64,000 bases of DNA from positions 45,747,611 through 45,811,610 of the forward strand of contig CM026426.1 in the NCBI GenBank assembly GCA_014871385.1, given 5' to 3'. Positions 1-64,000 of this stretch are shown here, piece after piece; position 1 is the stretch's first letter, and each line of letters begins with the position of its first letter. Position numbers and translations under genes: made by a program. The notes beneath the pieces were generated by a model. It saw only the letters and a list, made by a program, of their open reading frames with translations, ran no database searches and had not been told where the DNA came from. The DNA is from Ceratodon purpureus. Lineage: Eukaryota; Streptophyta; Bryopsida; Pseudoditrichales; Ditrichaceae.

Positions 1-1210
1 GGGTCATCCCGTCATTTACTTTCCTGAAACTAATGACCCTGATTCAAGTCACACTCTTGTTTTAGTCATTGCAAGAGTATCGTTAGATTTTTTTAATACT
101 TATGTGCAGTGGACGTAGCATCCGTGTGCTTCTATCTTTGCAACTGCAATTCTCTCCTTCTAGTTTGCCGACCGAATCATGGAAAAGGAAGACGTACTGT
201 AGTGGCTGGCAGAGGTTCATTGTCGTAAGAGTAGATATAACTTTGAGTATCCGAATATTCCTGCTATCGGGCATTTTGTCATGTTTACTAACAACTTCCG
301 TTGGAACAACGACTGCTATCAGGAAATGTTGCAGCTTGGTTTCGCTTCCGGACTCCATTTCTTGGATTTCATGGACCGTGAACACACATTCCATAACCAT
401 CGAAGAAGCTCTTATGCACATCAAGAAGTGAAGGCCAAGACGGACATTGGAGGAGGAGCTATACGAAAAACTGCCACTTCTTGGGGACATAGCCCAGAGC
501 ACTCGACCTCCAACAACGGTGGTAGTAGCCAGCATTCAAGTCCCCCCCCCAAGAGCACAGGCAGTAACGCAGTGCGGAGGGCTGTTGGTGAACCTCCTAA
601 TAGTCGTTGACTGAGCTCCTTAGTCTGTTTACTGTTCAATGCACACAAACTTTGTAAGTCACTTGTGCATACTGTTACCCTATATATATAGGATTTAAAC
701 TTTTCATCAAATATGCTGCCCGTGCGATACATGTTTGGTGACCACAATGTTCCATTTTCTACAGTTCCGGTTAGATAGTTGGATCATTAGTATGTATTCG
801 CCCCTCATCATAACTTAAGTAGTTCTTTTACAATAGGCACCTTTGTTTCTCTATTAGCTATGAAAGGATTGCCATAGAAACGTTTACTCCCTCACATGTC
901 AATCTCCTTTCATGTATTCTCAGAAAAACCGGTTAGGAAGTAGGCCATCCTCTACGTTATGATACTTATGTGTAGAGATAGGCAACTCTGTTCTTTATCG
1001 AGTCCTGGTTAGTTCTCGTTATCCGGTCATTGTCAATGTAGAAAATTTTTATAGTACTTATAAAATCATAAACAGTACATTATAAGTCTAAGTTTTAAAT
1101 TGTTATCAATGTTTTACAGTAAATTACCGTTCATATTATCTGATATTGAGGTGTCTTCTAACTTCAATTCATGATTATGAATTCTGTGTCTCTGTTTTGG
1201 ATGGTTTACA
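1..1210. other. Flank interrupted by element A; no firm gene
   Basis: This stretch was joined to base 9284 onward before element A inserted, because both sides carry the TTGAT target duplication. A plus-strand frame from about 179 to 610 reads as a plausible exon-like segment (it contains FTNNFRWNNDCYQEMLQLGF) with one TAG early on, but I recognise no family. The rest (about 610-1210) is AT-rich and holds nothing I can call. It may be the outer part of the CACTA element whose transposase ends at 9680, but no CACTA terminus was found. Confidence 0.3.
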
Positions 1211-1215
1211 TTGAT

Positions 1216-1849
1216 TGTTAAAGGGTGATTTAGCTTCACTCTTAAAAAGCTAGTTTACTTTCCAGATCTAAAGAGAAACCCACGAAATTCTTATACCCAC
1301 CTAGCTAGTTCTACTTCCCACTATTCTGCTCCTTTACTGCACCAGATTTCTAATCCTCCTGCACCTTTCTACTGCTCCATCAATGCAAGAACCCACAAAG
1401 CAAATCTACTTAGAGAACCTAGTATTCAATGTGTACACACTCAATCTGCTCAAAAGAGTGCTTTTCTCATCATTACTATCCTCCAAGTACAATCAATTCT
1501 GCTCCTAACTGTGTTGCTCCTCATTCAATCACTAATCCTCCATTCTAACTACCATCCTAACCTCCATAGCTGCAAATCTGCAAGGGGAGAGAGAGAGAGT
1601 GAGAGCCGCCAAGGCCTCACTACCCCCCCCAAACCCTAGCCGCCACCCTCAATCTGTCTGTTTTTCATCCAAGTCAATTTTTCATCCGACTGTCAAAACT
1701 TCATCCAAAACGCAGTAACTAAGAAATCCACAGTAACTAATTGTTTTACTGCTCCTAGCAGTTTACTGTTCTGCTCCTAAATTACTGCTCCTAAATTACT
1801 GCTCCTAAATTACTGCTCCTAAGTAAAAAGGCAGAAAATCCCTTTAACA
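1216..1849 (-). repeat. 3' LTR of element A
   Basis: Aligns base for base over most of its length with 8660-9278. In the minus sense it starts TGTTAAAGGGATTTTCTGCC and ends CCCTTTAACA, the canonical TG...CA. The target duplication TTGAT is at 1211-1215. It has two more copies of a short ACTGCTCCTAAAT repeat (about 1780-1820) than the 5' LTR, and shorter C and GA runs near 1590-1630, which accounts for the length difference. Confidence 0.9.
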
Positions 1850-1862
1850 TTATCCCTTTTAG
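1850..1862 (-). promoter_or_regulatory. Polypurine tract of element A
   Basis: Immediately upstream of the 3' LTR in the minus sense the sequence is AAAAGGGATAA, a purine run at the position where plus-strand DNA synthesis is primed in LTR retroelements. Assigned by position and composition only. Confidence 0.55.
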
Positions 1863-3432
1863 TCAACATCTGCCTTCAGATGCTCCGGCTTTTATGTAGT
1901 TAGCCAAAAAATAAAAAGTGTCAAAAAATTTAAAACAGGGTCTACCACTGGTCCTACCAATACTCTTCGTACTCAACTGCTGATTCTCTAGTGCCAATCG
2001 GTCGAAGTTGTGCAATCGGGCATTGGTCTTGAGCTCCAATTTCATCCTCCTGGTCCCGAGTACCTCTGCCTGGACCCCCTGATCAACCCAAGCCTGTCTC
2101 TCCCTCTCTTGGGCCTGCTGAAGTACCACTAACCGCTGCTGAGCATGTTGGGGCTGGTTAGTTAACTTCCAAATCTTCTCCTCGTGACTAAGCCTGAAGC
2201 TGATAAGGTCTTGGTAGCTTGGGCCAGACCGATCCTCCTGCTGCTGCAAATCCTGCACACAAGATGCTTGTGCCAATGCCACTTGCAATTGCTGAACCAA
2301 CATGCCCACCTCCTTGGTGATACTCACTTGGTCCTCTGGTGCCTGCTGCCATGCCCCTCATGATCTGGTTGAAATCGTGGTGTCTACCTGGCTCCTCCTG
2401 TTGGTCTATAGGATCTTGCTCCTCTGGCGGGTCCGTTATAACCTGGTCTTGGCGCTGCTCCTTGGACTGCTCCTGGGGCTGGTCCTGATGTTGATCTTGG
2501 TGCTGCTCCTGGTGCTGCTCCTCTAATACTAGCAGCTGCCTGGTGGGTGCCAACACTAAAACCATCTCTGGGCTACTGGAGAGCTGTACTAGACTACTCC
2601 TCTGCCTACCCATCCTCTTGACTTGGTGTCCTCCTCTAGATTCCTGTGGCATCCTAGCCTGGTCTTTGGATCTTTGATGCTCTTGTTCTACCTCCTGTTG
2701 GTCCCATTTCTCTTGGTCAGTTCCTTCATTTTTCTCTTTTTTATTTTTCTTACCTCCTCCATCTCTGGTCCACCTTGGCTGGTCCCTGTTTTCTTGGTCC
2801 CACCTATCCACTCTCTTTTCCAGGTCATTTGGACTGATGTCTTGCTGGTCCTTCTCGAGACTCCCGTTCTTCTGGTCCTCTATCTTGGCTGCTGCCTCAT
2901 CTTCTTGGTCTCCAACCACTTTCTTCTGGTCTTCAAGCTCTTGCAATTGGTCTCCTTGGCAACCGCTCCTGCTATAACCCTGGCTGCCTCCTCCTCTTGG
3001 CTCACAATGCTCCTGCTTCTCTCTGCTTTGGCACCCGCTCCTACTGAAACCATGTCTGCCACCTCCTCTTGTCTGATAGCGCTCCTTCTGCTGTCCCATC
3101 TCTTGTTCCTGTTTTAGAGGGCTGATTCCCACTACCCCGCACAATACTGCTAGCTGCTTCCTTTCTTTCTCTCCTGCCCCTTTTCTGATTACTTCCTCTT
3201 TTTTTTCTCTTTTTTCTATTATTTTTTTCTCTTTTTTGCCCTCATCTCCTTTTTCTAAACTCTGGCCCTCTTCCCACCTGTTCTCCTGCTCCTGATCTTT
3301 GTCATGTCCCTCTTCATTTTTGCTCTCCTGTTCCTCTCTGTTCCTCCTCCATTCATCTTCGTCTGCTTCCTGATCCTTGAAAAAATTGTTGTCTTGGTCC
3401 TTGAGGCCTGCACTGTCTTGGTCTGCCTCCAT
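1863..3432 (-). pseudogene. Element A third ORF: charged/Gln-rich coiled-coil protein
   Basis: A 414-codon frame (3432-2188) is followed, after a one-base frame change near 2330, by a 154-codon frame (2327-1863); together they read as one protein of about 520 residues. The first half is extremely rich in Glu, Lys, Asp, Gln and Arg, with many DQ/QD and HQDQ-type repeats around 2450-2550. The second half is heptad-like (LVQQLQVALAQAS, WKLTNQPQHAQQRLVVLQQA) and ends near the phrase LALENQQLS. The third ORF of element B ends in a matching LLLENQQL block, so this looks like a conserved retroelement protein rather than noise. It lies where RT and integrase would be expected. No enzyme motif is visible and the function is unknown; a structural or capsid-accessory role is only a guess. 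Confidence 0.6.
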
Positions 3433-3828
3433 GTCCTCTCTTCTCTTCCTCTGCTGGTCTTGGTCTTCTCCTTGGTCCTCTCTTGTCTTGCTTTGCTTGT
3501 CATGGTCCTGAGAACCTGATGTATGCTTCTCTGTGGTGCCAGCTCTGTCCTCGTAATCTAAATTGTTCCCTTCCTAGCGTGTGTGACCACTATCCCCCTT
3601 TTGATGTTCGACCAGTCCCTTGGTCGAGTACTCTGGTATGCTTGTCAAAAACTGGTCCAGATAGGCTCCTTCTGCTACTGCCACCGGCTCCTGGTCTCCA
3701 TCTTTTTGGGGCAGTGCCACTGTCTCAACGACCAGTACATCCTGCTTGCTGGCCAGCTAATGTTCCTTCTCTTCATCTATGAGTCCTTCAGTAAGGTTGT
3801 AGCAGACCAATACCTCAGGTAAATCTGG

Positions 3829-5211
3829 TCAAGACCCCTTCTTCTGGCTCACTGATACTGTCTTGACTGTCCCGTTGCCTCGAATTGTAACCAAATTTCT
3901 ACCCCAGTCATGATTGACGTTTGCATCGATCATCCAAGGACGACCTAACAGCATGCTATACTCCTCATTTACTTCCTTATTCTTGATGACGATGAGTGTA
4001 ATCAGAAAAGGAATGTTATGGATGTGTACCTTAACATTTCTGATTATACCTACCGGTTCCACTACTGTCTCGTCTGCCATCCTCAATCTGTAGGGAGCAG
4101 GTTGCGGGTCCTTCAGTCCTAAACGCTTCTGCTCCTCTTCAGTAATGAGATTGACACCAGATCCACCGTCCAGCAATACCTTGTCCAAGGTCCCGTTGCC
4201 AATCTGCACAGTTAACATAGGCAATTCTGTGTCAACATCTACTGCCAAGCTGGGTATCAGACCTGGTTGACCTCCTTTTCTGGTCATCTGCTCCACCCTA
4301 GCCGTTTCTCCTTGACCAGAATCCTTACTGGCCCTTAACTTCGGAAACACATGAGCCTTGACAATCTGAGTCATGTTTGGAGCCATCTGTAGTAGCTGAC
4401 CCAAAGGCACAGTAACTGGACTGGCCAATATCCTCCTGCCCACTAAGTTTGCATAATCCTGCACATGGTCCCCCCTTGTACTCGTTTCTGCAGGTACTCC
4501 TGGTCCCTGTTGAGCAGTCTTTAAGCTGTAATTGAGGACGTCAGAATCTGGGAATCCTGCCCACTCATTGTCTTGTATCTCTGCTTCAGCCATCTCCTGA
4601 GCTTCATGTGAGTGAGCAGTCTTGGTCTGCTCTGCTGCTCTGGCCTCCTCCTCCTCCTTGAGCTGAATCTCTTTCAGAGCTTCTAGCATAGAATCCCTGA
4701 GCCGTTCTTCCTCCTTCAAGTCTTCCTTGGTCTGGGCCTTCCTTGGTTCTGGTTCCTTAGACTGGTCTTCAATAGGAGGTAATCCTTCCTTCTTCCTTTG
4801 GGCCCTGGTCATAGTGGCCACGTCCACTAGATCCTGTGGCTCATCCAGCCATTCAATTTCCACATTGCTCACATGGTGATCCTCTTTTTTGTTCATCTTC
4901 TCCTGGTCAACTAAAAATTGATCCCATTGTGCCTTCTTGCGGCGGTTCCAGCTTTTGTAGTCTGCTCCTCCACACAAGAAGCAACACGGTGGTTAATCAC
5001 CATAACTCCTCTGTTGACTACTGCCTGCCCTGGGGTTCGGTGGTCTCTGGTACCCTTGGCTGTAACTGTAAGTTCCTGCAGGTTTAGAAGCAGATACTGC
5101 ATTGACACAAACAGGTTCTTCTCCTTCCTTCTTTGCACTTGACCCCCTCTGGTTGGCTGGGTTGTACCAACAGTTTGCAATCGTCATGGCCCAGCTCCTT
5201 ACAGATTCCAC
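3829..5211 (-). pseudogene. Element A: second zinc-knuckle region and retropepsin-like protease
   Basis: One frame runs from 5211 to 3829 with a TAA at 4990-4992. After the stop comes a degenerate CCHC-like segment (CFLCGGADYKSW, with the His and last Cys positions not conserved), a long Glu/Lys/Gln-rich linker, then an aspartic-protease domain at about 4230-3830. The active-site loop reads LLDGGSGVNLI and the C-terminal half has YSMLLGRPWMIDANVNHDW, the usual Ty3/gypsy protease signature. The loop has D-G-G where D-T/S-G is normal. Downstream of the stop, frame remnants (VLVCYNLTEGLIDEE at about 3810-3760) match the protease-RT linker of element B, after which homology to pol ends. Confidence 0.8.
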
Positions 5212-7474
5212 AGGCTTTCCTTGGAGCCTCCTGGTCTGGTTCCTTCCTGGTTGCTGTGGCTGCCTTACTGCTGGTCTCCACTTTCTTTACCTCAATCTTA
5301 GTGAGTTTACCACTAGAGTCAGTGCAGTTCTCCTTGCATCTCAAGGCTGCATCCACTTACTCTGTCAAGCTCTTGACTAGTGCTACACTGGTAGTAATCT
5401 TGATATACTCCAGTAGTCTTGCTCAAAAATTAGTGATTCTGAACCCTTCTCCGGGATCAGATTGTAGACATTTGATTAATGTCATGAACCGATCATAGTA
5501 ATCTTGTACCTTCTCTCTGTTCCCCTGGTAGAAGGACTTCAATTCTTTGTATACTGCCTCATCCGTGGTCTGGTCTCTGTACCTTCTCCTGAAAGCAGCT
5601 TTAACGTCCTCCCATGAGCTGTAGACATGGTTCTCCAAGAAATTCTCATACCATGCACCAACCTTGTCCAGCAAAGTGGTACCCATCACGTTGAGTATCA
5701 TCTGCTCATCTGTTTCTCCATTGTGCCACAGGGTTCTCTCAAACCGCCGTATGTGAGCATTAGGATTCATCCCCTCCTTGTACTTGGAGTAGGTCAGCGG
5801 CTTCCTTTGCGCCACAACAACTGGTCCTGTCACTGGTGGTACTCGGGGTCTAGCAGCTGGTGGGTAGGCTGGTGGACCATGCCTCATTGGATAACTGCTG
5901 TCCGCTGTATCCCCTGGTACTCCTATTCCCGCAGGTGGCCTAGTATCATACGGCATCCCTCTCATTACCTCCGCTGGCCTTCGGTATCATGTTCCTGTAT
6001 CACGAACTCCTGCTCCGGCTTCTGCTCCTCCGCTTGGCCAGTATGCAGTTCTCTTGACTTCTGGTCTGTACTCATCACCTGTGAGGTGATCCACATAGGT
6101 AGAATGTACCCCTCCTCTTCCTGTTGGGCTCATTCGAATCCTTGAGGTTGGGAAATGGTCTGCCCCTGGCCTTCCTGGTATAGCAGATGTGGTGTAGGGT
6201 GCTCCCATCAATTCTGCTTCCCTCAGCTGACCTGGTCTATCTCCCTGGACCACTGAATGGTCATATGCTGCCCACGGATCTGCCCTTGGTTTGGCCTGGA
6301 GTTTTTGGCTCTCTTCCCTCAGTATCTCCTACCATTTGTAAAGGGTCGCCTGTCGGGTAGCTTCTTTCATCTCTTCCTCCTTCTTCTTCTGGTCCTCCAA
6401 TCTCTGTGCCTCTTGTATCAATTGCAGAGCCTCCTGCCTTAACAAGTCTTGCTGCATTGCTTCTTTTCTCTCAGCTGCCTGCTTCATTTCCTCCCTCCTT
6501 TGAGACTCCTGCCAGGTTCTAAGAGCCTCCTATCTCTGCTTCTCCTGATCCTACTCTTCAAGCCTCTTTGTTTCCTGCCATAGCTTCATGGCTTCCTTCA
6601 GTTTAATCTCCTCCCGATTCTTTTCTTCCCAAGCCTCCATTGTCTCTCTGAACCTGGCTGCCTGGCCTAGCTCCTCCATCTGCCTCCTATACAGGTCCTC
6701 TGTTGCCTGTTGGATTCTTCGTTCTCTCTCTGCTTGTCTCCTAGCCTGCTGGCGAGCCTTTAACTCCTCCAGCTGTCTTCTGTCCTCCTCATCTTCCTCT
6801 AGCTCTATTCCTTGGAACTGCTCTTGTGCAAAATGTATCACTGGTCTCCTAGGATTCACCTATGCGGGCTTACCCGTTTTGTACATCTCTGACAATGCTG
6901 CTGCTCTTGTCTGGACTCTGTCCCCGGTGTGAACTTCTTCCAATTTCTTCTTCAGCGTCTCCAATGTCTCCACCAAATCACCTGGTGTCTTCTCCCCTGG
7001 TTTTGGTGTGTCTGGTCTGCTGCCTCCTTTCTTTTCCTCCTCCTGGTAATGGTCATCTGCTGATGCCATTCTGGTCTGGGGGTTCCAGCAATGCTGTGTG
7101 TCTCCTTCACCTGGCCTTGGAAATTCCCTCCTGCTGGTCCTGGGTGATAGTGGATGTCCCTCATACTTCCGAATTTCTTCCTCATCCTCCTGCCAATTCT
7201 TGAAGCTTGGGCCTAGTTCTCCTCTTGCTGACCCTGTCCTCCTGCTTACTCCAAGTATTGTCTCCAGGCTCGAATTTTTTCCTACCAAGTCCATGTCAAT
7301 CAGGTCCCTGGTTCTCCCTTTAGCTATACTTTCTTCTGAACTCAATTGTCCTCCCATTGGTTTTCCTACTTCTGCTGCTGCTCTTTGCTCCCTGAGTTCG
7401 TACCTTACCAACCGTTGTGCTGCTTGTCTCCTGGCTATCTCCTCCTTGTCCCACCCTGAGTATTCTCTCTCCAT
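5084..7474 (-). pseudogene. Element A gag
   Basis: A single minus frame from the ATG at 7474 to 5084 is cut by several stops (for example 6860-6862, 5984-5986, 5420-5422) yet keeps coherent homology throughout. In order it encodes a charged N-terminal region, a long Glu/Arg/Gln coiled coil (about 6859-6350), a Pro/Gly/Arg-rich segment (6253-5850), and a retrotransposon gag capsid core (about 5790-5440: NPNAHIRRFERTLW, WYENFLENHVYSSWEDVKAAF, KVQDYYDRFMTLIKCLQSD). It ends at a zinc knuckle beginning CGICKELGH near 5205, where a one-base shift moves the reading into the protease frame. Gag would form the virus-like particle that packages element RNA. Confidence 0.8.
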
Positions 7475-7479
7475 TGCAG

Positions 7480-8646
7480 TACAGTTTGCTGCTCTTCCCT
7501 TGGTACTCTCTGGTCAGGTGCTCTACTGGTTTGGCTAGTACTTCCAGTCATTGAGTCTGCTCCTTCAAAACTCCTAGGTAGGTGCTATCGGCTCATGTCC
7601 TCAGCCCTCAGCCCTCCACTGGTTTGTCGGATGCTAGTCCTCCTGTTTCCTAGTTCTTGTCTAGTCCATCCCTTTGCCACCCTTCCACTTTGGTTCCTTT
7701 GGGACCTGTCAGTCTTTACTGTCTTTCTGTAGATAGTTTTCTGCCCTTAGTTTCGCAAGTTCTAGGATAGACTCAGTTTTTCCAAGCTTCCATACATTAC
7801 AGTTTGCAAGCTTCTCACACAAATTTTTCCTGGTTCTTTATTGTCCATTTATTTTTGTTTTTAACTTTTCAATTTTTTTCCCTTCTTCATTTTCTCCTTA
7901 AGTTACTTACTTAACTCATTTTAACTGTTTGCATTTTTACCCTTAGTTTCCACTATTACCTTCGACTGCTCCACTGTTTTTACTGACTGGTATTTTTTTA
8001 ACTTCTTACCGTTACTTTTTATTGCTCGAGTATGTTTTTACTGACTGGTAACTTTTTCCACTTTTTACCGCTATTTTTTAATGCTCGAATGGTTTTTACT
8101 CCTTCGTAACTTTTTGATTTTTACTGCCACTTTTTACTGGTCGTTTTTCACGCAACCTTCTGTTCCTTTCCTGACTCTCTGAATTCAACAATGGTTTGGA
8201 ACATACCTGATACCCGTGACTATCCTCCCTCTGCTTTGGAGCTGTCCTCAGCTCCTGTGCCGTTGACTGATTTGCATTGGCTCCTCTCCCACGAGATTCT
8301 GGAGCTTGGCACCCTCAGCTCGGAAAAGTGCTCCAACTGCAGCATCTGGGTCCTACTGTAATGTTGACTGCTCGAACATTGGCTCCTCCTCACTGGATTC
8401 TGGAACCTGATCTCGTCAGCCTCGAACTGTCCTCCTGCTGCAACATCTGTGGTACTTCTGCTGTTGAAATCCTAGGACGGGAATCCTGTGACTGTAATCC
8501 TGTGACTGTGAATCTGTGACTGTAATCCTGTGACTGTAATCCTGGGACTCTAACCCTCTGCCTTGGCCACTGTGCCTATCTACATATTCCAGAACTGTCC
8601 TAGACTGTACAGATTCGCTGCAAGAGCCACCTGATTCGTACTTAAT
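7480..8646 (-). other. Element A 5' leader with internal repeats
   Basis: Between the gag start and the primer-binding site no ORF is convincing. About 7970-8150 holds two to three imperfect copies of a roughly 60-base unit (TTTTTACTGACTGGTA...TGCTCGA). About 8466-8545 holds five copies of a 14-base unit near TGTGACTGTAATCC. Long untranslated leaders of this kind are common in plant gypsy elements. Confidence 0.5.
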
Positions 8647-8658
8647 GCATGGTCGCCA
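8647..8658 (-). promoter_or_regulatory. Primer-binding site of element A
   Basis: Directly after the 5' LTR in the minus sense the sequence reads TTGGCGACCATGC. The same block, extended to TGGCGACCATGCTGGGG, follows another LTR end at 41168, and TTGGCGACGATGC follows an LTR at 42430, so it is a recurrent primer site. The matching tRNA was not identified. Confidence 0.7.
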
Positions 8659-8659
8659 A

Positions 8660-9278
8660 TTTTAAAGGGTGATTTAGCTTCACCCTTAAAAAGCTAGTTT
8701 ACTTTCTAGATCTAAAGAGAAACCCACAAACTTCTTATACCTACCTAGCTAGTTCTACTTTCCACTATTCTGCTCCTTTATTGCACCAGATTTCTAATCC
8801 TCCTGCCCCTTTCTACTGCTGCATCAATGCAAGAACACACAAAGCAAATCTACTTACAGAACCTAGTATTCAATGTGTACACACTCAATCTGCTCAAAAG
8901 AGTGCTTTTCTCATCATTACTATCCTCCAAGTACAATCAATTCTGCTCCTAACTGTGTTGCTCCTCATTCAATCACTAATCCTCCATTCTAACTACCATC
9001 CTAACCTCCATAGCTGCAAATCTGCAAGGGGAGAGAGAGAGAGAGTGAGAGCCGCCAAGGCCTCACTCCTCACTACCCCCCCCCCCCAAACCCTAGCCGC
9101 CACCCTCAATCTGTCTGTTTTTCATCCAAGTCAATTTTTCGTCCGACTGTCAAAACTTCATCCAAAACGCAGTAACTAAGAAATCCGCAGTAACTAACTG
9201 TTTTACTGCTCCTAGCAGTTTACTGTTCTGCTTCTAAATTACTGCTCTTAAGTAAAAAGGCAGAAAATCCCTTTAACA
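8660..9278 (-). repeat. 5' LTR of element A
   Basis: Nearly identical to 1216-1849. The minus-sense start is TGTTAAAGGG; the end reads CCCTTTAAAA instead of CCCTTTAACA, a single change in the terminal CA. The right target duplication TTGAT is at 9279-9283. Contains (GA)n near 9030 and a C run near 9077. Confidence 0.9.
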
Positions 9279-9679
9279 TTGATCTCAGAAATGCTTGAAC
9301 CCTGCAATCAGTATAATAATAATCAAGGAGACCGCGACCTTGGCAGCGCAAGGACTATTTTCCATTGTGTTCCATTCTAAACCTCAATAGATAAACAAGA
9401 TGAATCCTTGTCACTTGGTCCGATGGAAAATATCACAAATTTTACATGTACAGCATAAGAAACAATATATTTAGAAATCAATATTCTTGTTTATTTTGAA
9501 GGCAAGCATATACTGTTTGACACTTTACCATAGATTGTAGACTGGAAAGAAATTCTGAAACCCAATCATGCTCGCCCCAAAACTGAGCTTGCAATTGAGT
9601 CAAGGACAACAGCGTTGGAATCTTCCCACAAGTACATAACACACTACTCCAAACCACTTTGCTAAATTTGATTAGATTC

Positions 9680-12600
9680 TCAGAAGTCAGACATTGCTAG
9701 GCTGTTTTCTTCATCTGACAATTCCATCGCAGAGGACGCTGCCCTGCCCTGAGGAATATGTTCAATTGATGGAGGTATTAAACCTGAGGCCTCTATAGTA
9801 GTAGTAATTATCTCCTCGTCTTGCACTTCCTGCATCACTCGGCGTGATCGTGGATCAGTCTTCATGACAACTTTCCATCCTGAACGACCTGTTTCATTCG
9901 AGAAAAACACCTGGGAGCACTATTCAAAAAATATGAACGGATCGTGATCCTTCTTTTCTCTATGCTTGAAGTTAACAATCAGGAATCCATCTCTGTCCCG
10001 CATGTACGTTGGGTTCGCCCGATTGTCACTAGCCTTCACCCAACTACACTTGAATAACACAATGGGTGTGAAGAGTTTTTCGTAATCCAATTTGAGAATA
10101 TCAGTAATCTCTCCTACGGTGTATCTTTTCATCACCTCTCCCTCATCTATGATCCATTCATGAAGACAAACAACTCCACAATCATAAGTATCTAATGTCT
10201 CTGTGCGATCATCTTTGACGCAGAAGTGGTTCCCAAAAGCTTTGATGCTGGAAAATCGTTCCGCTTTCATGCTTGGCTTACCGCAGAGCTTCACCGCGTC
10301 CAAATCGTCACCACTCGGGTTCACAATATTGCGCTTAAAAATGACTTCTCTAATCCATTTCTCGAATGGTGCGATAGAGTTGTCTTGCTTCTGTCTGTCC
10401 TCCCATTGTCTTCAAAAAGGTAATGAAAAGTGTCAGTAAAATAATTAATAAAACATTCTATGCTCTATAGAATTAGCACAGTTCGCAACAATTTGTAGAT
10501 TAACTCATAATTGTGAAAGGTATATAGTGAGAGCACACGTAATCTATCACGCCATACATGTCAGAGTGGTCCAAGATCACAAAAAAAATGAAAACAAGTA
10601 GACGCATCATTTACATAATCAGGAATGAGATAATTGTTTGGAAAATCATATTAGAACATTAGGTCGATTAATGCTTTGGACGTCATGTTCATGTCCTTCC
10701 ACCGAGGGTGTTGTCTTCATAGCTAATAGCACTGCATAACATCGAAATCTACAAGGCTTCAACTTCGTCACATACCGGAAAAAGGGCGATAACACTGTGG
10801 AGTTTTGTTTTACGTAGTTGTGGGCGACACGTCGTAACGCTTTAGTGAACTCCCACGGCGTGGAGGCTCCTTCCAAATTCTTGTAAGTGTCTTCGTCGTC
10901 ATCGTCTGAATCCCAGAGTCTATTGGTAACCGCCTTCATGCCATGCATGTACTCCTTGACGAATCCGTTGCACTGGTCGAGAACATAACCTCTTGCAATA
11001 GAGCCTTCGGGTCAGGCCATGCTCTTCACATATTTTTTAAGAGTCTTATTAAAACGTTCTACTGGGTACATCCATCTATTAGAAACCGGTATACAGAGGT
11101 CCAATTGTTCCATAATTTCCAATGGGAAATGAGTCATAACATCAAAAAAAGAACGGGGGAAGACTATCTCCAACAAACACGATGTAACTGCGACGTCCTG
11201 CCTCAGCGATTCAATCTAAGATGGATCCCAAATTTTAGAACATATACGTCTAAACACTCTACAAATTCTCATAATGGCCAACCTGGGAATGGGTTGCATC
11301 AGGCCTCTCAATGCAAGAGGTAGCAATCCTTGCATTAACTTGTGAAAGTCGTGACATTTCAGGGATCTCCATTTTTTCTTCCAAATGTTGTCCGCTAAGT
11401 TGGCTCCCATGTATTTTGAAGGAGTTTTTAGCGCCTCCAAGGTTGAACAAAATTTATCAAATTCCGCAAATGTCAAGACATAGGGGGCACTAGGTTTGAT
11501 CATCCGACTTGGTCTTCGTGGATGTGGTTGCAAGAGTAAATGCCTCCTCTGTTCTAACCCCATCCGTTGCATATCCCTCTGTACTTGGACAGTGTCTTTA
11601 TCTCCAGATATTGTTCGCAATATATTGTCGGCAAGATTTTTTTCTGAATGCATTACATTGATTGTATTCCGAATCGCAAAGTGTTGTATGGAACAGGAGT
11701 ACATATTTAAGATAACCTGAATTGATTTTGCTACTACTTATTAAAAATTGGTAGTAAACAACGTAACAGCAAGCCGTGTTGGTCCCTATATAGAACCGAT
11801 GCTACGACAGCTACAGCCTATTCCAATTTTATTCTATTCACATGGCTCACTTATGCCCACTAGAATAAACACATGCAATGAACTTACAAAATCGACTAGA
11901 AAAAACAAGTAGAAAAAAGCTCCACCTTCCAGTAGGGCAATCTTAAAAGAATACTTGTCCTCTTCATGCCATGATGCTTGGAGGGGTCTGGAGGACCATG
12001 TTTGCCTCGGTATCCATGTTGTTTCCATTCTTCGTACTCAGCTACTCCTACTAATTGATCTTCGGCTGTCACATGAGTTGGCCGGGGCCGAGTCTCCACA
12101 GTTCCATCAAAAAACTTTGCTGCTTTCGTTGATCTGTAGGGGTGGTCATGTTCAAGCCAGCGTCTCCCATAAGGATATACAAATTTTCCAAGCTCATGTG
12201 CCCACGTTTCTACTATCTGTGGACCGCACGGTGGACACGTGATTGCACCAGAGTGGGCGGTGTCTGCAACCATACCATAGCCTGGTAAATTGTGGATTGT
12301 CCACAATACCATCGCCCTTAATGTGAATGACCGCTCGATAGCATCTGAGTGCGCATTATAGGCTGGGACTCCCTCCCAAAGAACTAGCAGCTCCTCCACC
12401 AAAGGCTTGAGGTAAACATCAAAAGAATCATCCTTGACAGCCTCTTTCCCAGGAATAAGCAACACTAGTATTACAAAAAGTTTCTTCGAGGCTAACCAAG
12501 GAGGTATATTGTAGTTGAAAAGAAGTACAGGGGTTGTAGACCATGATGATCTGTATAGTTTGAAAGGGGTCATGCCGTCTGCACTAAGGGCCAACGTAAC

Positions 12601-13716
12601 GTTCTTTGGATCACTATGAAAGTTAGGCATATCTGGAAATACACGAGGGAGTCTTTCGGCTGCAATCTTCCAAGCCTTGCAATCAGCAGGAAAAAGCACC
12701 TTTCCGTCGATGCTCTTATGCTTGTCATGCCATAGCTGGAGTTTTGAAAGTGACGGAGACCTGTAAGTTCTCTGCAAATGCGGTATCACTGGAAATTGCC
12801 GGAGAATTATTCTGGGACAAATCTAGCGTTTTATATCTTTAAACAGTGGCTCTTGACATCGAGGGCAACTATCAAGTCTCAATAAATCAATTCCAGCCCT
12901 GTTTTTCCGAAATAGAACACATCCCCTAACGCATGCATCAATGTTGATGTAGTCTAATCCAAAACTGCTCAACAGGTTTGTAAGACCGTAGTTAGTTTTC
13001 GGGAGGGAATTCTTAGCTGATAAAAAGTACTTGTGCAAGCCTGCAAGCAAGTCCTCAGTGAATCTCGATGTTGTGTTGTGAACGGAGAACAAGTTTCTTA
13101 GAAAAATAGTGGCCCATAACTGAGTGGAAGGCGCATCGTCGTATAGATTGCGGACAGCCTCCTCTATTGCTGCGGGGTCGAAGGTCTCCTTTTCCCTATT
13201 GTCATCTTCTGGAGGCGGACGTTCATATCGCTGGATCTGTCCCCGTTGATTTCGCTGTTGCTGGCCATCTTCCATCTTCGCTTCACCTTGCGAATCATTT
13301 CCCCCAACTATATCGTCTGTATCGTTTAGTGTGTTAATAATAATCTCCACCACCCTGTCTTCTATGTCCACGTGCTCTTGCTCAAATCGGTTCTGAATCA
13401 TGGACCGCAAGTCAATGCCTTTGTCTCGCTCAGGGTGCACGGGCTGACTTCTAGACGCATTCTCCCACTCTGCATCCAAGGAATCGTATTCCCCAAGACC
13501 TTTCCATACTCTGTATCGAGGATGCCGTCGGTTTCAAAGTAGGTGTGCTCGGATATCCTTTAGTTTCATAGAGACTTTGCCATTGCAAACCATGCAAGGG
13601 CAGGGCATTTTACGCAATCTATACATGCGATACCGCAGACACTCTCAACGGAATAGTCGATCATCCCTATGTCTCTGCCGGATCGGGTTGTCCAGCGGGA
13701 GCTTGGCCTGATCCAT
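9680..13716 (-). pseudogene. CACTA TNP2-type transposase, decayed
   Basis: Catalyses cut-and-paste transposition in the CACTA (En/Spm) group. From the ATG at 13716 the frame reads: a transposase-associated zinc domain (about 13650-13480; MPCPCMVCNGKVS then IRAHL and RYRVWKGLGEYD); the tnp2 catalytic domain (about 12900-11930; ALSADGMTPFKLYRSSWS, YNIPPWLASKK, TAHSGAITCPPCG); the junction LPYWK plus NVMHSEKN across an intron; a DUF4218 region (about 11690-10950; KCHDFHKLMQGLLPLALRGL, NRWMYPVERFNK, PEGSIARGY); and a DUF4216 region (10324-9900). The intron 11717-11925 has a GT donor and AG acceptor with matching phase. In-frame stops include 13542-13544, 12823-12825 and 11216-11218, so this copy cannot make the full enzyme. 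It is transcribed away from the TNPA-like gene. Confidence 0.88.
11717..11925 (-). other. Intron in TNP2 pseudogene
   Basis: The donor is TGGAAG|GTGGAG (exon end 11926) and the acceptor TTCAG|GTTATC (exon start 11716). The upstream exon from 13716 is a whole number of codons and the downstream exon resumes in phase 0. Joining restores the family's LPYWK-to-MH-EKN spacing, which supports a real spliced gene ancestry. Confidence 0.7.
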
Positions 13717-15830
13717 TTCTCACTTAAATACTTCAACAGCTGTTACGACAAGAAAACGGTCAAAGTCCACCCAATGAATTAGGGTAATTGAAAGTAATTA
13801 ACTTGGAAAGCAAGAGTACAATCATCCTGCACAAGAGTGCATCGTAGATAAAATTACGTACTTTAGAAGTAGAGCAGCAACCACTCTCCAAATCGATGGC
13901 CGTAGTAAACCTGGATACAATGCACGGGATAATGGTCAAGGTTCACCCAGTGAAATAGGGACATTAAAATCAATTGACATGGGAAGCAAGATTAACATCG
14001 TCCTAATGAAATGGAGGAGCATAGCAGTCAAGCCAGGAAGTTCTTTACAGATTTCGGAATTTTCATTTTACTTAGAAATAAAATCATGTCCTTTGCACGT
14101 TATAGAATCATGGACAGATGAAAACTTGTTTCAAATGTTCAGGACTCCTTGCAACGCTTTTACAATCAAGTAACACACCATTGAATTGCGGAAAATGCAA
14201 TGCTAGTCTAGAGTTCATAACAATTGATACATTTCAACGGTTTCCACCATAGTATTATTGCAAGCACTAATTCCTTGTTTAATTAATCTGATACATGGTA
14301 GATGAATTTTGATGGCCCAGTTCTGAAATAAGGTTCAAAGTCCACGAAATGGATAGATTCCTCTACCAGTTTTGTTTAGTCGGACGCAGATGCACCTGCT
14401 TGACTATTCCGCACTTTGGGCATTTGCATGTCAAATATCAGGTCTTTTACATGAGAAATCTTGTTCTTCACACGCTCGTTCTCTTCCCTTAGACGAGCGA
14501 GTTCTTGATGCAATTGCCGGAGCTGCATACACAATGTTATGGCACCATTTCTTAAAGAACTCCAAGTACTTATGCTTGTATTGATGAGGAACCCACCAAA
14601 GTAAGCCAATTGCTAGGGAAATGACACCTGATTCTATAAGTCACCTTTCATTTCCAATTGTTTCAAAACTCACTTGGCAATGAGGCTGTTTTATTGAAGA
14701 TGAAATAATTTTGGGTGTAAATTGTGCTTAAGTGTCGCCCTCCTCGCCAGATTTGTAAGGAGTTGTTGTCAAACTTTGGTACAATTGGCTATGGTCAACC
14801 TATGCATCGTAAAACGTTCGTCAGAATCCTTACAAGTTATTTAACATGAATACAGACATCCCACATAATCATGCTTGTTGTCTGTCAGCAAAGGTTGAAG
14901 TCAAAGCTTCAGGTCGGGGTCTATAATATCACGACATCATATGGAAACAATATATTATGTCACTTTCATATGATCCGGAAAATGACCGATTGAAAAATTT
15001 GTCACAAACCTGCACCTTTAGTACATTATTGCTGCGTCCATATCCACTCCAGTTTCTCTTATTAACGTGAAGCCGTTAATCTTCAGAACCATGAACTGCA
15101 GACTTTAATTTGGATAAAATTCCCCAACTTATAGGTAGAGGAGCACCAACTCCACAGATCGATTGCCGCAGAAACCCTGGATACATTGCAATGGAAAACG
15201 GTCAAGATTCACCCAATGAAATAGGAAAATTGAAAGTAATTAACGTGGAAATCAATAATAACATCCTCTTGACCAAAAAATGCAAGTTTGATAAAATTTT
15301 GCAACTTAGAAGTAGAGCCACAAATAATGTACACGTAGATTGCCGTAGAAACCCTCATATTTTGCTCTTTACATTGAAGAGTAAAGAGATAATGAAACCC
15401 AAAAGACGAATCAAATCTGTTGTGAAAATTACAATCCTCTCTGAAATAGTCAAGAAAAAGGATGGAAAAGAAAACGGTGCGATAGAAAAGTGAACTGGAA
15501 GAGGTGAAAAGGTACAAGGAGAGAGACACAGTGCACTACTTAGACGCGTATCCATGCATTCAAAGCATACTTTCCAATGTATAGACTCAATACCTCAGAC
15601 CAAGAGAGGGAGGGATTTTAAGTCCATTCAGAGCGGTAGGGTAAAGAGTCTAGAGGCAAGGATACACTCACGAAATCATGACGTGGGCCACAAAGTGATT
15701 CATTTGGAAATCCCACTTCAGGACCCGTCCAGAGGTACTTATTAATGCAGGGTTTCACAAAACAGAAACTGCGTTTGTCGTAGTAAGAGCTTGCCCTCCT
15801 CAGATATTTCCGTTGGAGGCACTCATCATG
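13717..15830. promoter_or_regulatory. Divergent intergenic spacer of the CACTA element with internal repeats
   Basis: This roughly 2.1-kb spacer lies between head-to-head TNP2 and TNPA-like genes. It contains imperfect copies of a unit of roughly 175-185 bases. The block A(A/G)CGGTCAA(A/G)(G/A)TCACCCAATGAA occurs near 13753, 13936 and 15200 (weaker at 14330). The block TAGAAGTAGAG...GATTGCCGTAGAAACC occurs near 13863, 15130 and 15303. CACTA elements use subterminal repeats as TNPA binding sites; whether these serve that role is inference. A bidirectional promoter is implied by gene orientation, but I could not pinpoint TATA boxes. Confidence 0.5.
14376..14609 (-). CDS. Short coiled-coil ORF in the CACTA spacer
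   Basis: A 77-codon minus frame with a leucine/arginine heptad segment (QLHQELARLREENERVKNKI) followed by a polar tail. It lies upstream of TNP2 and is in the same orientation, so it could be an exon of a third CACTA product or a relic. No family recognised; the frame is short and could be chance. Confidence 0.25.
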   Translation of the reverse strand: MAYFGGFLINTSISTWSSLRNGAITLCMQLRQLHQELARLREENERVKNKISHVKDLIFDMQMPKVRNSQAGASASD

Positions 15831-18800
15831 ACTGATTTGAGGAGGACCGAGACAATTTTTCCCACAGTTCCAAGTCAGAGGAAGATGTAGCCAAGGAGGA
15901 ACAAGAGGAGAATAAATACCTTCAGCAGCGTAACCAGCGGGTCGCGGAGTTGCGCGCTACAATGATTCCACTAGAGGAGGCCGCAAAAAGTTTGTAAGTT
16001 GCTTGATTACTCACCCTAATTGCGAAACATCAGTTCACACCTCTGCCACATGCCGCTTTAGACAGCAGAGATTTATTGCACCGCAATCTTTCTCGTTTAT
16101 TACTTAGTTAGAGCATATGATGAACATGGTAAGTACATGGTGATATACTAGAGCGAACAATGAGAGTGTTGTGGCTGTGCGTTTTTGGTTTTTGGTTCTG
16201 CAGATGGGACTCGTATCGGCCACCAAGGCGTAGTAAGATTGATGGAACTAGGTCCTCCACTCCCAAAGAAGACGTAGCACCACGTAGGAGCTCCAGACTG
16301 CAAGAAGCTGGGAGAGCGTCTCCATTGGCAGCAAGCGCTTTACAAACCATGAGCACAACCAGTGCGTCTTCGGAGCGGGAGCATCAAAAAGCGGACCGCA
16401 ACTCTGTCCCAGGTACGTTCGAACCTTGCTTTCATGGATTATGAAACGAGGAAGTGGTCGTGAACTTGGAAGATGGTCGGAAATTGTTTTTGATCATTGC
16501 ATTTTCAGTGAGGTCATCTGCATGTTACTGTCTACATCTTTCTCGAAACCCTAATGTGGTGTGGATTGCGTTGGTGGTCTAGAATTGTGTGATTTCTCCC
16601 AATGATGTGTTTGGTAACGCAGTTCATAACGTAATGTAACGTGTAGGAATATGATGTCATATTTGGTATCTTATTCTATAGAGAACTTTTACGTGGATGT
16701 TTAGAAACTGTGATGGAATATCCAAATGTGTATGAAGTTAGGGTTTGTTTATATTACTGTTTTGTGCACAACTTCTTTGTCATTTTTCTCGCCGGAGTGA
16801 AATTATTTCCTGCTTGAAGTTAGGCAGTAACTGTTGATTCATTCATATGAAATGCGTTTAAGTGTTCACAGGTTTAGAAGAAAACATTGGGTCGTACAAA
16901 GAAGCCACGGAGAAAACGAACTCTGAACTACATCGTCTAAACAAGAAGACTAAGCAACAAGTTCAAGCGTCTCCAGAAGTAATATCGCCGTGGTCAAATC
17001 ATCCTGGTTTTACAAACCGTAAGTGTGGGTCCACTGAGTCTCCTACTACATCCCACGCTCCAATGGCGTCTCAGGGTAGCGATTCCTCGCGGAGACAGCA
17101 GCCACTGGCAGGATAGTGGCAGTACACACCGCAGGAATGGGTATGGAATCGACCATGGAGCTATCTTCCGGCTCAACTTCCGTGGAATTCACTTGCACCA
17201 CCTATGCCACATTGTGCATCGTGGTCAATGCCTCCCCATCCACAAGGTCCTCCACCGTGGATACCTTTTCCTTCACAACCTCAAATGCTACAGGAACCTC
17301 ATGTGAACTCGCAGCCGTGGATAGGGTCTGGAAGAATCGGGCGCCCTCGAGGAGACCCTTCGAGTCCCAATGCTGGAAATCCTTACGGTGGATTTATTTT
17401 GATGATCCGACCAAACTTTGATTCCCAATGTCCAAGTGAACATGAATCCGACGAAGATACTCCAATAGATACCGTAGTCAACGTGGATGAAGTTGGACAA
17501 GCCTTTGAAAATGAAGTGCGACATGAGGACACTAGGAAACTAGAATCAATAGCGAGAGCGTCTAGGAGGTCCTACAGAAAGCACGAGGTGAAACTTGCAA
17601 AGGAGCAAAAGGAGCGTGGACTTAAACCATACCTAGTAGTGCTGAACGAAGGGGGTGAAGTCGATGGAGCTTCCATTGGTAAGTCTTTTTGGGAAGTGGC
17701 ATTCAGGCAGTATAATCCAAACATGCTGGACATGAGTTGCATAAACTAGGGCAAACAGGATCCAGACGGACAGAGGAACTTGAAGAACGCGGTGGATGAA
17801 GACTTTGAGTTTGCTGATAACACCCTTGATAAGGAGGGTTATCACAAACACATTGCGAACTGGATAATAAAGGAGAGGGCGCGCTTAAAGGATCTGTACG
17901 TCAAAGAGAAGGGAAGCTCAAGGAAGGAGCCAAGTGAAATAAAGTGCCCTCCTCACATACAGGAGGACCACTGGGAGACTTTGAAGCAGTGTTGGGAGAT
18001 GCCATTGACGTTGGATAAGTCAGAAGAGATGCAGTACGCTAGGTCTAAAGTCAAAAACGTTAACCGCACCGGCCGTATTGGATACGCAGGGAAGGCGGCT
18101 ATGTTGGTGAGTGCTTGTAATTGGAGTGGAAACCTTGGCTAGTTGAGACAATCTCTTTTGTAAGCGTGGCATAATAACTTGATCGCTTTGTTGTTTTAGA
18201 AACCGTAGCATGGTGTATTTGTCACTGATTACCATACGAGTACTCAAACGGATACCAAATGTGAAAGTCTATAATTACTAAAAGAAGTTATGCCCATATT
18301 ACATGCCCATAGAAGAGGAAGCGGAATGGCAACCCCGGAATTTCGGATGTGGCGGAAGATATAGAGAGGGCAAGTTCTCAGCGCCGGACGGTGAGCACCT
18401 CTTCTCTGCTTGACCGTCAGTATTTTCAACGGTACATTGTAGAACATTTTTCTAAATTCTTTCCTGAATTGACAAGTTGTTTATTTGAATGTAGTTTCTG
18501 TAGATAGATGTTAATTGTTGGTTCCCAAAGATCTCATAGAATGTGAGATCAGCCTAGCATTGACTTAAAACTATGCTACGGCGTGTCAAATATTACGGTT
18601 CTATAATTTCGTTGAAATATAACGTTTTTCACATCGCTCTGTTGGAATGTGTCATTATATGATGCAGGTGAAAGTCGAGCATCCCTCACGAAGCTTGCGC
18701 TGCTGGAGAAAAACGCAAAGGAACAGGAAGATTCAATGAAGGCCATAGACGTGAAACTATCGCTGGCGATAGAGGCAGGGTGAAAAACTATGCGTCCATG

Positions 18801-20258
18801 AGCAGGATGGAGAACTTTTTAATGCAAATAGTAAGAGGTCTGAACGTCGACTTACCTGAAGTGAAACAGCCATGCACAGATGCAGCAGAAAGCAACGGAA
18901 AGGAGGTTTCAGCCTGTGACCACGGCCGGCAGTGATCATCCTGAAGGAAATGTCAGAAGTTTGGTGCCAGAGACATTAGAATTTGACAAAGATGGAGTTA
19001 GTCGAAGTGATGGAGAACCTAACGTGTAGAAACCAGTAGATACGTCAAATCTAAAACAAAATAAAAATAAAAATGAAGAAACTATTGGTTGTGTGCAAAC
19101 TGTTCGTGATTTGTGCAGCGAGACAGTGAATCAGTGGTTTGATGTGGAGGCAAGGGAGCTAACAAGCGCTGAGGAAGATGGAAAAAGCCATGGCAAATTA
19201 AAGGAGAAGAAGACCGCTTTGAGAGGCAAGCCAGTAGTGAAGTAAGTAGGATTGATCTCATCGACCTTGGAGACGACGGAGACCCGCACATGCGGCAGCA
19301 GGAGAATCAACACGCGGAAATCCACTGTCGTTGCGGATGCAATAGAGGATACGAGCGCAGCAACAACATCAAATGAGGGAAGGAAAAAAAAGTAAGCATG
19401 AAAAAGAGTACTCAAAAAAAACCACGTGCTGTCGGATTCATGTACATGGATGTAGAGGAATCACTAGTGAGTGTCACTAACTTAATAATGTTGCTGCAAA
19501 TTTCACGCAACCATTAAAAAACTACTACTATTTATGCAATTTAAACGTGTATCAGGAGATATTTTTGATCATAAATATGTGATGTGATCATAGCTCAGCT
19601 TGTAATCTGCGTTTACAGAATCAAACATTCTATACCACGTAAAGTAAAAGTGGCTAGCCGCTATTCACATACTACAGCGGAGTCGTCGTGTTAATGTATC
19701 CGCTAGTGGAGTGGGTGGACGATGTATGTAAATGATTTTCACCTGTGATTTTGTATAATCACAGGATGTAGACAAAACCGCACATGACTGGGTTGCGGAT
19801 GTAGGAATCCCACAGAAAGCTTCTAAGAGCAAGGGATCGACCGTGCATGGGGAGGAGAGGGTCCTTGAGAAGGTATGATAAATAAATGGCAGAAGACATT
19901 CTACGTAGTACCTTGTGGGATCTTTTGATAACATCGCAAATTACGCTAAATTCTAACCCCGTCGGATGATATGAATGTTTACCCGCAGCTAAAGAAAAAA
20001 GACAAGGTTTATATACTAGACCCTAAAGACTCGAAGAACAAAGTAGCCATTGGTGAGATCAGCGGAGTGGACACAAATTTATTTCACTAGAATCCAATAC
20101 CTCACGGATGGTTACAACTTGATGTGTTGAAGGTGTTTGATAAAAAGATTCCGCTTATGCTACCGCACGAGCAAGCACATCAGTTTGAACTCGGGGACAC
20201 GATTAATGGGGTAGTCCTATGGAAGCAAAAACATGTGATTGCACTTCGTCAGAGGTAA
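15830..20258 (+). pseudogene. TNPA-like CACTA accessory gene (plant transposase, Ptta/En/Spm type), multi-exon, decayed
   Basis: Exons supported by phase-matched GT-AG junctions: about 15830-15993 (a charged helix ending EEAAKS), 16204-16412 (APRRSSRLQE, a basic patch), 16872-18106, 18313-18390 and from 18668. The third exon is one frame with TAG at 17114-17116 and 17747-17749. It runs through a Pro/Trp-rich stretch to the Transposase_24-like core (RKLESIARASRRSYRKHEVK, HWETLKQCWEM, YARSKVKNVNRTG). A coiled coil follows (ALLEKNAKEQEDSMKAIDV). Near the end, 19989-20258 reads as a DUF8039-like module (KVAIGEISGVDT, FELGDTINGVVLWKQKHVIA) with one TAG. TNPA-type proteins bind element ends and assist the transposase. 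The exact start and the exons between 18780 and 19980 are uncertain. Confidence 0.75.
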
Positions 20259-21598
20259 AGTTGCAGAACTTGGAAGTCCATGTGCGTAATGTTTTCCATG
20301 GTTCACTCTGTATTTGTCGTGGTTTTCTTGTAGTTTTTTATTTTTTTAATTATGTTTGCATTGGAGTGCTACTGTAAATACCTTTCAATTGGCAATTCCG
20401 TGATTATCCACTAGTTTCTGCAATTTCGTAGAAGATTTGCCGAGTAGGAAGTTACGCACGAACAAAGGTATATAGTCCATTTTTGAACTCCGATTCTCGT
20501 AGGTGCATTCATGATTTATGGCTTAGAAATGAATTTGTTTGCCTCTTTCCTTGCCGTAGTGATTGTGAATTTTGGCAGATAAACGTGGACTTCATAGATG
20601 ATTACAGATGTTTCCGAGGTAAATGATGAATCCAATTTTGTTCCAAATATAATTTCCAACTCTTAGAGTATTTTTATAGTAACATGTACTATGATGCACA
20701 GTACAATCCGATGTGATCCAATTAGTAGGACGTGGATTATACATGAGTCAAAAATATTGATGTTATTTATGAATATACTGTTGCCCATGAATTCCTTATC
20801 ACAAGCACAAAATCTGTAGGATGAAATGGAAGAACGGCTGCATCGAGTCCAAAACGTAGTTACGGTAAGAGACGTAAGTTATGTATTTGTTTACTGTTTA
20901 AGTGGTCGCATATTGCTCTGTTTGGGGGTTTTGGAATCTCACAATTTATTCTGGTTGACTATGTAGGTTTCATTGATGTTCGCAATACAAACACCGAGGC
21001 ATCAACAGGTACCCCTCTGTCTGCACAGGTCGGTGAATGTGGTATGTAGATGTGGTGGTTGCACATTTGAACTTACTCTCATTAATGCATTGGCTTTTAT
21101 AGAATTTAAGTCTCATCTACTCATATGAGCATACTCTACGATAACTGTCGATGTTTACTAAAAAAAACTTTACTTTTATAGTCCTCTGTTCTTCTTTTTT
21201 TATTTCTTTTCACCTATCATCAGGTCCATACCGTACATAATGGACGTTTGTTTTCAAAAACGCATGCTGTATAGATTATTATAAGTAGGATTTGGGAATA
21301 AATTTTGTACGAGTTTTGACTACTGTATCTTTGAACAGGATGGTATTTTTTTTCTGAAAGTAGGGGAGGAAGGAGCAACACCTCGGAAGTATGCGACGTT
21401 TGGGACAGGTACATATGACGTTGTTCCAATTTTTAATCTTCAATGTCTGGATATAGGGTTGAGAAGACAATTTTGTAGCTTTGGGTTTACAAGTTGTTAT
21501 AATCGAGTTCAAATATACTAGGTAGTGAAGAAAAGGCATCTTCCATGACTACAAGTTCTGCAACGTCCTAGAGCTAGACCGATAGTATTTGTTGTGTA
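20259..21598. other. Downstream of TNPA-like gene; no gene called
   Basis: AT-rich sequence with only short chance frames. It is probably the 3' part of the CACTA element, because it runs uninterrupted from the TNPA-like C-terminal exon to the solo LTR insertion point. No TAGTG-type terminus could be paired with a left CACTA end. Confidence 0.35.
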
Positions 21599-21968
21599 GT
21601 TAGTGTGGGATCCGAGAAACTCAGAATAAACCGGAAGAGCCTCATCCGGAATTAGTATTCCATTAATTTTTCATTTTTTTGGTTAATTAGGTAAAAACTA
21701 GCTAGACACTAGCTGCATTAGGAGTTAACGCAAACTCGATGCTCCAGAAACCTAAAAACAGTTAACGTAGGAAGTATTCTCGGAACCTTGATTCCGGAAA
21801 CTCGGAAGAGAAAACACGGAACGGGTCAAAGATCCGAGAACTGACCGTTACTGTAAACCGATCTAGGATCCGAAACGACGCGGAAGTCATCATGACTCGG
21901 ATAGGCATCTAGCTCGGTACGGTGGCGGCTGCAATTACGGGCCGCCGCAGCGTTTATGATGCCCGGGG

Positions 21969-21976
21969 TATATAAG
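21969..21976 (+). promoter_or_regulatory. TATA box of the solo LTR
   Basis: TATATAAG lies 149 bases upstream of the ORF's ATG at 22125 and about 365 bases into the LTR. The same octamer is conserved in the second copy at 62401-62408 on the minus strand. It presumably sets the U3/R boundary near 22000, placing the ORF in the transcribed LTR leader. Confidence 0.65.
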
Positions 21977-22124
21977 CGAAGGTGTTAGGGTTTGGAGTCC
22001 TCTTTGCGGACTGGGAGTAGGAGTGAAAGAGTGGTGAGGTGTTTCGTCTTTTCCATTTTACTGGCAGTTGGATTGCCGGGTTTCTTGCTGTCAGATCGCA
22101 AAGGGAGAGAAGTGAGACGTAGAA

Positions 22125-24343
22125 ATGGCGCACGTCCAGTGTAGAGTTCTTAGTCGCGGCACTCCGGTGAAAGAGTCGCAGATGGAAGAATTGATTGCCG
22201 ATCTCACCCGGATGAGGTGCCAGGGTTTGCTGTCACGGCCGTGGTTGCTGAAGAATTAGGCGATGGTGAGGGAGGTCCTGGACGGACCGGACAATAGGTG
22301 GGACAACACGATCCGGGGCAAGCCCACGCTTTGAAATGCGGAACAGTGGGCGGAAACTTACGACTTCGAACAGAACGGACTTCTTTGGGCAACCTGGACG
22401 AATAGGTACGTGCAGGATAGGTTCACGGGAAGATCCATAAGAATATTGGATACGAGAAAGATGCCTGCAAGGATAGGAGGCAGAGACAGGTCTTAGCCTT
22501 CCTCGTTCCGATCCTGTATCCGCTGAAACCGGAACAGGTCACCATTACGGTCGGGAACACCATCTTCGGAGCGTACACGGGGGAACGTCCGGTGAATTGG
22601 GCCGCGCTCATGGCGGAAGTCGTGCAGAAGATGGTGCCATCGATCGGAAAGAAGCCGACCCCTATCGCCCCTTTCCTCTACCACCTTTACCACGCGTATA
22701 GCTTGCTAAGGGAGAAGGAGGAGGAGGATTATATCACGGCGAAGAACTTCCTCAGTTTTTCGGAGATTCCGCCAGGGATGGATGTCGATCCGCATGGCGA
22801 GACCTCAGATACAGCGTCCACGGAACAGGATGACGATACAGCGATCATTCCGAACCCTGGCGCTACGAAGGCTCAGTCTAAGTCACGATCAGAACGCGCT
22901 GCGTCGCAGCACGCGGAGCCCTCTACGGCCCGGGGAGATACGGAACGGAAGGAGGTCAGTTCCGAGCGAGGATTTCCGGTGGAACTGTTCCGGGGAATTC
23001 GGGAGGAGACTCATCGTGCGCAGGCCTCTTATGATCGGATCGAGACAGTGTTCTGGAGAGTTTGCACGTCACTCGGAGGCTGTTTACCGGAGGAGGTGAT
23101 CCGAGAGGTGGAGCTGTTGAAGGACGCCCCGAAACTTCGGAGTGAGAAGAAACAGTTGGAGCTCGAGTTGCAGGAGCTTACGAGGGAGCTGGCAACGAAG
23201 AGCGAGGAGATTCGGAAGTTCCATGCCGAACAGGAGGAGACCTTGGATGAGCTTCGGAAGTTGGTAGGGAATCCGGGAGCTATAGTCAACAAGGCCCGGT
23301 TGTTTGACGAGAATGTACTGCAGCCTGCAGATTTGGAGAACAAGCAGAAGATCATCATGATCCTCTCCAAATGCGAGCATTCGATGAACTTGATCCTTAA
23401 GAAGGTTTGGCAGCTGCTCAATCCGGGAGTCGGAAGTCCCAGTGTCGGAACCGCTTGTCGGAACCATCCGTTTCACGGATCTCCCTCTCGGACCGTTGTA
23501 GGGGAATCTAGAGGGGTAGGGTTCCGGACCCCAATAGAGCGCAACCTCCAGCTAGAGGAGCAGATGGCGGTCGACGCGGACATCTTCAAGCCGGCCCGGA
23601 CGATCGCAGATATGATCCGGGAACACCAACAGGTGGCGTCACCCGGAGCCAGCACGGTTCAGCAAAGCTGCGCTATCCCCACCGGTCAGGCGCAAGAGAC
23701 AGGGACTACAGTCACCGTTAGGCAATCCGAAGAGCGAACGGTTACGGAACAGGTGACCCGGCCCGCGAAGCTAGATGTCCTTCTAAGACTCGGATCGGGG
23801 GTGATCATTGCGGATTACCAAGGAGAGATAGCGGGAGCGGAATGGAGACGAGCCATTTCACCAACCGGACGGACCCGAGTGACTCAGGACGGGGCACTTA
23901 CCCCTTCACCCACAGCCAAGACCGGAATGGTGACTCCTACCCCCACCGGAACGCGAGTGGTCGACTCCCCTGCTGATAGTTCCGGTGCTAGGAGAGTTTT
24001 GAAGAAGAGGAAAGATCCGGCAGAGAAGGGCCCCATTACGATTTCCAGGTCCGACTCGGAAACTAATGCGAGCTCTCCGGTTGGGACAGCCGGAACTGGG
24101 ACTCGGACCCCTATGCCCGGAACCCCTCCCGCGCATATGTTGCCGAAGTCCCCCAATTCTCCCAAGAACCAAATCGTTACCCGGCTGTTCTTGGAGGCCC
24201 AGGCGAAGGAGTCAAAGGCGGAACGGAGTGCGAGGCGTCACGCGGAGCGGGCAGCAAGGGCAAAAGGATCCGAGCCACGGATGACCAGGTCGAAGGAGAA
24301 AGACCGCGAGCAGGAAAGCCACAAGAAGGCAAGGATGGGGTAA
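22125..24343 (+). pseudogene. LTR-borne ORF, degraded copy
   Basis: Homologous along its whole length to the intact 732-codon ORF at 60051-62249. The start MAHVQC is preserved at 22125, but there are in-frame stops soon after (TAG near 22257, TGA near 22332) and a one-base deletion near 22424 (GGTTCACGG against GGTTCCACGG). After that the frame is open from before 22592 to the TAA at 24341-24343, giving 583 codons. Visible parts: a helical N-terminal domain (RPVNWAALMAEVVQKMVP), an acidic and Ser/Arg-rich linker, a coiled coil (about 23110-23420), a Pro/Thr/Gly-rich segment with SPTAKTG-type phrases, and a basic tail. Function unknown. Confidence 0.75.
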
Positions 24344-25282
24344 ATTCCTCTCGTTGCAACTGGCCGTCACTTTCCGGATTTATAGGAGTAGATTTCGGAT
24401 CGGGAGATCCGGTTTAGTCGTAAAGTAGGATTCTAGGTAGATAACTAGGGATTAGGGTTTTTGATTGAACTGCCGGCGCCGCCGCTTTTGTGAAAGCCTC
24501 TGCTTACTTAAACGGGGAAGGCGATGCAGTCCGGGTCTTCGTTTTGCATGTTTTCTCCCTATATTCCTTATCAGTAAAGTATTCATATTTTGCAAGTACT
24601 GTGCGTGGTTTCCCGCTAAGTGTGAATGATCCGGGAAGGATATGAGAGTTCCGCTGTAGCTCGGATAGGAAGGTGATGGGAGTTGTGACGAGACTCGAAC
24701 CGGAAAGGTAATGGGATTGAGCGGAAAGATTTAGCGGATTGTCGTAGGAGTGAAGCCTCACTGTTCCGTCCCCAACCCAACCTCACGCGGAATAGCCGTC
24801 GCTAGGGTCGAAGCGGATCAAGGAGTACTTGATCGGGCTCCTTGAACTTCTGAAGAGGTTCCGTACACTGTGAGAGGGAGATTCCCAACATGGTACGGGT
24901 TGCCTAGGGATAATCGGATCCTGGTTCTCCCAGAGCCGGATTGGTTTGTCGTTGTAGTCTCACGGATTGGAAGGGATCGTCTGTGTGACCTGCTGTCCAG
25001 AGTATTCTAGGACAGTTGTGAGACGGTAACTGTTCCGAGACGTTGGGGTTTGTGGACAAAACACTTGATGTGAGAAAGAAAGAGAGAGAGAGATAGTTAA
25101 GGAGTTACGTTCCGAAGACACTATCCGAGCAGTGGCAAGGTTCGGAACGATTAGAAGTAACTACTTGGTGAAACACTATTGAATCCCTGGACGATACTCG
25201 GAACCTAGTAACAATACGGAAGTTTACGCTCAATAAGAGTGCTATCCGGATGTTAGTTGCGTTTCCGTGTTCCGACAGTTAG

Positions 25283-26890
25283 GATTTTTTTGTATATGTA
25301 ACGTTTTGGAAGAAAGATTATGTACTTCACCTCTTGCTGCACACATGGTTGCATGTGACTCCACAGCCATGTCTTTGAACTGTGCGTTACAATAGAATAA
25401 TGTAAATGCAAAGTCAAATGTGAATGGTAGCAAATGCGTGCAGGCTCTAAATTTAATAGCTCGATAACCATTATGATGCAGCTAATAGTGTCACCGATTG
25501 GTAAACCCACTCTAATTCAGTACATTGAAGCAATTCTTCCTGCAGAAAATGCACATGTGCAAGTATATAACAACTTGACAAATATATACAAAGTCTTTGA
25601 ACCTCGGACACACTGCGAATGGAGAGATCACAAATGTCAGTTGTGAATTTAGACACGGAAGCCCTCCTTGGATCACAGGTCGATGGGCCCACTACGAAAA
25701 AATTACTCCAAGAATTGCAGTGCCCCATTCTATTCGGATTCAAAGTTGACCACATATCCACGTGTGAAGACTTAATTCAACATTTTTCGTTGATTCAATG
25801 CAAACACAAACAGGCCATGAGGAACATACAATGTACCAAATATGTCGAGCTTAGGAACATCACATTTCGAAGAATAACTAGGTTCAGGGTGCACCTCACG
25901 GTCTCCGTTATGTTAATAGACTGAAGATGATACCATCGAACGAAATATCTGATGTGACAAGGCTCGGTATCGGTAGTTGTCCTACACGACGATGACTAGA
26001 CCGGTCCCACATGACTCCCAGTCCGGTACGACTTGCTTTTTGTGACAGAGTCGATATGAACAGTATGTGTCCTGTACGAGCTAGAATTTGCTCCTCCAAC
26101 TGGTCATTAGGGACCGTGATTTCTACTAGTGTAGCTAAGTTGTTTTCGATTCCATTACATAACTTTTAAGTTCATGAAATTAGTAGTTTCTTATAATAGT
26201 TGACGCAAATAATTGATAAAATCTGTATAAGTTTTGAAATAATAGGTAAGGTAAATGCTTGATAAAAAGTGTAGAGTATTTGAATGACTTTGTTTAAAAA
26301 AGATGTGGATAGTGGTCAAGCTTTTGATTTCGATCTAAAGATGGGAATTGAAGCATCTTCACAAAAATAATAAACAAGGTAATCACAAATTATAGTTCAT
26401 ATAATACGAAGTTCAACATCAATTTCATCTTTGATATTGTGAATTCAATAACTACACCTAAAAGAAGCAAAAGTAGTATATATACAGCTTTGAGTCATCA
26501 ACACACTGCTAGAATATCTATCTTCATAGACTTATTAACAAAACAATTTACCTGCGGCATAATTGTTAAAATGCATATTATTATAAATTTACAACTGAAC
26601 AAATTATATTGGTAAAGTATCTCAACATACATTGATAATGAAACATGTATTTATATTGTAAAATTGTCACAAAATTTTGGAAATATGAAATCCAGAAATG
26701 CAAAGCAGTAAGTTGTTAGCTTCATGCACTTCTCTTTTTACTTGTATATGCTCATATTCCTACCTTGAATCCTATACTTTAGTTTCAACTTTCTCCAAGT
26801 TTTATATTTGTAAGTCAACCTTGAGGTCCCACACGTCTTGTTTTGAAAGGATGGAATGTATAATACTTTAATTTATTTTCGGTCCCCTTT
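25283..26890. other. AT-rich spacer right of the solo LTR; no gene called
   Basis: Continues the pre-insertion sequence on the far side of the GTTAG duplication. Short plus frames (25434-25646, 25619-25924) have no recognisable domains, and composition becomes strongly AT-rich after 26100. I see nothing further in it. Confidence 0.3.
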
Positions 26891-27770
26891 ATTTACAGAA
26901 TTTATTTGAATTCCTTCTTACTCTTTATTTTAAATGCTCCAGCAATTTATTTTTTTATTTTTTTTTATTTTTATTTTCTTCCCTAGTTTTAATTTTCTAT
27001 TTGAATTCTTTCTTACACTTGATTTTAAATGCTTGAGCTCATTTTAATTTTTTTATTATTTATGATTTTTTCCCTTACTATACTCTTCTATATTGAAATC
27101 TTTATTAATTTTTTTTTTCCCTCCAGTCAATTACATTTCTTATCTGAATTTCTTACTCCTCTTGTTTTTAAAGGATGAAGTGTATAATACTTTATCTTAT
27201 TTTCTTTCCCCTTTATTTACATCATTTATTTGATGTAATTTTTTATCTTTGTTTTAAATGCTCCAGCATATTGTTTGTTTTATTTATTTATTTATTAACT
27301 TTGTTATGTTTTTTTTTTTTTTTCTTTCTATAATTTTCATTTTTTATTTGAATGCCTACGTACCCTTGATTTCAAATGCTTCGACGGTAAAAATATTTTT
27401 AAGTTTTTAATTATTTTCCATAATCAATTTATCTTTATTGAACTCCTTATTTATATTGTAATTAAATGCTCAAGCTTATAATTAGTTATTTATTTCTATA
27501 TCCCTTTTTTATCTTTATTTATTTTTAAGTCCTTACTACTCTTGATTTTAAATGCTCGAGCATATTATTTTTAATTTAAAAAAAAAATTATAATGGTTAA
27601 AAGTTATTGACATTTCTTATTTGAAAAATTTCTTACTATTGATTTCAAATGCTCAACTACAACATTTCAATTTTTTTGATTTTTAATTTTATTTATTTAT
27701 TTATTTATTTTTATATTTGTTCTTTCCTACAAATTTGTACATTCTTTATTTGAATTCCTTCTTAACATCT
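26890..27770. repeat. Degenerate AT-rich minisatellite
   Basis: About eight imperfect units of roughly 85-130 bases. Each carries TTTGAATTCCTTCTTACTC-like sequence followed by TTTTAAATGCTC(C/G)AGC (for example near 26930, 27028, 27248, 27378, 27463, 27550, 27640), separated by T-rich runs of variable length. Unit boundaries are approximate. Confidence 0.5.
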
Positions 27771-27999
27771 ACGTATCCAGAAGAACATATAAACTGAACC
27801 AAAAGCATTATAAGCCGTCTAAAGTCCCTTTATTCCCAATCTGACGTGAACCGTCTAGTACTCCCCACTCTGACCTTAGCAGAGAAAGACCGTTAGGGCA
27901 AATTTACCTTATAAAACTATTACCGTGTTGCGGAGCACATCAGGTAGTGAGTCTTTCCATACAACATGTGCCGCACATGTGCTCTGCCGTCGTAGTTCT

Positions 28000-28970
28000 T
28001 AGGTCTTAGAGAAATGCAACACGAAAATTAGGAATGGATGGAAGAATTTGAATTTGTATTTGTAGAAGGTATAGTGCTCAAGGTAGACTCCAACGTTTTA
28101 GAGTTTGGTCAAGGCAGGTACACATTAGAGAGATGTTTGACGTAATTCAGGAAGTTGATGATGATAGTCGCTTACCGTGTACTGCTATTGTCGAAAAATT
28201 CCATCAAGAGGGGAATGGAGTCTAGTATTGCATTAGTAACCTCTGTTCTCCCGAGTAGTTAGGATAGAAGTATAGTCGACAAGGTCTGATTATGTCCAGA
28301 TGTGAAGAGCGTCACGTTTCTCAAGTACATTTCTTTTGAAATCTCAAGGTTGGTCCCATAAATTTTGGGTACCCTTTCCTGTGAATTCGTCAACGACTAT
28401 AGAAGGGGGCGACAATAGTTCGTTGGAGACTACGGAGGAAAGACGTCATAGCAGGGAGAATCGTTGCTTGATTGTAGGATAAAAAGAAAGTCCCATATAG
28501 GGCCGAAAACAGAAATGGCTTCACATTAGGAGCAGAATAGAGCGACTAGGGGAAGAAGCAGCAAAGCTCGAGCATGAACTGGACGACGTAGGGAAGGAAG
28601 TAGAAGCTGATTATCTACGTAGGAACATGTTCACTAGTGTAACTATATATCTTGCTCTAATAATCCACTCAAAGTACGTATCCTCTACCGCATCTTCAAG
28701 GTTTTGCTGGTTTTTTTTTGGAATTTGATGAAATGTCTTACAAAGTCCGGCTAATTCTCAGTTCGTGCGCATGTAGCAATCCAGACACCCGAGCCATAGC
28801 TTTGTGCACGATGCGACGCTTACTGAAGGAAGCGAGTTACCTAAAGGCGGAATCTTTGAACAAAGTGGACGAAATTGTAACGCATATAATAACCATGCGG
28901 AGACCTGGACAGATTCTGCCAGCGAAACATGTTTTGCGTAGGTGAGAGCAATTTATGTTGCATTGGCAGC
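28000..28970 (+). other. Possible remnant gene, unrecognised
   Basis: Base composition rises from the flanking AT desert. Several plus frames look exon-like: a charged helix near 28530-28620, and an open 75-codon frame 28718-28945 that is Arg/Leu-rich and contains LCTMRRLLKEASYLKAESLN. No family recognised. The 737-bp inverted-repeat element begins just after it, so a gene could have been split. Confidence 0.25.
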
Positions 28971-28976
28971 CCACCC

Positions 28977-29713
28977 GGGGGAGAGCACAATAAAGTGGAC
29001 CACAAAGTGCAAAATGTGATCACTAGGAAGTGAATATGAAGTGTGCTGTTTTTTAAAGCTCAAAGCTGATTTTGAGCATTTTGGTGAAGTTTTTGAGCAT
29101 TTTAGTCACTTTCTAGGGTGTCCTAAGGTATCTTACAGGCATCTTCATAAAAAGAACATCCTCAATTGAAACTAAATTGGACCACTAGTTCTAAATCATG
29201 AAAATGAACTTTTCCAAAGTCTTGATTTTTTCATTTGGTGCCCTCTATTGTCTTTAGAGGATGTTTTTTCCAATTTAAAAAACAATGTTCGGCGAAAAAA
29301 ACTCACAAAAATTACCGCTGAAGTGACCCTCCTAAAAGACATCCTGGGGTACTTTAGGAACCCTAAACTAATTAATGAGTATATGAATTGACTATTTTAG
29401 AATACCTCTTAAACATACAAAGGGCACCACTTCATCAAAAGTGATTTTTAGAATGTTTTTGATTCTTTTGTAGCCACTTTTACAAATGACTGCATTCACC
29501 TTGCTTGGATTTAAAGCCTTCATACAATAACTTAAAAGTGTCTACTTTGCACGAAACTTTTCCAAGTTGTAGAAAAACAAGTTGAAAATCCATATTAGCA
29601 AAAAAAATTTGACTTCAATTACATCTTTCCATCACTTTTGTGCAATTTTTGCAAAAGGGCTGAAATTGACAATGAGACGTCCACTTTTGTGGTCTACTTT
29701 ATTGTGCTTCCCC
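28977..29713. mobile_element. Non-autonomous inverted-repeat DNA element (MITE-like)
   Basis: Terminal inverted repeats of about 32 bases. The left end reads GGGGGAGAGCACAATAAAGT then GGACCACAAAGTG; the right end in reverse complement reads GGGGAAGCACAATAAAGTAG then ACCACAAAAGTGG. Both sides are flanked by CCACCC (28971-28976 and 29714-29719), a probable 6-bp duplication, although the C/G runs make the boundary ambiguous by a base or two. No ORF inside. Superfamily not determined. Confidence 0.7.
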
Positions 29714-29853
29714 CCACCCCAACTAGAATGTTTCTTTGCAAAGGACACAGTTTAGCATAAGTGACTCATTACTGAAGTAATTACAGTTAGCCATAAAGGG
29801 AGATCACGTCCCGTGGGGTGAGATAACTAACCTACTGCAATTGGGGTTGGGAA

Positions 29854-30015
29854 ATGAACAGTATGGGGATGCACGACATGGAGCACATCAATGCTTATGG
29901 AAAACTACATCATCCAGGACATGAACTCATAAAGGTCGTTTACAACGACTGGATATCGGATTCCATAGAGACGAGGAAAATCCTGGATGTAGAACCTTAT
30001 CTAGCGGTGAAGTAG
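29854..30015 (+). other. Possible BRCT-domain fragment
   Basis: A 54-codon open stretch from ATG to TAG whose second half, KVVYNDWISDSIETRKILD then VEPY, resembles the C-terminal helix and conserved Trp motif of BRCT domains (as in DNA-repair proteins). Only this end of a BRCT fold is visible and the flanks are non-coding. A captured or degenerate exon is possible, and chance is not excluded. Confidence 0.3.
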
Positions 30016-31034
30016 ATAACATCCAGCATCTAGTATGTGAAGTATGTTGATATGGTTCATTAGCTGCATCAGCCAAACTCAATGGAAAGATTACAGTTTC
30101 ATATGAACAATGCTTTACTTGAATGAAGTAGACAAATTGCTATCTTCCATCACTGTAACTAAATTGCTATCTTCCATCACTGTAACTAACAGGAGGTAAG
30201 GGTAATTTGTATGCACACAAATTGCAGAAGATAAATTCTCTAAAAATAACAATGTCTAGTAAATCAAATGGTAAGCCCACATGCTGACCGGTCTAGCACG
30301 CCATCAACTTCGCGAAGTCTTTAAAAGAAATGAACAAAACGAAGGGAATGTTCAAAGATATTCGTGCGCACAGGGAAAGTAGAGCGGGGAACGCTGCGAT
30401 AGTAGAGATTCGTTGGGAACATTGCTACATGTTTCGGAGTACATATTTTGGCATTCGAGGCCCAAGAACGTTGCTTTGTCTGCAAACGTTGCTTCCCAGT
30501 GGTTGCTACGGACCCCAATTTCTTGTAGTGTTTGTGAACTTCCTCATACAGAGTTTGAGGTAAGCACAGAGTTTCAGTTTATGCTCTTTGTTGATAATTT
30601 AAACCAGAGAGTAAGAACAGATTCTGTGTGAAAGAAAATTAATGTGAATCATCCTTCAATTGTATCCGGGCTGCAGGTTGGGAGGGCTAACAGAAGTTGT
30701 AGGTGTACGGCTAGATTGTGTTAATCTTATATCCAAGTTTATCTAGCCTCTGTTGCAACTCATTGGCGACAAGAACTCGAACGTCTTATTGGTGTATCAT
30801 TCCGCGACTCAGGATATTTAGGAATGTAGTCTATGGTCAGATGTTCCTGATCATTTGATTTAATAACTCCGTAACTGATTTTTTGTATTTTGTTTTTTTA
30901 GTGCGGAGTTATGCATATACTCATGTTCTGTAGATCCATGCCCTTCGTTCTTTAAAGTTAGAATGAGGGCATGGACTTATTGATTGCAGTACTAAAGAAC
31001 TTTCCAAACTGTCTCCGCCAACAGTATATCAATA
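30016..31034. other. Spacer; no gene called
   Basis: Moderately AT-rich. Short frames at 30330-30631 show no domain. A 26-base unit, ATTGCTATCTTCCATCACTG followed by TAACTA, is repeated in tandem near 30135-30190. Nothing else noted. Confidence 0.3.
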
Positions 31035-31036
31035 TA

Positions 31037-31972
31037 CAGTCGGGTACAACATGCTTACAAATTTTCCTTGTGAGAGAGTTTTTCCAAAAAGTTTGAAAAT
31101 TCATTGTGAACTCAAAAATGATCCGATTTGAAAACCGTAAAGTGTTTTGAAATCACATCAAAGTGTACTACAAGATTATGATAAAATAATGATTCCTTTT
31201 TGTAATATCATTCAACATGTTACGATTACTAGATACTCCATCTACCATTGACTACTCCTACCTTTTGCTTCAATTACGATGAACATTTCAATTGAAAATT
31301 TGAAATGAGCTACCAAAGTTGTTCTTGGGATACTTGAGCACATATTTATGGTATAATTGATGTATGTCTTGCTTAATTCTTGGCTTGGGGGGATTTCTTA
31401 ATAAGTCATTTTGACAATAAACTTTTCCTGAAACATTTGAAAGACTTTCTCACTACTAATTTTGTCATCCAAGGACTTAAAAGGATGGTTAAAAGGACGG
31501 TTGGAGGCTATTAGAGTGATAACTCTAATTCCTAGCTTAAATTATTATAAATTCTTGCAAAGTTTAAAAGAATATTTATTGTCCACCTTGAGTTTTTATT
31601 AGAAACTCATAAAAGACCACTCTTAACCAAGAAATTCAACGTAGGAAATTCTTTTATCATTCAAGTATGTGCTCAAGTATCCCAAGAACAACTTTCGAAG
31701 CTCATTTCAAATTTGCAATTGAAATGTTTATCGTAGTTGAAGCAAAAGGTAGGAGTAGTCAATGGTAGATGGTGTATCTAATAATCGAAACATGTTGAAT
31801 GATATTACAAAAAGGAATCATTATTTATCATAATCTTGTAGTACACTTTAATTTGATTTCAAAACACTTTACAATTTTCAAATCGGATCATTTTTGAGTT
31901 CACAATGAATTTTCAAACTTTTTGGAAAAACTCTTTTAAAAGGAAAATTCGTAAGCATGTTGTACCCGACTG
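31037..31972. mobile_element. Foldback element with long inverted arms and TA target duplication
   Basis: The left arm (about 31037-31341) and right arm (about 31668-31972) are imperfect reverse complements for about 305 bases, from CAGTCGGGTACAACATGCTT inward to GATACTTGAGCACATA. TA sits at both outer edges (31035-31036 and 31973-31974). CAGT ends with TA duplication fit the Tc1/mariner (pogo-like) pattern. The central 326 bases hold no ORF, so it is non-autonomous. Confidence 0.8.
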
Positions 31973-32529
31973 TAAGTTTTCTCCTTTTACGGTATTACTA
32001 CAACCGAACATCGGACAGGTATCACACAAGCATCATGTAAATATCTTTCTAACAGAGTGATTTTAATATGTGCATTGTTTGATTCGCAGGCTCATAATTC
32101 TCATCTTGTGCAGTCGTTTGTACCTAAACTTCTCCAGTCGCACTTCCAGTCCACACCAAACCTTGGAACTAGTCTCTATTGACAGGTGATCTGCTATGAA
32201 AAGTATGCTAGAAATTTGGTTTAATTTAGCCTAGCAAATAAACTTTACAGAGCCCACAGCACAGGCGGTAGAAGGAGGATAGGCTACAAAACTCGAACTC
32301 CGTGATCAAGTAAATTTTTATAATGTAGAAGGAATAAATTACACTTACCTCAACAATTGAGATCCAGGCCAACTTCCTGAGAGGTTCCATGTATTCTTGG
32401 TCGTTTGCCAGGTATTCGAAGTTTGCAAAATTGGATTGCAACGCAAAAGCAAGACCTGCAAGTCTTTGTGTTTGGATGAGTGTGCAAATTTGCTAGAAAC
32501 ATACGTCTGGAGCTGCTCTATTTGAGACT

Positions 32530-32815
32530 GGGGAAACAAGCTGGTGACCATTTGGGGTAATGGTACTGTCAAGACCATATCCATCAATCAGAGGAAGGGA
32601 CCTCAGCCCAAGTTGTCCGAAGTAATGGTGTTTTACAACCTAACTGAGGGGCCGACGAATAAAGAGGAGGATCATTTTTTAAGGACCAAAGAGGATATAT
32701 TTGCAGTCGAGACTATTACCCTGTCGAGGAACTTGCCAGTTCCACTGCCCAATAGAGCGGACTTGTATCGAGCCGACCTTCACAAAGTCGACTTTGTTGT
32801 AGCCAACTTATGAGC
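32530..32815 (+). pseudogene. Gypsy protease C-terminus and protease-RT linker fragment
   Basis: The frame 32544-32813 reads WGNGTVKTISINQRKGPQPK, then VMVFYNLTEGP and FLRTKEDIFAVETIT. It matches the end of the protease and the following linker in element B (54750-54980, other strand). It stops short of the RT. A relic, not a gene. Confidence 0.7.
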
Positions 32816-32984
32816 CGACTTGGACATCGCCGACTTAGGGACCACAAATTCCTCTACCACAGATTCTGTTACTTATCTAGAGCATTTTTACACGTTTACA
32901 GAAAAAAAAGGTCCAGGTTGATGAAACACTTGTACAAGGAAGTCGATGAAGCATATAGCGTGCTGCTTGTCACGTTCACAGAAA

Positions 32985-33720
32985 TCACCGGAAGACCCCC
33001 GTCAATATCTACAGCGCCGACAACAAGATTAGGATGTACCTACGAGCCTTTAGAACTCAGTGTTCCGACTGGAGTTGAAGTTGCATGTGTAGTCAGTTGT
33101 GAAATCTTGAAGGTCAAAGGGTGCTGAGTACAGACGGTTGGTGTTTTTGATTGACCACCAATATTAAAGAACACTTTCTCCCTAACATACTCCGTGAGAT
33201 TGGGGGCCACCTCCAGCAATTTTCCTGAGGCAGTTGTATAGATGTTGGCAAAAATCTATCGACTGACTGTCTAGGCCAATGCTTGCGGTTGTGGACTGGT
33301 AAGATCTTCTTGGGTACATCCTATAGGCAATCGGAGTCCAGGAATCCGACCTAGTCGCCGTCCGGAATCGGTCTTGCAGGAGTATTTTTCTCAGAGTCGG
33401 CTGTGTTGGCTTGCTGAAGCTCCTCTTTAGCTTGACATCACAGCTTGTTTTCAATGTTATTTCCTCTGTAAAGGGGATGAAATCATTCAGAAGGCGCTCT
33501 TCCTTTGCTGTATTAGCTTGTGTTTTGGGCAATTGAGGTTCTAACTCCTTCACCTCCCGGTCCTCCAAGAAAAGTTGAGCTCTTTATCAGGCTGCCCTAA
33601 TCACTATAGTTCCTATCTCAGGTTCGTCCACCTCCTGTAATTCCACTCTGTTGACACTGACAGTGTCAGTACCTCTTTTTTAGCAGCTAGTAATTGCTGA
33701 AACTTCAAATGTAATGGACA
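32985..33720 (-). pseudogene. Gypsy gag-protease linker fragment, inverted relative to its neighbour
   Basis: Minus-strand sequence is collinear with 55255-56030 of element B. It includes a zinc-knuckle region ending in the block HQMRNCPLHLKFQQLLAAKK near 33710, the Glu/Lys-rich linker (33568-33400) and the start of the protease region near 33000. Many frame breaks. Together with 32530-32815 it forms a head-to-head scrap of one family. Confidence 0.6.
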
Positions 33721-34223
33721 ATTGCGCATTTGATGGTAAGTGCCTAAGCAAAGATTTGCACTAGCATGACGTACGCTACATCTCACATATTTAAAGTGTG
33801 GGGGGCCAACTCGTGAACCTTCTCTGCATTGTAAGTCCACGGGGCACTTTTCTAGCCCCATAGAGAGATCAAATGCGAAATTTCTTTTTTTTCGTGTCAC
33901 AGGCCCGACGGACAGATCAAAGGTAACTTTATTTTTTTTTCTTGTTTCTCCCTGCATCAACTTATTAACCATCGTTCAACCAACACACATACATTTGTAA
34001 GGGAGGAGGCCATAAAGTTCACAAACAGAGTCATTTCAGATAGAGCCACCTAAAATGAATGGCTCCTTGCGATCCATACATGTTGTGTGTGCGCCATGAA
34101 CTGCATGTGATGGCGCCACCATCTGAGATAACCATGCGGTAGCATGGCCTAGACCCCTAAACACATGACCACCTCAATTTCACGTAACTTAGAAATAAAA
34201 CTGCTATGCTTCCCTACGTCTCA
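33721..34223. other. Spacer upstream of (3' to) the RING-like gene
   Basis: No ORF with recognisable content. A tandem pair near 33845-33935 encodes a twice-repeated FDLS-G motif on the minus strand, but it is too short to call. Confidence 0.3.
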
Positions 34224-35116
34224 CTACCTCCTTCCTGTACGTTTTACCTTTGCTGGTGTGAGTTGCGGCTCTTCGTTGTCGGCCCCGTCGTCTTCATCTT
34301 CTTCCCCGGGCGAAGACGTAGGCACGTCTACCTTCTGCCTCTTTGGCGCCTTCTTTGCACCCCTCTTCTTATTGTCAACCTCCTTCGCCGGTCCATCCCC
34401 CCGAGTTCGTACCTTGTCTCCCTTCGCCATGTTGCGTGTCGTGACCACTGTGGCCTTCGGAGTAGGAGTTACCTTAGCCACTGCCCTTGTCTTCACAAGT
34501 CCTTCATTATCCGGTTCACACACCTGAAAAGGTGGAACCTTCCTCACGACTCCCTTATGGCCAAACTCTGTGCCGGTTTCCTTCTCGCCCTCACTCTTCA
34601 GAGATGAACTACAGGGACCCTGCCCCCTCAATGCTGCAATCTCCGCCCTCAACTTCAGAACGATGTTGTCTTGGTCAGTAACGGCGGTATCACCTCCACC
34701 ACATGAGTGTGCATCTCGCGGCCGATCTTTGGCCACAAGTTCATGGGGTGGAATTGGCATAGCCACATCCATCGTGAGCTCCACAGAACCATGCGCAACA
34801 ACATCCTCGCCTCCAGAATGCACTGCTGGCGCAATGTCGACGCCGCTTCCTAATCCGATTTTAGCATGTAATGCTCGGGGAACTAAAAATTCGAGAGGAC
34901 TATCAAGTTCACCTGGCGATTGGCGAGCATCTCCCTTCACCTTGTCGGAGTCAGGCGTATTCTTAGCAGAGTCCCCTTCAAAATCTTCGACGTTACGGCC
35001 ACGGCACTCCTTAGCCCTTGGCTTCAAACGCGACGTCTTAGCCTGGCTAGCCTCTCCAACACTCGAGACACCTGTACCCATGGAGACAGGCCCCGAAGGC
35101 AGTGGCTGTGATGACC

Positions 35117-35892
35117 CTGCAAGAAAACCCCAACTTACACATATCAATGCCTTCAGTAAAACCCGAGAAAAGCAAACACCTAAAGTCAGCAATAACATTA
35201 TACATAGAAACGTACATAAGTCAAAAAATGAAGTCAGCGGGGTATGTGATTTTACCTCTGAAGTACTAAATTTGCTACATGATAGTATGATGATGTACTT
35301 CTAAAAGTCTGTACCATAGTATTTAATGTACTAATCTCATACTCTGAGTATATCATCCAATTGTATAGTATATTAAGTCGAGTATAAACCTACACTTAAC
35401 TAGACAATCCCACATATACTATTAGTGTGTTCCCTAACTCCTTCGTACATCTCAATATACTACAGTACATTAAGTACGATCTCAACCTACACTTGACTAG
35501 ATAGTGTCTTAAACTACAAGTGTGTTCTTGTACTCGGTAGTCCAATATCTGATATACTATACTACAGTAAGTATACCCTAAACCTATACTTAAGTAGACA
35601 GTAATACACTATCTGGTCACGGTGGATACTCTAGCATATCCAAAACAGACATAGCTCAATGCTAGAAGTTTATACGTGTACCGGACAGGGTACAGTGCCA
35701 CACTTTTTCCTATCCTATTACATACACTGAACACATCCGACTGCACTCCACCCTGTATGGCCATGAGCCGCAAAGTCTTTCCTTCACTTCTAATTAATAC
35801 TAAATGAATTCAATACAAATACCATACACTATCTGCAGTATATCCCAGAACCGAAGGAAGATACATAAGTATGGCAAGGTATGATATCTCAC
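35117..35892 (-). other. Intron 2 of the RING-like gene
   Basis: Donor GACATTG|GTGAGA, acceptor TTTTCTTGCAG|GGTCAT. Both fit plant consensus well, and the junction keeps phase 1 on both sides. The intron is AT-rich and contains several CTACACTTA(A/G)(C/T)TAGA-like repeats near 35390-35600. Confidence 0.7.
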
Positions 35893-36739
35893 CAATGTCA
35901 GGGAGTTTTCCCCTGGCAATTATGGTCCTCTCAGAGATCACCTGTTGTCGCTGCACCTCACAGTCGAGCTCCTCTGCCTTTTCTCCAATGGCAGCATGGG
36001 GCTCAACAAAACCAAAACTCTTGTACCAATTAGGGTGCACTATGGATTCACAAGATTTCTCTATACATTTCCAAGACGTCCTAAACCATGTAATTGCACA
36101 CCACGGGTGGTACAAGTGTCTACAACTACAAACGAGGATGTCACTAAATGGGAAAGGAAGGTCACAAACAACACAATTTGCTATCTTAATGTAACCATGA
36201 TCATCCAAAGGGAATGAAATGGAGGATGTGATAGGGTGAGGGTGAAGTGCAAATACTGGCTGACCCCTCTTCAACGAGTTTAATTGAGAGGTTAGAGAGA
36301 CTAACTGACCCTGCAAGAAATCTGTCCTCTTCACCAAGCTCTCATGCTTGTCCACTTTCACGGACTGTTCAGCTGAAATGCTCTCAAATTCAACCTGTTG
36401 CAATGCCAACGTGGTGTTAAAAAACTCCAACGTCATCTTCAATTTGGTGGCCTCTGCTCCATCTGGGTCAGCTGCGATCTTGCAACGGCAATCTTCACAA
36501 CTCTGCCCCATAGTCTCTTATGCCATGCGCATGCTCTCAACCTTTTTGTACATATCCTCCTTTTCCTTCAGCGCTTCATCCACGTCCTTCTTGATGCACT
36601 TCAGCTCCATGCGGATGACAGCGAGCAGTTCTACAATCTCAGACCTCTTCTGGCCAATGAAGGCATTAGCCTCTCCAACCCTACCTGCAACTGTCACTGC
36701 TGGACTCTCTACAGCCTCGTTCTTCACCACATAGATCCC

Positions 36740-36861
36740 CTGCACCAGGTGGTGAATGTCGTATCAAAGACAGATAGAAATAGAAATAAAACAAAAATGA
36801 AAAGCACACCAGAAACCGATGATAGATTATAGAATCAGAACTATGAATGGTTGGAGTTTAC
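36740..36861 (-). other. Intron 1 of the RING-like gene
   Basis: Donor CTGCAA|GTAAAC, acceptor GTGCAG|GGGATC. Exon 1 is 564 nt (whole codons) and exon 2 resumes in phase 0. Confidence 0.65.
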
Positions 36862-37429
36862 TTGCAGTAGGTCGTCCAAACTCTCCTCAGCTGCCACCTC
36901 TTCGAAGGTTTTGTCTGTAAGCTTCGCCTTAGATTGCAAAGCCGTCACCATTTTCTTCCTCCACGCACTGCGCTGGTTGCAATTAGTTTGCAGCGCAAAG
37001 GCAGCCCAGCTGACATCTAGTTTCCTCACAACATCAGCTACGATCGCGATGGCAAAATCCTTGCCGATAAGTTTGTTTTTGGGACCATGGGGATGCTGAT
37101 AGACAACCGGATAAATTCTCTGGATGGCACTCTTCACCTCTACATTCTTGAAGTCCCCAAAAAAGAACCCACTCTTTCCTTTCTGGGCTCCAAAAACTGC
37201 CTCCAGCTCATTCTGTTTTCTAACCACAGTATCTTATTTCAGGTGAGGGTTTATACCTTCTGCGGACAGACCGAACTTGTCACGGAAATCCTCCAAAGTG
37301 TAAGGCAGAGGGGGCCTACCTCTTCTCAATACAGATATCCTATCGTCTACGTCGTCTAAAGGTACTGTGGATTCCGATTCTTCTTCACTCTCGCCAGCTC
37401 CGGGTCTGATGGGCCGCTTCCCCATGGCG

Positions 37430-38230
37430 CAAAACTGTTTAACCGGACCAGCTCTAACTGTAAACTCCTAAAACCTATACCTTCAAACTCCTCCAGCAGT
37501 CCGTCAAGGTCGAGCAACCTCCACCCCTTGAAGCACCTCCAGTGAGAAAAACCCCTCAACAGGTAACCTAAATTCCACTCAGACCCACAACCCGCCCACC
37601 ACCGCAACTTCAGAACGCATATTAATCAACAATGTCTACTCTAAAACGAAGTGAAAAAGAACTTCAATAATCTCGAGCTAACAGAAAACGGAACCGCAAC
37701 CCTATCGCAACAAAGAAAAAAACCGCAACAGAGAAAGAAACCGCAACATACCTCACTTACTTGTTGTTTCTCCAGTGTTGCGGCACCAAGTCCGCGGCTG
37801 CAACAGCTTCTGCCCAAGCAATGTCACGAACTACCTCCCACGGGCCACTCCTAACCCTCCTGGACCATCAAGCTGTGCGCACGGTACAGTAACCCTAGAA
37901 CAGACTAGAACCTCCGCACCCCACCAAACAGCTGCAAATCGCCCCAGCTAGTAACACCGCACACCTCGGGAGCTCCGATGCGCATGGACCAGGATAGAAG
38001 GAGAGAAGCGAAAAAAGAGTTGGGGCAGCAAGAGGCGCGGAAGACAGGGGAGACGAACATGGCGCCCACGGCAGATTTCGAAACCCTCCCGCCGAGCTTT
38101 CTCCCACCTAGACCATTTCCCGCTATCCATCCGCCACGTGTCCAGCCCTGACACGCCCACCCACCTAAATATCATATACCCACTAGTACAGCATATACCC
38201 ACTAGTTTTGCCCATTTTGTACCCGGTTTA
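37430..38230. other. 5' flank of the RING-like gene; spacer
   Basis: Upstream of the ATG at 37425 on the minus strand. Contains an AACCGCAAC-type tandem repeat (37690-37745), and near 38170-38210 the phrase CATATACCCACTAGT is duplicated. No ORF with recognisable content. A promoter is expected here, but no convincing TATA box was found. Confidence 0.3.
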
Positions 38231-38234
38231 GTGT

Positions 38235-39092
38235 ACATTCACCCATGCCCTGGCTGCTACGTTCCGGATGTTCATTGAGTTGCAGCGGGTGTATGATCAG
38301 AGCGCTAGCGTGATTTCCCCTCTGCAGGTGGGAGATTTCGAGTTTGAAATTGAGATTCTGAAGGCAAAGATGGCGAAGACAGCTGTGGATGTGATGAAGC
38401 CTTTTCTTTGATTCTTTTTGCAGTTTGTAGTAGACCAAGCTCAAAACATGCTCTCTTTGATGCTGGACCCTTGCTCCAAGGGGCTAGAGTTGGTGATTTA
38501 GTATGTGGAAGTAGCTGCTGCGAAGCAAGTGGTGGAAGACTACGATAGAAAAATCCTCGTTCCTTACATGGTGAAGGCGCAGAAATTCTTGCACCGTGGT
38601 GATTCTCCGGCCACGCAGCTTGACCCTGCTCCATCGTCAATTCTCTTTGGTGCTCGAGCGTCTGCTGAAGAAGCCTGCGAAGGTATTCTGATTGCAGAGC
38701 TATCTTTGTTCCGACGCCTGACTACTGTGCATCCTGAGACGGAGGAGCCCCAAGCATGGTGGAAGCTCAATGCATCCCGTTTCCCCTCTGTCTCCTTTCT
38801 TGCACGGCAAATATTAGCCATTCCACGATCTCAGATTGAAACGGAGCGGATTTTCAGCATTGCTGGTGTGTTCACTAGTTTGCGTCGTTGTTGCCTTGGT
38901 TTGAATAACCTAGACAGTTTGATTATGATCAACAAGAACTAGCCTGATGACTCTCGGCATGAATGTGAGGTCACCCCGGTGGTCAAAGATGTGAAAGAAT
39001 ATTTTGCGAAGGAGATGGAACAGGTTGATGATTTCGAAGCTGAGATCCAAGAGGGTGGTTACTTCGAAGAGCAGGCTAAAGATGAGGAGTAG
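38235..39092 (+). pseudogene. hAT-family transposase C-terminal region
   Basis: One plus frame from 38235 to the TAG at 39090-39092, broken by TGA (near 38409), TAG (near 38499) and TAG (38940-38942). It encodes the late catalytic region (MFIELQRVYDQSASV, NMLSLMLDPCSKGLELV, DYDRKILVPYMVKAQKFL) and the hAT dimerisation domain (QAWWKLNASRFPSVSFLARQ, IPRSQIETERIFSIAG, LDSLIMINKN). It ends in a Glu-rich tail. The dimerisation domain holds hAT transposase multimers together. The N-terminal zinc-finger and first catalytic parts are missing; no terminal repeats were found nearby. Confidence 0.85.
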
Positions 39093-40201
39093 CATGTGCA
39101 GAGTGACTCTTCTAGGCATGTGTCGATTATCTTTGGTGGGGGATTTTCTTTGGTGGGTGATTTGGAGAGCTGTGGAGATTTCTACTCGGTGGAACTCAGA
39201 TTTTGTTTGAATATTTTCACTTGAATCGCTTGAAGCAAAGTAGCTTTTTGTACTTCAATTTTGAAATTTCATTGATTGTTTGTCATGGACCAAATGGAAT
39301 TAGGAAAGGGATGATTTTGGTTAAGCATGGCGTTTAAGTTGATCCATTTGGATTAGTAGTTTAATGGGATTGAATTAGTTAGGATTTAGTTGGTGATTGT
39401 TGGACCGAAAAATGGGGGATGTGAGTGCTCAATTTTGGAAGGGTTTATAATCTACTCCGCTGTTGAGGGAAAAGGAGGATAAGGAACAAGGTTGGAAAAT
39501 ACTTGGCATAATGAACTGTGTTTATAGTGTTCTCAATTAGCATGGTCGGTTGTGGGAGCTTTCAGATTCGTCAATTTTGCACTGTTACAGTTTGTCTAGA
39601 GCTCGTGTGATGTAAGCTGTGAATTGAGTGCACCACTAACACGGCGTTTGATGAGTGAATGTGCAGCAAAGGCATCACAGAGACCTTAGGTGAAGAAGAT
39701 AGCCGACCGAGTTTGGGACGGTTTTGCAAGCACGAGTGAACACGAAGCGCTTGGAGTTCAAGACCTGTACTGCCCTATCTTTGATCATTTACAAGTGGAG
39801 TCTTTGATTGCGGTTGCAGGTTGTTTGCAAATTCATCCAATGGATTTGTGGCAGTTGTAGGCAATTGCGATTACAGTAGACAGAATGACGTTGAGCAGGA
39901 TTCAACAATACAATTCCCATGGGCGAACAAGTGTCTTTGAATTGTAGTCTCCGGTTGCGGAGCTTTTGATAAAAATGTACAGTGTCAATGTGTTGCTTAA
40001 AAAAACCCTACCCGAGGTGATAATTGTTTGGTATCTCATGTGCTGATATTGATATTCTTACACTGTTTGGAATTTGCAGCTAATGACATTATTCATATCA
40101 GTACTATATTTGTGAAAATAGGAAAAATGCAATACCATGTACCATACTCATCCGGGTTTCTAAGGAATCTTGATTATCCTAAACCTACTGGTATGACTAA
40201 A
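39093..40201. other. 3' flank of hAT remnant; no gene called
   Basis: Non-coding sequence with only short frames. It may include the hAT 3' end, but I could not find an 8-bp duplication or paired terminal repeats. Confidence 0.3.
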
Positions 40202-40640
40202 TGGTGATAATAGATCAACACTGGATTTAACCACCAAACCCTAGCCTTCACAAACCCATCAAAACCCTACAAAAGCCAACTAAACTAGGTACTTAAAACA
40301 CTCATAGAAGGCTGGAAATATACAATACGAGTGAAGAAGAGGTGAAAAACTGCATAAAATGGGTCAAAATAGCCCCAAAATATGATACAGTGGCTCCTAA
40401 CAGCTCTAAGACCTCTCTGACTCTACATGCTCTAGTGTAGAATGATCACGGGAAACCCTAAAGCTGCCTTTTAAACCGCCTGAAAACTAGTGGAAATCAT
40501 CCACCCGGCTATGACAGAGTCCATCCAAGTCGGCTGTGATAAAGTTCATCTAGACGGTTGTGATAGAGTTCATCGACTCAGTTGGATGACTCTTGGAGAC
40601 AAGGATGAAAATTGAAATGGAGTTAAGGGAAACTAAGGGA
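40202..40640 (-). repeat. LTR of the B/C family, isolated copy
   Basis: Matches 48079-48510 and the reverse complement of 41998-42430 over about 420 bases (shared blocks: GATTTAACCAC(C/T)AAACCCTAGC, AAAATGGGTCAAAA(C/T)AGCCCC, GACAAGGATGAAAA). The element-sense end near 40202 (CACCA) is not followed by the TTGGCGAC primer block seen after 42430, so this is a 3' or solo LTR, truncated at about 40640 where the terminal TTAACA block is missing. Confidence 0.65.
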
Positions 40641-40839
40641 ATGTTACCGGCCTCAACCACAATAACCAAAGAAGCCAGAGGCAGTGGAGACTAGCAGTCG
40701 CAGCAGGAGAAGGAGCACTCGTAAAAAGGAAGTAGCAATCGTAGTAGGAAAATAGGACAGCAGTTAAGTATAAACAGGGTAGCTAGGAAGTACTTACACC
40801 CCTCAATTTTGCCATCAAGTCGAGTCTTAGTCTAGGTAG

Positions 40840-41168
40840 TGTGAACACCGTTTTGTACCGGAACCCTTAGTGATCGTGGATGCCGTGACTTCCCCTTTTA
40901 TCAATACTAAGACTACAGTGTCCCTCTTGTTCTTACATGCTATAACCTCATCTCACTTTTTCTTAACGTATAGATTGTCTAACCCTAACCCTCTAAGGTT
41001 TGTGTGTTTGTCTTCTTGCCTTTCCTGCTTACCATGGTACCATGGTACCATGACATTTCATATTGGTAAACGTGTCTACCTTGCGTAAACCCGTGGCCCC
41101 CCTCTCTCTAGCTCCTTAGTCAGTCTATCTCTTCCCTTAGTATCTCCATGTTATGATCCCGACTAACA
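40840..41168 (+). repeat. Probable 5' LTR of element E
   Basis: The right end is set by CTAACA (41163-41168), followed two bases later by the primer-binding block. The left end at TGTGAACACCG (40840) is a guess from the TG rule, since no second copy is in the window. Contains an ACCATGGT palindromic repeat near 41033-41052. Confidence 0.45.
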
Positions 41169-41171
41169 TTT

Positions 41172-41188
41172 TGGCGACCATGCTGGGG
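41172..41188 (+). promoter_or_regulatory. Primer-binding site of element E
   Basis: TGGCGACCATGCTGGGG, the longest version of the block that also follows the element A 5' LTR. It sits 3 bases after the terminal CA of the LTR. The corresponding tRNA was not identified. Confidence 0.65.
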
Positions 41189-41289
41189 ATGGAATACTAA
41201 GGTTACTCTAAAGACTTCCCTAAACAATCACGCACCATGCCACCACAAAAATCCCCCTAGAAAGGATCAATGAAGCGGAAGACACTGCC

Positions 41290-42003
41290 AACCAAGATGA
41301 CCTAGAAACCACCAAAGAGTTTCTTCTAAGGATGAAACAGCAGATGGCTGACTTGGTGGCTACTAAAGCTAAGTTGGAAATGCTCAGTGCTCAATATCAC
41401 ACGCTCCAAGATAGTAGAACCCATGAGGCCATCAACACAACATTTCAAGCTTCTGAAGCCCTCCCTGATGCACTAAGATCCACCACTATTCCTTGTGTGA
41501 ATCACACAGCCGCCACGCTTCCTAGTGAAGGAAATATGCATAAAGACACCAAGTTTCCAAAAATCTCCTACCATGTGTTTGACGAATATGGCGACCCGGA
41601 TTGGCACGTCAGACGGTTCAAAGTCATTGCTCGAACAAATGGTGTCACCAACAATGGGGATTTACAAATTATCTTTGGTACCACACCCAAGGTAACCACA
41701 TCAACTAGTACATTGACTTTGAGACCGAGCATTCCCACGCAAGCTGGGAAGACATGGAACGAAGTTTTCTCTATAAATTTTGAAAACTCAGAACCAGCTC
41801 AAAAGTGCTATGTGCCCTAGGAAGCATTACCCAAGAGAATGAACCAGTGGACAAATTTTATGATCGGTTCAAACAAGACGCGGATAAGTCAAGCCAACGT
41901 CCCAAAGAGGATTACCTATGCGAGTGGTTCAAAAAACGAGTGTTGCCATGGATACAACAAGGCATTGTTATCCGTGGAGTCAAAATCTTGCATGATATTT
42001 CTT
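41290..42003 (+). pseudogene. Element E gag fragment
   Basis: Downstream of the primer site, the frame 41332-41820 gives a coiled coil (ADLVATKAKLEMLSAQYHTL) and the start of a gypsy gag core (FPKISYHVFDEYGDPDWHVR). A frameshift near 41690 moves it into 41805-42003 (ITQENEPVDKFYDRFKQDAD, KKRVLPWIQQGI). It is cut off where the LTR at about 41998 starts, so element E is truncated by that insertion or by recombination. No protease or pol follows. Confidence 0.65.
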
Positions 42004-42430
42004 CACCAGAGATACCTAAATCTCTCCTCCCTTAGTCTCCATTAGTTTTTTTGCAGTTTTCATCCTTGTTCTTGATAGTCATCCAGATGGTTGGATGAAC
42101 TCTGTCACAGCCGACTTGGATGAACTCTATCATAGCGGACTAGATGATTTCTGCCAGTTCATGAGGTTTAAGAGGCAAGTCTAGGGTTTCTTGTAATCAT
42201 TCCACATTAGAGCAGTCAGAGTTAGAATGGATTGAGAGATGTTAGAAGCTGCTATACTATGGTTTTGGAGCTCTTTTGACCCATTTTATGCAGTTTTGGC
42301 TCACTCTCTCACTTAAATTGTGTCTTTCTAGCTTGGTATGAGTGGTTTAAGTATTCACTTAAGTTGGTTTTTGTAGGGTTTTGATGGGTTGTGAAGGCTA
42401 GGGTTTAGTTGTTAAATCCTTTCTTTACCA
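41998..42430 (+). repeat. 5' LTR of element C
   Basis: Reverse-complement match to 48079-48510 and 40202-40640. It ends CTTTACCA at 42430, directly followed by TTGGCGACGATGC, which fixes the sense as plus and identifies it as a 5' LTR. The left edge is worn: TTCACCAGAGATACCTAAAT corresponds to TTAACTGGAGATTTTCCAAT elsewhere in the family. Confidence 0.7.
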
Positions 42431-42431
42431 T

Positions 42432-42443
42432 TGGCGACGATGC
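42432..42443 (+). promoter_or_regulatory. Primer-binding site of element C
   Basis: TGGCGACGATGC directly after the LTR. It differs by one base from the block in elements A and E (TGGCGACCATGC). Confidence 0.6.
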
Positions 42444-42750
42444 TTTAGTTTGTACCATGTGATCTCTTGCTTGTTATAAGCTGTTCCACACACTAAAGAA
42501 GTCCTCTAGTACACAAATTAGGTCTGCAGTGGTGCAGCAGTGATTGTCAGGAATTTTTAGGGGTTCTAAATTGCTGTCACTGTAATTCCGAGTTGCTGAA
42601 CAGTTATAGGCCGGGTGGAGGAGTCACTGCAATGTTAGCATTAGTCGACAAAGTGCAGTCAGACCACTTGCAAGATCTACAGACTTCTGAAGTGCGGCAA
42701 AACTCTTACATAAGAGAGGGCAAGAGCGATCAAGAGTTTCAAGCAAGGTT
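42444..42750 (+). other. Element C leader, first part
   Basis: Non-coding sequence between the primer site and the block that starts near 42750. The leader appears to resume near 45960, because from about 46030 the plus strand matches the reverse complement of the element B leader (58130-57600). Confidence 0.45.
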
Positions 42751-43311
42751 TTTAAATTAGACGTCCGACCCGGCTCTACGTCCAAAAATTAGATGTCCGG
42801 TCCGGCTCTCCGTGTCCTAGACGTGGCGTCCCCGACACTCCAAAATTACGTCGCGGTAAGAATTTCCAGACCTCAAGTGACGTAAAAAAAGTTTGATTGT
42901 CAGATCAGCCGATCTCGAGACGCTACGCGGCCAACCTACGCGGCGACGGCTACGCAGCCAACCTCCGCGTCGTCGACAACGATGGCCGCTCCATTCAGAC
43001 GGCCACGATGCGGCTGCTGCGGGCGATCGCAGGCCGTCGGATAAGAGCGGCCGCCGACGGCCGTCCGATCCTACGGCTGTCCACGAAGCCGATCGCGACA
43101 TAGGCCCGTCAGCGCGTGCTCCGATCCGACGGCCAAGATGCGGCGGTGGTGGCTGCATCACGGCCGCTCAATCCCGGCTGCCATCGAGGGCCGTTGGATT
43201 GGGCGACCGTCAGCGCACATAGCGGCCGTGGTCTGCCTCGGCCGTCGTCTGCCACCGCCACCATTTCAAAGAAAACGCTCCATATCTTCTTTCAAACTTT
43301 TCCGAATTTGG

Positions 43312-43371
43312 CTTATGAGGTGTGTTTTGGCAAGTACATTTCCTGTAAATGCCAAAAAAACATCTCATAAG
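43312..43371. repeat. Palindromic hairpin, copy 1
   Basis: CTTATGAGGTGTGTTTTGGC pairs with GCCAAAAAAACATCTCATAA around a short AAGTACATTTCCTGTAAAT centre. The pairing extends weakly outward (TTTCAAACTTTTC against CAAGTTTTGTAG). Related to the copy at 45569. Confidence 0.6.
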
Positions 43372-43450
43372 TTCAATTTAGACAAGTTTTGTAGAAGTTA
43401 TGGCAATATAAAGATTTTGGGGAGTTTAGAGGTCGGCCGTTGGCGGTGAT

Positions 43451-43478
43451 GGGGGGGGGGGGGAGGGGGGGGGGGGGT
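43451..43478. repeat. G homopolymer run
   Basis: About 13 G, an A, then about 12 G. Read lengths here are likely to be unreliable. Confidence 0.8.
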
Positions 43479-43939
43479 TCGCAAGGCCTTCCTTCTTCCC
43501 TTGGGTTTTCTCTAGAGCCTTCCTCCCCTCCCCTTCTCCCTTCCTCCAACCTTGACAAAAATAGTTCCATTTTTAGACACTAACTATTCACTTCATACTC
43601 CTCACTTCTTCTCTTATCTCATCTCCACATTTGCAATTATTTTTATATTTTTTTATCTGATCTTCTATTCTTATTATCTTCTTGATTTATCGTTACCTCT
43701 CATGTAGTTTTTTTAGTTTATATTTTTTCCCTTGGTATCTATCTTCTCTATAGACATCTATTTTCTTCAAACCTTTTCCCATTGTACTTTGTCTATCTCG
43801 CGGTTATTTGTTATGTTCCCATTTACCGTCATATTATATTTATTCCCAATTGTCTGTTTTTTGAATTATTGTCTTATAAATAATATAATCCCCTTATCTT
43901 TCAATTTTTTTTCCTTTCCTTCGATAATTAAAAACTAAA

Positions 43940-44230
43940 AAGATAGAATGGAAGATAAATTAGAGGAATATAAAATAAGTAAATAAATGATGGAAGAGGA
44001 ATGGAAGAAAAGGAAAATGAGAAGATAGAATGGAACAATAATGTCAAAATAAAAAACTAAAGAGAAGATAGATTGGAAAAATAGTATAATATTAAAAAAT
44101 AAGAGGATAGAATGGAAAAATAGTGTAATATAAGAAAATAAGAAGATAGAATGGAAAACAAATGGAAAAAGTATAAAAATAAAAAGATGGAATGGGAGAC
44201 TAATGGAAGAATCCAAAATAAATGAATACT
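43940..44230. repeat. AT-rich tandem repeat, about 45-base unit
   Basis: Six or more imperfect units of the form AA(A/G)ATAGAATGGAAAAATAGT followed by (A/G)TAATAT(A/T)A(A/G)AAAATAAGA (for example near 44020, 44065, 44105, 44150). Spurious long frames on the minus strand (43935-44249) are translations of this repeat. Confidence 0.6.
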
Positions 44231-45568
44231 TAAATAAATAAACAAACAAATATAAATTATGTATTACTCCTTCGTATTTTTTATAGAAGCATTCTGTACT
44301 GATACTCTATTCTTTACATTAGCTGTGATCCAAAAAAATAGAATACTAAGAATGGAATATTAATATGAATGCCAATTATTTTAAAGAAGTGAGTTGTTCA
44401 ACCATAATAGATATTATTTTTGGCTATGAAGTATGTGTTTGTATCTCCACATTTAGATTCTACATGTTATGTCCTTCATCCATAAAAATAATGATTTTGA
44501 ATCACCTTTAAGATGGAAAAAGATTCGTATATCTCAGAATAAAAAATCCACCAGATTTGTTAAACTCTAAGCTATGGAGAATCAATGGTTGTCTAAAAGG
44601 AAAGAAAGGCAAACAATGTAGCATTCACTAGCCCAAATACTCAAATTTAATAGCATTTCTTCATTCCAAAAGAAAGAAACATTTCTCTTAATGTCAACTA
44701 TAGAATCTTCTAAATTCACCCACCCTTCAGAACCCTTGTCATATGGCTTGGTTTTTTTACTTATTTATTTATTCATTTATTTATTATTAGAGCTAAAATT
44801 TGTTGTATTTAAATTCCTATCTTCTATTATTTATAATGGAGTTTTTGTCTACCATCTTCAAATTCTAATTCAAATTTACAACCCTCAATTCTAATTAATG
44901 TGTCCTCCAACCTCTCTCACACAATTTCAACCTCCATCTAATTTGATTTGAATTCTAAGTGTTGCCTCCTCTACAACTTACCTTCTAAATCCTCCCATTT
45001 AAATTCAGTTTTAAATTCCAAGTTTATTCCTTATTTATTTTCAATGTTCCATTCTTGATTTATATTCTTTATATACCACCCTCTGCTCCTTCCTCCATCC
45101 AATTTTCATTCCTTTGATTCTCTCCTATAACTAAATTTTCCACTACTATTTTTGAACATCAACTAAAAATTTCAACCGTGAACTATTGAGTAGAATATTT
45201 TAAAACTATTCCCATTATATCCCCCCCAAGATAGATAGAATCCAACTCCCCGAAGAATCTTTTGGACATTCTTTAGCCAACTAATGCATGTGTCAGAAAT
45301 TTCTTCATTTGGACTGCATATGGAAGACTACATGTCTAGAAATGGAAGTTCTTGGACTCCTTTGGTTTTGCCAAGAAAGGAGGGTGTGAGGAGGGGAAGA
45401 AAGATAGGGAGGAGAGGAAGTTAGTGAGAGAAGGGAGAGGGGAGGGTACAAGTAGAAGCAGCGGCCGTCCTCCTCGGAAAGCGGACGACCAATGGCCTTA
45501 TTTTTACAAAAATATAATGGAAACTTCATCGTCCCGTATCTTCTTCAAAACTTGCCCAAATTGGAATG

Positions 45569-45628
45569 ATGAGATGTTTTTTGGCATCTACAAGAAACGT
45601 AGATGCCAAAATACACCTCATAAACCCT
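45569..45628. repeat. Palindromic hairpin, copy 2
   Basis: GAGATGTTTTTTGGCATCTAC pairs with GTAGATGCCAAAATACACCTC across AAGAAAC. Flanks CAAAACTTGCCCAAATTGG and TTTGGTCAAGTTTTG extend the palindrome to about 100 bases. Same module as 43312-43371. Confidence 0.65.
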
Positions 45629-45959
45629 ATTTGGTCAAGTTTTGACAAAGTTAAGGACATTTTAAGTCTGGGGGCGATTTTTTCAAAATGGTGGTCCTCG
45701 CCACCGACGGCCCCTCCCACGGCGACGGCCCCTCCTGCGGCGACGGCATCCCCCCTGCCCCCCTCAGTTGCCGCCGACGGCCCCTCTCGACGCCGCAACG
45801 GCCCTTTGCAACACCTAATCTGCATATGCCCATCTTTAAGAATCCCTTTTCACCCCACGGTGAAACCTATCCTTGTTTTCATTTTTTTTCCAAAGTCAGA
45901 GGACAACCTGGAGCGCTTGCGGACGTCATAGACGTCGTCGAGCGTACTGACAACCTTGG

Positions 45960-48073
45960 TTTCAGGTGTGTTCCGAGGTGGAAGCATTGGGGCAATGACG
46001 GTTGCCGACCAGCATGGTTCAGGGAGCAGTAGCAGCAGGGGCTGTTCTGTTGGAGGCTGGTGGGCGTAGGAGCTGTGAAGATTTGGAGGGTCGGATTTGC
46101 CATGGAGCCACTCTCAGTAACCTAAGGGCAATTCACAATTTGAAAAAGGAGATAGGGCGCCTACAGGTGAGAATTGAACTTCCACTGTGCAAATGGGTGA
46201 AAGGTAAGTAACATGTAATTTAAGGATTTCAAAATTCAATAGCTCACATCCAAAAAAATATTATTCTAAAAATTTGAAATTTAAAGTTGCAGACCTCAAA
46301 ATTGAGAATTTAGTTGGCTCTACGAACCTCAATTTGGGAATCTTGGCCGGCTGTGGGACGTCATTTCTGGACAGTTGGTTGGTACTTGGGACCTGATCTT
46401 AAGATTGGGGACAGGTCAGATCGGACTAGGAAATCAGTTGCTGAGGATCTTTTGGACAGAAGGGCAATTTCAGTTCCAAGTCCATTTTAACTATAATCAA
46501 AATTGCATACCACTGGACTGAAACTACTAAGAGTTCGTGCGATGTGAAAAAGGGGAAAGGAACTAGCTAGGGGTGAGTTTACGGATTTTCTCTGATCTAG
46601 TTTTGATTGCTGTAAAGTTGCTTGTTAGTACAGACTAGGCCACAAAGCCAAGAGCTAGGTCAAAAGGTGCTACATTGACAAGATATCCATAAAATGTAAG
46701 GACAACTGGCTGAATGGAAGAGGCCAAGCAAAGCCAACAACAATAGACACGGAGTGTCAGCTGCCAACACCAGGAACAGAAAACAGTTCGAGTAAGCAGT
46801 TCAATCAGTCAACATCTACGGAGGAGGGTGATCAAAAGGAATTGAGAGCGGAAAGACACGCTAGGAACAATATAATCGCTACCTGCAACGAGAGGAACGG
46901 ACGACAGAGCCAACTCCAACAGAAGGGCATGGCCAACTTAGCTTGTAGGATACTGCGGCTAAACACGTAGGAGAGCTTATTGTCATGGAGGTTGAAAACG
47001 ACCTCTCATCATCAGATGGGAAAACAAAAGAGAGAAAATTTGGAGAGGAGAGGCAGTTCAGAAACAAATAGGCTAAGCCGTTAGCCTGATCCGACTAACA
47101 TCCCCTGGAGGTACCAAGACATGAAGAGAATTGCGTCGTTTGGCAGGGGCTCTCTATTGCAGTGAACAATTACAACACTTTTCGTGAAGAAAGACGTCAG
47201 ACGCAGGAAGTCTTTGCAAAGCCAACCTAGTGGCCAAGTACAATTACTGGTAGAGGAGACTTGGAAGCGGAGCCGACTCGGTTGCGCAACCGTTTGGTAT
47301 CCCCGGTGCGCCTGCCATCAACCCCCGAGACACTGCCAGCTGCATTTTAGAACTTGAGGCAGAAGTTGGAGGAGGCAAAGAATCGATCAGTTTAGGAGCA
47401 GGGTCTCGCAAACCACCCCATAGGCGGCCCTGGTAAGAATGTTCACAACCTGGATGAGTTCAAACTAAAGGCTGAGTGGGAGCAGGAAGAGGAGGACCGA
47501 CAAGCAGTGGAGGCGTTCAAGGCCGACCTATCGGCCAAACGAGAGCGGGCCAGAAAGCATTGCACGACTCAAGCCCAGGGTAGACCAGACCCAGGCATAT
47601 ATCTTCTGCAGCTGGAAGCCTTGCAGCAGACTGCACTGTCAAACATGGCATCGTCACATCAATGGCATACAAAGCCACAATGGCCGTTAGAGCAGCACCC
47701 GACATCGCTGGACACTGAGTTCAACCAACGTGTTCAGGAGGCAATCTTATAGTTGGGAGCACAACAGTCGACAACGCATCAATTGACTGCGCAGGAGTTG
47801 ACAGCGCAACAATTGACAGTGCAGCAGTTTGGTGCGCTACAGTTGACAGTGCAGGGTGAGGGGATCATTGCAAGGCCCCCCTATTCATTCAATTGTGCTC
47901 CAGAAGTAACGGTGGATGGGAGAGTACCTAGATTACCTCCAGCCGCAACTTCCTCGACTGCACATCGATTGCCGGGATAGGTGGATTGATTGCGGGTGAC
48001 GTGTACTAGTCAACGCAGCCAACCCAGTTAGTAGGGTATGACCAAAATTTAGCAGAATCGACTTTCGGAGGGT
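45960..48073 (+). pseudogene. Element C leader (second part) and gag N-terminal region
   Basis: Collinear with the reverse complement of element B from 58130 to about 56900. The leader (to about 46830) contains splice-like AT-rich sequence. The gag part shows the Glu/Arg segment that in B reads MEVEHDLSSSDE (here near 46985-47020, multiple frame breaks). A cleaner frame, 47507-47980, has a TAG at 47750-47752. It is Gln-rich, with a tandem QLT-Q repeat at about 47757-47865. The gag continues on the far side of element B at 58299. Confidence 0.55.
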
Positions 48074-48078
48074 CCAGT

Positions 48079-48510
48079 TGGTAAAGGGAGGATTTAACCA
48101 CTAAACCCTAGCCTTCACAATCCCATAAAAACCCAACAAAATCCAACTAAATTAAGTGCTCTTTACCCTCATAGAATGCTAGAAATGTACAATACAAGTG
48201 CAAGTAGAGGTCAAAACTGCACAAAATGGGTCAAAACAGCCCCAAAACATGGTTCAGCAACTCCTAACAGCTCTTAGACCTCTCTAACTCTACCTGCTCT
48301 AGTGTAGAATGATTACAAGAAATCCTAACCTTGCCTCTTAACCTCTTGAACTGGCGGAAGTCATCCAGTCGACTGGTGACAGAGTTCATCCAGTCGGCTG
48401 GTGATAGAGTTCATCGAGCTGGCTGGATGATTGTTGAAGACAAGGATGAAAACTAAAAAGAGACTAAGGGAAACTAAGGGAAGGGGAGATTGGAAAATCT
48501 CCAGTTAACA
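48079..48510 (-). repeat. 3' LTR of element B
   Basis: 432 bases, minus sense TGTTAACTGG...CCCTTTACCA. Matches the LTRs at 40202-40640 and 41998-42430. A purine-rich stretch (GGAAAAAGGTGATAA, about 48511-48528 on the minus strand) just upstream can serve as polypurine tract. No primer block follows its end, as expected for a 3' LTR. Confidence 0.7.
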
Positions 48511-48686
48511 TTATCACCTTTTTCCGGTAGTTTTGTCCCCTGAATGGGAGGTACAGAGGAAAAGAGAAGGAAAAATGAGAACTAGCCTAGAGAAAAATGC
48601 TAAGCTAATCAAAATGTCAAAAAGAGCTAGCCCTAAAGAAAACTACCAAAAGTGAAGTCGCAGTCGAAGTGTAGTTGGGGGTGAGA

Positions 48687-51116
48687 TCAGACGGTCGGCT
48701 GGTGCGAGGTTGGCTGGGTTGCGGTCGGTGGTGCAGAAGTCGGCTCGTCGGTGTACAACCATTGCTCAAAAGTCGGGTCACGATCCTCAAACCTGGACAA
48801 CCAAGTTTGCTGACGGGTAAAGTCGGCTTTGTAGACAGTCAGCGTAGTGTCCAGATCGCGCTGCTTGGTAGGAGCATAATCACAGACAGCACGACTAAGC
48901 TCTCTGGGCTGGAGGGTGTACAAGGCCAGCTCCGTCTACAACTGCTGATTCTCTAGTAAGAGAAGTTCATCCTCTTTGAGACGGGTGCTGAAGGCAGTCT
49001 CCAACTCCAATCTGCGAAGAGAGGGAGCAGCTTTTGGTTGTGATAGAGAGCGGGCGGCGAGGTCGGCCTGTAAGGCCTGTATCTGCTGTTGGCCGGCGGT
49101 GTGGGCTCGACGCAGATCGATATGAGTGGCAGTAAGAATGCTGAGTTCGGAGTCACGGGCTGCGACAAGCTGGTGAAGCGTATGAATTATGAAGTCGCGC
49201 TCCGCTACTGCAGTTGATACTTGCTGTCGGCTGTGCTTGAGCTTCCAAGCCGCGCTACGTGTCTGTACAAGGGCGGTGGCAATAGCTTGAAGTTTGTACA
49301 GAACAACCTGAAAATCGGGTGTTTCAGCAGAGCCAACAGGGGGTGCAGCTTGCGAGTCTTGAGAAGGTCCGCCTTGCTGATGAAGAGGTCGAGAAGGTTC
49401 GCCTTGGCGCTTGGTGCGGGGACAGTGTCGGACAAGGTGCGACCGCGGAAAAAAGGAACCGCGTCCACGGGATCGACTTTGATAGAAGGCTGCGCCGAAG
49501 CTGATCGTGGAGTGTCGGGTGTAACAGGGCCATTGTAAACAACTAATTCTTAGCCTGGGAGGGTGGACCTGGCCAGAGGAGAAGAGGAGCACTCAAGAGG
49601 TGCAGACGTCCTCGTATTGGTGGGAGAAAGAGCCACAGTCGGTTGTGCTGCTGGAGCAGACCGTGGGGGTGAAGACTGTTGGTGCTAAAGGTCGGGTTGG
49701 AGAACGTAGGAGCGTGCTGCGCGGGTCAGACGGGGCGCCGGACGAACTGCACAGCTGGATGACAGGGGTGTTGAGCTCAGCACCAAGCGGAAGGTCGGGT
49801 CGGACATCCAAATCAGAGGATGCCTCGCGGTACCGTGGGAGGAGGTTGCGCAAGCGGAGCAAATAACGGCAGCTAAATGATGCTGCACTAGTAGGGGCAA
49901 CAGTTCCTCGCTGCGGAGTTGGATGAGTAGGAGACGGTTCTCTGAACGCGAGGTGACGAAGTCGTTGACCTTGGTAGGTCAGGCGACGATTAGAACGTCC
50001 CACGTCAGACGATCCTTCCTAGGACTGAGAAGTCGGCTCCGCATCTGTAAGGTCAACTGACGTGCTAAAGACCCGTTGCTTGCCGTTGCCACTAGCTCGA
50101 TCTCGAAGCTAAGAACCTGTAGGTTGGATAGTGGGGAGGCTGATGGGGGCGCCCTCATGGCTACCATCTAGCATTTTGACGCTGGATGCCATGCGTTGTG
50201 GTTAAGTAACCTCCTCTTCGTCTGGGAACCTATAGGAGAGAATGGCATCCATCACCGCAGCACCACGAAGTCGGCACGGTTTGCCAGGCTGTGAGTGACG
50301 ATAGATTAGATGCCGTTGCAGATTGGCTGGCACAAAATGAGACCAGTCGCAGGTCTGATGACGACTCTTGGCCTTCTTTGCTGCTAGGATGTGCTCCAGA
50401 AGGTCGTTTTGAACAAATAGAAATCGTTGCTTGAAGCCTGTGGCTTTGTTTAACGCTACCACATGGACCTGGTAGGCATCTGGTAACGTTGTAACACGAT
50501 TGCCATCGTGCGCAAGGTGTGCCTCTGTAAATTCATATTGAGAGTAGCGCTCGTGAAACTCAAAGCGGACCGTGTGACCAACTAAGTCGACTGCGTCTTC
50601 AAAACCTAAGGCAGTCCGGATGACATACGCAGTGGTCTCCACCGACTCGCCTCGGACCATTGACCTAATACTGTGCTCACCGGAAGCGCGGCGGACACCC
50701 CTCTGCTGCTGAACATACTCAAATCCTTCAACAAAATCAAGAATCAACTCAAGACGAGGCTTCGTCCAGTTGAAATGGTAAAATACCTCAAGACTGGTGG
50801 CGGCCGCCCAGTTGTCATCGGCCATGGCTGTCTAGGCGGCCGACTAGGTGTGCGGCTCAAAGCTGATATCAAATCAACGACGGGGGTTGCGTGAGATACG
50901 CGCTGTCTTCTGTACGCAAGCGTCCATTGCTGTCAACTTGCGCTTGATCTCTCTCCGCCGGTCGGTGGGGGCTGTCTGTGTAGGTGCAGTCAGCTTTGCA
51001 GGCTGCAACGTAGGAGGTGGTGAAGGGTCGTCAATGCCGTCCATGGCGGGGCTGGCTACCGGCTGCGTATTGGGGCCGCCTAGCTCCATCGACTCTTCAC
51101 TACCAGCGCGAGGCAA
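48687..51116 (-). pseudogene. Element B third ORF: helical domain plus coiled-coil protein
   Basis: A single minus frame from 51116 to 48687 (about 810 codons) is interrupted by several stops but keeps its phase. After a Pro-rich start, MADDNWAAATSLEVFYHFNW begins a compact helical domain (50825-50202) with VETTAYVIRTALGFEDAVDL and TCDWSHFVPANLQRHLIYRH. It is somewhat like the plant-specific helical domains found in retroelement accessory ORFs. A Ser/Pro/Arg-rich middle follows (50003-49500). A coiled coil (49300-48960) ends LRRLELETAFSTRLKEDELL then LLENQQL, like the third ORF of element A. The tail (48923-48687) has TWLSRFEDRDPTFEQWLYTD. It sits downstream of pol and upstream of the 3' LTR. 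Function unknown. Confidence 0.6.
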
Positions 51117-51139
51117 GGCACCTTGTGAGAAGTACCTCT

Positions 51140-51931
51140 CTAGGGTACCACGAGTCGCTCGTCGTTGATGTCGAAGAGGATGCTCTCGTTAATGCCGATG
51201 CTGATCAGTGGTTTGAGAGCCAAACGCTGGAAAGTAGACAAGCAGCAAATAATGGAAAGAAAATTCCAAATCGTCGGAGGAGGTATCACCCGGATGCGCG
51301 ACTGAGTGGTGGCTCCATTCCTGCTGGAGGTTTGTCGGGCAGGGTTGCGCCCTTTGAAGACCGCCGAAGCTCTGTGATGTCGGGGTTGCTGGTGAGGATT
51401 GAAGAGTGTAGGCCTTAGTGTAGACACTGGGTGGGTCTCGTGGGGTCTGCCGAAAGAGCCGCCGATGGTGAGCGCAGGATCACCGACGGGAGACGGTTGA
51501 GCTGCATTGAGCTTCACCGATACCAAAAGAGCGATGGAAACCCTAGGAGCCTGCGTAGGTGCGGCTAGACATTGGGCGGCGCTGTGCTCACAACACTGGG
51601 CAAGTACACCAAAACCTGGAAAGTCGGAAAACAAAAAGGGACGGAGTGAAGCCTGACATAGGGCGGGCGAAGCCTCCCGATGGTGTGCAATACTTCGTGG
51701 CGACTGCAATGTAGACAGCCGGGGCAGGGACGACGCAAGCTCTACAATAAGGTGCGCTGTGGGATTGCAGGAGTCCGGCAGAAAACCCTTCTCAATGGCA
51801 GGCGGAGAAGCAGTCGGAGCCAAGGTGCGACTCTCCAAGGAGGCGTTGACACAAAAACTGCTGGCGCTCAAGGTGTGGATCAAAGGATGACGGGCGAGGA
51901 GTTCGGTGGGTGCACACGCTGTCGGTGACAA
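51140..51931 (-). CDS. Open frame upstream of element B third ORF, doubtful
   Basis: 263 open codons, rich in Ser, Pro, Leu and Ala, in a different frame from the third ORF. It is unusually long for chance but has no domain and low-complexity composition. It could be a decayed 5' extension of the third ORF or an artefact of GC-rich sequence. Confidence 0.2.
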   Translation of the reverse strand: MSPTACAPTELLARHPLIHTLSASSFCVNASLESRTLAPTASPPAIEKGFLPDSCNPTAHLIVELASSLPRLSTLQSPRSIAHHREASPALCQASLRPFLFSDFPGFGVLAQCCEHSAAQCLAAPTQAPRVSIALLVSVKLNAAQPSPVGDPALTIGGSFGRPHETHPVSTLRPTLFNPHQQPRHHRASAVFKGRNPARQTSSRNGATTQSRIRVIPPPTIWNFLSIICCLSTFQRLALKPLISIGINESILFDINDERLVVP

Positions 51932-52199
51932 AGTACCTAAGGGCCGTTGCTGTAGTAAAGAGATGAAGGACTGAAGGTGGTCTGAGGGAGTTTATGCCCT
52001 ATTGCATTGGGCTGTCGACCAAACCCTAGCAAAGCAGAGTTGGTAGTTGTCGTGATGGTGGGCTAGTGTCCTGGGTTCTCAAAATCACACCAAGGCTGAG
52101 GTTGAAAGCGCCGCACTGGTGGTAGCAACGAGGATCGTTGTGGTGGTAAGCTGGGTGGCTTAGTGCTTAGTGGAATAGTATCAACCACTAGGCAGCGAG

Positions 52200-53170
52200 G
52201 GAAGCTTGTACGTGAGCGGAGAGCGCAGAGCGGAGAGCGGTGAGCGCAGATTTGGAGAGCGGAGAGCACAGAATGGGGGACAGAACCTTAAAATAGCACT
52301 TTTTTTACTAAAAATAAATTATAAAATTAGAAGATTCGAATATCCTTAGTATATTTTTGGAAATATACTTATTTTAGTAATTTAATTGACCCTATAACCG
52401 TGGACTAATTACAGTATTTTCATTGTATTTGTAGTTCGTTTTCTCTTTTCATGGTGATTAATTTTTTAACGTGCACCAATTACTATGCTCCAGCTCCTTC
52501 TTACTAGTTCAGGCATACAGTAATTCTCCTTATCTCTTTAAATTTATATGCAAATTACTACTTAAAATGTATTGGTATTGAACCTCTGAACAGGGATCAA
52601 GTAACATTTAATTTCGTAACATTTTCTTAACATTGCTAGAATTAATCCACCATAGTCTACATGCCTTTCTCCTTTTTATTACTTTTTTTTAATTTTTTTT
52701 GATATTTGTCTTGTATTTTTTATAAAATTTTCTTTATTCTATCTATCTTGTTAGAGGGGTCAATAGCCTCCTTTCATTTAATTCTCTCCTTCATTTTATT
52801 TTCACAATCATTTTATTTTCACATTCAATTTGTTAATCTCCTTCATTTTATTTTCAACCTTCATTTTAAATATTGCTATTCTTTACTTTAATCTTTTTAA
52901 TTTCGATTTATATAATTTGTTTTTTTTTTGGTTTTTTCAATTTTTTTGCATTCTTTATTTTTAAAAAAAAATTTAAATGCTAAATGACCTCTGCTAAACC
53001 TTCAGCTTTTTCCATTCGGTTTAGGAGGATGACAACTTTTAAATGAATGAATAGCCGATTTTCAAGGGCGCCAAGCATCTTCTTCAGGGATATTTAAGAT
53101 AAGAGTAGGGAATATCTCTGCCTCTTTTGTGTTGGTGTTATGTGAAGCTCTTTTCCGTAGTGCGGGACAG
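52200..53170. other. AT-rich stretch with GAGAGCG repeat at its edge
   Basis: At 52212-52270 a GAGAGCGCAGAGCGGAGAGC-type tandem repeat marks the edge. From 52290 the composition turns strongly AT-rich, with poly-T runs and CATTTTATTTTCA repeats near 52795-52870. No gene. This is foreign to element B and may be one side of the insertion carrying the SWIM fragment. Confidence 0.4.
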
Positions 53171-53175
53171 CAGCT

Positions 53176-53628
53176 ATGGAAGACGTCAGAGATATTGTTG
53201 TTTCACTTGCTGACGATGTTTGTCCATTTCAACCATATGTTGAGGTGGAGGACGAAGAAGAGGTGATGGCCAACGGCCAAGGGCGTCCTTCGACAACGGA
53301 TGTTGACGTACAACCGGATGTAAGAGCTGACCCTCCACGTTCAGAAAATTCGGATGATATCAGAGTGCTAGAGAAGGACGCAGATGTGCCTTTGCAACCA
53401 CATGCGTACTCGAAGGTTGGAAAGATCCCAAGGGGAACCTATTCCAGGGAATCAGTTAATCGGAGGCGGGGAGGTGGGCCATTGCTGAAACGTTCATACC
53501 AAGGACACGCTCCAAGTGTGGGAACGAAAGTGAATGCGAATGTAGTTTGTCCTGTAGTACAGTCAGCGGCTGGCAGTCCTGCTCATAGTGTAGTGGGCAA
53601 CCCTAAACGTGTTAGGTTCGAAGATTGA
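53176..53628 (+). CDS. Hypothetical 150-residue acidic/Arg protein
   Basis: Open from ATG 53176 to TGA 53628. The N-terminal half is acidic (PYVEVEDEEEVM), and the C-terminal half is basic and low-complexity (SRESVNRRRGGGPLLKRSYQ), ending NPKRVRFED. No family recognised. It lies inside the block that interrupts the element B pol, next to the SWIM fragment on the opposite strand. It could be the last exon of a captured gene or transposon protein. Confidence 0.4.
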   Translation: MEDVRDIVVSLADDVCPFQPYVEVEDEEEVMANGQGRPSTTDVDVQPDVRADPPRSENSDDIRVLEKDADVPLQPHAYSKVGKIPRGTYSRESVNRRRGGGPLLKRSYQGHAPSVGTKVNANVVCPVVQSAAGSPAHSVVGNPKRVRFED

Positions 53629-53882
53629 GACATCTAATAACAAATATATGTTTGCTGTAATAAAATATACATGTCAGAGGATACGAAGTATATAGTGCAC
53701 TTGTTCAAGATAGAATGATTTCAAATAGAGTGCAATCAATGAGAACGACAAAGCCTATAATATAATGAAAAAGTCAATACAGCTTCTGAATAGCTGACTT
53801 AGTACATGGTATATTACTAAAATCATTCACTACGTGACAAATGGCCATTGTGGAAATGGCAGTTCTAAAGTAGGAGGGCTAC

Positions 53883-54230
53883 CTACTTCTTCGCCAAGGG
53901 GTGACGCAAGATTCCACTCTCTAAGAGTAGCTTGGCCTCGTTGAAGCTGAAGGTAGGCGCATGGATGAAAAGCTCGGCTTCCGGATCACGGTTGCAGACC
54001 TTCAAGAGTATGTAGTATAGGTGCTTACAATACGTGAACTGAGTCTTGCCACGGAACGTAGTCATTGTCTTCTTGAATGCTGGGCAAGTGCAACCAGGGT
54101 AAGAACTGATGGTAATCTGGTACCGTGTGATGTGTGGAGCGACGCCCGAATCCAGCCCAATGATGCAACCGTGGCCCGGCTCAGGTATCATGGTGACGGA
54201 ACGGAGGCGCGCTTTAAGAGACTGTGTGTA
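53883..54230 (-). pseudogene. SWIM zinc-finger fragment
   Basis: The minus frame 54191-53883 contains the SWIM pattern C-X-C-Xn-C-X-H: YPGCTCPAF, about 18 residues, then YCKHLYYILLKVC. It is followed by AELFIHAPTFSFNEAKLLL. SWIM fingers occur in MULE-type transposases and plant FAR1-related proteins and bind DNA or protein. Only the finger and C-terminal part remain. It abuts the truncated RT of element B near 54230, in the same orientation, so the two could be read as a chimera. Confidence 0.65.
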
Positions 54231-54379
54231 TCAATATCGTGTTTGACGATGCTGGCATAGTTAGGATTCATCCTGTATCTGGCTTGATGAATTGGCGAAA
54301 CATCCTTCTCCAACACAATCCAGTGCGGGGCCATTGATGGAGGGATCTCCTTCAGATCCTTGTATGTCCAAGCAAACAC
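54230..54379 (-). pseudogene. Element B reverse transcriptase, N-terminal stub
   Basis: Reads MFAWTYKDLKEIPPSMAPHW, then PIHQARYRMNPNYASIVKHD, the typical opening of Ty3/gypsy RT. After KHDID the match ends and no catalytic (YVDD-type) motif exists in the window. Truncated to about 50 residues. Confidence 0.75.
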
Positions 54380-56060
54380 ATCGGTGTACTCCCGCAGTAG
54401 ATCTTCTGTTGCCTATGCTCACCTTGGCTCCAGTTGAGTTCTAATCTACAAGATCTCGGGTTCGTCCTCAGTGTCGACATTGATCTTTTGTAGCTACTCC
54501 ACCTCAGTCAGGTTCCAAGCTGCCACCTTCATCTTGCCCAGCTTCTCCTGTACGGGTGTCTAATCAACCTGCATCTCTGCCTCTGTAAATTTATAAAAGT
54601 GCTCGAGAATATCGGCAGAATCTGGGTGAGGAAGAGTCGTGGGCGCTAAGTCGGCTGTGTCCAAGTTGGCTCATAAGTCGGCTGCGGCAAAGTTGGCTTT
54701 GCGAGGGTCAGCTCGGTACAAGTCGGCTCTATCGGCCAGTGGAACACATAAATTCTCAAGTAGGGTGATAGTTCCGACTGCGAATATGTCCTCCTCAGTC
54801 TATAGAAAACGATCCTCATCTTCATCTATCAACCCCTCAGCTAGGTTATAACACACCAATACCTGTGGCAGCTTTGGCAAGGGTTCCTTCCTTTGATTGA
54901 TGGATATGGTCTTCATGGTACCGTTGCCGCAAATAGTCACGAGCTTGTTCCCCCTGTCGTGAGTCACTTTCGCATCTATGAGCCAGGGTCGGCCCAGCAA
55001 CATGGTGTAAGCTTCCTGAACCTTCTTGTTGTGAATGACAGTCAGACTTATGTTGTACGAAATTCCGTGGATGTGAATGCGGTCATTCCTTATCAAAGCT
55101 CCACCACTGCCTCGTCGGCCATATGCAATTGATATGGTGCTGGAGATGGATCCTTGAGTCCTAGTCGAATCCGTTCTTCCTCTGTAATCAGGTTGACGCT
55201 GAAGTCTCCATCCAACAGCACGTTCTGGAGCGTTAATTGCCCGACTTGCACAAAAATAACCGGAAGACCCCTATCAATATCCACAGCGCCAACAACAAGA
55301 TTGGGATGTACCTAGGAGCCGGTAGAACTGAGAGTCGGTTCTGAAGTCGAAGTCGGCTGAATAGTTGGGTGTATCATCTTGAAGGTCACAGAGTGCTGAG
55401 CAAATTCTATTGGTATTTTTGACTGACCCGTAACGTTAGTCAATACTTTCGCCCTAATATACTCCGTGAGATTGAGGGCCACCTCTAGCAATTCTACCAA
55501 TGATACTGTGATCGGTGTCTGCAAAATCTGTCGACTCACGGTTTTGGCCAATGCCTGCGGCTGTGAGTTGACCAGGTCCTTAGTAGCTACTTCCAAAGGC
55601 TTCTTTGGTCCCTCCTGTAGGCAATCAAGGTTGGAGAATCCAACCCTATTGTCATCTAAAATCAGCCCTCCAAAAGCATTGGTCTCAGAGTCGGCTGTGT
55701 TGGCTTTGTGTAGCGCCTCTTCAGCTTGTCTGGCCAGCTGGTTTTCTCTATTAATCTCCTCTGAAAAAACAATGCACTCCTTCCGAAGGCGCTCTTTTTT
55801 CTCCCTCTCAGCTTGTGTCTTAGGCTGTTGAGGCTCAGGCTCCTTCACCTCCTTGTCCTCCTGTGGGAGTCCAACCCTCACTCTTGCTGCTTTGGTCAAT
55901 ATAGTGGCCACCTTAGGTTCATCAAGCTCCTCCAATTCCACATTGTTGACACTGACAGTATTAGTACCTTGTTTTTCAGCGGCTAGTAGTTGCTGAAACT
56001 TCAAACTTAAGTGACAATTACGCATCTGATGGTCAGTTACCAGGCAAAGGAAACATCCAT
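54380..56060 (-). pseudogene. Element B zinc knuckle, protease and linker
   Basis: A perfect CX2CX4HX4C knuckle (CFLCLVTDHQMRNC) near 56055-56014 opens the region. A Glu/Lys/Gln linker follows (56000-55450). The protease (about 55290-54900) has the active-site loop LLDGDFSVNLI, where the normal D-T/S-G or element A D-G-G is lost, and YTMLLGRPWLIDAKVTHD. A frameshift near 55093 separates the two protease halves. The linker to RT (54880-54400) contains VLVCYNLAEGLIDEDEDRFL and further stops. Confidence 0.75.
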
Positions 56061-57369
56061 TGATTCTACCCGACCCGCCATTCTGGTACCCTCCTAGTCG
56101 GCTGGTGACAGGTCTCCTAGAGCCGCTGTTCGGCTATGTAGCCGACACCTCTTGGACTCCTACTGTCGGTTATCCTTCAGACCTTGTTAATCTGTTGTTT
56201 GGGTTGGCCAGGTTGACAAAACAGTTAATGTCTTCATGTCCGAAGTTCTTATAAATAGTGCATAACCTTTGGTTGATAGTCTGGACTCATTCTGCTTGGG
56301 CTGAGGTGGCAACAGCTCGACTGCTAGTTGACTCTGTCTTCTTAGCTTGGAAATACAGCTTCTTACCCAAAGCGTCTGTGCAATTGGTCTCACAGCGTTG
56401 TGCTAACTCCTTCAACTCGGTCAGAGAGTTGGCTGTAGACCCACTAGTGGTCACCTTTAGGTAAATGAGTAACCTTGCTCTGAAGTAGGTCTGTTTAAAC
56501 CCTTCGCTCACGTCACTCTGCAAGCATTTGATTAACTTCATAAATCATTCATAGTAATCCTGAACCTTTTCCCCTTCACCCTGCTTGAAGGTTTGCAGCG
56601 TCATATAGACTTATTCATCTGAATCCTGAATTTTGAGATGAGCGTCGAGGTCGTTTTCCCCCTTGTAGGCCCTGTAAGGTAACTGCTTCCTTTGTGCGCT
56701 AACAGGCGGTCGGAGGGGTGCTGAAGTGAAGTCGTTCGTGCGAACGGGTGGCAATACGAAGTGAACATTCTTACCAGGGCCGCCCTCAGTCCAGTTTGGA
56801 AGCCCTTGCTGTTGAACTGATCGACTCTCCGTGTCCTCCAACTTCTGCCTCAAGTTTTTGAATGGAGCTCGCAATGTCTCTGGAGTTTTTGGCAGGCGCA
56901 CCGGAGATACTCGTTGGTTGCGTAACTGAGTCAGCTCCGCTTCCTAGTTGACTCTTCTAGTGACTATACTCGGCCACTGGGTCGGCTTTGTGAAGACTTC
57001 TTGTGTTTGTCGTCTCTCTTCACGGAAGATGTAGTGGTCATCCACAGCAATGGAGAAGTCCCTCCTGAACAATGCCGTTCAGTTTATGTCTTGATACCTC
57101 CATGAAACGCTGGTCGGATCTGGCTAACGACTCAGCCTATTGCCTTTTTTGAACTATGTTTCTCCTCCAAATTTGCTCTCCCTTGTTCTCTCATCCGATG
57201 ATGAGAGGTCGTGTTCCACCTCCATGTCGATAAGCTTTCTGACCTGCTTAGCCGCACTAACCTGCGAGCTAAGTCGGCCATGCCCTTCTGTTAGAGTCGG
57301 CTCTGTCGTCTGCTCCTCTCGTTGCATATATCGTCTATAGCGCTCTATGGCTTGTCTCTCCGTTGTCAA
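56061..57369 (-). pseudogene. Element B gag with core deletion
   Basis: Fragments in order: N-terminal MQREEQTTEPTLTEGHGRLS and MEVEHDLSSSDE (57369-57154), a coiled segment (TLRAPFKNLRQKLEDTESRS, near 56875), the capsid start (QLPYRAYKGENDLDAHLK, near 56660), then a jump to KVQDYYE and FMKLIKCLQSDVSEGFKQTY (near 56560-56480). Compared with element A, about 60 residues of the capsid core are missing between these. A degenerate first zinc knuckle (LCTIYKNFGHEDINC) is near 56240. Confidence 0.65.
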
Positions 57370-57599
57370 GTCATTCTGGTCACCATCCTCTATGGGTGTT
57401 GACTACTTGGGTGTTCAATCGGCTTTGTTTCCTCCCTGATGTCTGCAGCTGGTGCTCTGCTTCTGTTTTGGTCGGCTTTGCTTGGCCTCCTCCAAACTCT
57501 AGTCAGTCAACCACCCTTTCTGTAGTTTCTGCCAATTTAGCACTAACTGACCCACCAAGTCGGCTGTGTAGTCAGGTTAGTACCAACAATTAGTTTCAC

Positions 57600-58139
57600 A
57601 GGAAGTAGAAATAGATGGAAGCAATTCACTAATTCGCTATTAGCTACTCGTATCCCCCTTTTCACACTGCACTGATCCTTAGAAGTTTAATCCAGTGGTT
57701 ACAGCGTGATTAATTTGAACAGAAATTCCCCTTCTGCTAAATGTCCTGAGAAGCTGTTTTCTAGTCAGATCCGACTCGTCCCCAACCTAAGGTACAGGTC
57801 CAAAGTCTCAACTGACATCCTGAAACCAAGTCTCACAGTCGACTGAGATCCCAGATCAAAATCCGCACAGCCGACTGAGGTCTCAAATTGATGTCCACAA
57901 TTCAAATTTCAAATTTCAAAATCCTAAATTTTTGGATCTGAGATTTTGAGTTTCAAGATCCTAGAATTACGGGTTACTTACCTTTCACCCCTTGCAAAGC
58001 TGAAATTCAGATTTGACCTGTAACCGCCCTATTCCATTTTCCGAAAATGAACAGCCCTCTGTGCACACGGGTCGGCTCCATGCAAATCTGCTCCTTCAAT
58101 CTTCACAGCACGTGCACCCATGAGCCTGCAACCGAGACA
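57600..58139 (-). other. Element B leader
   Basis: Non-coding; matches the element C leader (46030-46640) in reverse complement. No primer-binding block is left next to the LTR fragment, so the LTR/leader junction appears to have been deleted. Confidence 0.5.
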
Positions 58140-58293
58140 GAGTTCATCCAAGTGGACTGTGATAGAGTTCATCCAAGTCGGCTGTGATAGAGTTCAACCA
58201 GCCGGCTGGATGATTGGCAAAGACAAGGATGAAAACTAAAAAGAGACTAAGGGAAACTAAGGGAAGGGGAGATTAGGGAATCTCCGGTTAACA
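58140..58293 (-). repeat. Partial 5' LTR of element B
   Basis: Only the outer part of the LTR survives (minus sense TGTTAACCGGAGATTCCCTA ...), including GAGTTCATCCAAGTCGGCTG-type repeats shared with 48360-48430. The rest, including the primer site, is missing. Confidence 0.65.
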
Positions 58294-58298
58294 CCGGT

Positions 58299-58588
58299 CC
58301 CTGAAGTTACCCATGTGGGACGGCCCACAGTCAATCCACTGTTTTCCGCACCGATCGGCTACAATACCGCCACAATTTCAGAAGGTTCACACATTGAGCC
58401 ATCTATTCGGCACCTTCCGGCACATCATCGACTAACACATGTGATGTGTCCTCCTGTATCACCAGCCGTACGCACAACCAACTTCACTTCAGCACCTCCT
58501 CAACCGCTTGTCAGTGCACATCGGGAGCAGTTACCTTACAAGGCCTACAAGGAGGGCATGACCTTGACGCTCATCTCAGGTAATTCGA
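58299..58588 (+). pseudogene. Element C gag, continuation after element B
   Basis: A plus frame with RTTNFTSAPPQPLVSAHREQ then LPYKAYKEGM. It matches the gag of element B (56760-56660, other strand) and continues in frame from 48073. It ends abruptly at about 58588, where minus-strand sequence of the ORF-in-LTR family begins. Confidence 0.65.
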
Positions 58589-58589
58589 T

Positions 58590-59114
58590 AAGTGCGTCTG
58601 GCTCAATGGTAGAGGGTGCCATTGGATTGTCTTCCTCGTCTTCTTCCTCTTCCTCGGTCTCCTCTTCTACTCCTGCGTCGGCTTCGACTTCGTCAGCTAC
58701 GACTTCTTCTTCTTCCGGATCTGGAGCTGTACGCGGTCCGGCTGCGGAGGTTCCGGCCAACGATACCACGATTACGTCTCCTTCTCGTTCTACAGCAGTC
58801 TGGATCCGGGGAAGTAGATTCGTCCCCGGTAGATCGTGTACCAAAACTCTTCCCCTCTTCTGTAGCAACCGAGTGGATCTTCTTCCCCCTAACTCTTCCG
58901 GTTGCGCCCCAACCATGGAAGAGATTGGGAATTCTTCTTCCCATTCCTCGGAAGGCAGGATCTGTACGTAAGACTTCCGCCTACCGCATATCCACCTAAA
59001 TGAAGCCTTCACGGTCTGACTCCACTTTTCTTCAAATCTGCGCTCACTTATCTTCCGAGTATCTACCTGGTTCACAGCTTATCGAATCCCCGGCAGCGGC
59101 GCCAGATTTTTACG
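58590..59114 (-). pseudogene. ORF-in-LTR family: start of internal region (gag leader)
   Basis: Downstream of the primer-binding site, a frame from 59075 to 58545 reads YVQILPSEEWEEEFPISSMV, a basic/hydrophobic stretch, and a very acidic tail (VEEETEEEEEDEED). It probably forms the N-terminal part of the gag-like first internal ORF. The listed start is a GTG, so the true start is unknown. It is truncated at the junction with element C at about 58588. Confidence 0.45.
59088..59104 (-). promoter_or_regulatory. Primer-binding site of the ORF-in-LTR family
   Basis: Minus sense TGGCGCCGCTGCCGGGG, 10 bases after the LTR end. It closely matches the plant gypsy/Athila primer site TGGCGCCGTTGCCGGGG, attributed to tRNA-Asp, with one difference. 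This is what identifies 59115-62774 as an LTR and its sense as minus. Confidence 0.8.
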
Positions 59115-60050
59115 TGTCGGAATACGGAAACGCAACTAACATCCGGATAGTGCTCTAATTGAGCGTAAACTTCCGTACTGTCACTAGGTTCCGAGTATCG
59201 TCCAGGGATTCAATAGTGTTTCACCAAGTAGTTACTTCTAATCGTTCCGAGCCTTGCCACTGCTCGGATAGTGTCTTCGGAACGTAACTCCTGAACTATC
59301 TCCTTCTCTATTCTTCTCTCATTAGGTGTTTCGTCCACAAACCCCAACGTCTCGGATCAGTTACCGTCTCACAACTGTCCTAGAGTACTCTGGCCAGCAG
59401 GTCACACAAACGATCCTCTCCGATCCGTGGGACTACAACGACAAACCAATCCGGATCTGGGAGAACCAGGATCCGATTATCCCTAGGCGACCCGTACCAC
59501 GTTCCGACTCCCCCTCTCACTGTGCACGGAACCTCTTCAGAAGTTCAGGGAGCCCGACCAAGTAGTTCTTGATCCGCTTCGACCCTAGCGACGGCTATTC
59601 CGTATGAGGTTAATTTGGGGGCGGAACAGTGAGGCTTCACTCCTACGACAATCCGCTAAATCTTTCCGCTCAATCCCATCTCCTTTCCGGTTCGGGTCTC
59701 GTCGCAACTCCCATCACCTTCCTATCCGAGCTACAGCGGAACTCTCATATCCTTCCCGGATCATTCACACTTAGCTGGAAATCACTTACAGTACTTACAA
59801 AACACAAAATACTTTACTGATAAGGAATATAGGGGGAAAACATGCAAAAACGAAGACCCGGACCGCATCGCCTGCCTGGTTTAAGTAAGCAGGGGCTTCC
59901 ACAAAAGCGGCGGCGCCGGCAGTTCAATCAAAACCCTAATCCCTAACTACCTACCTAGAATTCTACTTTACGACTAGGACGGATCTCCCGATCCGGAATC
60001 TACTCCTATAAATCCGGAAAGTTACGACAAGTGGCAGTGAGAGGAATCTA

Positions 60051-62249
60051 TCACTTCTTTGTCTTCTTGTGGCTCTCCTGCTCGCGATCCTTCGACCTGG
60101 TCACCCGCGGCTCTGATCCGCCCGCCCCTGCTGCTCGTGCCGCCTTGCGCCTAGCGCTCCGTTCCGCCTTTGACTCCCTCTCCTGAGCCTCCAAGGACAA
60201 CCGGGTAATGATCCGGGGCTTGGGAGAATTGGGCGATTTCGGGATCATATGTGCGGGAGGGGTTCCGGACGTCGGAGTCCGAGTTTCAGTTCCGGTGGTC
60301 CTGACCGGAGAGCTCTCACGCGTCTCTGAATCGGACTCTGAAATCGTAATCGGGACCTCCTTCCATTTCCGCAACCTCCGGTAAGCACCGACACTGTTCG
60401 GAGGGGAATCCGCTGCCGGCGTTCCGGTGGGAGTAGGCGTCACCGTTCCGGTCTTGGCTGTGGGTGAAGGGGTCAATCCCCCCTCCTGAGTCACTCGGGT
60501 CCGTCCGGGTGGTGAAATAGGTCGTCCCCATTCCGGTCCCGCTACCTCCCCTTGGTAATTCGCAATGATCACCTCCTCTCCGAGTCGTGGAAGAACATCC
60601 GGCGGCACGGTCCGAGTCACCTGTTCCGAAACCGTCCTCTCCTCGATCCGCCTCTCGGTGACTGTCGTTCCGGTCACCTCCACCTGACCTGTGGGGATCG
60701 CGCAGCTCTGCTGGACTGTACTGGTTCCGGGTGACGCCACTTGTGCTTGGTGTTCCCGGAGCACATCTGCAATCGTCCGATTTGTCATGGCGGCCTCTTC
60801 GACTGTCATCCGCTCCTCGACTTGGAGGTTACTCCCTATCGGGGTTCGGAACCCCACTCCGCGAGATTCTCCTACCACGGCACGAGAGGGCGATCCGGTG
60901 AGCGGAAGGCTCCGACCAGCGACTCCAAGACTGGGACTTCCGGTACTCGGATTGAGCAGCTGCCGGACCTTCTTCAGGATCATGTTCATCGAGTGCTCGC
61001 ATTTGGAGAGGATCATGATGATCCTCTGCTTGTCCTCGAAATCAGCCGGCTGCACTACGTTCTCATCAAACAGCCGGGCCTTGTTGATTATCGCTCCCGA
61101 ACTTCCCACCAACTTCCGAAGCTCCCCCAAAGTCTCCTCCTGCTCGGCGTGGAACTTACGGATCTCATCACTCTTGGCTGCCAGTTCCTTTGTCAGCTCC
61201 TGCAACTGAAGCTCTAGCCGCTTCTTCTCACTCCGGAGATTTGGGGCGTCCTTCAACAACTCCACTTCTCGGATCACCTCTTCCGGTAAGCACCCTCCCA
61301 GTGATGTACAGACCCTCCGGAACAGGGTTTCGATCCGATCGTAAGAAGCTTGCGCCCGGTGAGTTTCCTCCCGAATCCCCCGAAATAGGTCCACCGGAAA
61401 TCCCCGATCGGAACTGACCTCTCTCCGTTCCGGATCTCCCCGGGCCGTAGACGGCTCCGCGTGTCGTGACGCAGCCTGCTCCGATCGCGATCTGGACTGG
61501 GCCCTAGTAGCGCCAGGGTTCGGAACCTCCTTCGTATCGTCCTCATCTTCCGAGGACGTTGTATCCGAGAGCTCACCTCGCGGATCGGGTTCCATTCCGG
61601 GCGAAATCTCCGAGAATTTGAGGCAATTCTTTGCGTGCGTATACGTCTCGTCCTCCTTATCGGTCAGCAAGTCATACGCATGGTAAAGGTGAAAGAGGAA
61701 AGGGGAGAGTGGGGTCGGCTTCTTTCCGATCGTCGGCACCATCTTCTGCACCACTTCCGCCATGAGTGCGGCCCAATTCACCGGGCGTTCTCCTGAGTAC
61801 GCTCCGAGGATGGTGTTCCCGACCGTAATGGTGACCTGTGCCGGTTTTTGCGGATACAGGATTGGAACGAGGAAAGCTAAGACCTGCCTCTGCCTCCTAT
61901 CCTTGCAGGCGTCTATCTCGTATCCATTGTTCCTATGGATCTTCCCGTGGAACCTATCCTGCACGTACTTATCCGTCCGGGTCGCCCAAAGGAGTCCCTT
62001 CTGCTCGAAACCGTAAGCTTCCGCCCACTGTTCCGCATTCCACAGCGTGGGCTTGCCTCGGATCGTATTATCCCACCGGTTGTCCGGACCTTCCAGGACC
62101 TCCCTCACCATCACCTCACTCTTCAGTAACCACGGCCGTGCCAACAATCCCTCACACCTCATCCGAGTGAGGTCGGTGATCAGTTCCTCCATATCCGATT
62201 CCTTCACTGGAGTTCCGGGGCTAAGGATGCTACACTGCACGTGCGCCAT
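60051..62249 (-). CDS. LTR-encoded protein, 732 residues, intact
   Basis: ATG at 62249, TGA at 60051-60053, no interruption. N-terminal about 215 residues: a helical, Trp-containing domain (MEELITDLTRMRCEGLLARP, VLAFLVPILYPQKPAQVTIT, RPVNWAALMAEVVQKMVPTI, SPFLFHLYHAYDLL). It is somewhat like plant-specific transposon-associated helical domains. Residues about 215-270 are acidic, then Arg/Ser-rich. Residues about 330-430 form a strong coiled coil (LRSEKKRLELQLQELTKELA). The rest is Pro/Thr/Ser/Gly-rich with SPTAKTGTVTPTPTGTP repeats, ending in a basic helical tail (KAERSARRKAARAAGAGGSE). No catalytic motif, zinc finger or signal peptide. It is the only long intact ORF in the window. Conservation with the damaged copy at 22125-24343 argues it was maintained. 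Function unknown; RNA binding, assembly or host interaction are possibilities only. Confidence 0.75.
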   Translation of the reverse strand: MAHVQCSILSPGTPVKESDMEELITDLTRMRCEGLLARPWLLKSEVMVREVLEGPDNRWDNTIRGKPTLWNAEQWAEAYGFEQKGLLWATRTDKYVQDRFHGKIHRNNGYEIDACKDRRQRQVLAFLVPILYPQKPAQVTITVGNTILGAYSGERPVNWAALMAEVVQKMVPTIGKKPTPLSPFLFHLYHAYDLLTDKEDETYTHAKNCLKFSEISPGMEPDPRGELSDTTSSEDEDDTKEVPNPGATRAQSRSRSEQAASRHAEPSTARGDPERREVSSDRGFPVDLFRGIREETHRAQASYDRIETLFRRVCTSLGGCLPEEVIREVELLKDAPNLRSEKKRLELQLQELTKELAAKSDEIRKFHAEQEETLGELRKLVGSSGAIINKARLFDENVVQPADFEDKQRIIMILSKCEHSMNMILKKVRQLLNPSTGSPSLGVAGRSLPLTGSPSRAVVGESRGVGFRTPIGSNLQVEERMTVEEAAMTNRTIADVLREHQAQVASPGTSTVQQSCAIPTGQVEVTGTTVTERRIEERTVSEQVTRTVPPDVLPRLGEEVIIANYQGEVAGPEWGRPISPPGRTRVTQEGGLTPSPTAKTGTVTPTPTGTPAADSPPNSVGAYRRLRKWKEVPITISESDSETRESSPVRTTGTETRTPTSGTPPAHMIPKSPNSPKPRIITRLSLEAQERESKAERSARRKAARAAGAGGSEPRVTRSKDREQESHKKTKK

Positions 62250-62400
62250 CTCTACTCCTTACTTCTCTCCCTCTACGACCCGACAGCAAGAAACCCGGCA
62301 ATCCAACTGCCGGTGAATCGGAAAAGACAAAAACACCTCACCGCTCTTTCACTCTCTACTCCCAGTTCGCAAGAAGGAACTCCAAACCCTAACACCCCCG

Positions 62401-62408
62401 CTTATATA
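62401..62408 (-). promoter_or_regulatory. TATA box of the giant LTR
   Basis: TATATAAG on the minus strand, 159 bases upstream of the ORF start and at the same relative place as 21969-21976 in the solo LTR. It lies about 370 bases inside the LTR, consistent with a U3 promoter. Confidence 0.65.
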
Positions 62409-62774
62409 CCCCAGGCATAATAAACGCTGTGGCGGCCCGTAATTGCAGCCGCCAACGTACCGGGGTAAACGCCTATCCGAGTCATGATGACTTCCGCGTC
62501 GCTTCGGATCCTTGACGCGGTTACAGTAACGGTCAGTACTCGGATCGTCCACCCGTTCCGTATCTTATCTTCCGAGTTTCCGGAATCCAGGTTCCGGGAA
62601 CACTTCCTACGTTAACTGTTTTAACGTTTCTGGAGTATCCGGTTTGCGTTAACTACTAATACTGCTAGTGTCTGGCCAGTTTTTACCTAATTAACCAAAA
62701 AAAATGAAAAATTAATGGAATACTTACGCCGGCTGGGGTTCTTCCGGGTTATTCTGAGTTTCTCGGATCCCACA

Positions 62775-62795
62775 CTCTCCAAAGTATCCCACTTT
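62775..62795 (-). promoter_or_regulatory. Candidate polypurine tract
   Basis: GGATACTTTGGAGAG directly precedes the LTR start TGTGGG in the minus sense. Purine-rich with a GGAGAG end, as expected for a polypurine tract; supports internal sequence on this side belonging to an element whose 3' LTR is 59115-62774. Confidence 0.45.
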
Positions 62796-63159
62796 TCAAC
62801 ACTCCTCCGGAACACTACTGAAGACAATAGTACCAACAAACCATACGGCAACGGATCCGTCAGTAGCCGGTTGACACAACAAATCCAAAAGTATATTCTC
62901 AATTGCAACAACAAAACGGCGTACAAAAACAAGGCCCCGGCCTTGGAAAAACGTCCAGCTTAAATACTAAACCTATCGATCCTAAAGCGACCAAGTGGCC
63001 CACCGAGATCCTGAAATTCCGGTTCTTGGATCCGAGAATTCCGGACCGGTGGCTGCCTTCTATTCCTAGTTAGTGCCGCTACCTATCCGGATTGGCAGCC
63101 GGGTGCACTTGAGCCCCATCGTTGGTCGTTGCCATTTTATCTGGTACTTATCCTAACTT
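62796..63159 (-). other. Internal non-coding region of the ORF-in-LTR family
   Basis: Between the last internal ORF and the polypurine tract. Same GC-rich, TCCGG-rich vocabulary as the LTR. No ORF called. Confidence 0.4.
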
Positions 63160-64000
63160 CTACTCCTTGTTCTTATCGAACCGGGGACTGTGTCGGGTTC
63201 CGTCCATCCGTTCCTTCTTCTGTAATCCCTTCTTCAGCCTCTTCAGCGAGGGGCCTTCTTCCGGAGTATCAGCTGCCGACTGGTCGATGGCCTTCGGGGA
63301 TCGTCCTGCTTGAACCGCCGGCGATGGAGATCGTGCCGCCACCGGAACTGCGCTGAGATTCCCCTCGAGATGTTCCGGAGATCCCTGTAGCGGCACAAAG
63401 TCTTCCGGTGGTGGGCCTTAGTCCGGTTCTAAGGGGATGCTTCGGGGGTTAACAGTCCTAATTCCAGCCAGTGTGTGCAGAGTGTGCAAACTGCTCAAGG
63501 TATCCGGGATAGGATCCTCCTGCGGTTGTCCTAACTCCGGTTGGACTGGCCGGATGGTCGACCGTACCGGAGAGGCCGGAAGTGGCACCTGTGCCGGTTC
63601 CCTGGTTGGTCCGGTGGTCTGGGCTCCTCCCAATCTGCCGGTGGCTCTGGTGGTCTTGACGGACCGTCCTTTGCTGCACTGATGATCTTTACATGGTTCC
63701 TCATCTGCACCCAAGTGTCCTTCATCACCTGCGTCCGGTCGTGCATGAATTTCACGATCTTTGAGGTTACCGGAGTCGGTTGACGGGTCAAGAAGGCTTG
63801 GTAAACGGCGCACTGATTGGCCACATCCACGGGAAGGGCTAAAGTGGCCTTGACCTCGACGACCGACTGGATGGCATAGGCTGCCCGTTCACGGGCGTCA
63901 TTGAAATCCTTTTGGGCATCACGCACCTCTTGCTCAAGCTTGTGAATCCGCTCCCAGTACTGTTCTATCCTGTCTATATGCTTGGTCTGTAGACTAGCTA
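63160..64000 (-). pseudogene. Internal ORF upstream of the giant LTR, partial
   Basis: Minus frame from the window edge: VVEVKATLALPVDVANQCAV and KFMHDRTQVMKDTWVQMRNH (a helical domain, 63926-63650). A frame change near 63610-63640 leads into a Pro/Thr/Arg-rich region (63600-63420), a TAG at 63418-63420, and a basic tail (GPSLKRLKKGLQKKERMDGT) to 63160. It ends about 385 bases before the LTR, so it is probably the last internal ORF of an element continuing beyond the window. No pol motif. Function unknown. Confidence 0.45.

What the first reader, a model, noticed from the sequence alone, without database searches (positions are those of the whole stretch)
59115..62774. An LTR retrotransposon family whose long terminal repeat encodes a 732-residue protein
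Seen: two collinear copies (3,660 and 3,674 bp) start TGTGGGATCC and end TTCCGACA. One is followed by a tRNA-Asp-type primer-binding site, so it is an LTR, and it contains an uninterrupted 732-codon ORF 159 bases downstream of a conserved TATATAAG. If the TATA marks U3/R, the ORF sits in R/U5, before the primer site. Each full element would carry two copies of the gene, and every solo LTR would remain a promoter-plus-gene unit. LTR-borne ORFs are rare (the sag gene of one mammalian retrovirus is the usual example); I know of no plant family described this way. The protein has a helical N-terminal domain, a coiled coil and a basic tail, with no known enzyme motif.
Basis: partly seen in the sequence, partly recalled or inferred. 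Interest (0 to 1): 0.9.

Follow-up and report, generated by a model that had tools for sequence, protein, structure and literature searches.

The report
Retrotransposon with a gene inside LTRs
A recently mobile, apparently plant retrotransposon carries a conserved 732-residue protein gene inside each of its two end repeats, and the element is studded with one short DNA motif that the protein might recognise.

Summary
Confirmed and extended. A search of the window's own genome listed 41 LTR matches (39 of 813 candidates scored; a lower bound). Of 30 examined, 10 are 5' LTRs with the primer site, 11 are 3' LTRs with one polypurine tract, 8 are solo LTRs with 5-bp duplications, 1 is unclassified; 23 keep an ORF of 731-736 codons, including 6 of 8 solo LTRs. 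Nine 5'/3' pairs exist; one differs at no compared base. An internal region carries gag and a 1,381-codon pol. The ORF is under purifying selection (pN/pS 0.25) and 35 related proteins were found. I found no plant precedent in print; the known analogue is MMTV sag.

New: TCCG/CGGA is the most over-represented 4-mer in the LTR ORF and in pol after synonymous shuffles keeping junction dinucleotides; conservation tests of the motif are mixed. My reading, inferred only: the LTR protein is a nuclear factor recognising these tags, working like VANC anti-silencing proteins.

The parts
59115..62774 (-). 5' LTR, 3,660 bp, TGTGGGATCC...TTCCGACA
   Evidence: same ends and primer site as other 5' LTRs in the genome (where it is L001)
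60051..62249 (-). LTR-borne ORF, 732 aa
62401..62408 (-). TATATAAG; the ORF's ATG is the first ATG after it
   Evidence: same in 31 of 31 aligned rows
59087..59104 (-). primer-binding site TGGCGCCGCTGCCGGGGA, 10 nt after the LTR
   Evidence: 1 match; shuffles mean 0.02
58580..59114 (-). remaining 5' internal region (start of gag); inverted sequence of another element follows
   Evidence: its reading frame matches the start of the gag ORF in L031
21604..25277 (+). older solo LTR of the family, 85% identical
21599..21603 (+). target-site duplication GTTAG (left)
25278..25282 (+). target-site duplication GTTAG (right)
22125..24343 (+). decayed ORF of the solo LTR: two in-frame stops and one 1-nt deletion near its start, last 640 codons open
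62775..64000 (-). part of a distant relative; coiled-coil part of its ORF at 63534-63998, N-terminal domain just outside the window (L033:313-1047)
   Evidence: E 0.018; E 0.0013, probability 18%; N-terminal domain E 2.9e-43

Best explanation
SHOWN: this is an apparently autonomous Ty3/gypsy LTR retrotransposon of about 13.4 kb (LTR-PBS-gag-pol-PPT-LTR) whose 3.66-kb LTR is itself a gene unit: TATA box, an ATG-free leader (159 nt from TATA to ATG), a selected ORF of 731-736 codons, and about 0.93 kb of conserved 3' sequence. Full elements carry the gene twice, and 6 of 8 solo LTRs examined keep promoter and intact gene. The element, coding and non-coding, is rich in TCCG/CGGA. INFERRED: the protein is made from the first ORF of LTR-initiated RNA, goes to the nucleus (basic tail), multimerises (coiled coil) and recognises the TCCG[AG] tags on element DNA, acting in trans to keep the family transcribed, as VANC proteins do for VANDAL transposons. 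Sitting in the LTR would let solo LTRs keep supplying the factor. The probability of this specific function is about 0.3; the anatomy is close to certain.
For: Anatomy. Selection: dN/dS 0.25; pN/pS 0.25 pooled over 21 copies; indels inside the ORF are multiples of 3 in 6 of 8 cases against 0 of 16 outside, over all 31 rows, the two exceptions lying in ORFs that are broken (L003 and the window solo). Family: 17 homologues, then 31 (35 different proteins in all), with near-invariant N-terminal residues. Leader: the first ATG after the TATA is the ORF's in 31 of 31 rows. Motif: LTR ORF 74 observed vs 49.8 in junction-preserving synonymous shuffles (z 5.4, rank 1 of 135 4-mers), pol 135 vs 88.5 (z 8.8, rank 1 of 136); the two strands of the motif are the top two 4-mers of the LTR flanks; both orientations are enriched, as expected for double-stranded DNA recognition; fourfold sites inside motifs vary less within the family, 11 of 87 vs 81 of 306, p 0.006. 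A distant relative next door has the same order (TATA, ATG-free leader, ORF) and is also rich in TCCGG/CCGG. Both LTRs of element L011/L012 share a 513-codon truncated ORF, as expected if the protein can act in trans.
Against: No binding, localisation or expression data. No recognisable domain: the only Pfam match of the protein is below its cut-off, the 36-member scan shows only scattered weak matches (best E 0.0009, in 2 of 36; 25 of 29 families shown), no PDB match, no fold predicted. Motif conservation: in the flanks within the young family it is not significant (16 of 170 vs 148 of 1,291 columns variable, p 0.52; rank 26 of 67 4-mers), and at fourfold sites it ranks 8 of 43; on the two window copies the fourfold test is p 0.087 or 0.003 depending on which copy defines the sites, rank 4 of 19. 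In the two gag frames the enrichment is weak under the strict control: z 2.6 and 2.2, and the highest of 150 shuffles equals the observed count in both. In the 535-bp internal remnant the motif is not among the ten most enriched 4- or 5-mers. VANC motifs lie mainly in non-coding tandem repeats (PMC5735166, passages), unlike here. The shared truncated ORF of L011/L012 could also come from conversion between the LTRs.
Confidence: 0.6

Rival explanations
1. The LTR protein is a structural or accessory replication protein (for example a gag-like particle component or RNA chaperone), and the TCCG tags are bound by something else.
For: Coiled-coil-like region, basic tail and long low-complexity region also suit a particle or RNA-binding protein (sequence); if transcribed from the LTR TATA it would be the first ORF of the genomic RNA (inference).
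Against: Gag with a capsid domain and zinc knuckles is already present; both motif orientations are enriched, unlike an RNA packaging signal.
Confidence: 0.3
2. The TCCG/CGGA excess is a mutational or compositional bias (of the reverse transcriptase or of context-dependent mutation) with no binding partner.
For: It occurs in parts of the element with different functions; other repeat blocks in the window also show their own favoured 5-mers; no excess conservation in the flanks within the young family.
Against: CpG is not depleted in the LTR (o/e 1.04), so it is not selective survival of one CpG context; ACCG, CCCG and GCCG occur 33-42 times against 119 for TCCG; the excess survives codon, amino-acid and junction controls in the LTR ORF and pol; fourfold motif sites vary less.
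Confidence: 0.25
3. The ORF is in U3 as in MMTV sag: the genomic RNA starts at an unrecognised promoter after the ORF, and the protein comes from a separate sub-genomic RNA.
For: The 0.93 kb after the ORF is long and highly conserved (8.4% difference against dS 0.51 in the ORF), as a second promoter would be.
Against: The only TATATAA in the LTR is upstream of the ORF, 156-159 nt before the ATG in all 31 rows.
Confidence: 0.25
4. A chance capture of an ORF in one lineage, without function.
For: No similarity to a named protein family above its cut-off for the window protein.
Against: dN/dS 0.25, frame-keeping indels, 23 of 30 copies intact, homologues at 30-59% identity on other contigs.
Confidence: 0.02

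Closest known systems
sag of MMTV-like betaretroviruses (PMC4667437, passages read)
   Same: Protein gene inside the LTR; most sag copies found there are solo LTRs; purifying selection of similar strength (one-ratio omega 0.289 reported there, about 0.25 here).
   Different: sag lies mostly in U3; here the ORF follows the TATA box. The clade is Ty3/gypsy and the host apparently a plant; the proteins were not compared directly.
Additional ORFs (aORFs) of plant LTR retrotransposons (PMC7264820, PMC11728184 and PMC11963269, passages read)
   Same: Extra conserved protein of unknown function in a gypsy element.
   Different: The passages place aORFs most often between pol and the 3' LTR, or upstream of gag-pol in the internal region; none that I read describes one inside the LTR.
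Retrosat2/FRetro3 ORF0 of grasses (PMC3485330; abstract, introduction, start of results and passages read)
   Same: LTRs over 3.2 kb and an extra ORF before gag-pol.
   Different: ORF0 is described as upstream of the gag-pol ORF and as found only in grasses; what I read does not place it in the LTR.
VANC anti-silencing proteins of VANDAL DNA transposons (PMC5735166 passages; PMC10398659 abstract)
   Same: Element family enriched for its own short motif; element-encoded protein with conserved and variable parts (analogy of working).
   Different: VANC comes from a DNA transposon family; its motifs are mainly in non-coding tandem repeats; sequence relation was not tested.

Membership tests
Ty3/gypsy LTR retrotransposon | TG...CA LTR pairs with 5-bp target duplications | tested here: met
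   30 of 30 copies start TGTGGGATC and end CGACA; 8 solo LTRs with 5-bp duplications; 9 of 9 pairs share 5 bp (flanks, read by eye; pairs)
Ty3/gypsy LTR retrotransposon | PBS after the 5' LTR and PPT before the 3' LTR | tested here: met
   PBS with 0-1 mismatch in 10 copies; AAAATGGGGTAA with 0 mismatches in 11 copies
Ty3/gypsy LTR retrotransposon | gag, then pol in the order RT-RNaseH-integrase | tested here: met
   PF03732, PF00098, PF00078, PF17917, PF17921, PF00665 in order in L031
LTR-encoded gene of the MMTV sag kind | ORF wholly inside the LTR | tested here: met
   LTR positions 526-2724 of 3,660
LTR-encoded gene of the MMTV sag kind | ORF in U3 | tested here: inconclusive
   The TATA box lies upstream of the ORF; RNA ends unknown
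LTR-encoded gene of the MMTV sag kind | homology to sag | not tested
   No direct comparison; the window protein has no Pfam match above cut-off
Athila-type aORF (Transposase_32, PF20167) | PF20167 match | tested here: not met
   No PF20167 match for the window protein at E 10, and not among the 25 of 29 families shown for the 36 members; hhalign with an aORF-like window protein gives probability 0.1
VANC-like anti-silencing system | enrichment of a short motif in the element family | tested here: met
   the neighbouring relative shows a similar motif
VANC-like anti-silencing system | motif mainly in non-coding tandem repeats | tested here: not met
   dispersed in the ORF, gag and pol as well
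VANC-like anti-silencing system | protein binds the motif and removes methylation | not testable with these tools
   needs DAP/ChIP-seq and bisulfite data

The most novel reading that the evidence does not exclude
A plant retrotransposon lineage has moved a sequence-specific regulatory gene into its LTR and has spread that factor's recognition tag (TCCG[AG], roughly one TCCG per 30 bp) through the genes it carries. The family would then be an auto-regulating, self-marked system that even its solo LTRs sustain, with related families using shifted tags such as CCGG.
Probability: 0.3. Interest if true: 0.93.

Novelty: new variant of a known kind. Interest (0 to 1): 0.82.

Why it matters
LTRs are normally regulatory only. 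Here LTRs are complete promoter-plus-gene units under purifying selection, so a solo LTR can leave behind an intact gene. That changes how solo LTRs should be counted (as possible genes), offers an apparent plant counterpart of sag, and, with the element-wide motif, gives a directly testable case of a transposon marking its own DNA, coding regions included, for recognition in trans.

Tried and rejected
Homology to Athila-type aORFs/Transposase_32: suggested by eye, not supported. Search for DNA of relatives in viral contigs and genome contigs: none confirmed. Host capture: no relative recognised in Pfam above cut-off for the window protein or in the PDB. Protein searches scored only the 7,999 best candidates, so 35 homologues is a lower bound. 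Poly(A) site: TGTGTT/TTGTAA at LTR positions 2969/2975 are absent from the solo copy, so no site is claimed. Recombination as the reason why flanks differ less than synonymous sites: not excluded; the shift coincides with the ORF limits and recurs in the young family (pS 0.065 vs flanks 0.021), which fits cis constraint. Post-insertion changes as a neutral control: pooled over nine pairs pN/pS is 0.30, not near 1, but it rests on 21 synonymous and 19 non-synonymous changes, 17 and 12 of them from L017/L028, so it neither helps nor settles anything. One search's script stopped with an error after printing the dN/dS and bootstrap quoted here; the flank figures come. Rows dropped: one search used 21 copies for the between-copy figure, one LTR per insertion where I had paired them (L023 and L025 may be one duplicated insertion, as L025's mate L022 shares 12 bases of 3' flank with L023); one search counted indels on these 21 plus the window solo, on all 31; searches used one internal region (L031), one search also L032.
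Full report
OBSERVATION. The window holds two copies of a 3.66-kb repeat with ends TGTGGGATCC/TTCCGACA. The plus copy (21604-25277) is a solo LTR with the 5-bp duplication GTTAG. The minus copy (62774-59115) is followed by a primer site at 59104-59087. Its 732-codon ORF lies at LTR positions 526-2724, and its ATG is the first after TATATAAG.

GENOME. After many unanswered tries the window's own genome could be searched once: 362.5 Mb in 151 contigs, window at C6:45747611-45811610. It listed 41 matches, with 39 of 813 candidates scored, so copy number is a lower bound; the 85%-identical copy inside the window was not listed, so diverged copies are missed. Contig 6 is 110.5 Mb. From recall these sizes fit the moss Ceratodon purpureus and its V sex chromosome; no call names the host (only shows that the taxon exists).

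STRUCTURE OF 30 COPIES (the 30 best of the 41 rows, the window's own LTR being L001). Ten carry the primer site 10 nt downstream with 0-1 mismatch (5' LTRs). Eleven are preceded by AAAATGGGGTAA exactly (3' LTRs). Eight have 5-bp duplications (solo LTRs). One is unclassified. Nine 5'/3' pairs can be formed, and their outer flanks share 5 bp in all nine (read by eye). Six of the nine are spaced 9,710-9,717 bp start to start (coordinates), i.e. a 13.4-kb element; the other three are wider apart, which I take to be nested insertions (not checked). The LTR pair L005/L006 differs at no compared base, so the family was recently mobile. The ORF is intact at 731-736 codons in 23 of 30 copies: 6 of 8 solo and 17 of 22 others. 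Of the seven broken ORFs only L003 has a frame-changing length. TATATAAG and the first-ATG position are kept in 31 of 31 rows, the 30 plus the window solo LTR; rows from one insertion are not independent.

INTERNAL REGION. L031 (6,057 bp between L003 and L002) encodes gag (PF03732), a zinc-knuckle ORF and a 1,381-codon pol with RT, RNase H and integrase. Against L032, a second element, pN/pS is 0.12 for pol, 0.09 for the zinc-knuckle ORF and 0.27 for N-terminal gag, with one stop codon and one 1-nt gap.

SELECTION ON THE LTR ORF. Between the two window copies dN 0.128, dS 0.51, ratio 0.25 (bootstrap 0.20-0.32). Pooled over 21 copies pN/pS is 0.25. Indels within the ORF, all 31 rows: 6 of 8 are multiples of three; outside, 0 of 16. 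Protein homologues in A3: P0001 at 95%, P0033 at 78%, P0002 at 59%, the other 32 at 30-40%; most share DNRWD, VTITVGNT and other near-invariant stretches in the N-terminal 200 residues. The C-terminal basic tail with a TRS motif recurs in P0001, P0002, P0008 and P0013, which reach that far. The only Pfam match of the window protein is below its cut-off and no PDB chain matches.

FLANKS EVOLVE MORE SLOWLY THAN SYNONYMOUS SITES. In the window pair the 5' flank differs by 11.5% and the 3' flank by 8.4%, against 31% at fourfold sites, or 26% vs 10% and 8% without CpG. In the young family: pS 0.065, flanks 0.021. The non-coding LTR is therefore strongly constrained or homogenised.

A NEW OBSERVATION: MOTIF TAGGING. 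TCCGA and TCCGG (either strand) are 8 to 13 times denser in the LTR flanks and ORF than in the rest of the window: 119 TCCG/CGGA sites in 3,660 bp, 111-126 in 31 rows. It is the top 4-mer pair of the flanks against a first-order Markov control (25 vs 8.8 and 20 vs 7.2). In the ORF it exceeds amino-acid- and codon-usage-preserving shuffles (74 vs 42.2, sd 4.9, highest of 2,000 is 57). With codon-junction dinucleotides also kept: LTR ORF 74 vs 49.8 (rank 1 of 135), pol 135 vs 88.5 (rank 1 of 136), zinc-knuckle gag 23 vs 17.1 (rank 1 of 128, but the highest of 150 shuffles also reached 23), N-terminal gag 30 vs 24.6 (rank 4 of 129, highest shuffle 30). Both strands are enriched, which favours DNA over RNA recognition. 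In the 535-bp internal remnant of the window it is not among the top ten words. Conservation tests are mixed. For the window pair, flank motifs are kept in 39 of 45 and 39 of 42 cases (rank 2 of 62 4-mers), against 184 of 281 for other CG-ended 4-mers; in the ORF 46 of 74 and 46 of 67, rank 3 of 101; fourfold sites p 0.087 and 0.003. Within the young family fourfold sites are variable in 11 of 87 vs 81 of 306, p 0.006 (rank 8 of 43), but flanks in 16 of 170 vs 148 of 1,291, p 0.52 (rank 26 of 67). CpG depletion cannot make the pattern (o/e 1.04).

A SECOND FAMILY NEXT DOOR. The sequence upstream of the LTR (62775-64000) shows no significant DNA similarity to it (best E 0.32), yet it holds an open frame whose coiled-coil part aligns weakly, and just outside the window an N-terminal domain matches the family profile at E 2.9e-43. 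That the two pieces are one gene is inferred. It too has TATAAA, then no ATG for 211 nt, then the ORF, and the region is rich in TCCGG (10 vs 1.5). Whether that ORF lies in an LTR was not tested.

LITERATURE. Searches for LTR-borne ORFs showed no plant case in the listings or in the passages I opened; they cover only open PMC papers and exact phrases, and most listed papers were not opened. sag of MMTV (PMC4667437, passages) is the known precedent. Plant aORFs (PMC7264820, PMC11728184, PMC11963269; passages) are described in the internal region. Retrosat2 ORF0 (PMC3485330; abstract, introduction, start of results, passages) precedes gag-pol.

MECHANISM. Shown: gene inside the LTR, two per full element, kept in most solo LTRs examined, selected, in a recently mobile autonomous-looking family; motif richness in LTR, gag and pol, strong in the LTR and pol. 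Inferred: first-cistron translation, nuclear location, motif recognition, trans-acting anti-silencing or activation. Element L011/L012 has the same truncated 513-codon ORF in both LTRs, consistent with mobilisation helped in trans, although conversion between LTRs could also explain it.

Noticed in passing
C6 copies L001, L002/L003, L004, L005/L006: The four insertions listed on the 110-Mb contig C6 form one clade (support 100/99; bootstrap not fully settled), 0.4-0.6% apart and 1.9-3.0% from the 17 other copies compared: a contig-specific, possibly sex-chromosome-specific, burst.
   Followed up: partly
window 62775-64000 and L033:313-1047: Distant relative of the LTR ORF with the same TATA/ATG-free leader/ORF order and TCCGG/CCGG richness; the window LTR appears to have inserted into it.
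   Followed up: partly
window 2001-7500, 42501-47500, 47501-57500: Other repeat blocks have their own over-represented 5-mers (GACCA/TGGTC; ACGGC/CGACG; CCGAC/AGTCG). Codon-shuffle tests of their decayed ORFs gave no comparably strong word.
   Followed up: partly
window 48511-50831, minus: A decayed element with an aORF-like protein (weak PF20167 E 0.089, below cut-off) before what looks like a polypurine tract and LTR start TGTTAACTGG (by eye).
   Followed up: no
L022 (C12) and L023 (C9): Two 3' LTRs on different contigs share the same 12 bases of 3' flank, ATATGCACATCA: duplicated locus or duplicated insertion.
   Followed up: no
window 58545-58600: Internal region of the window element breaks off into inverted gag sequence of another element.
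   Followed up: partly
L017 and L028: LTR pair 22.6 kb apart with 1.5% divergence and a synonymous-rich pattern (17 syn, 12 nonsyn), more like two different insertions or conversion than decay, although the flanks share 5 bp.
   Followed up: no
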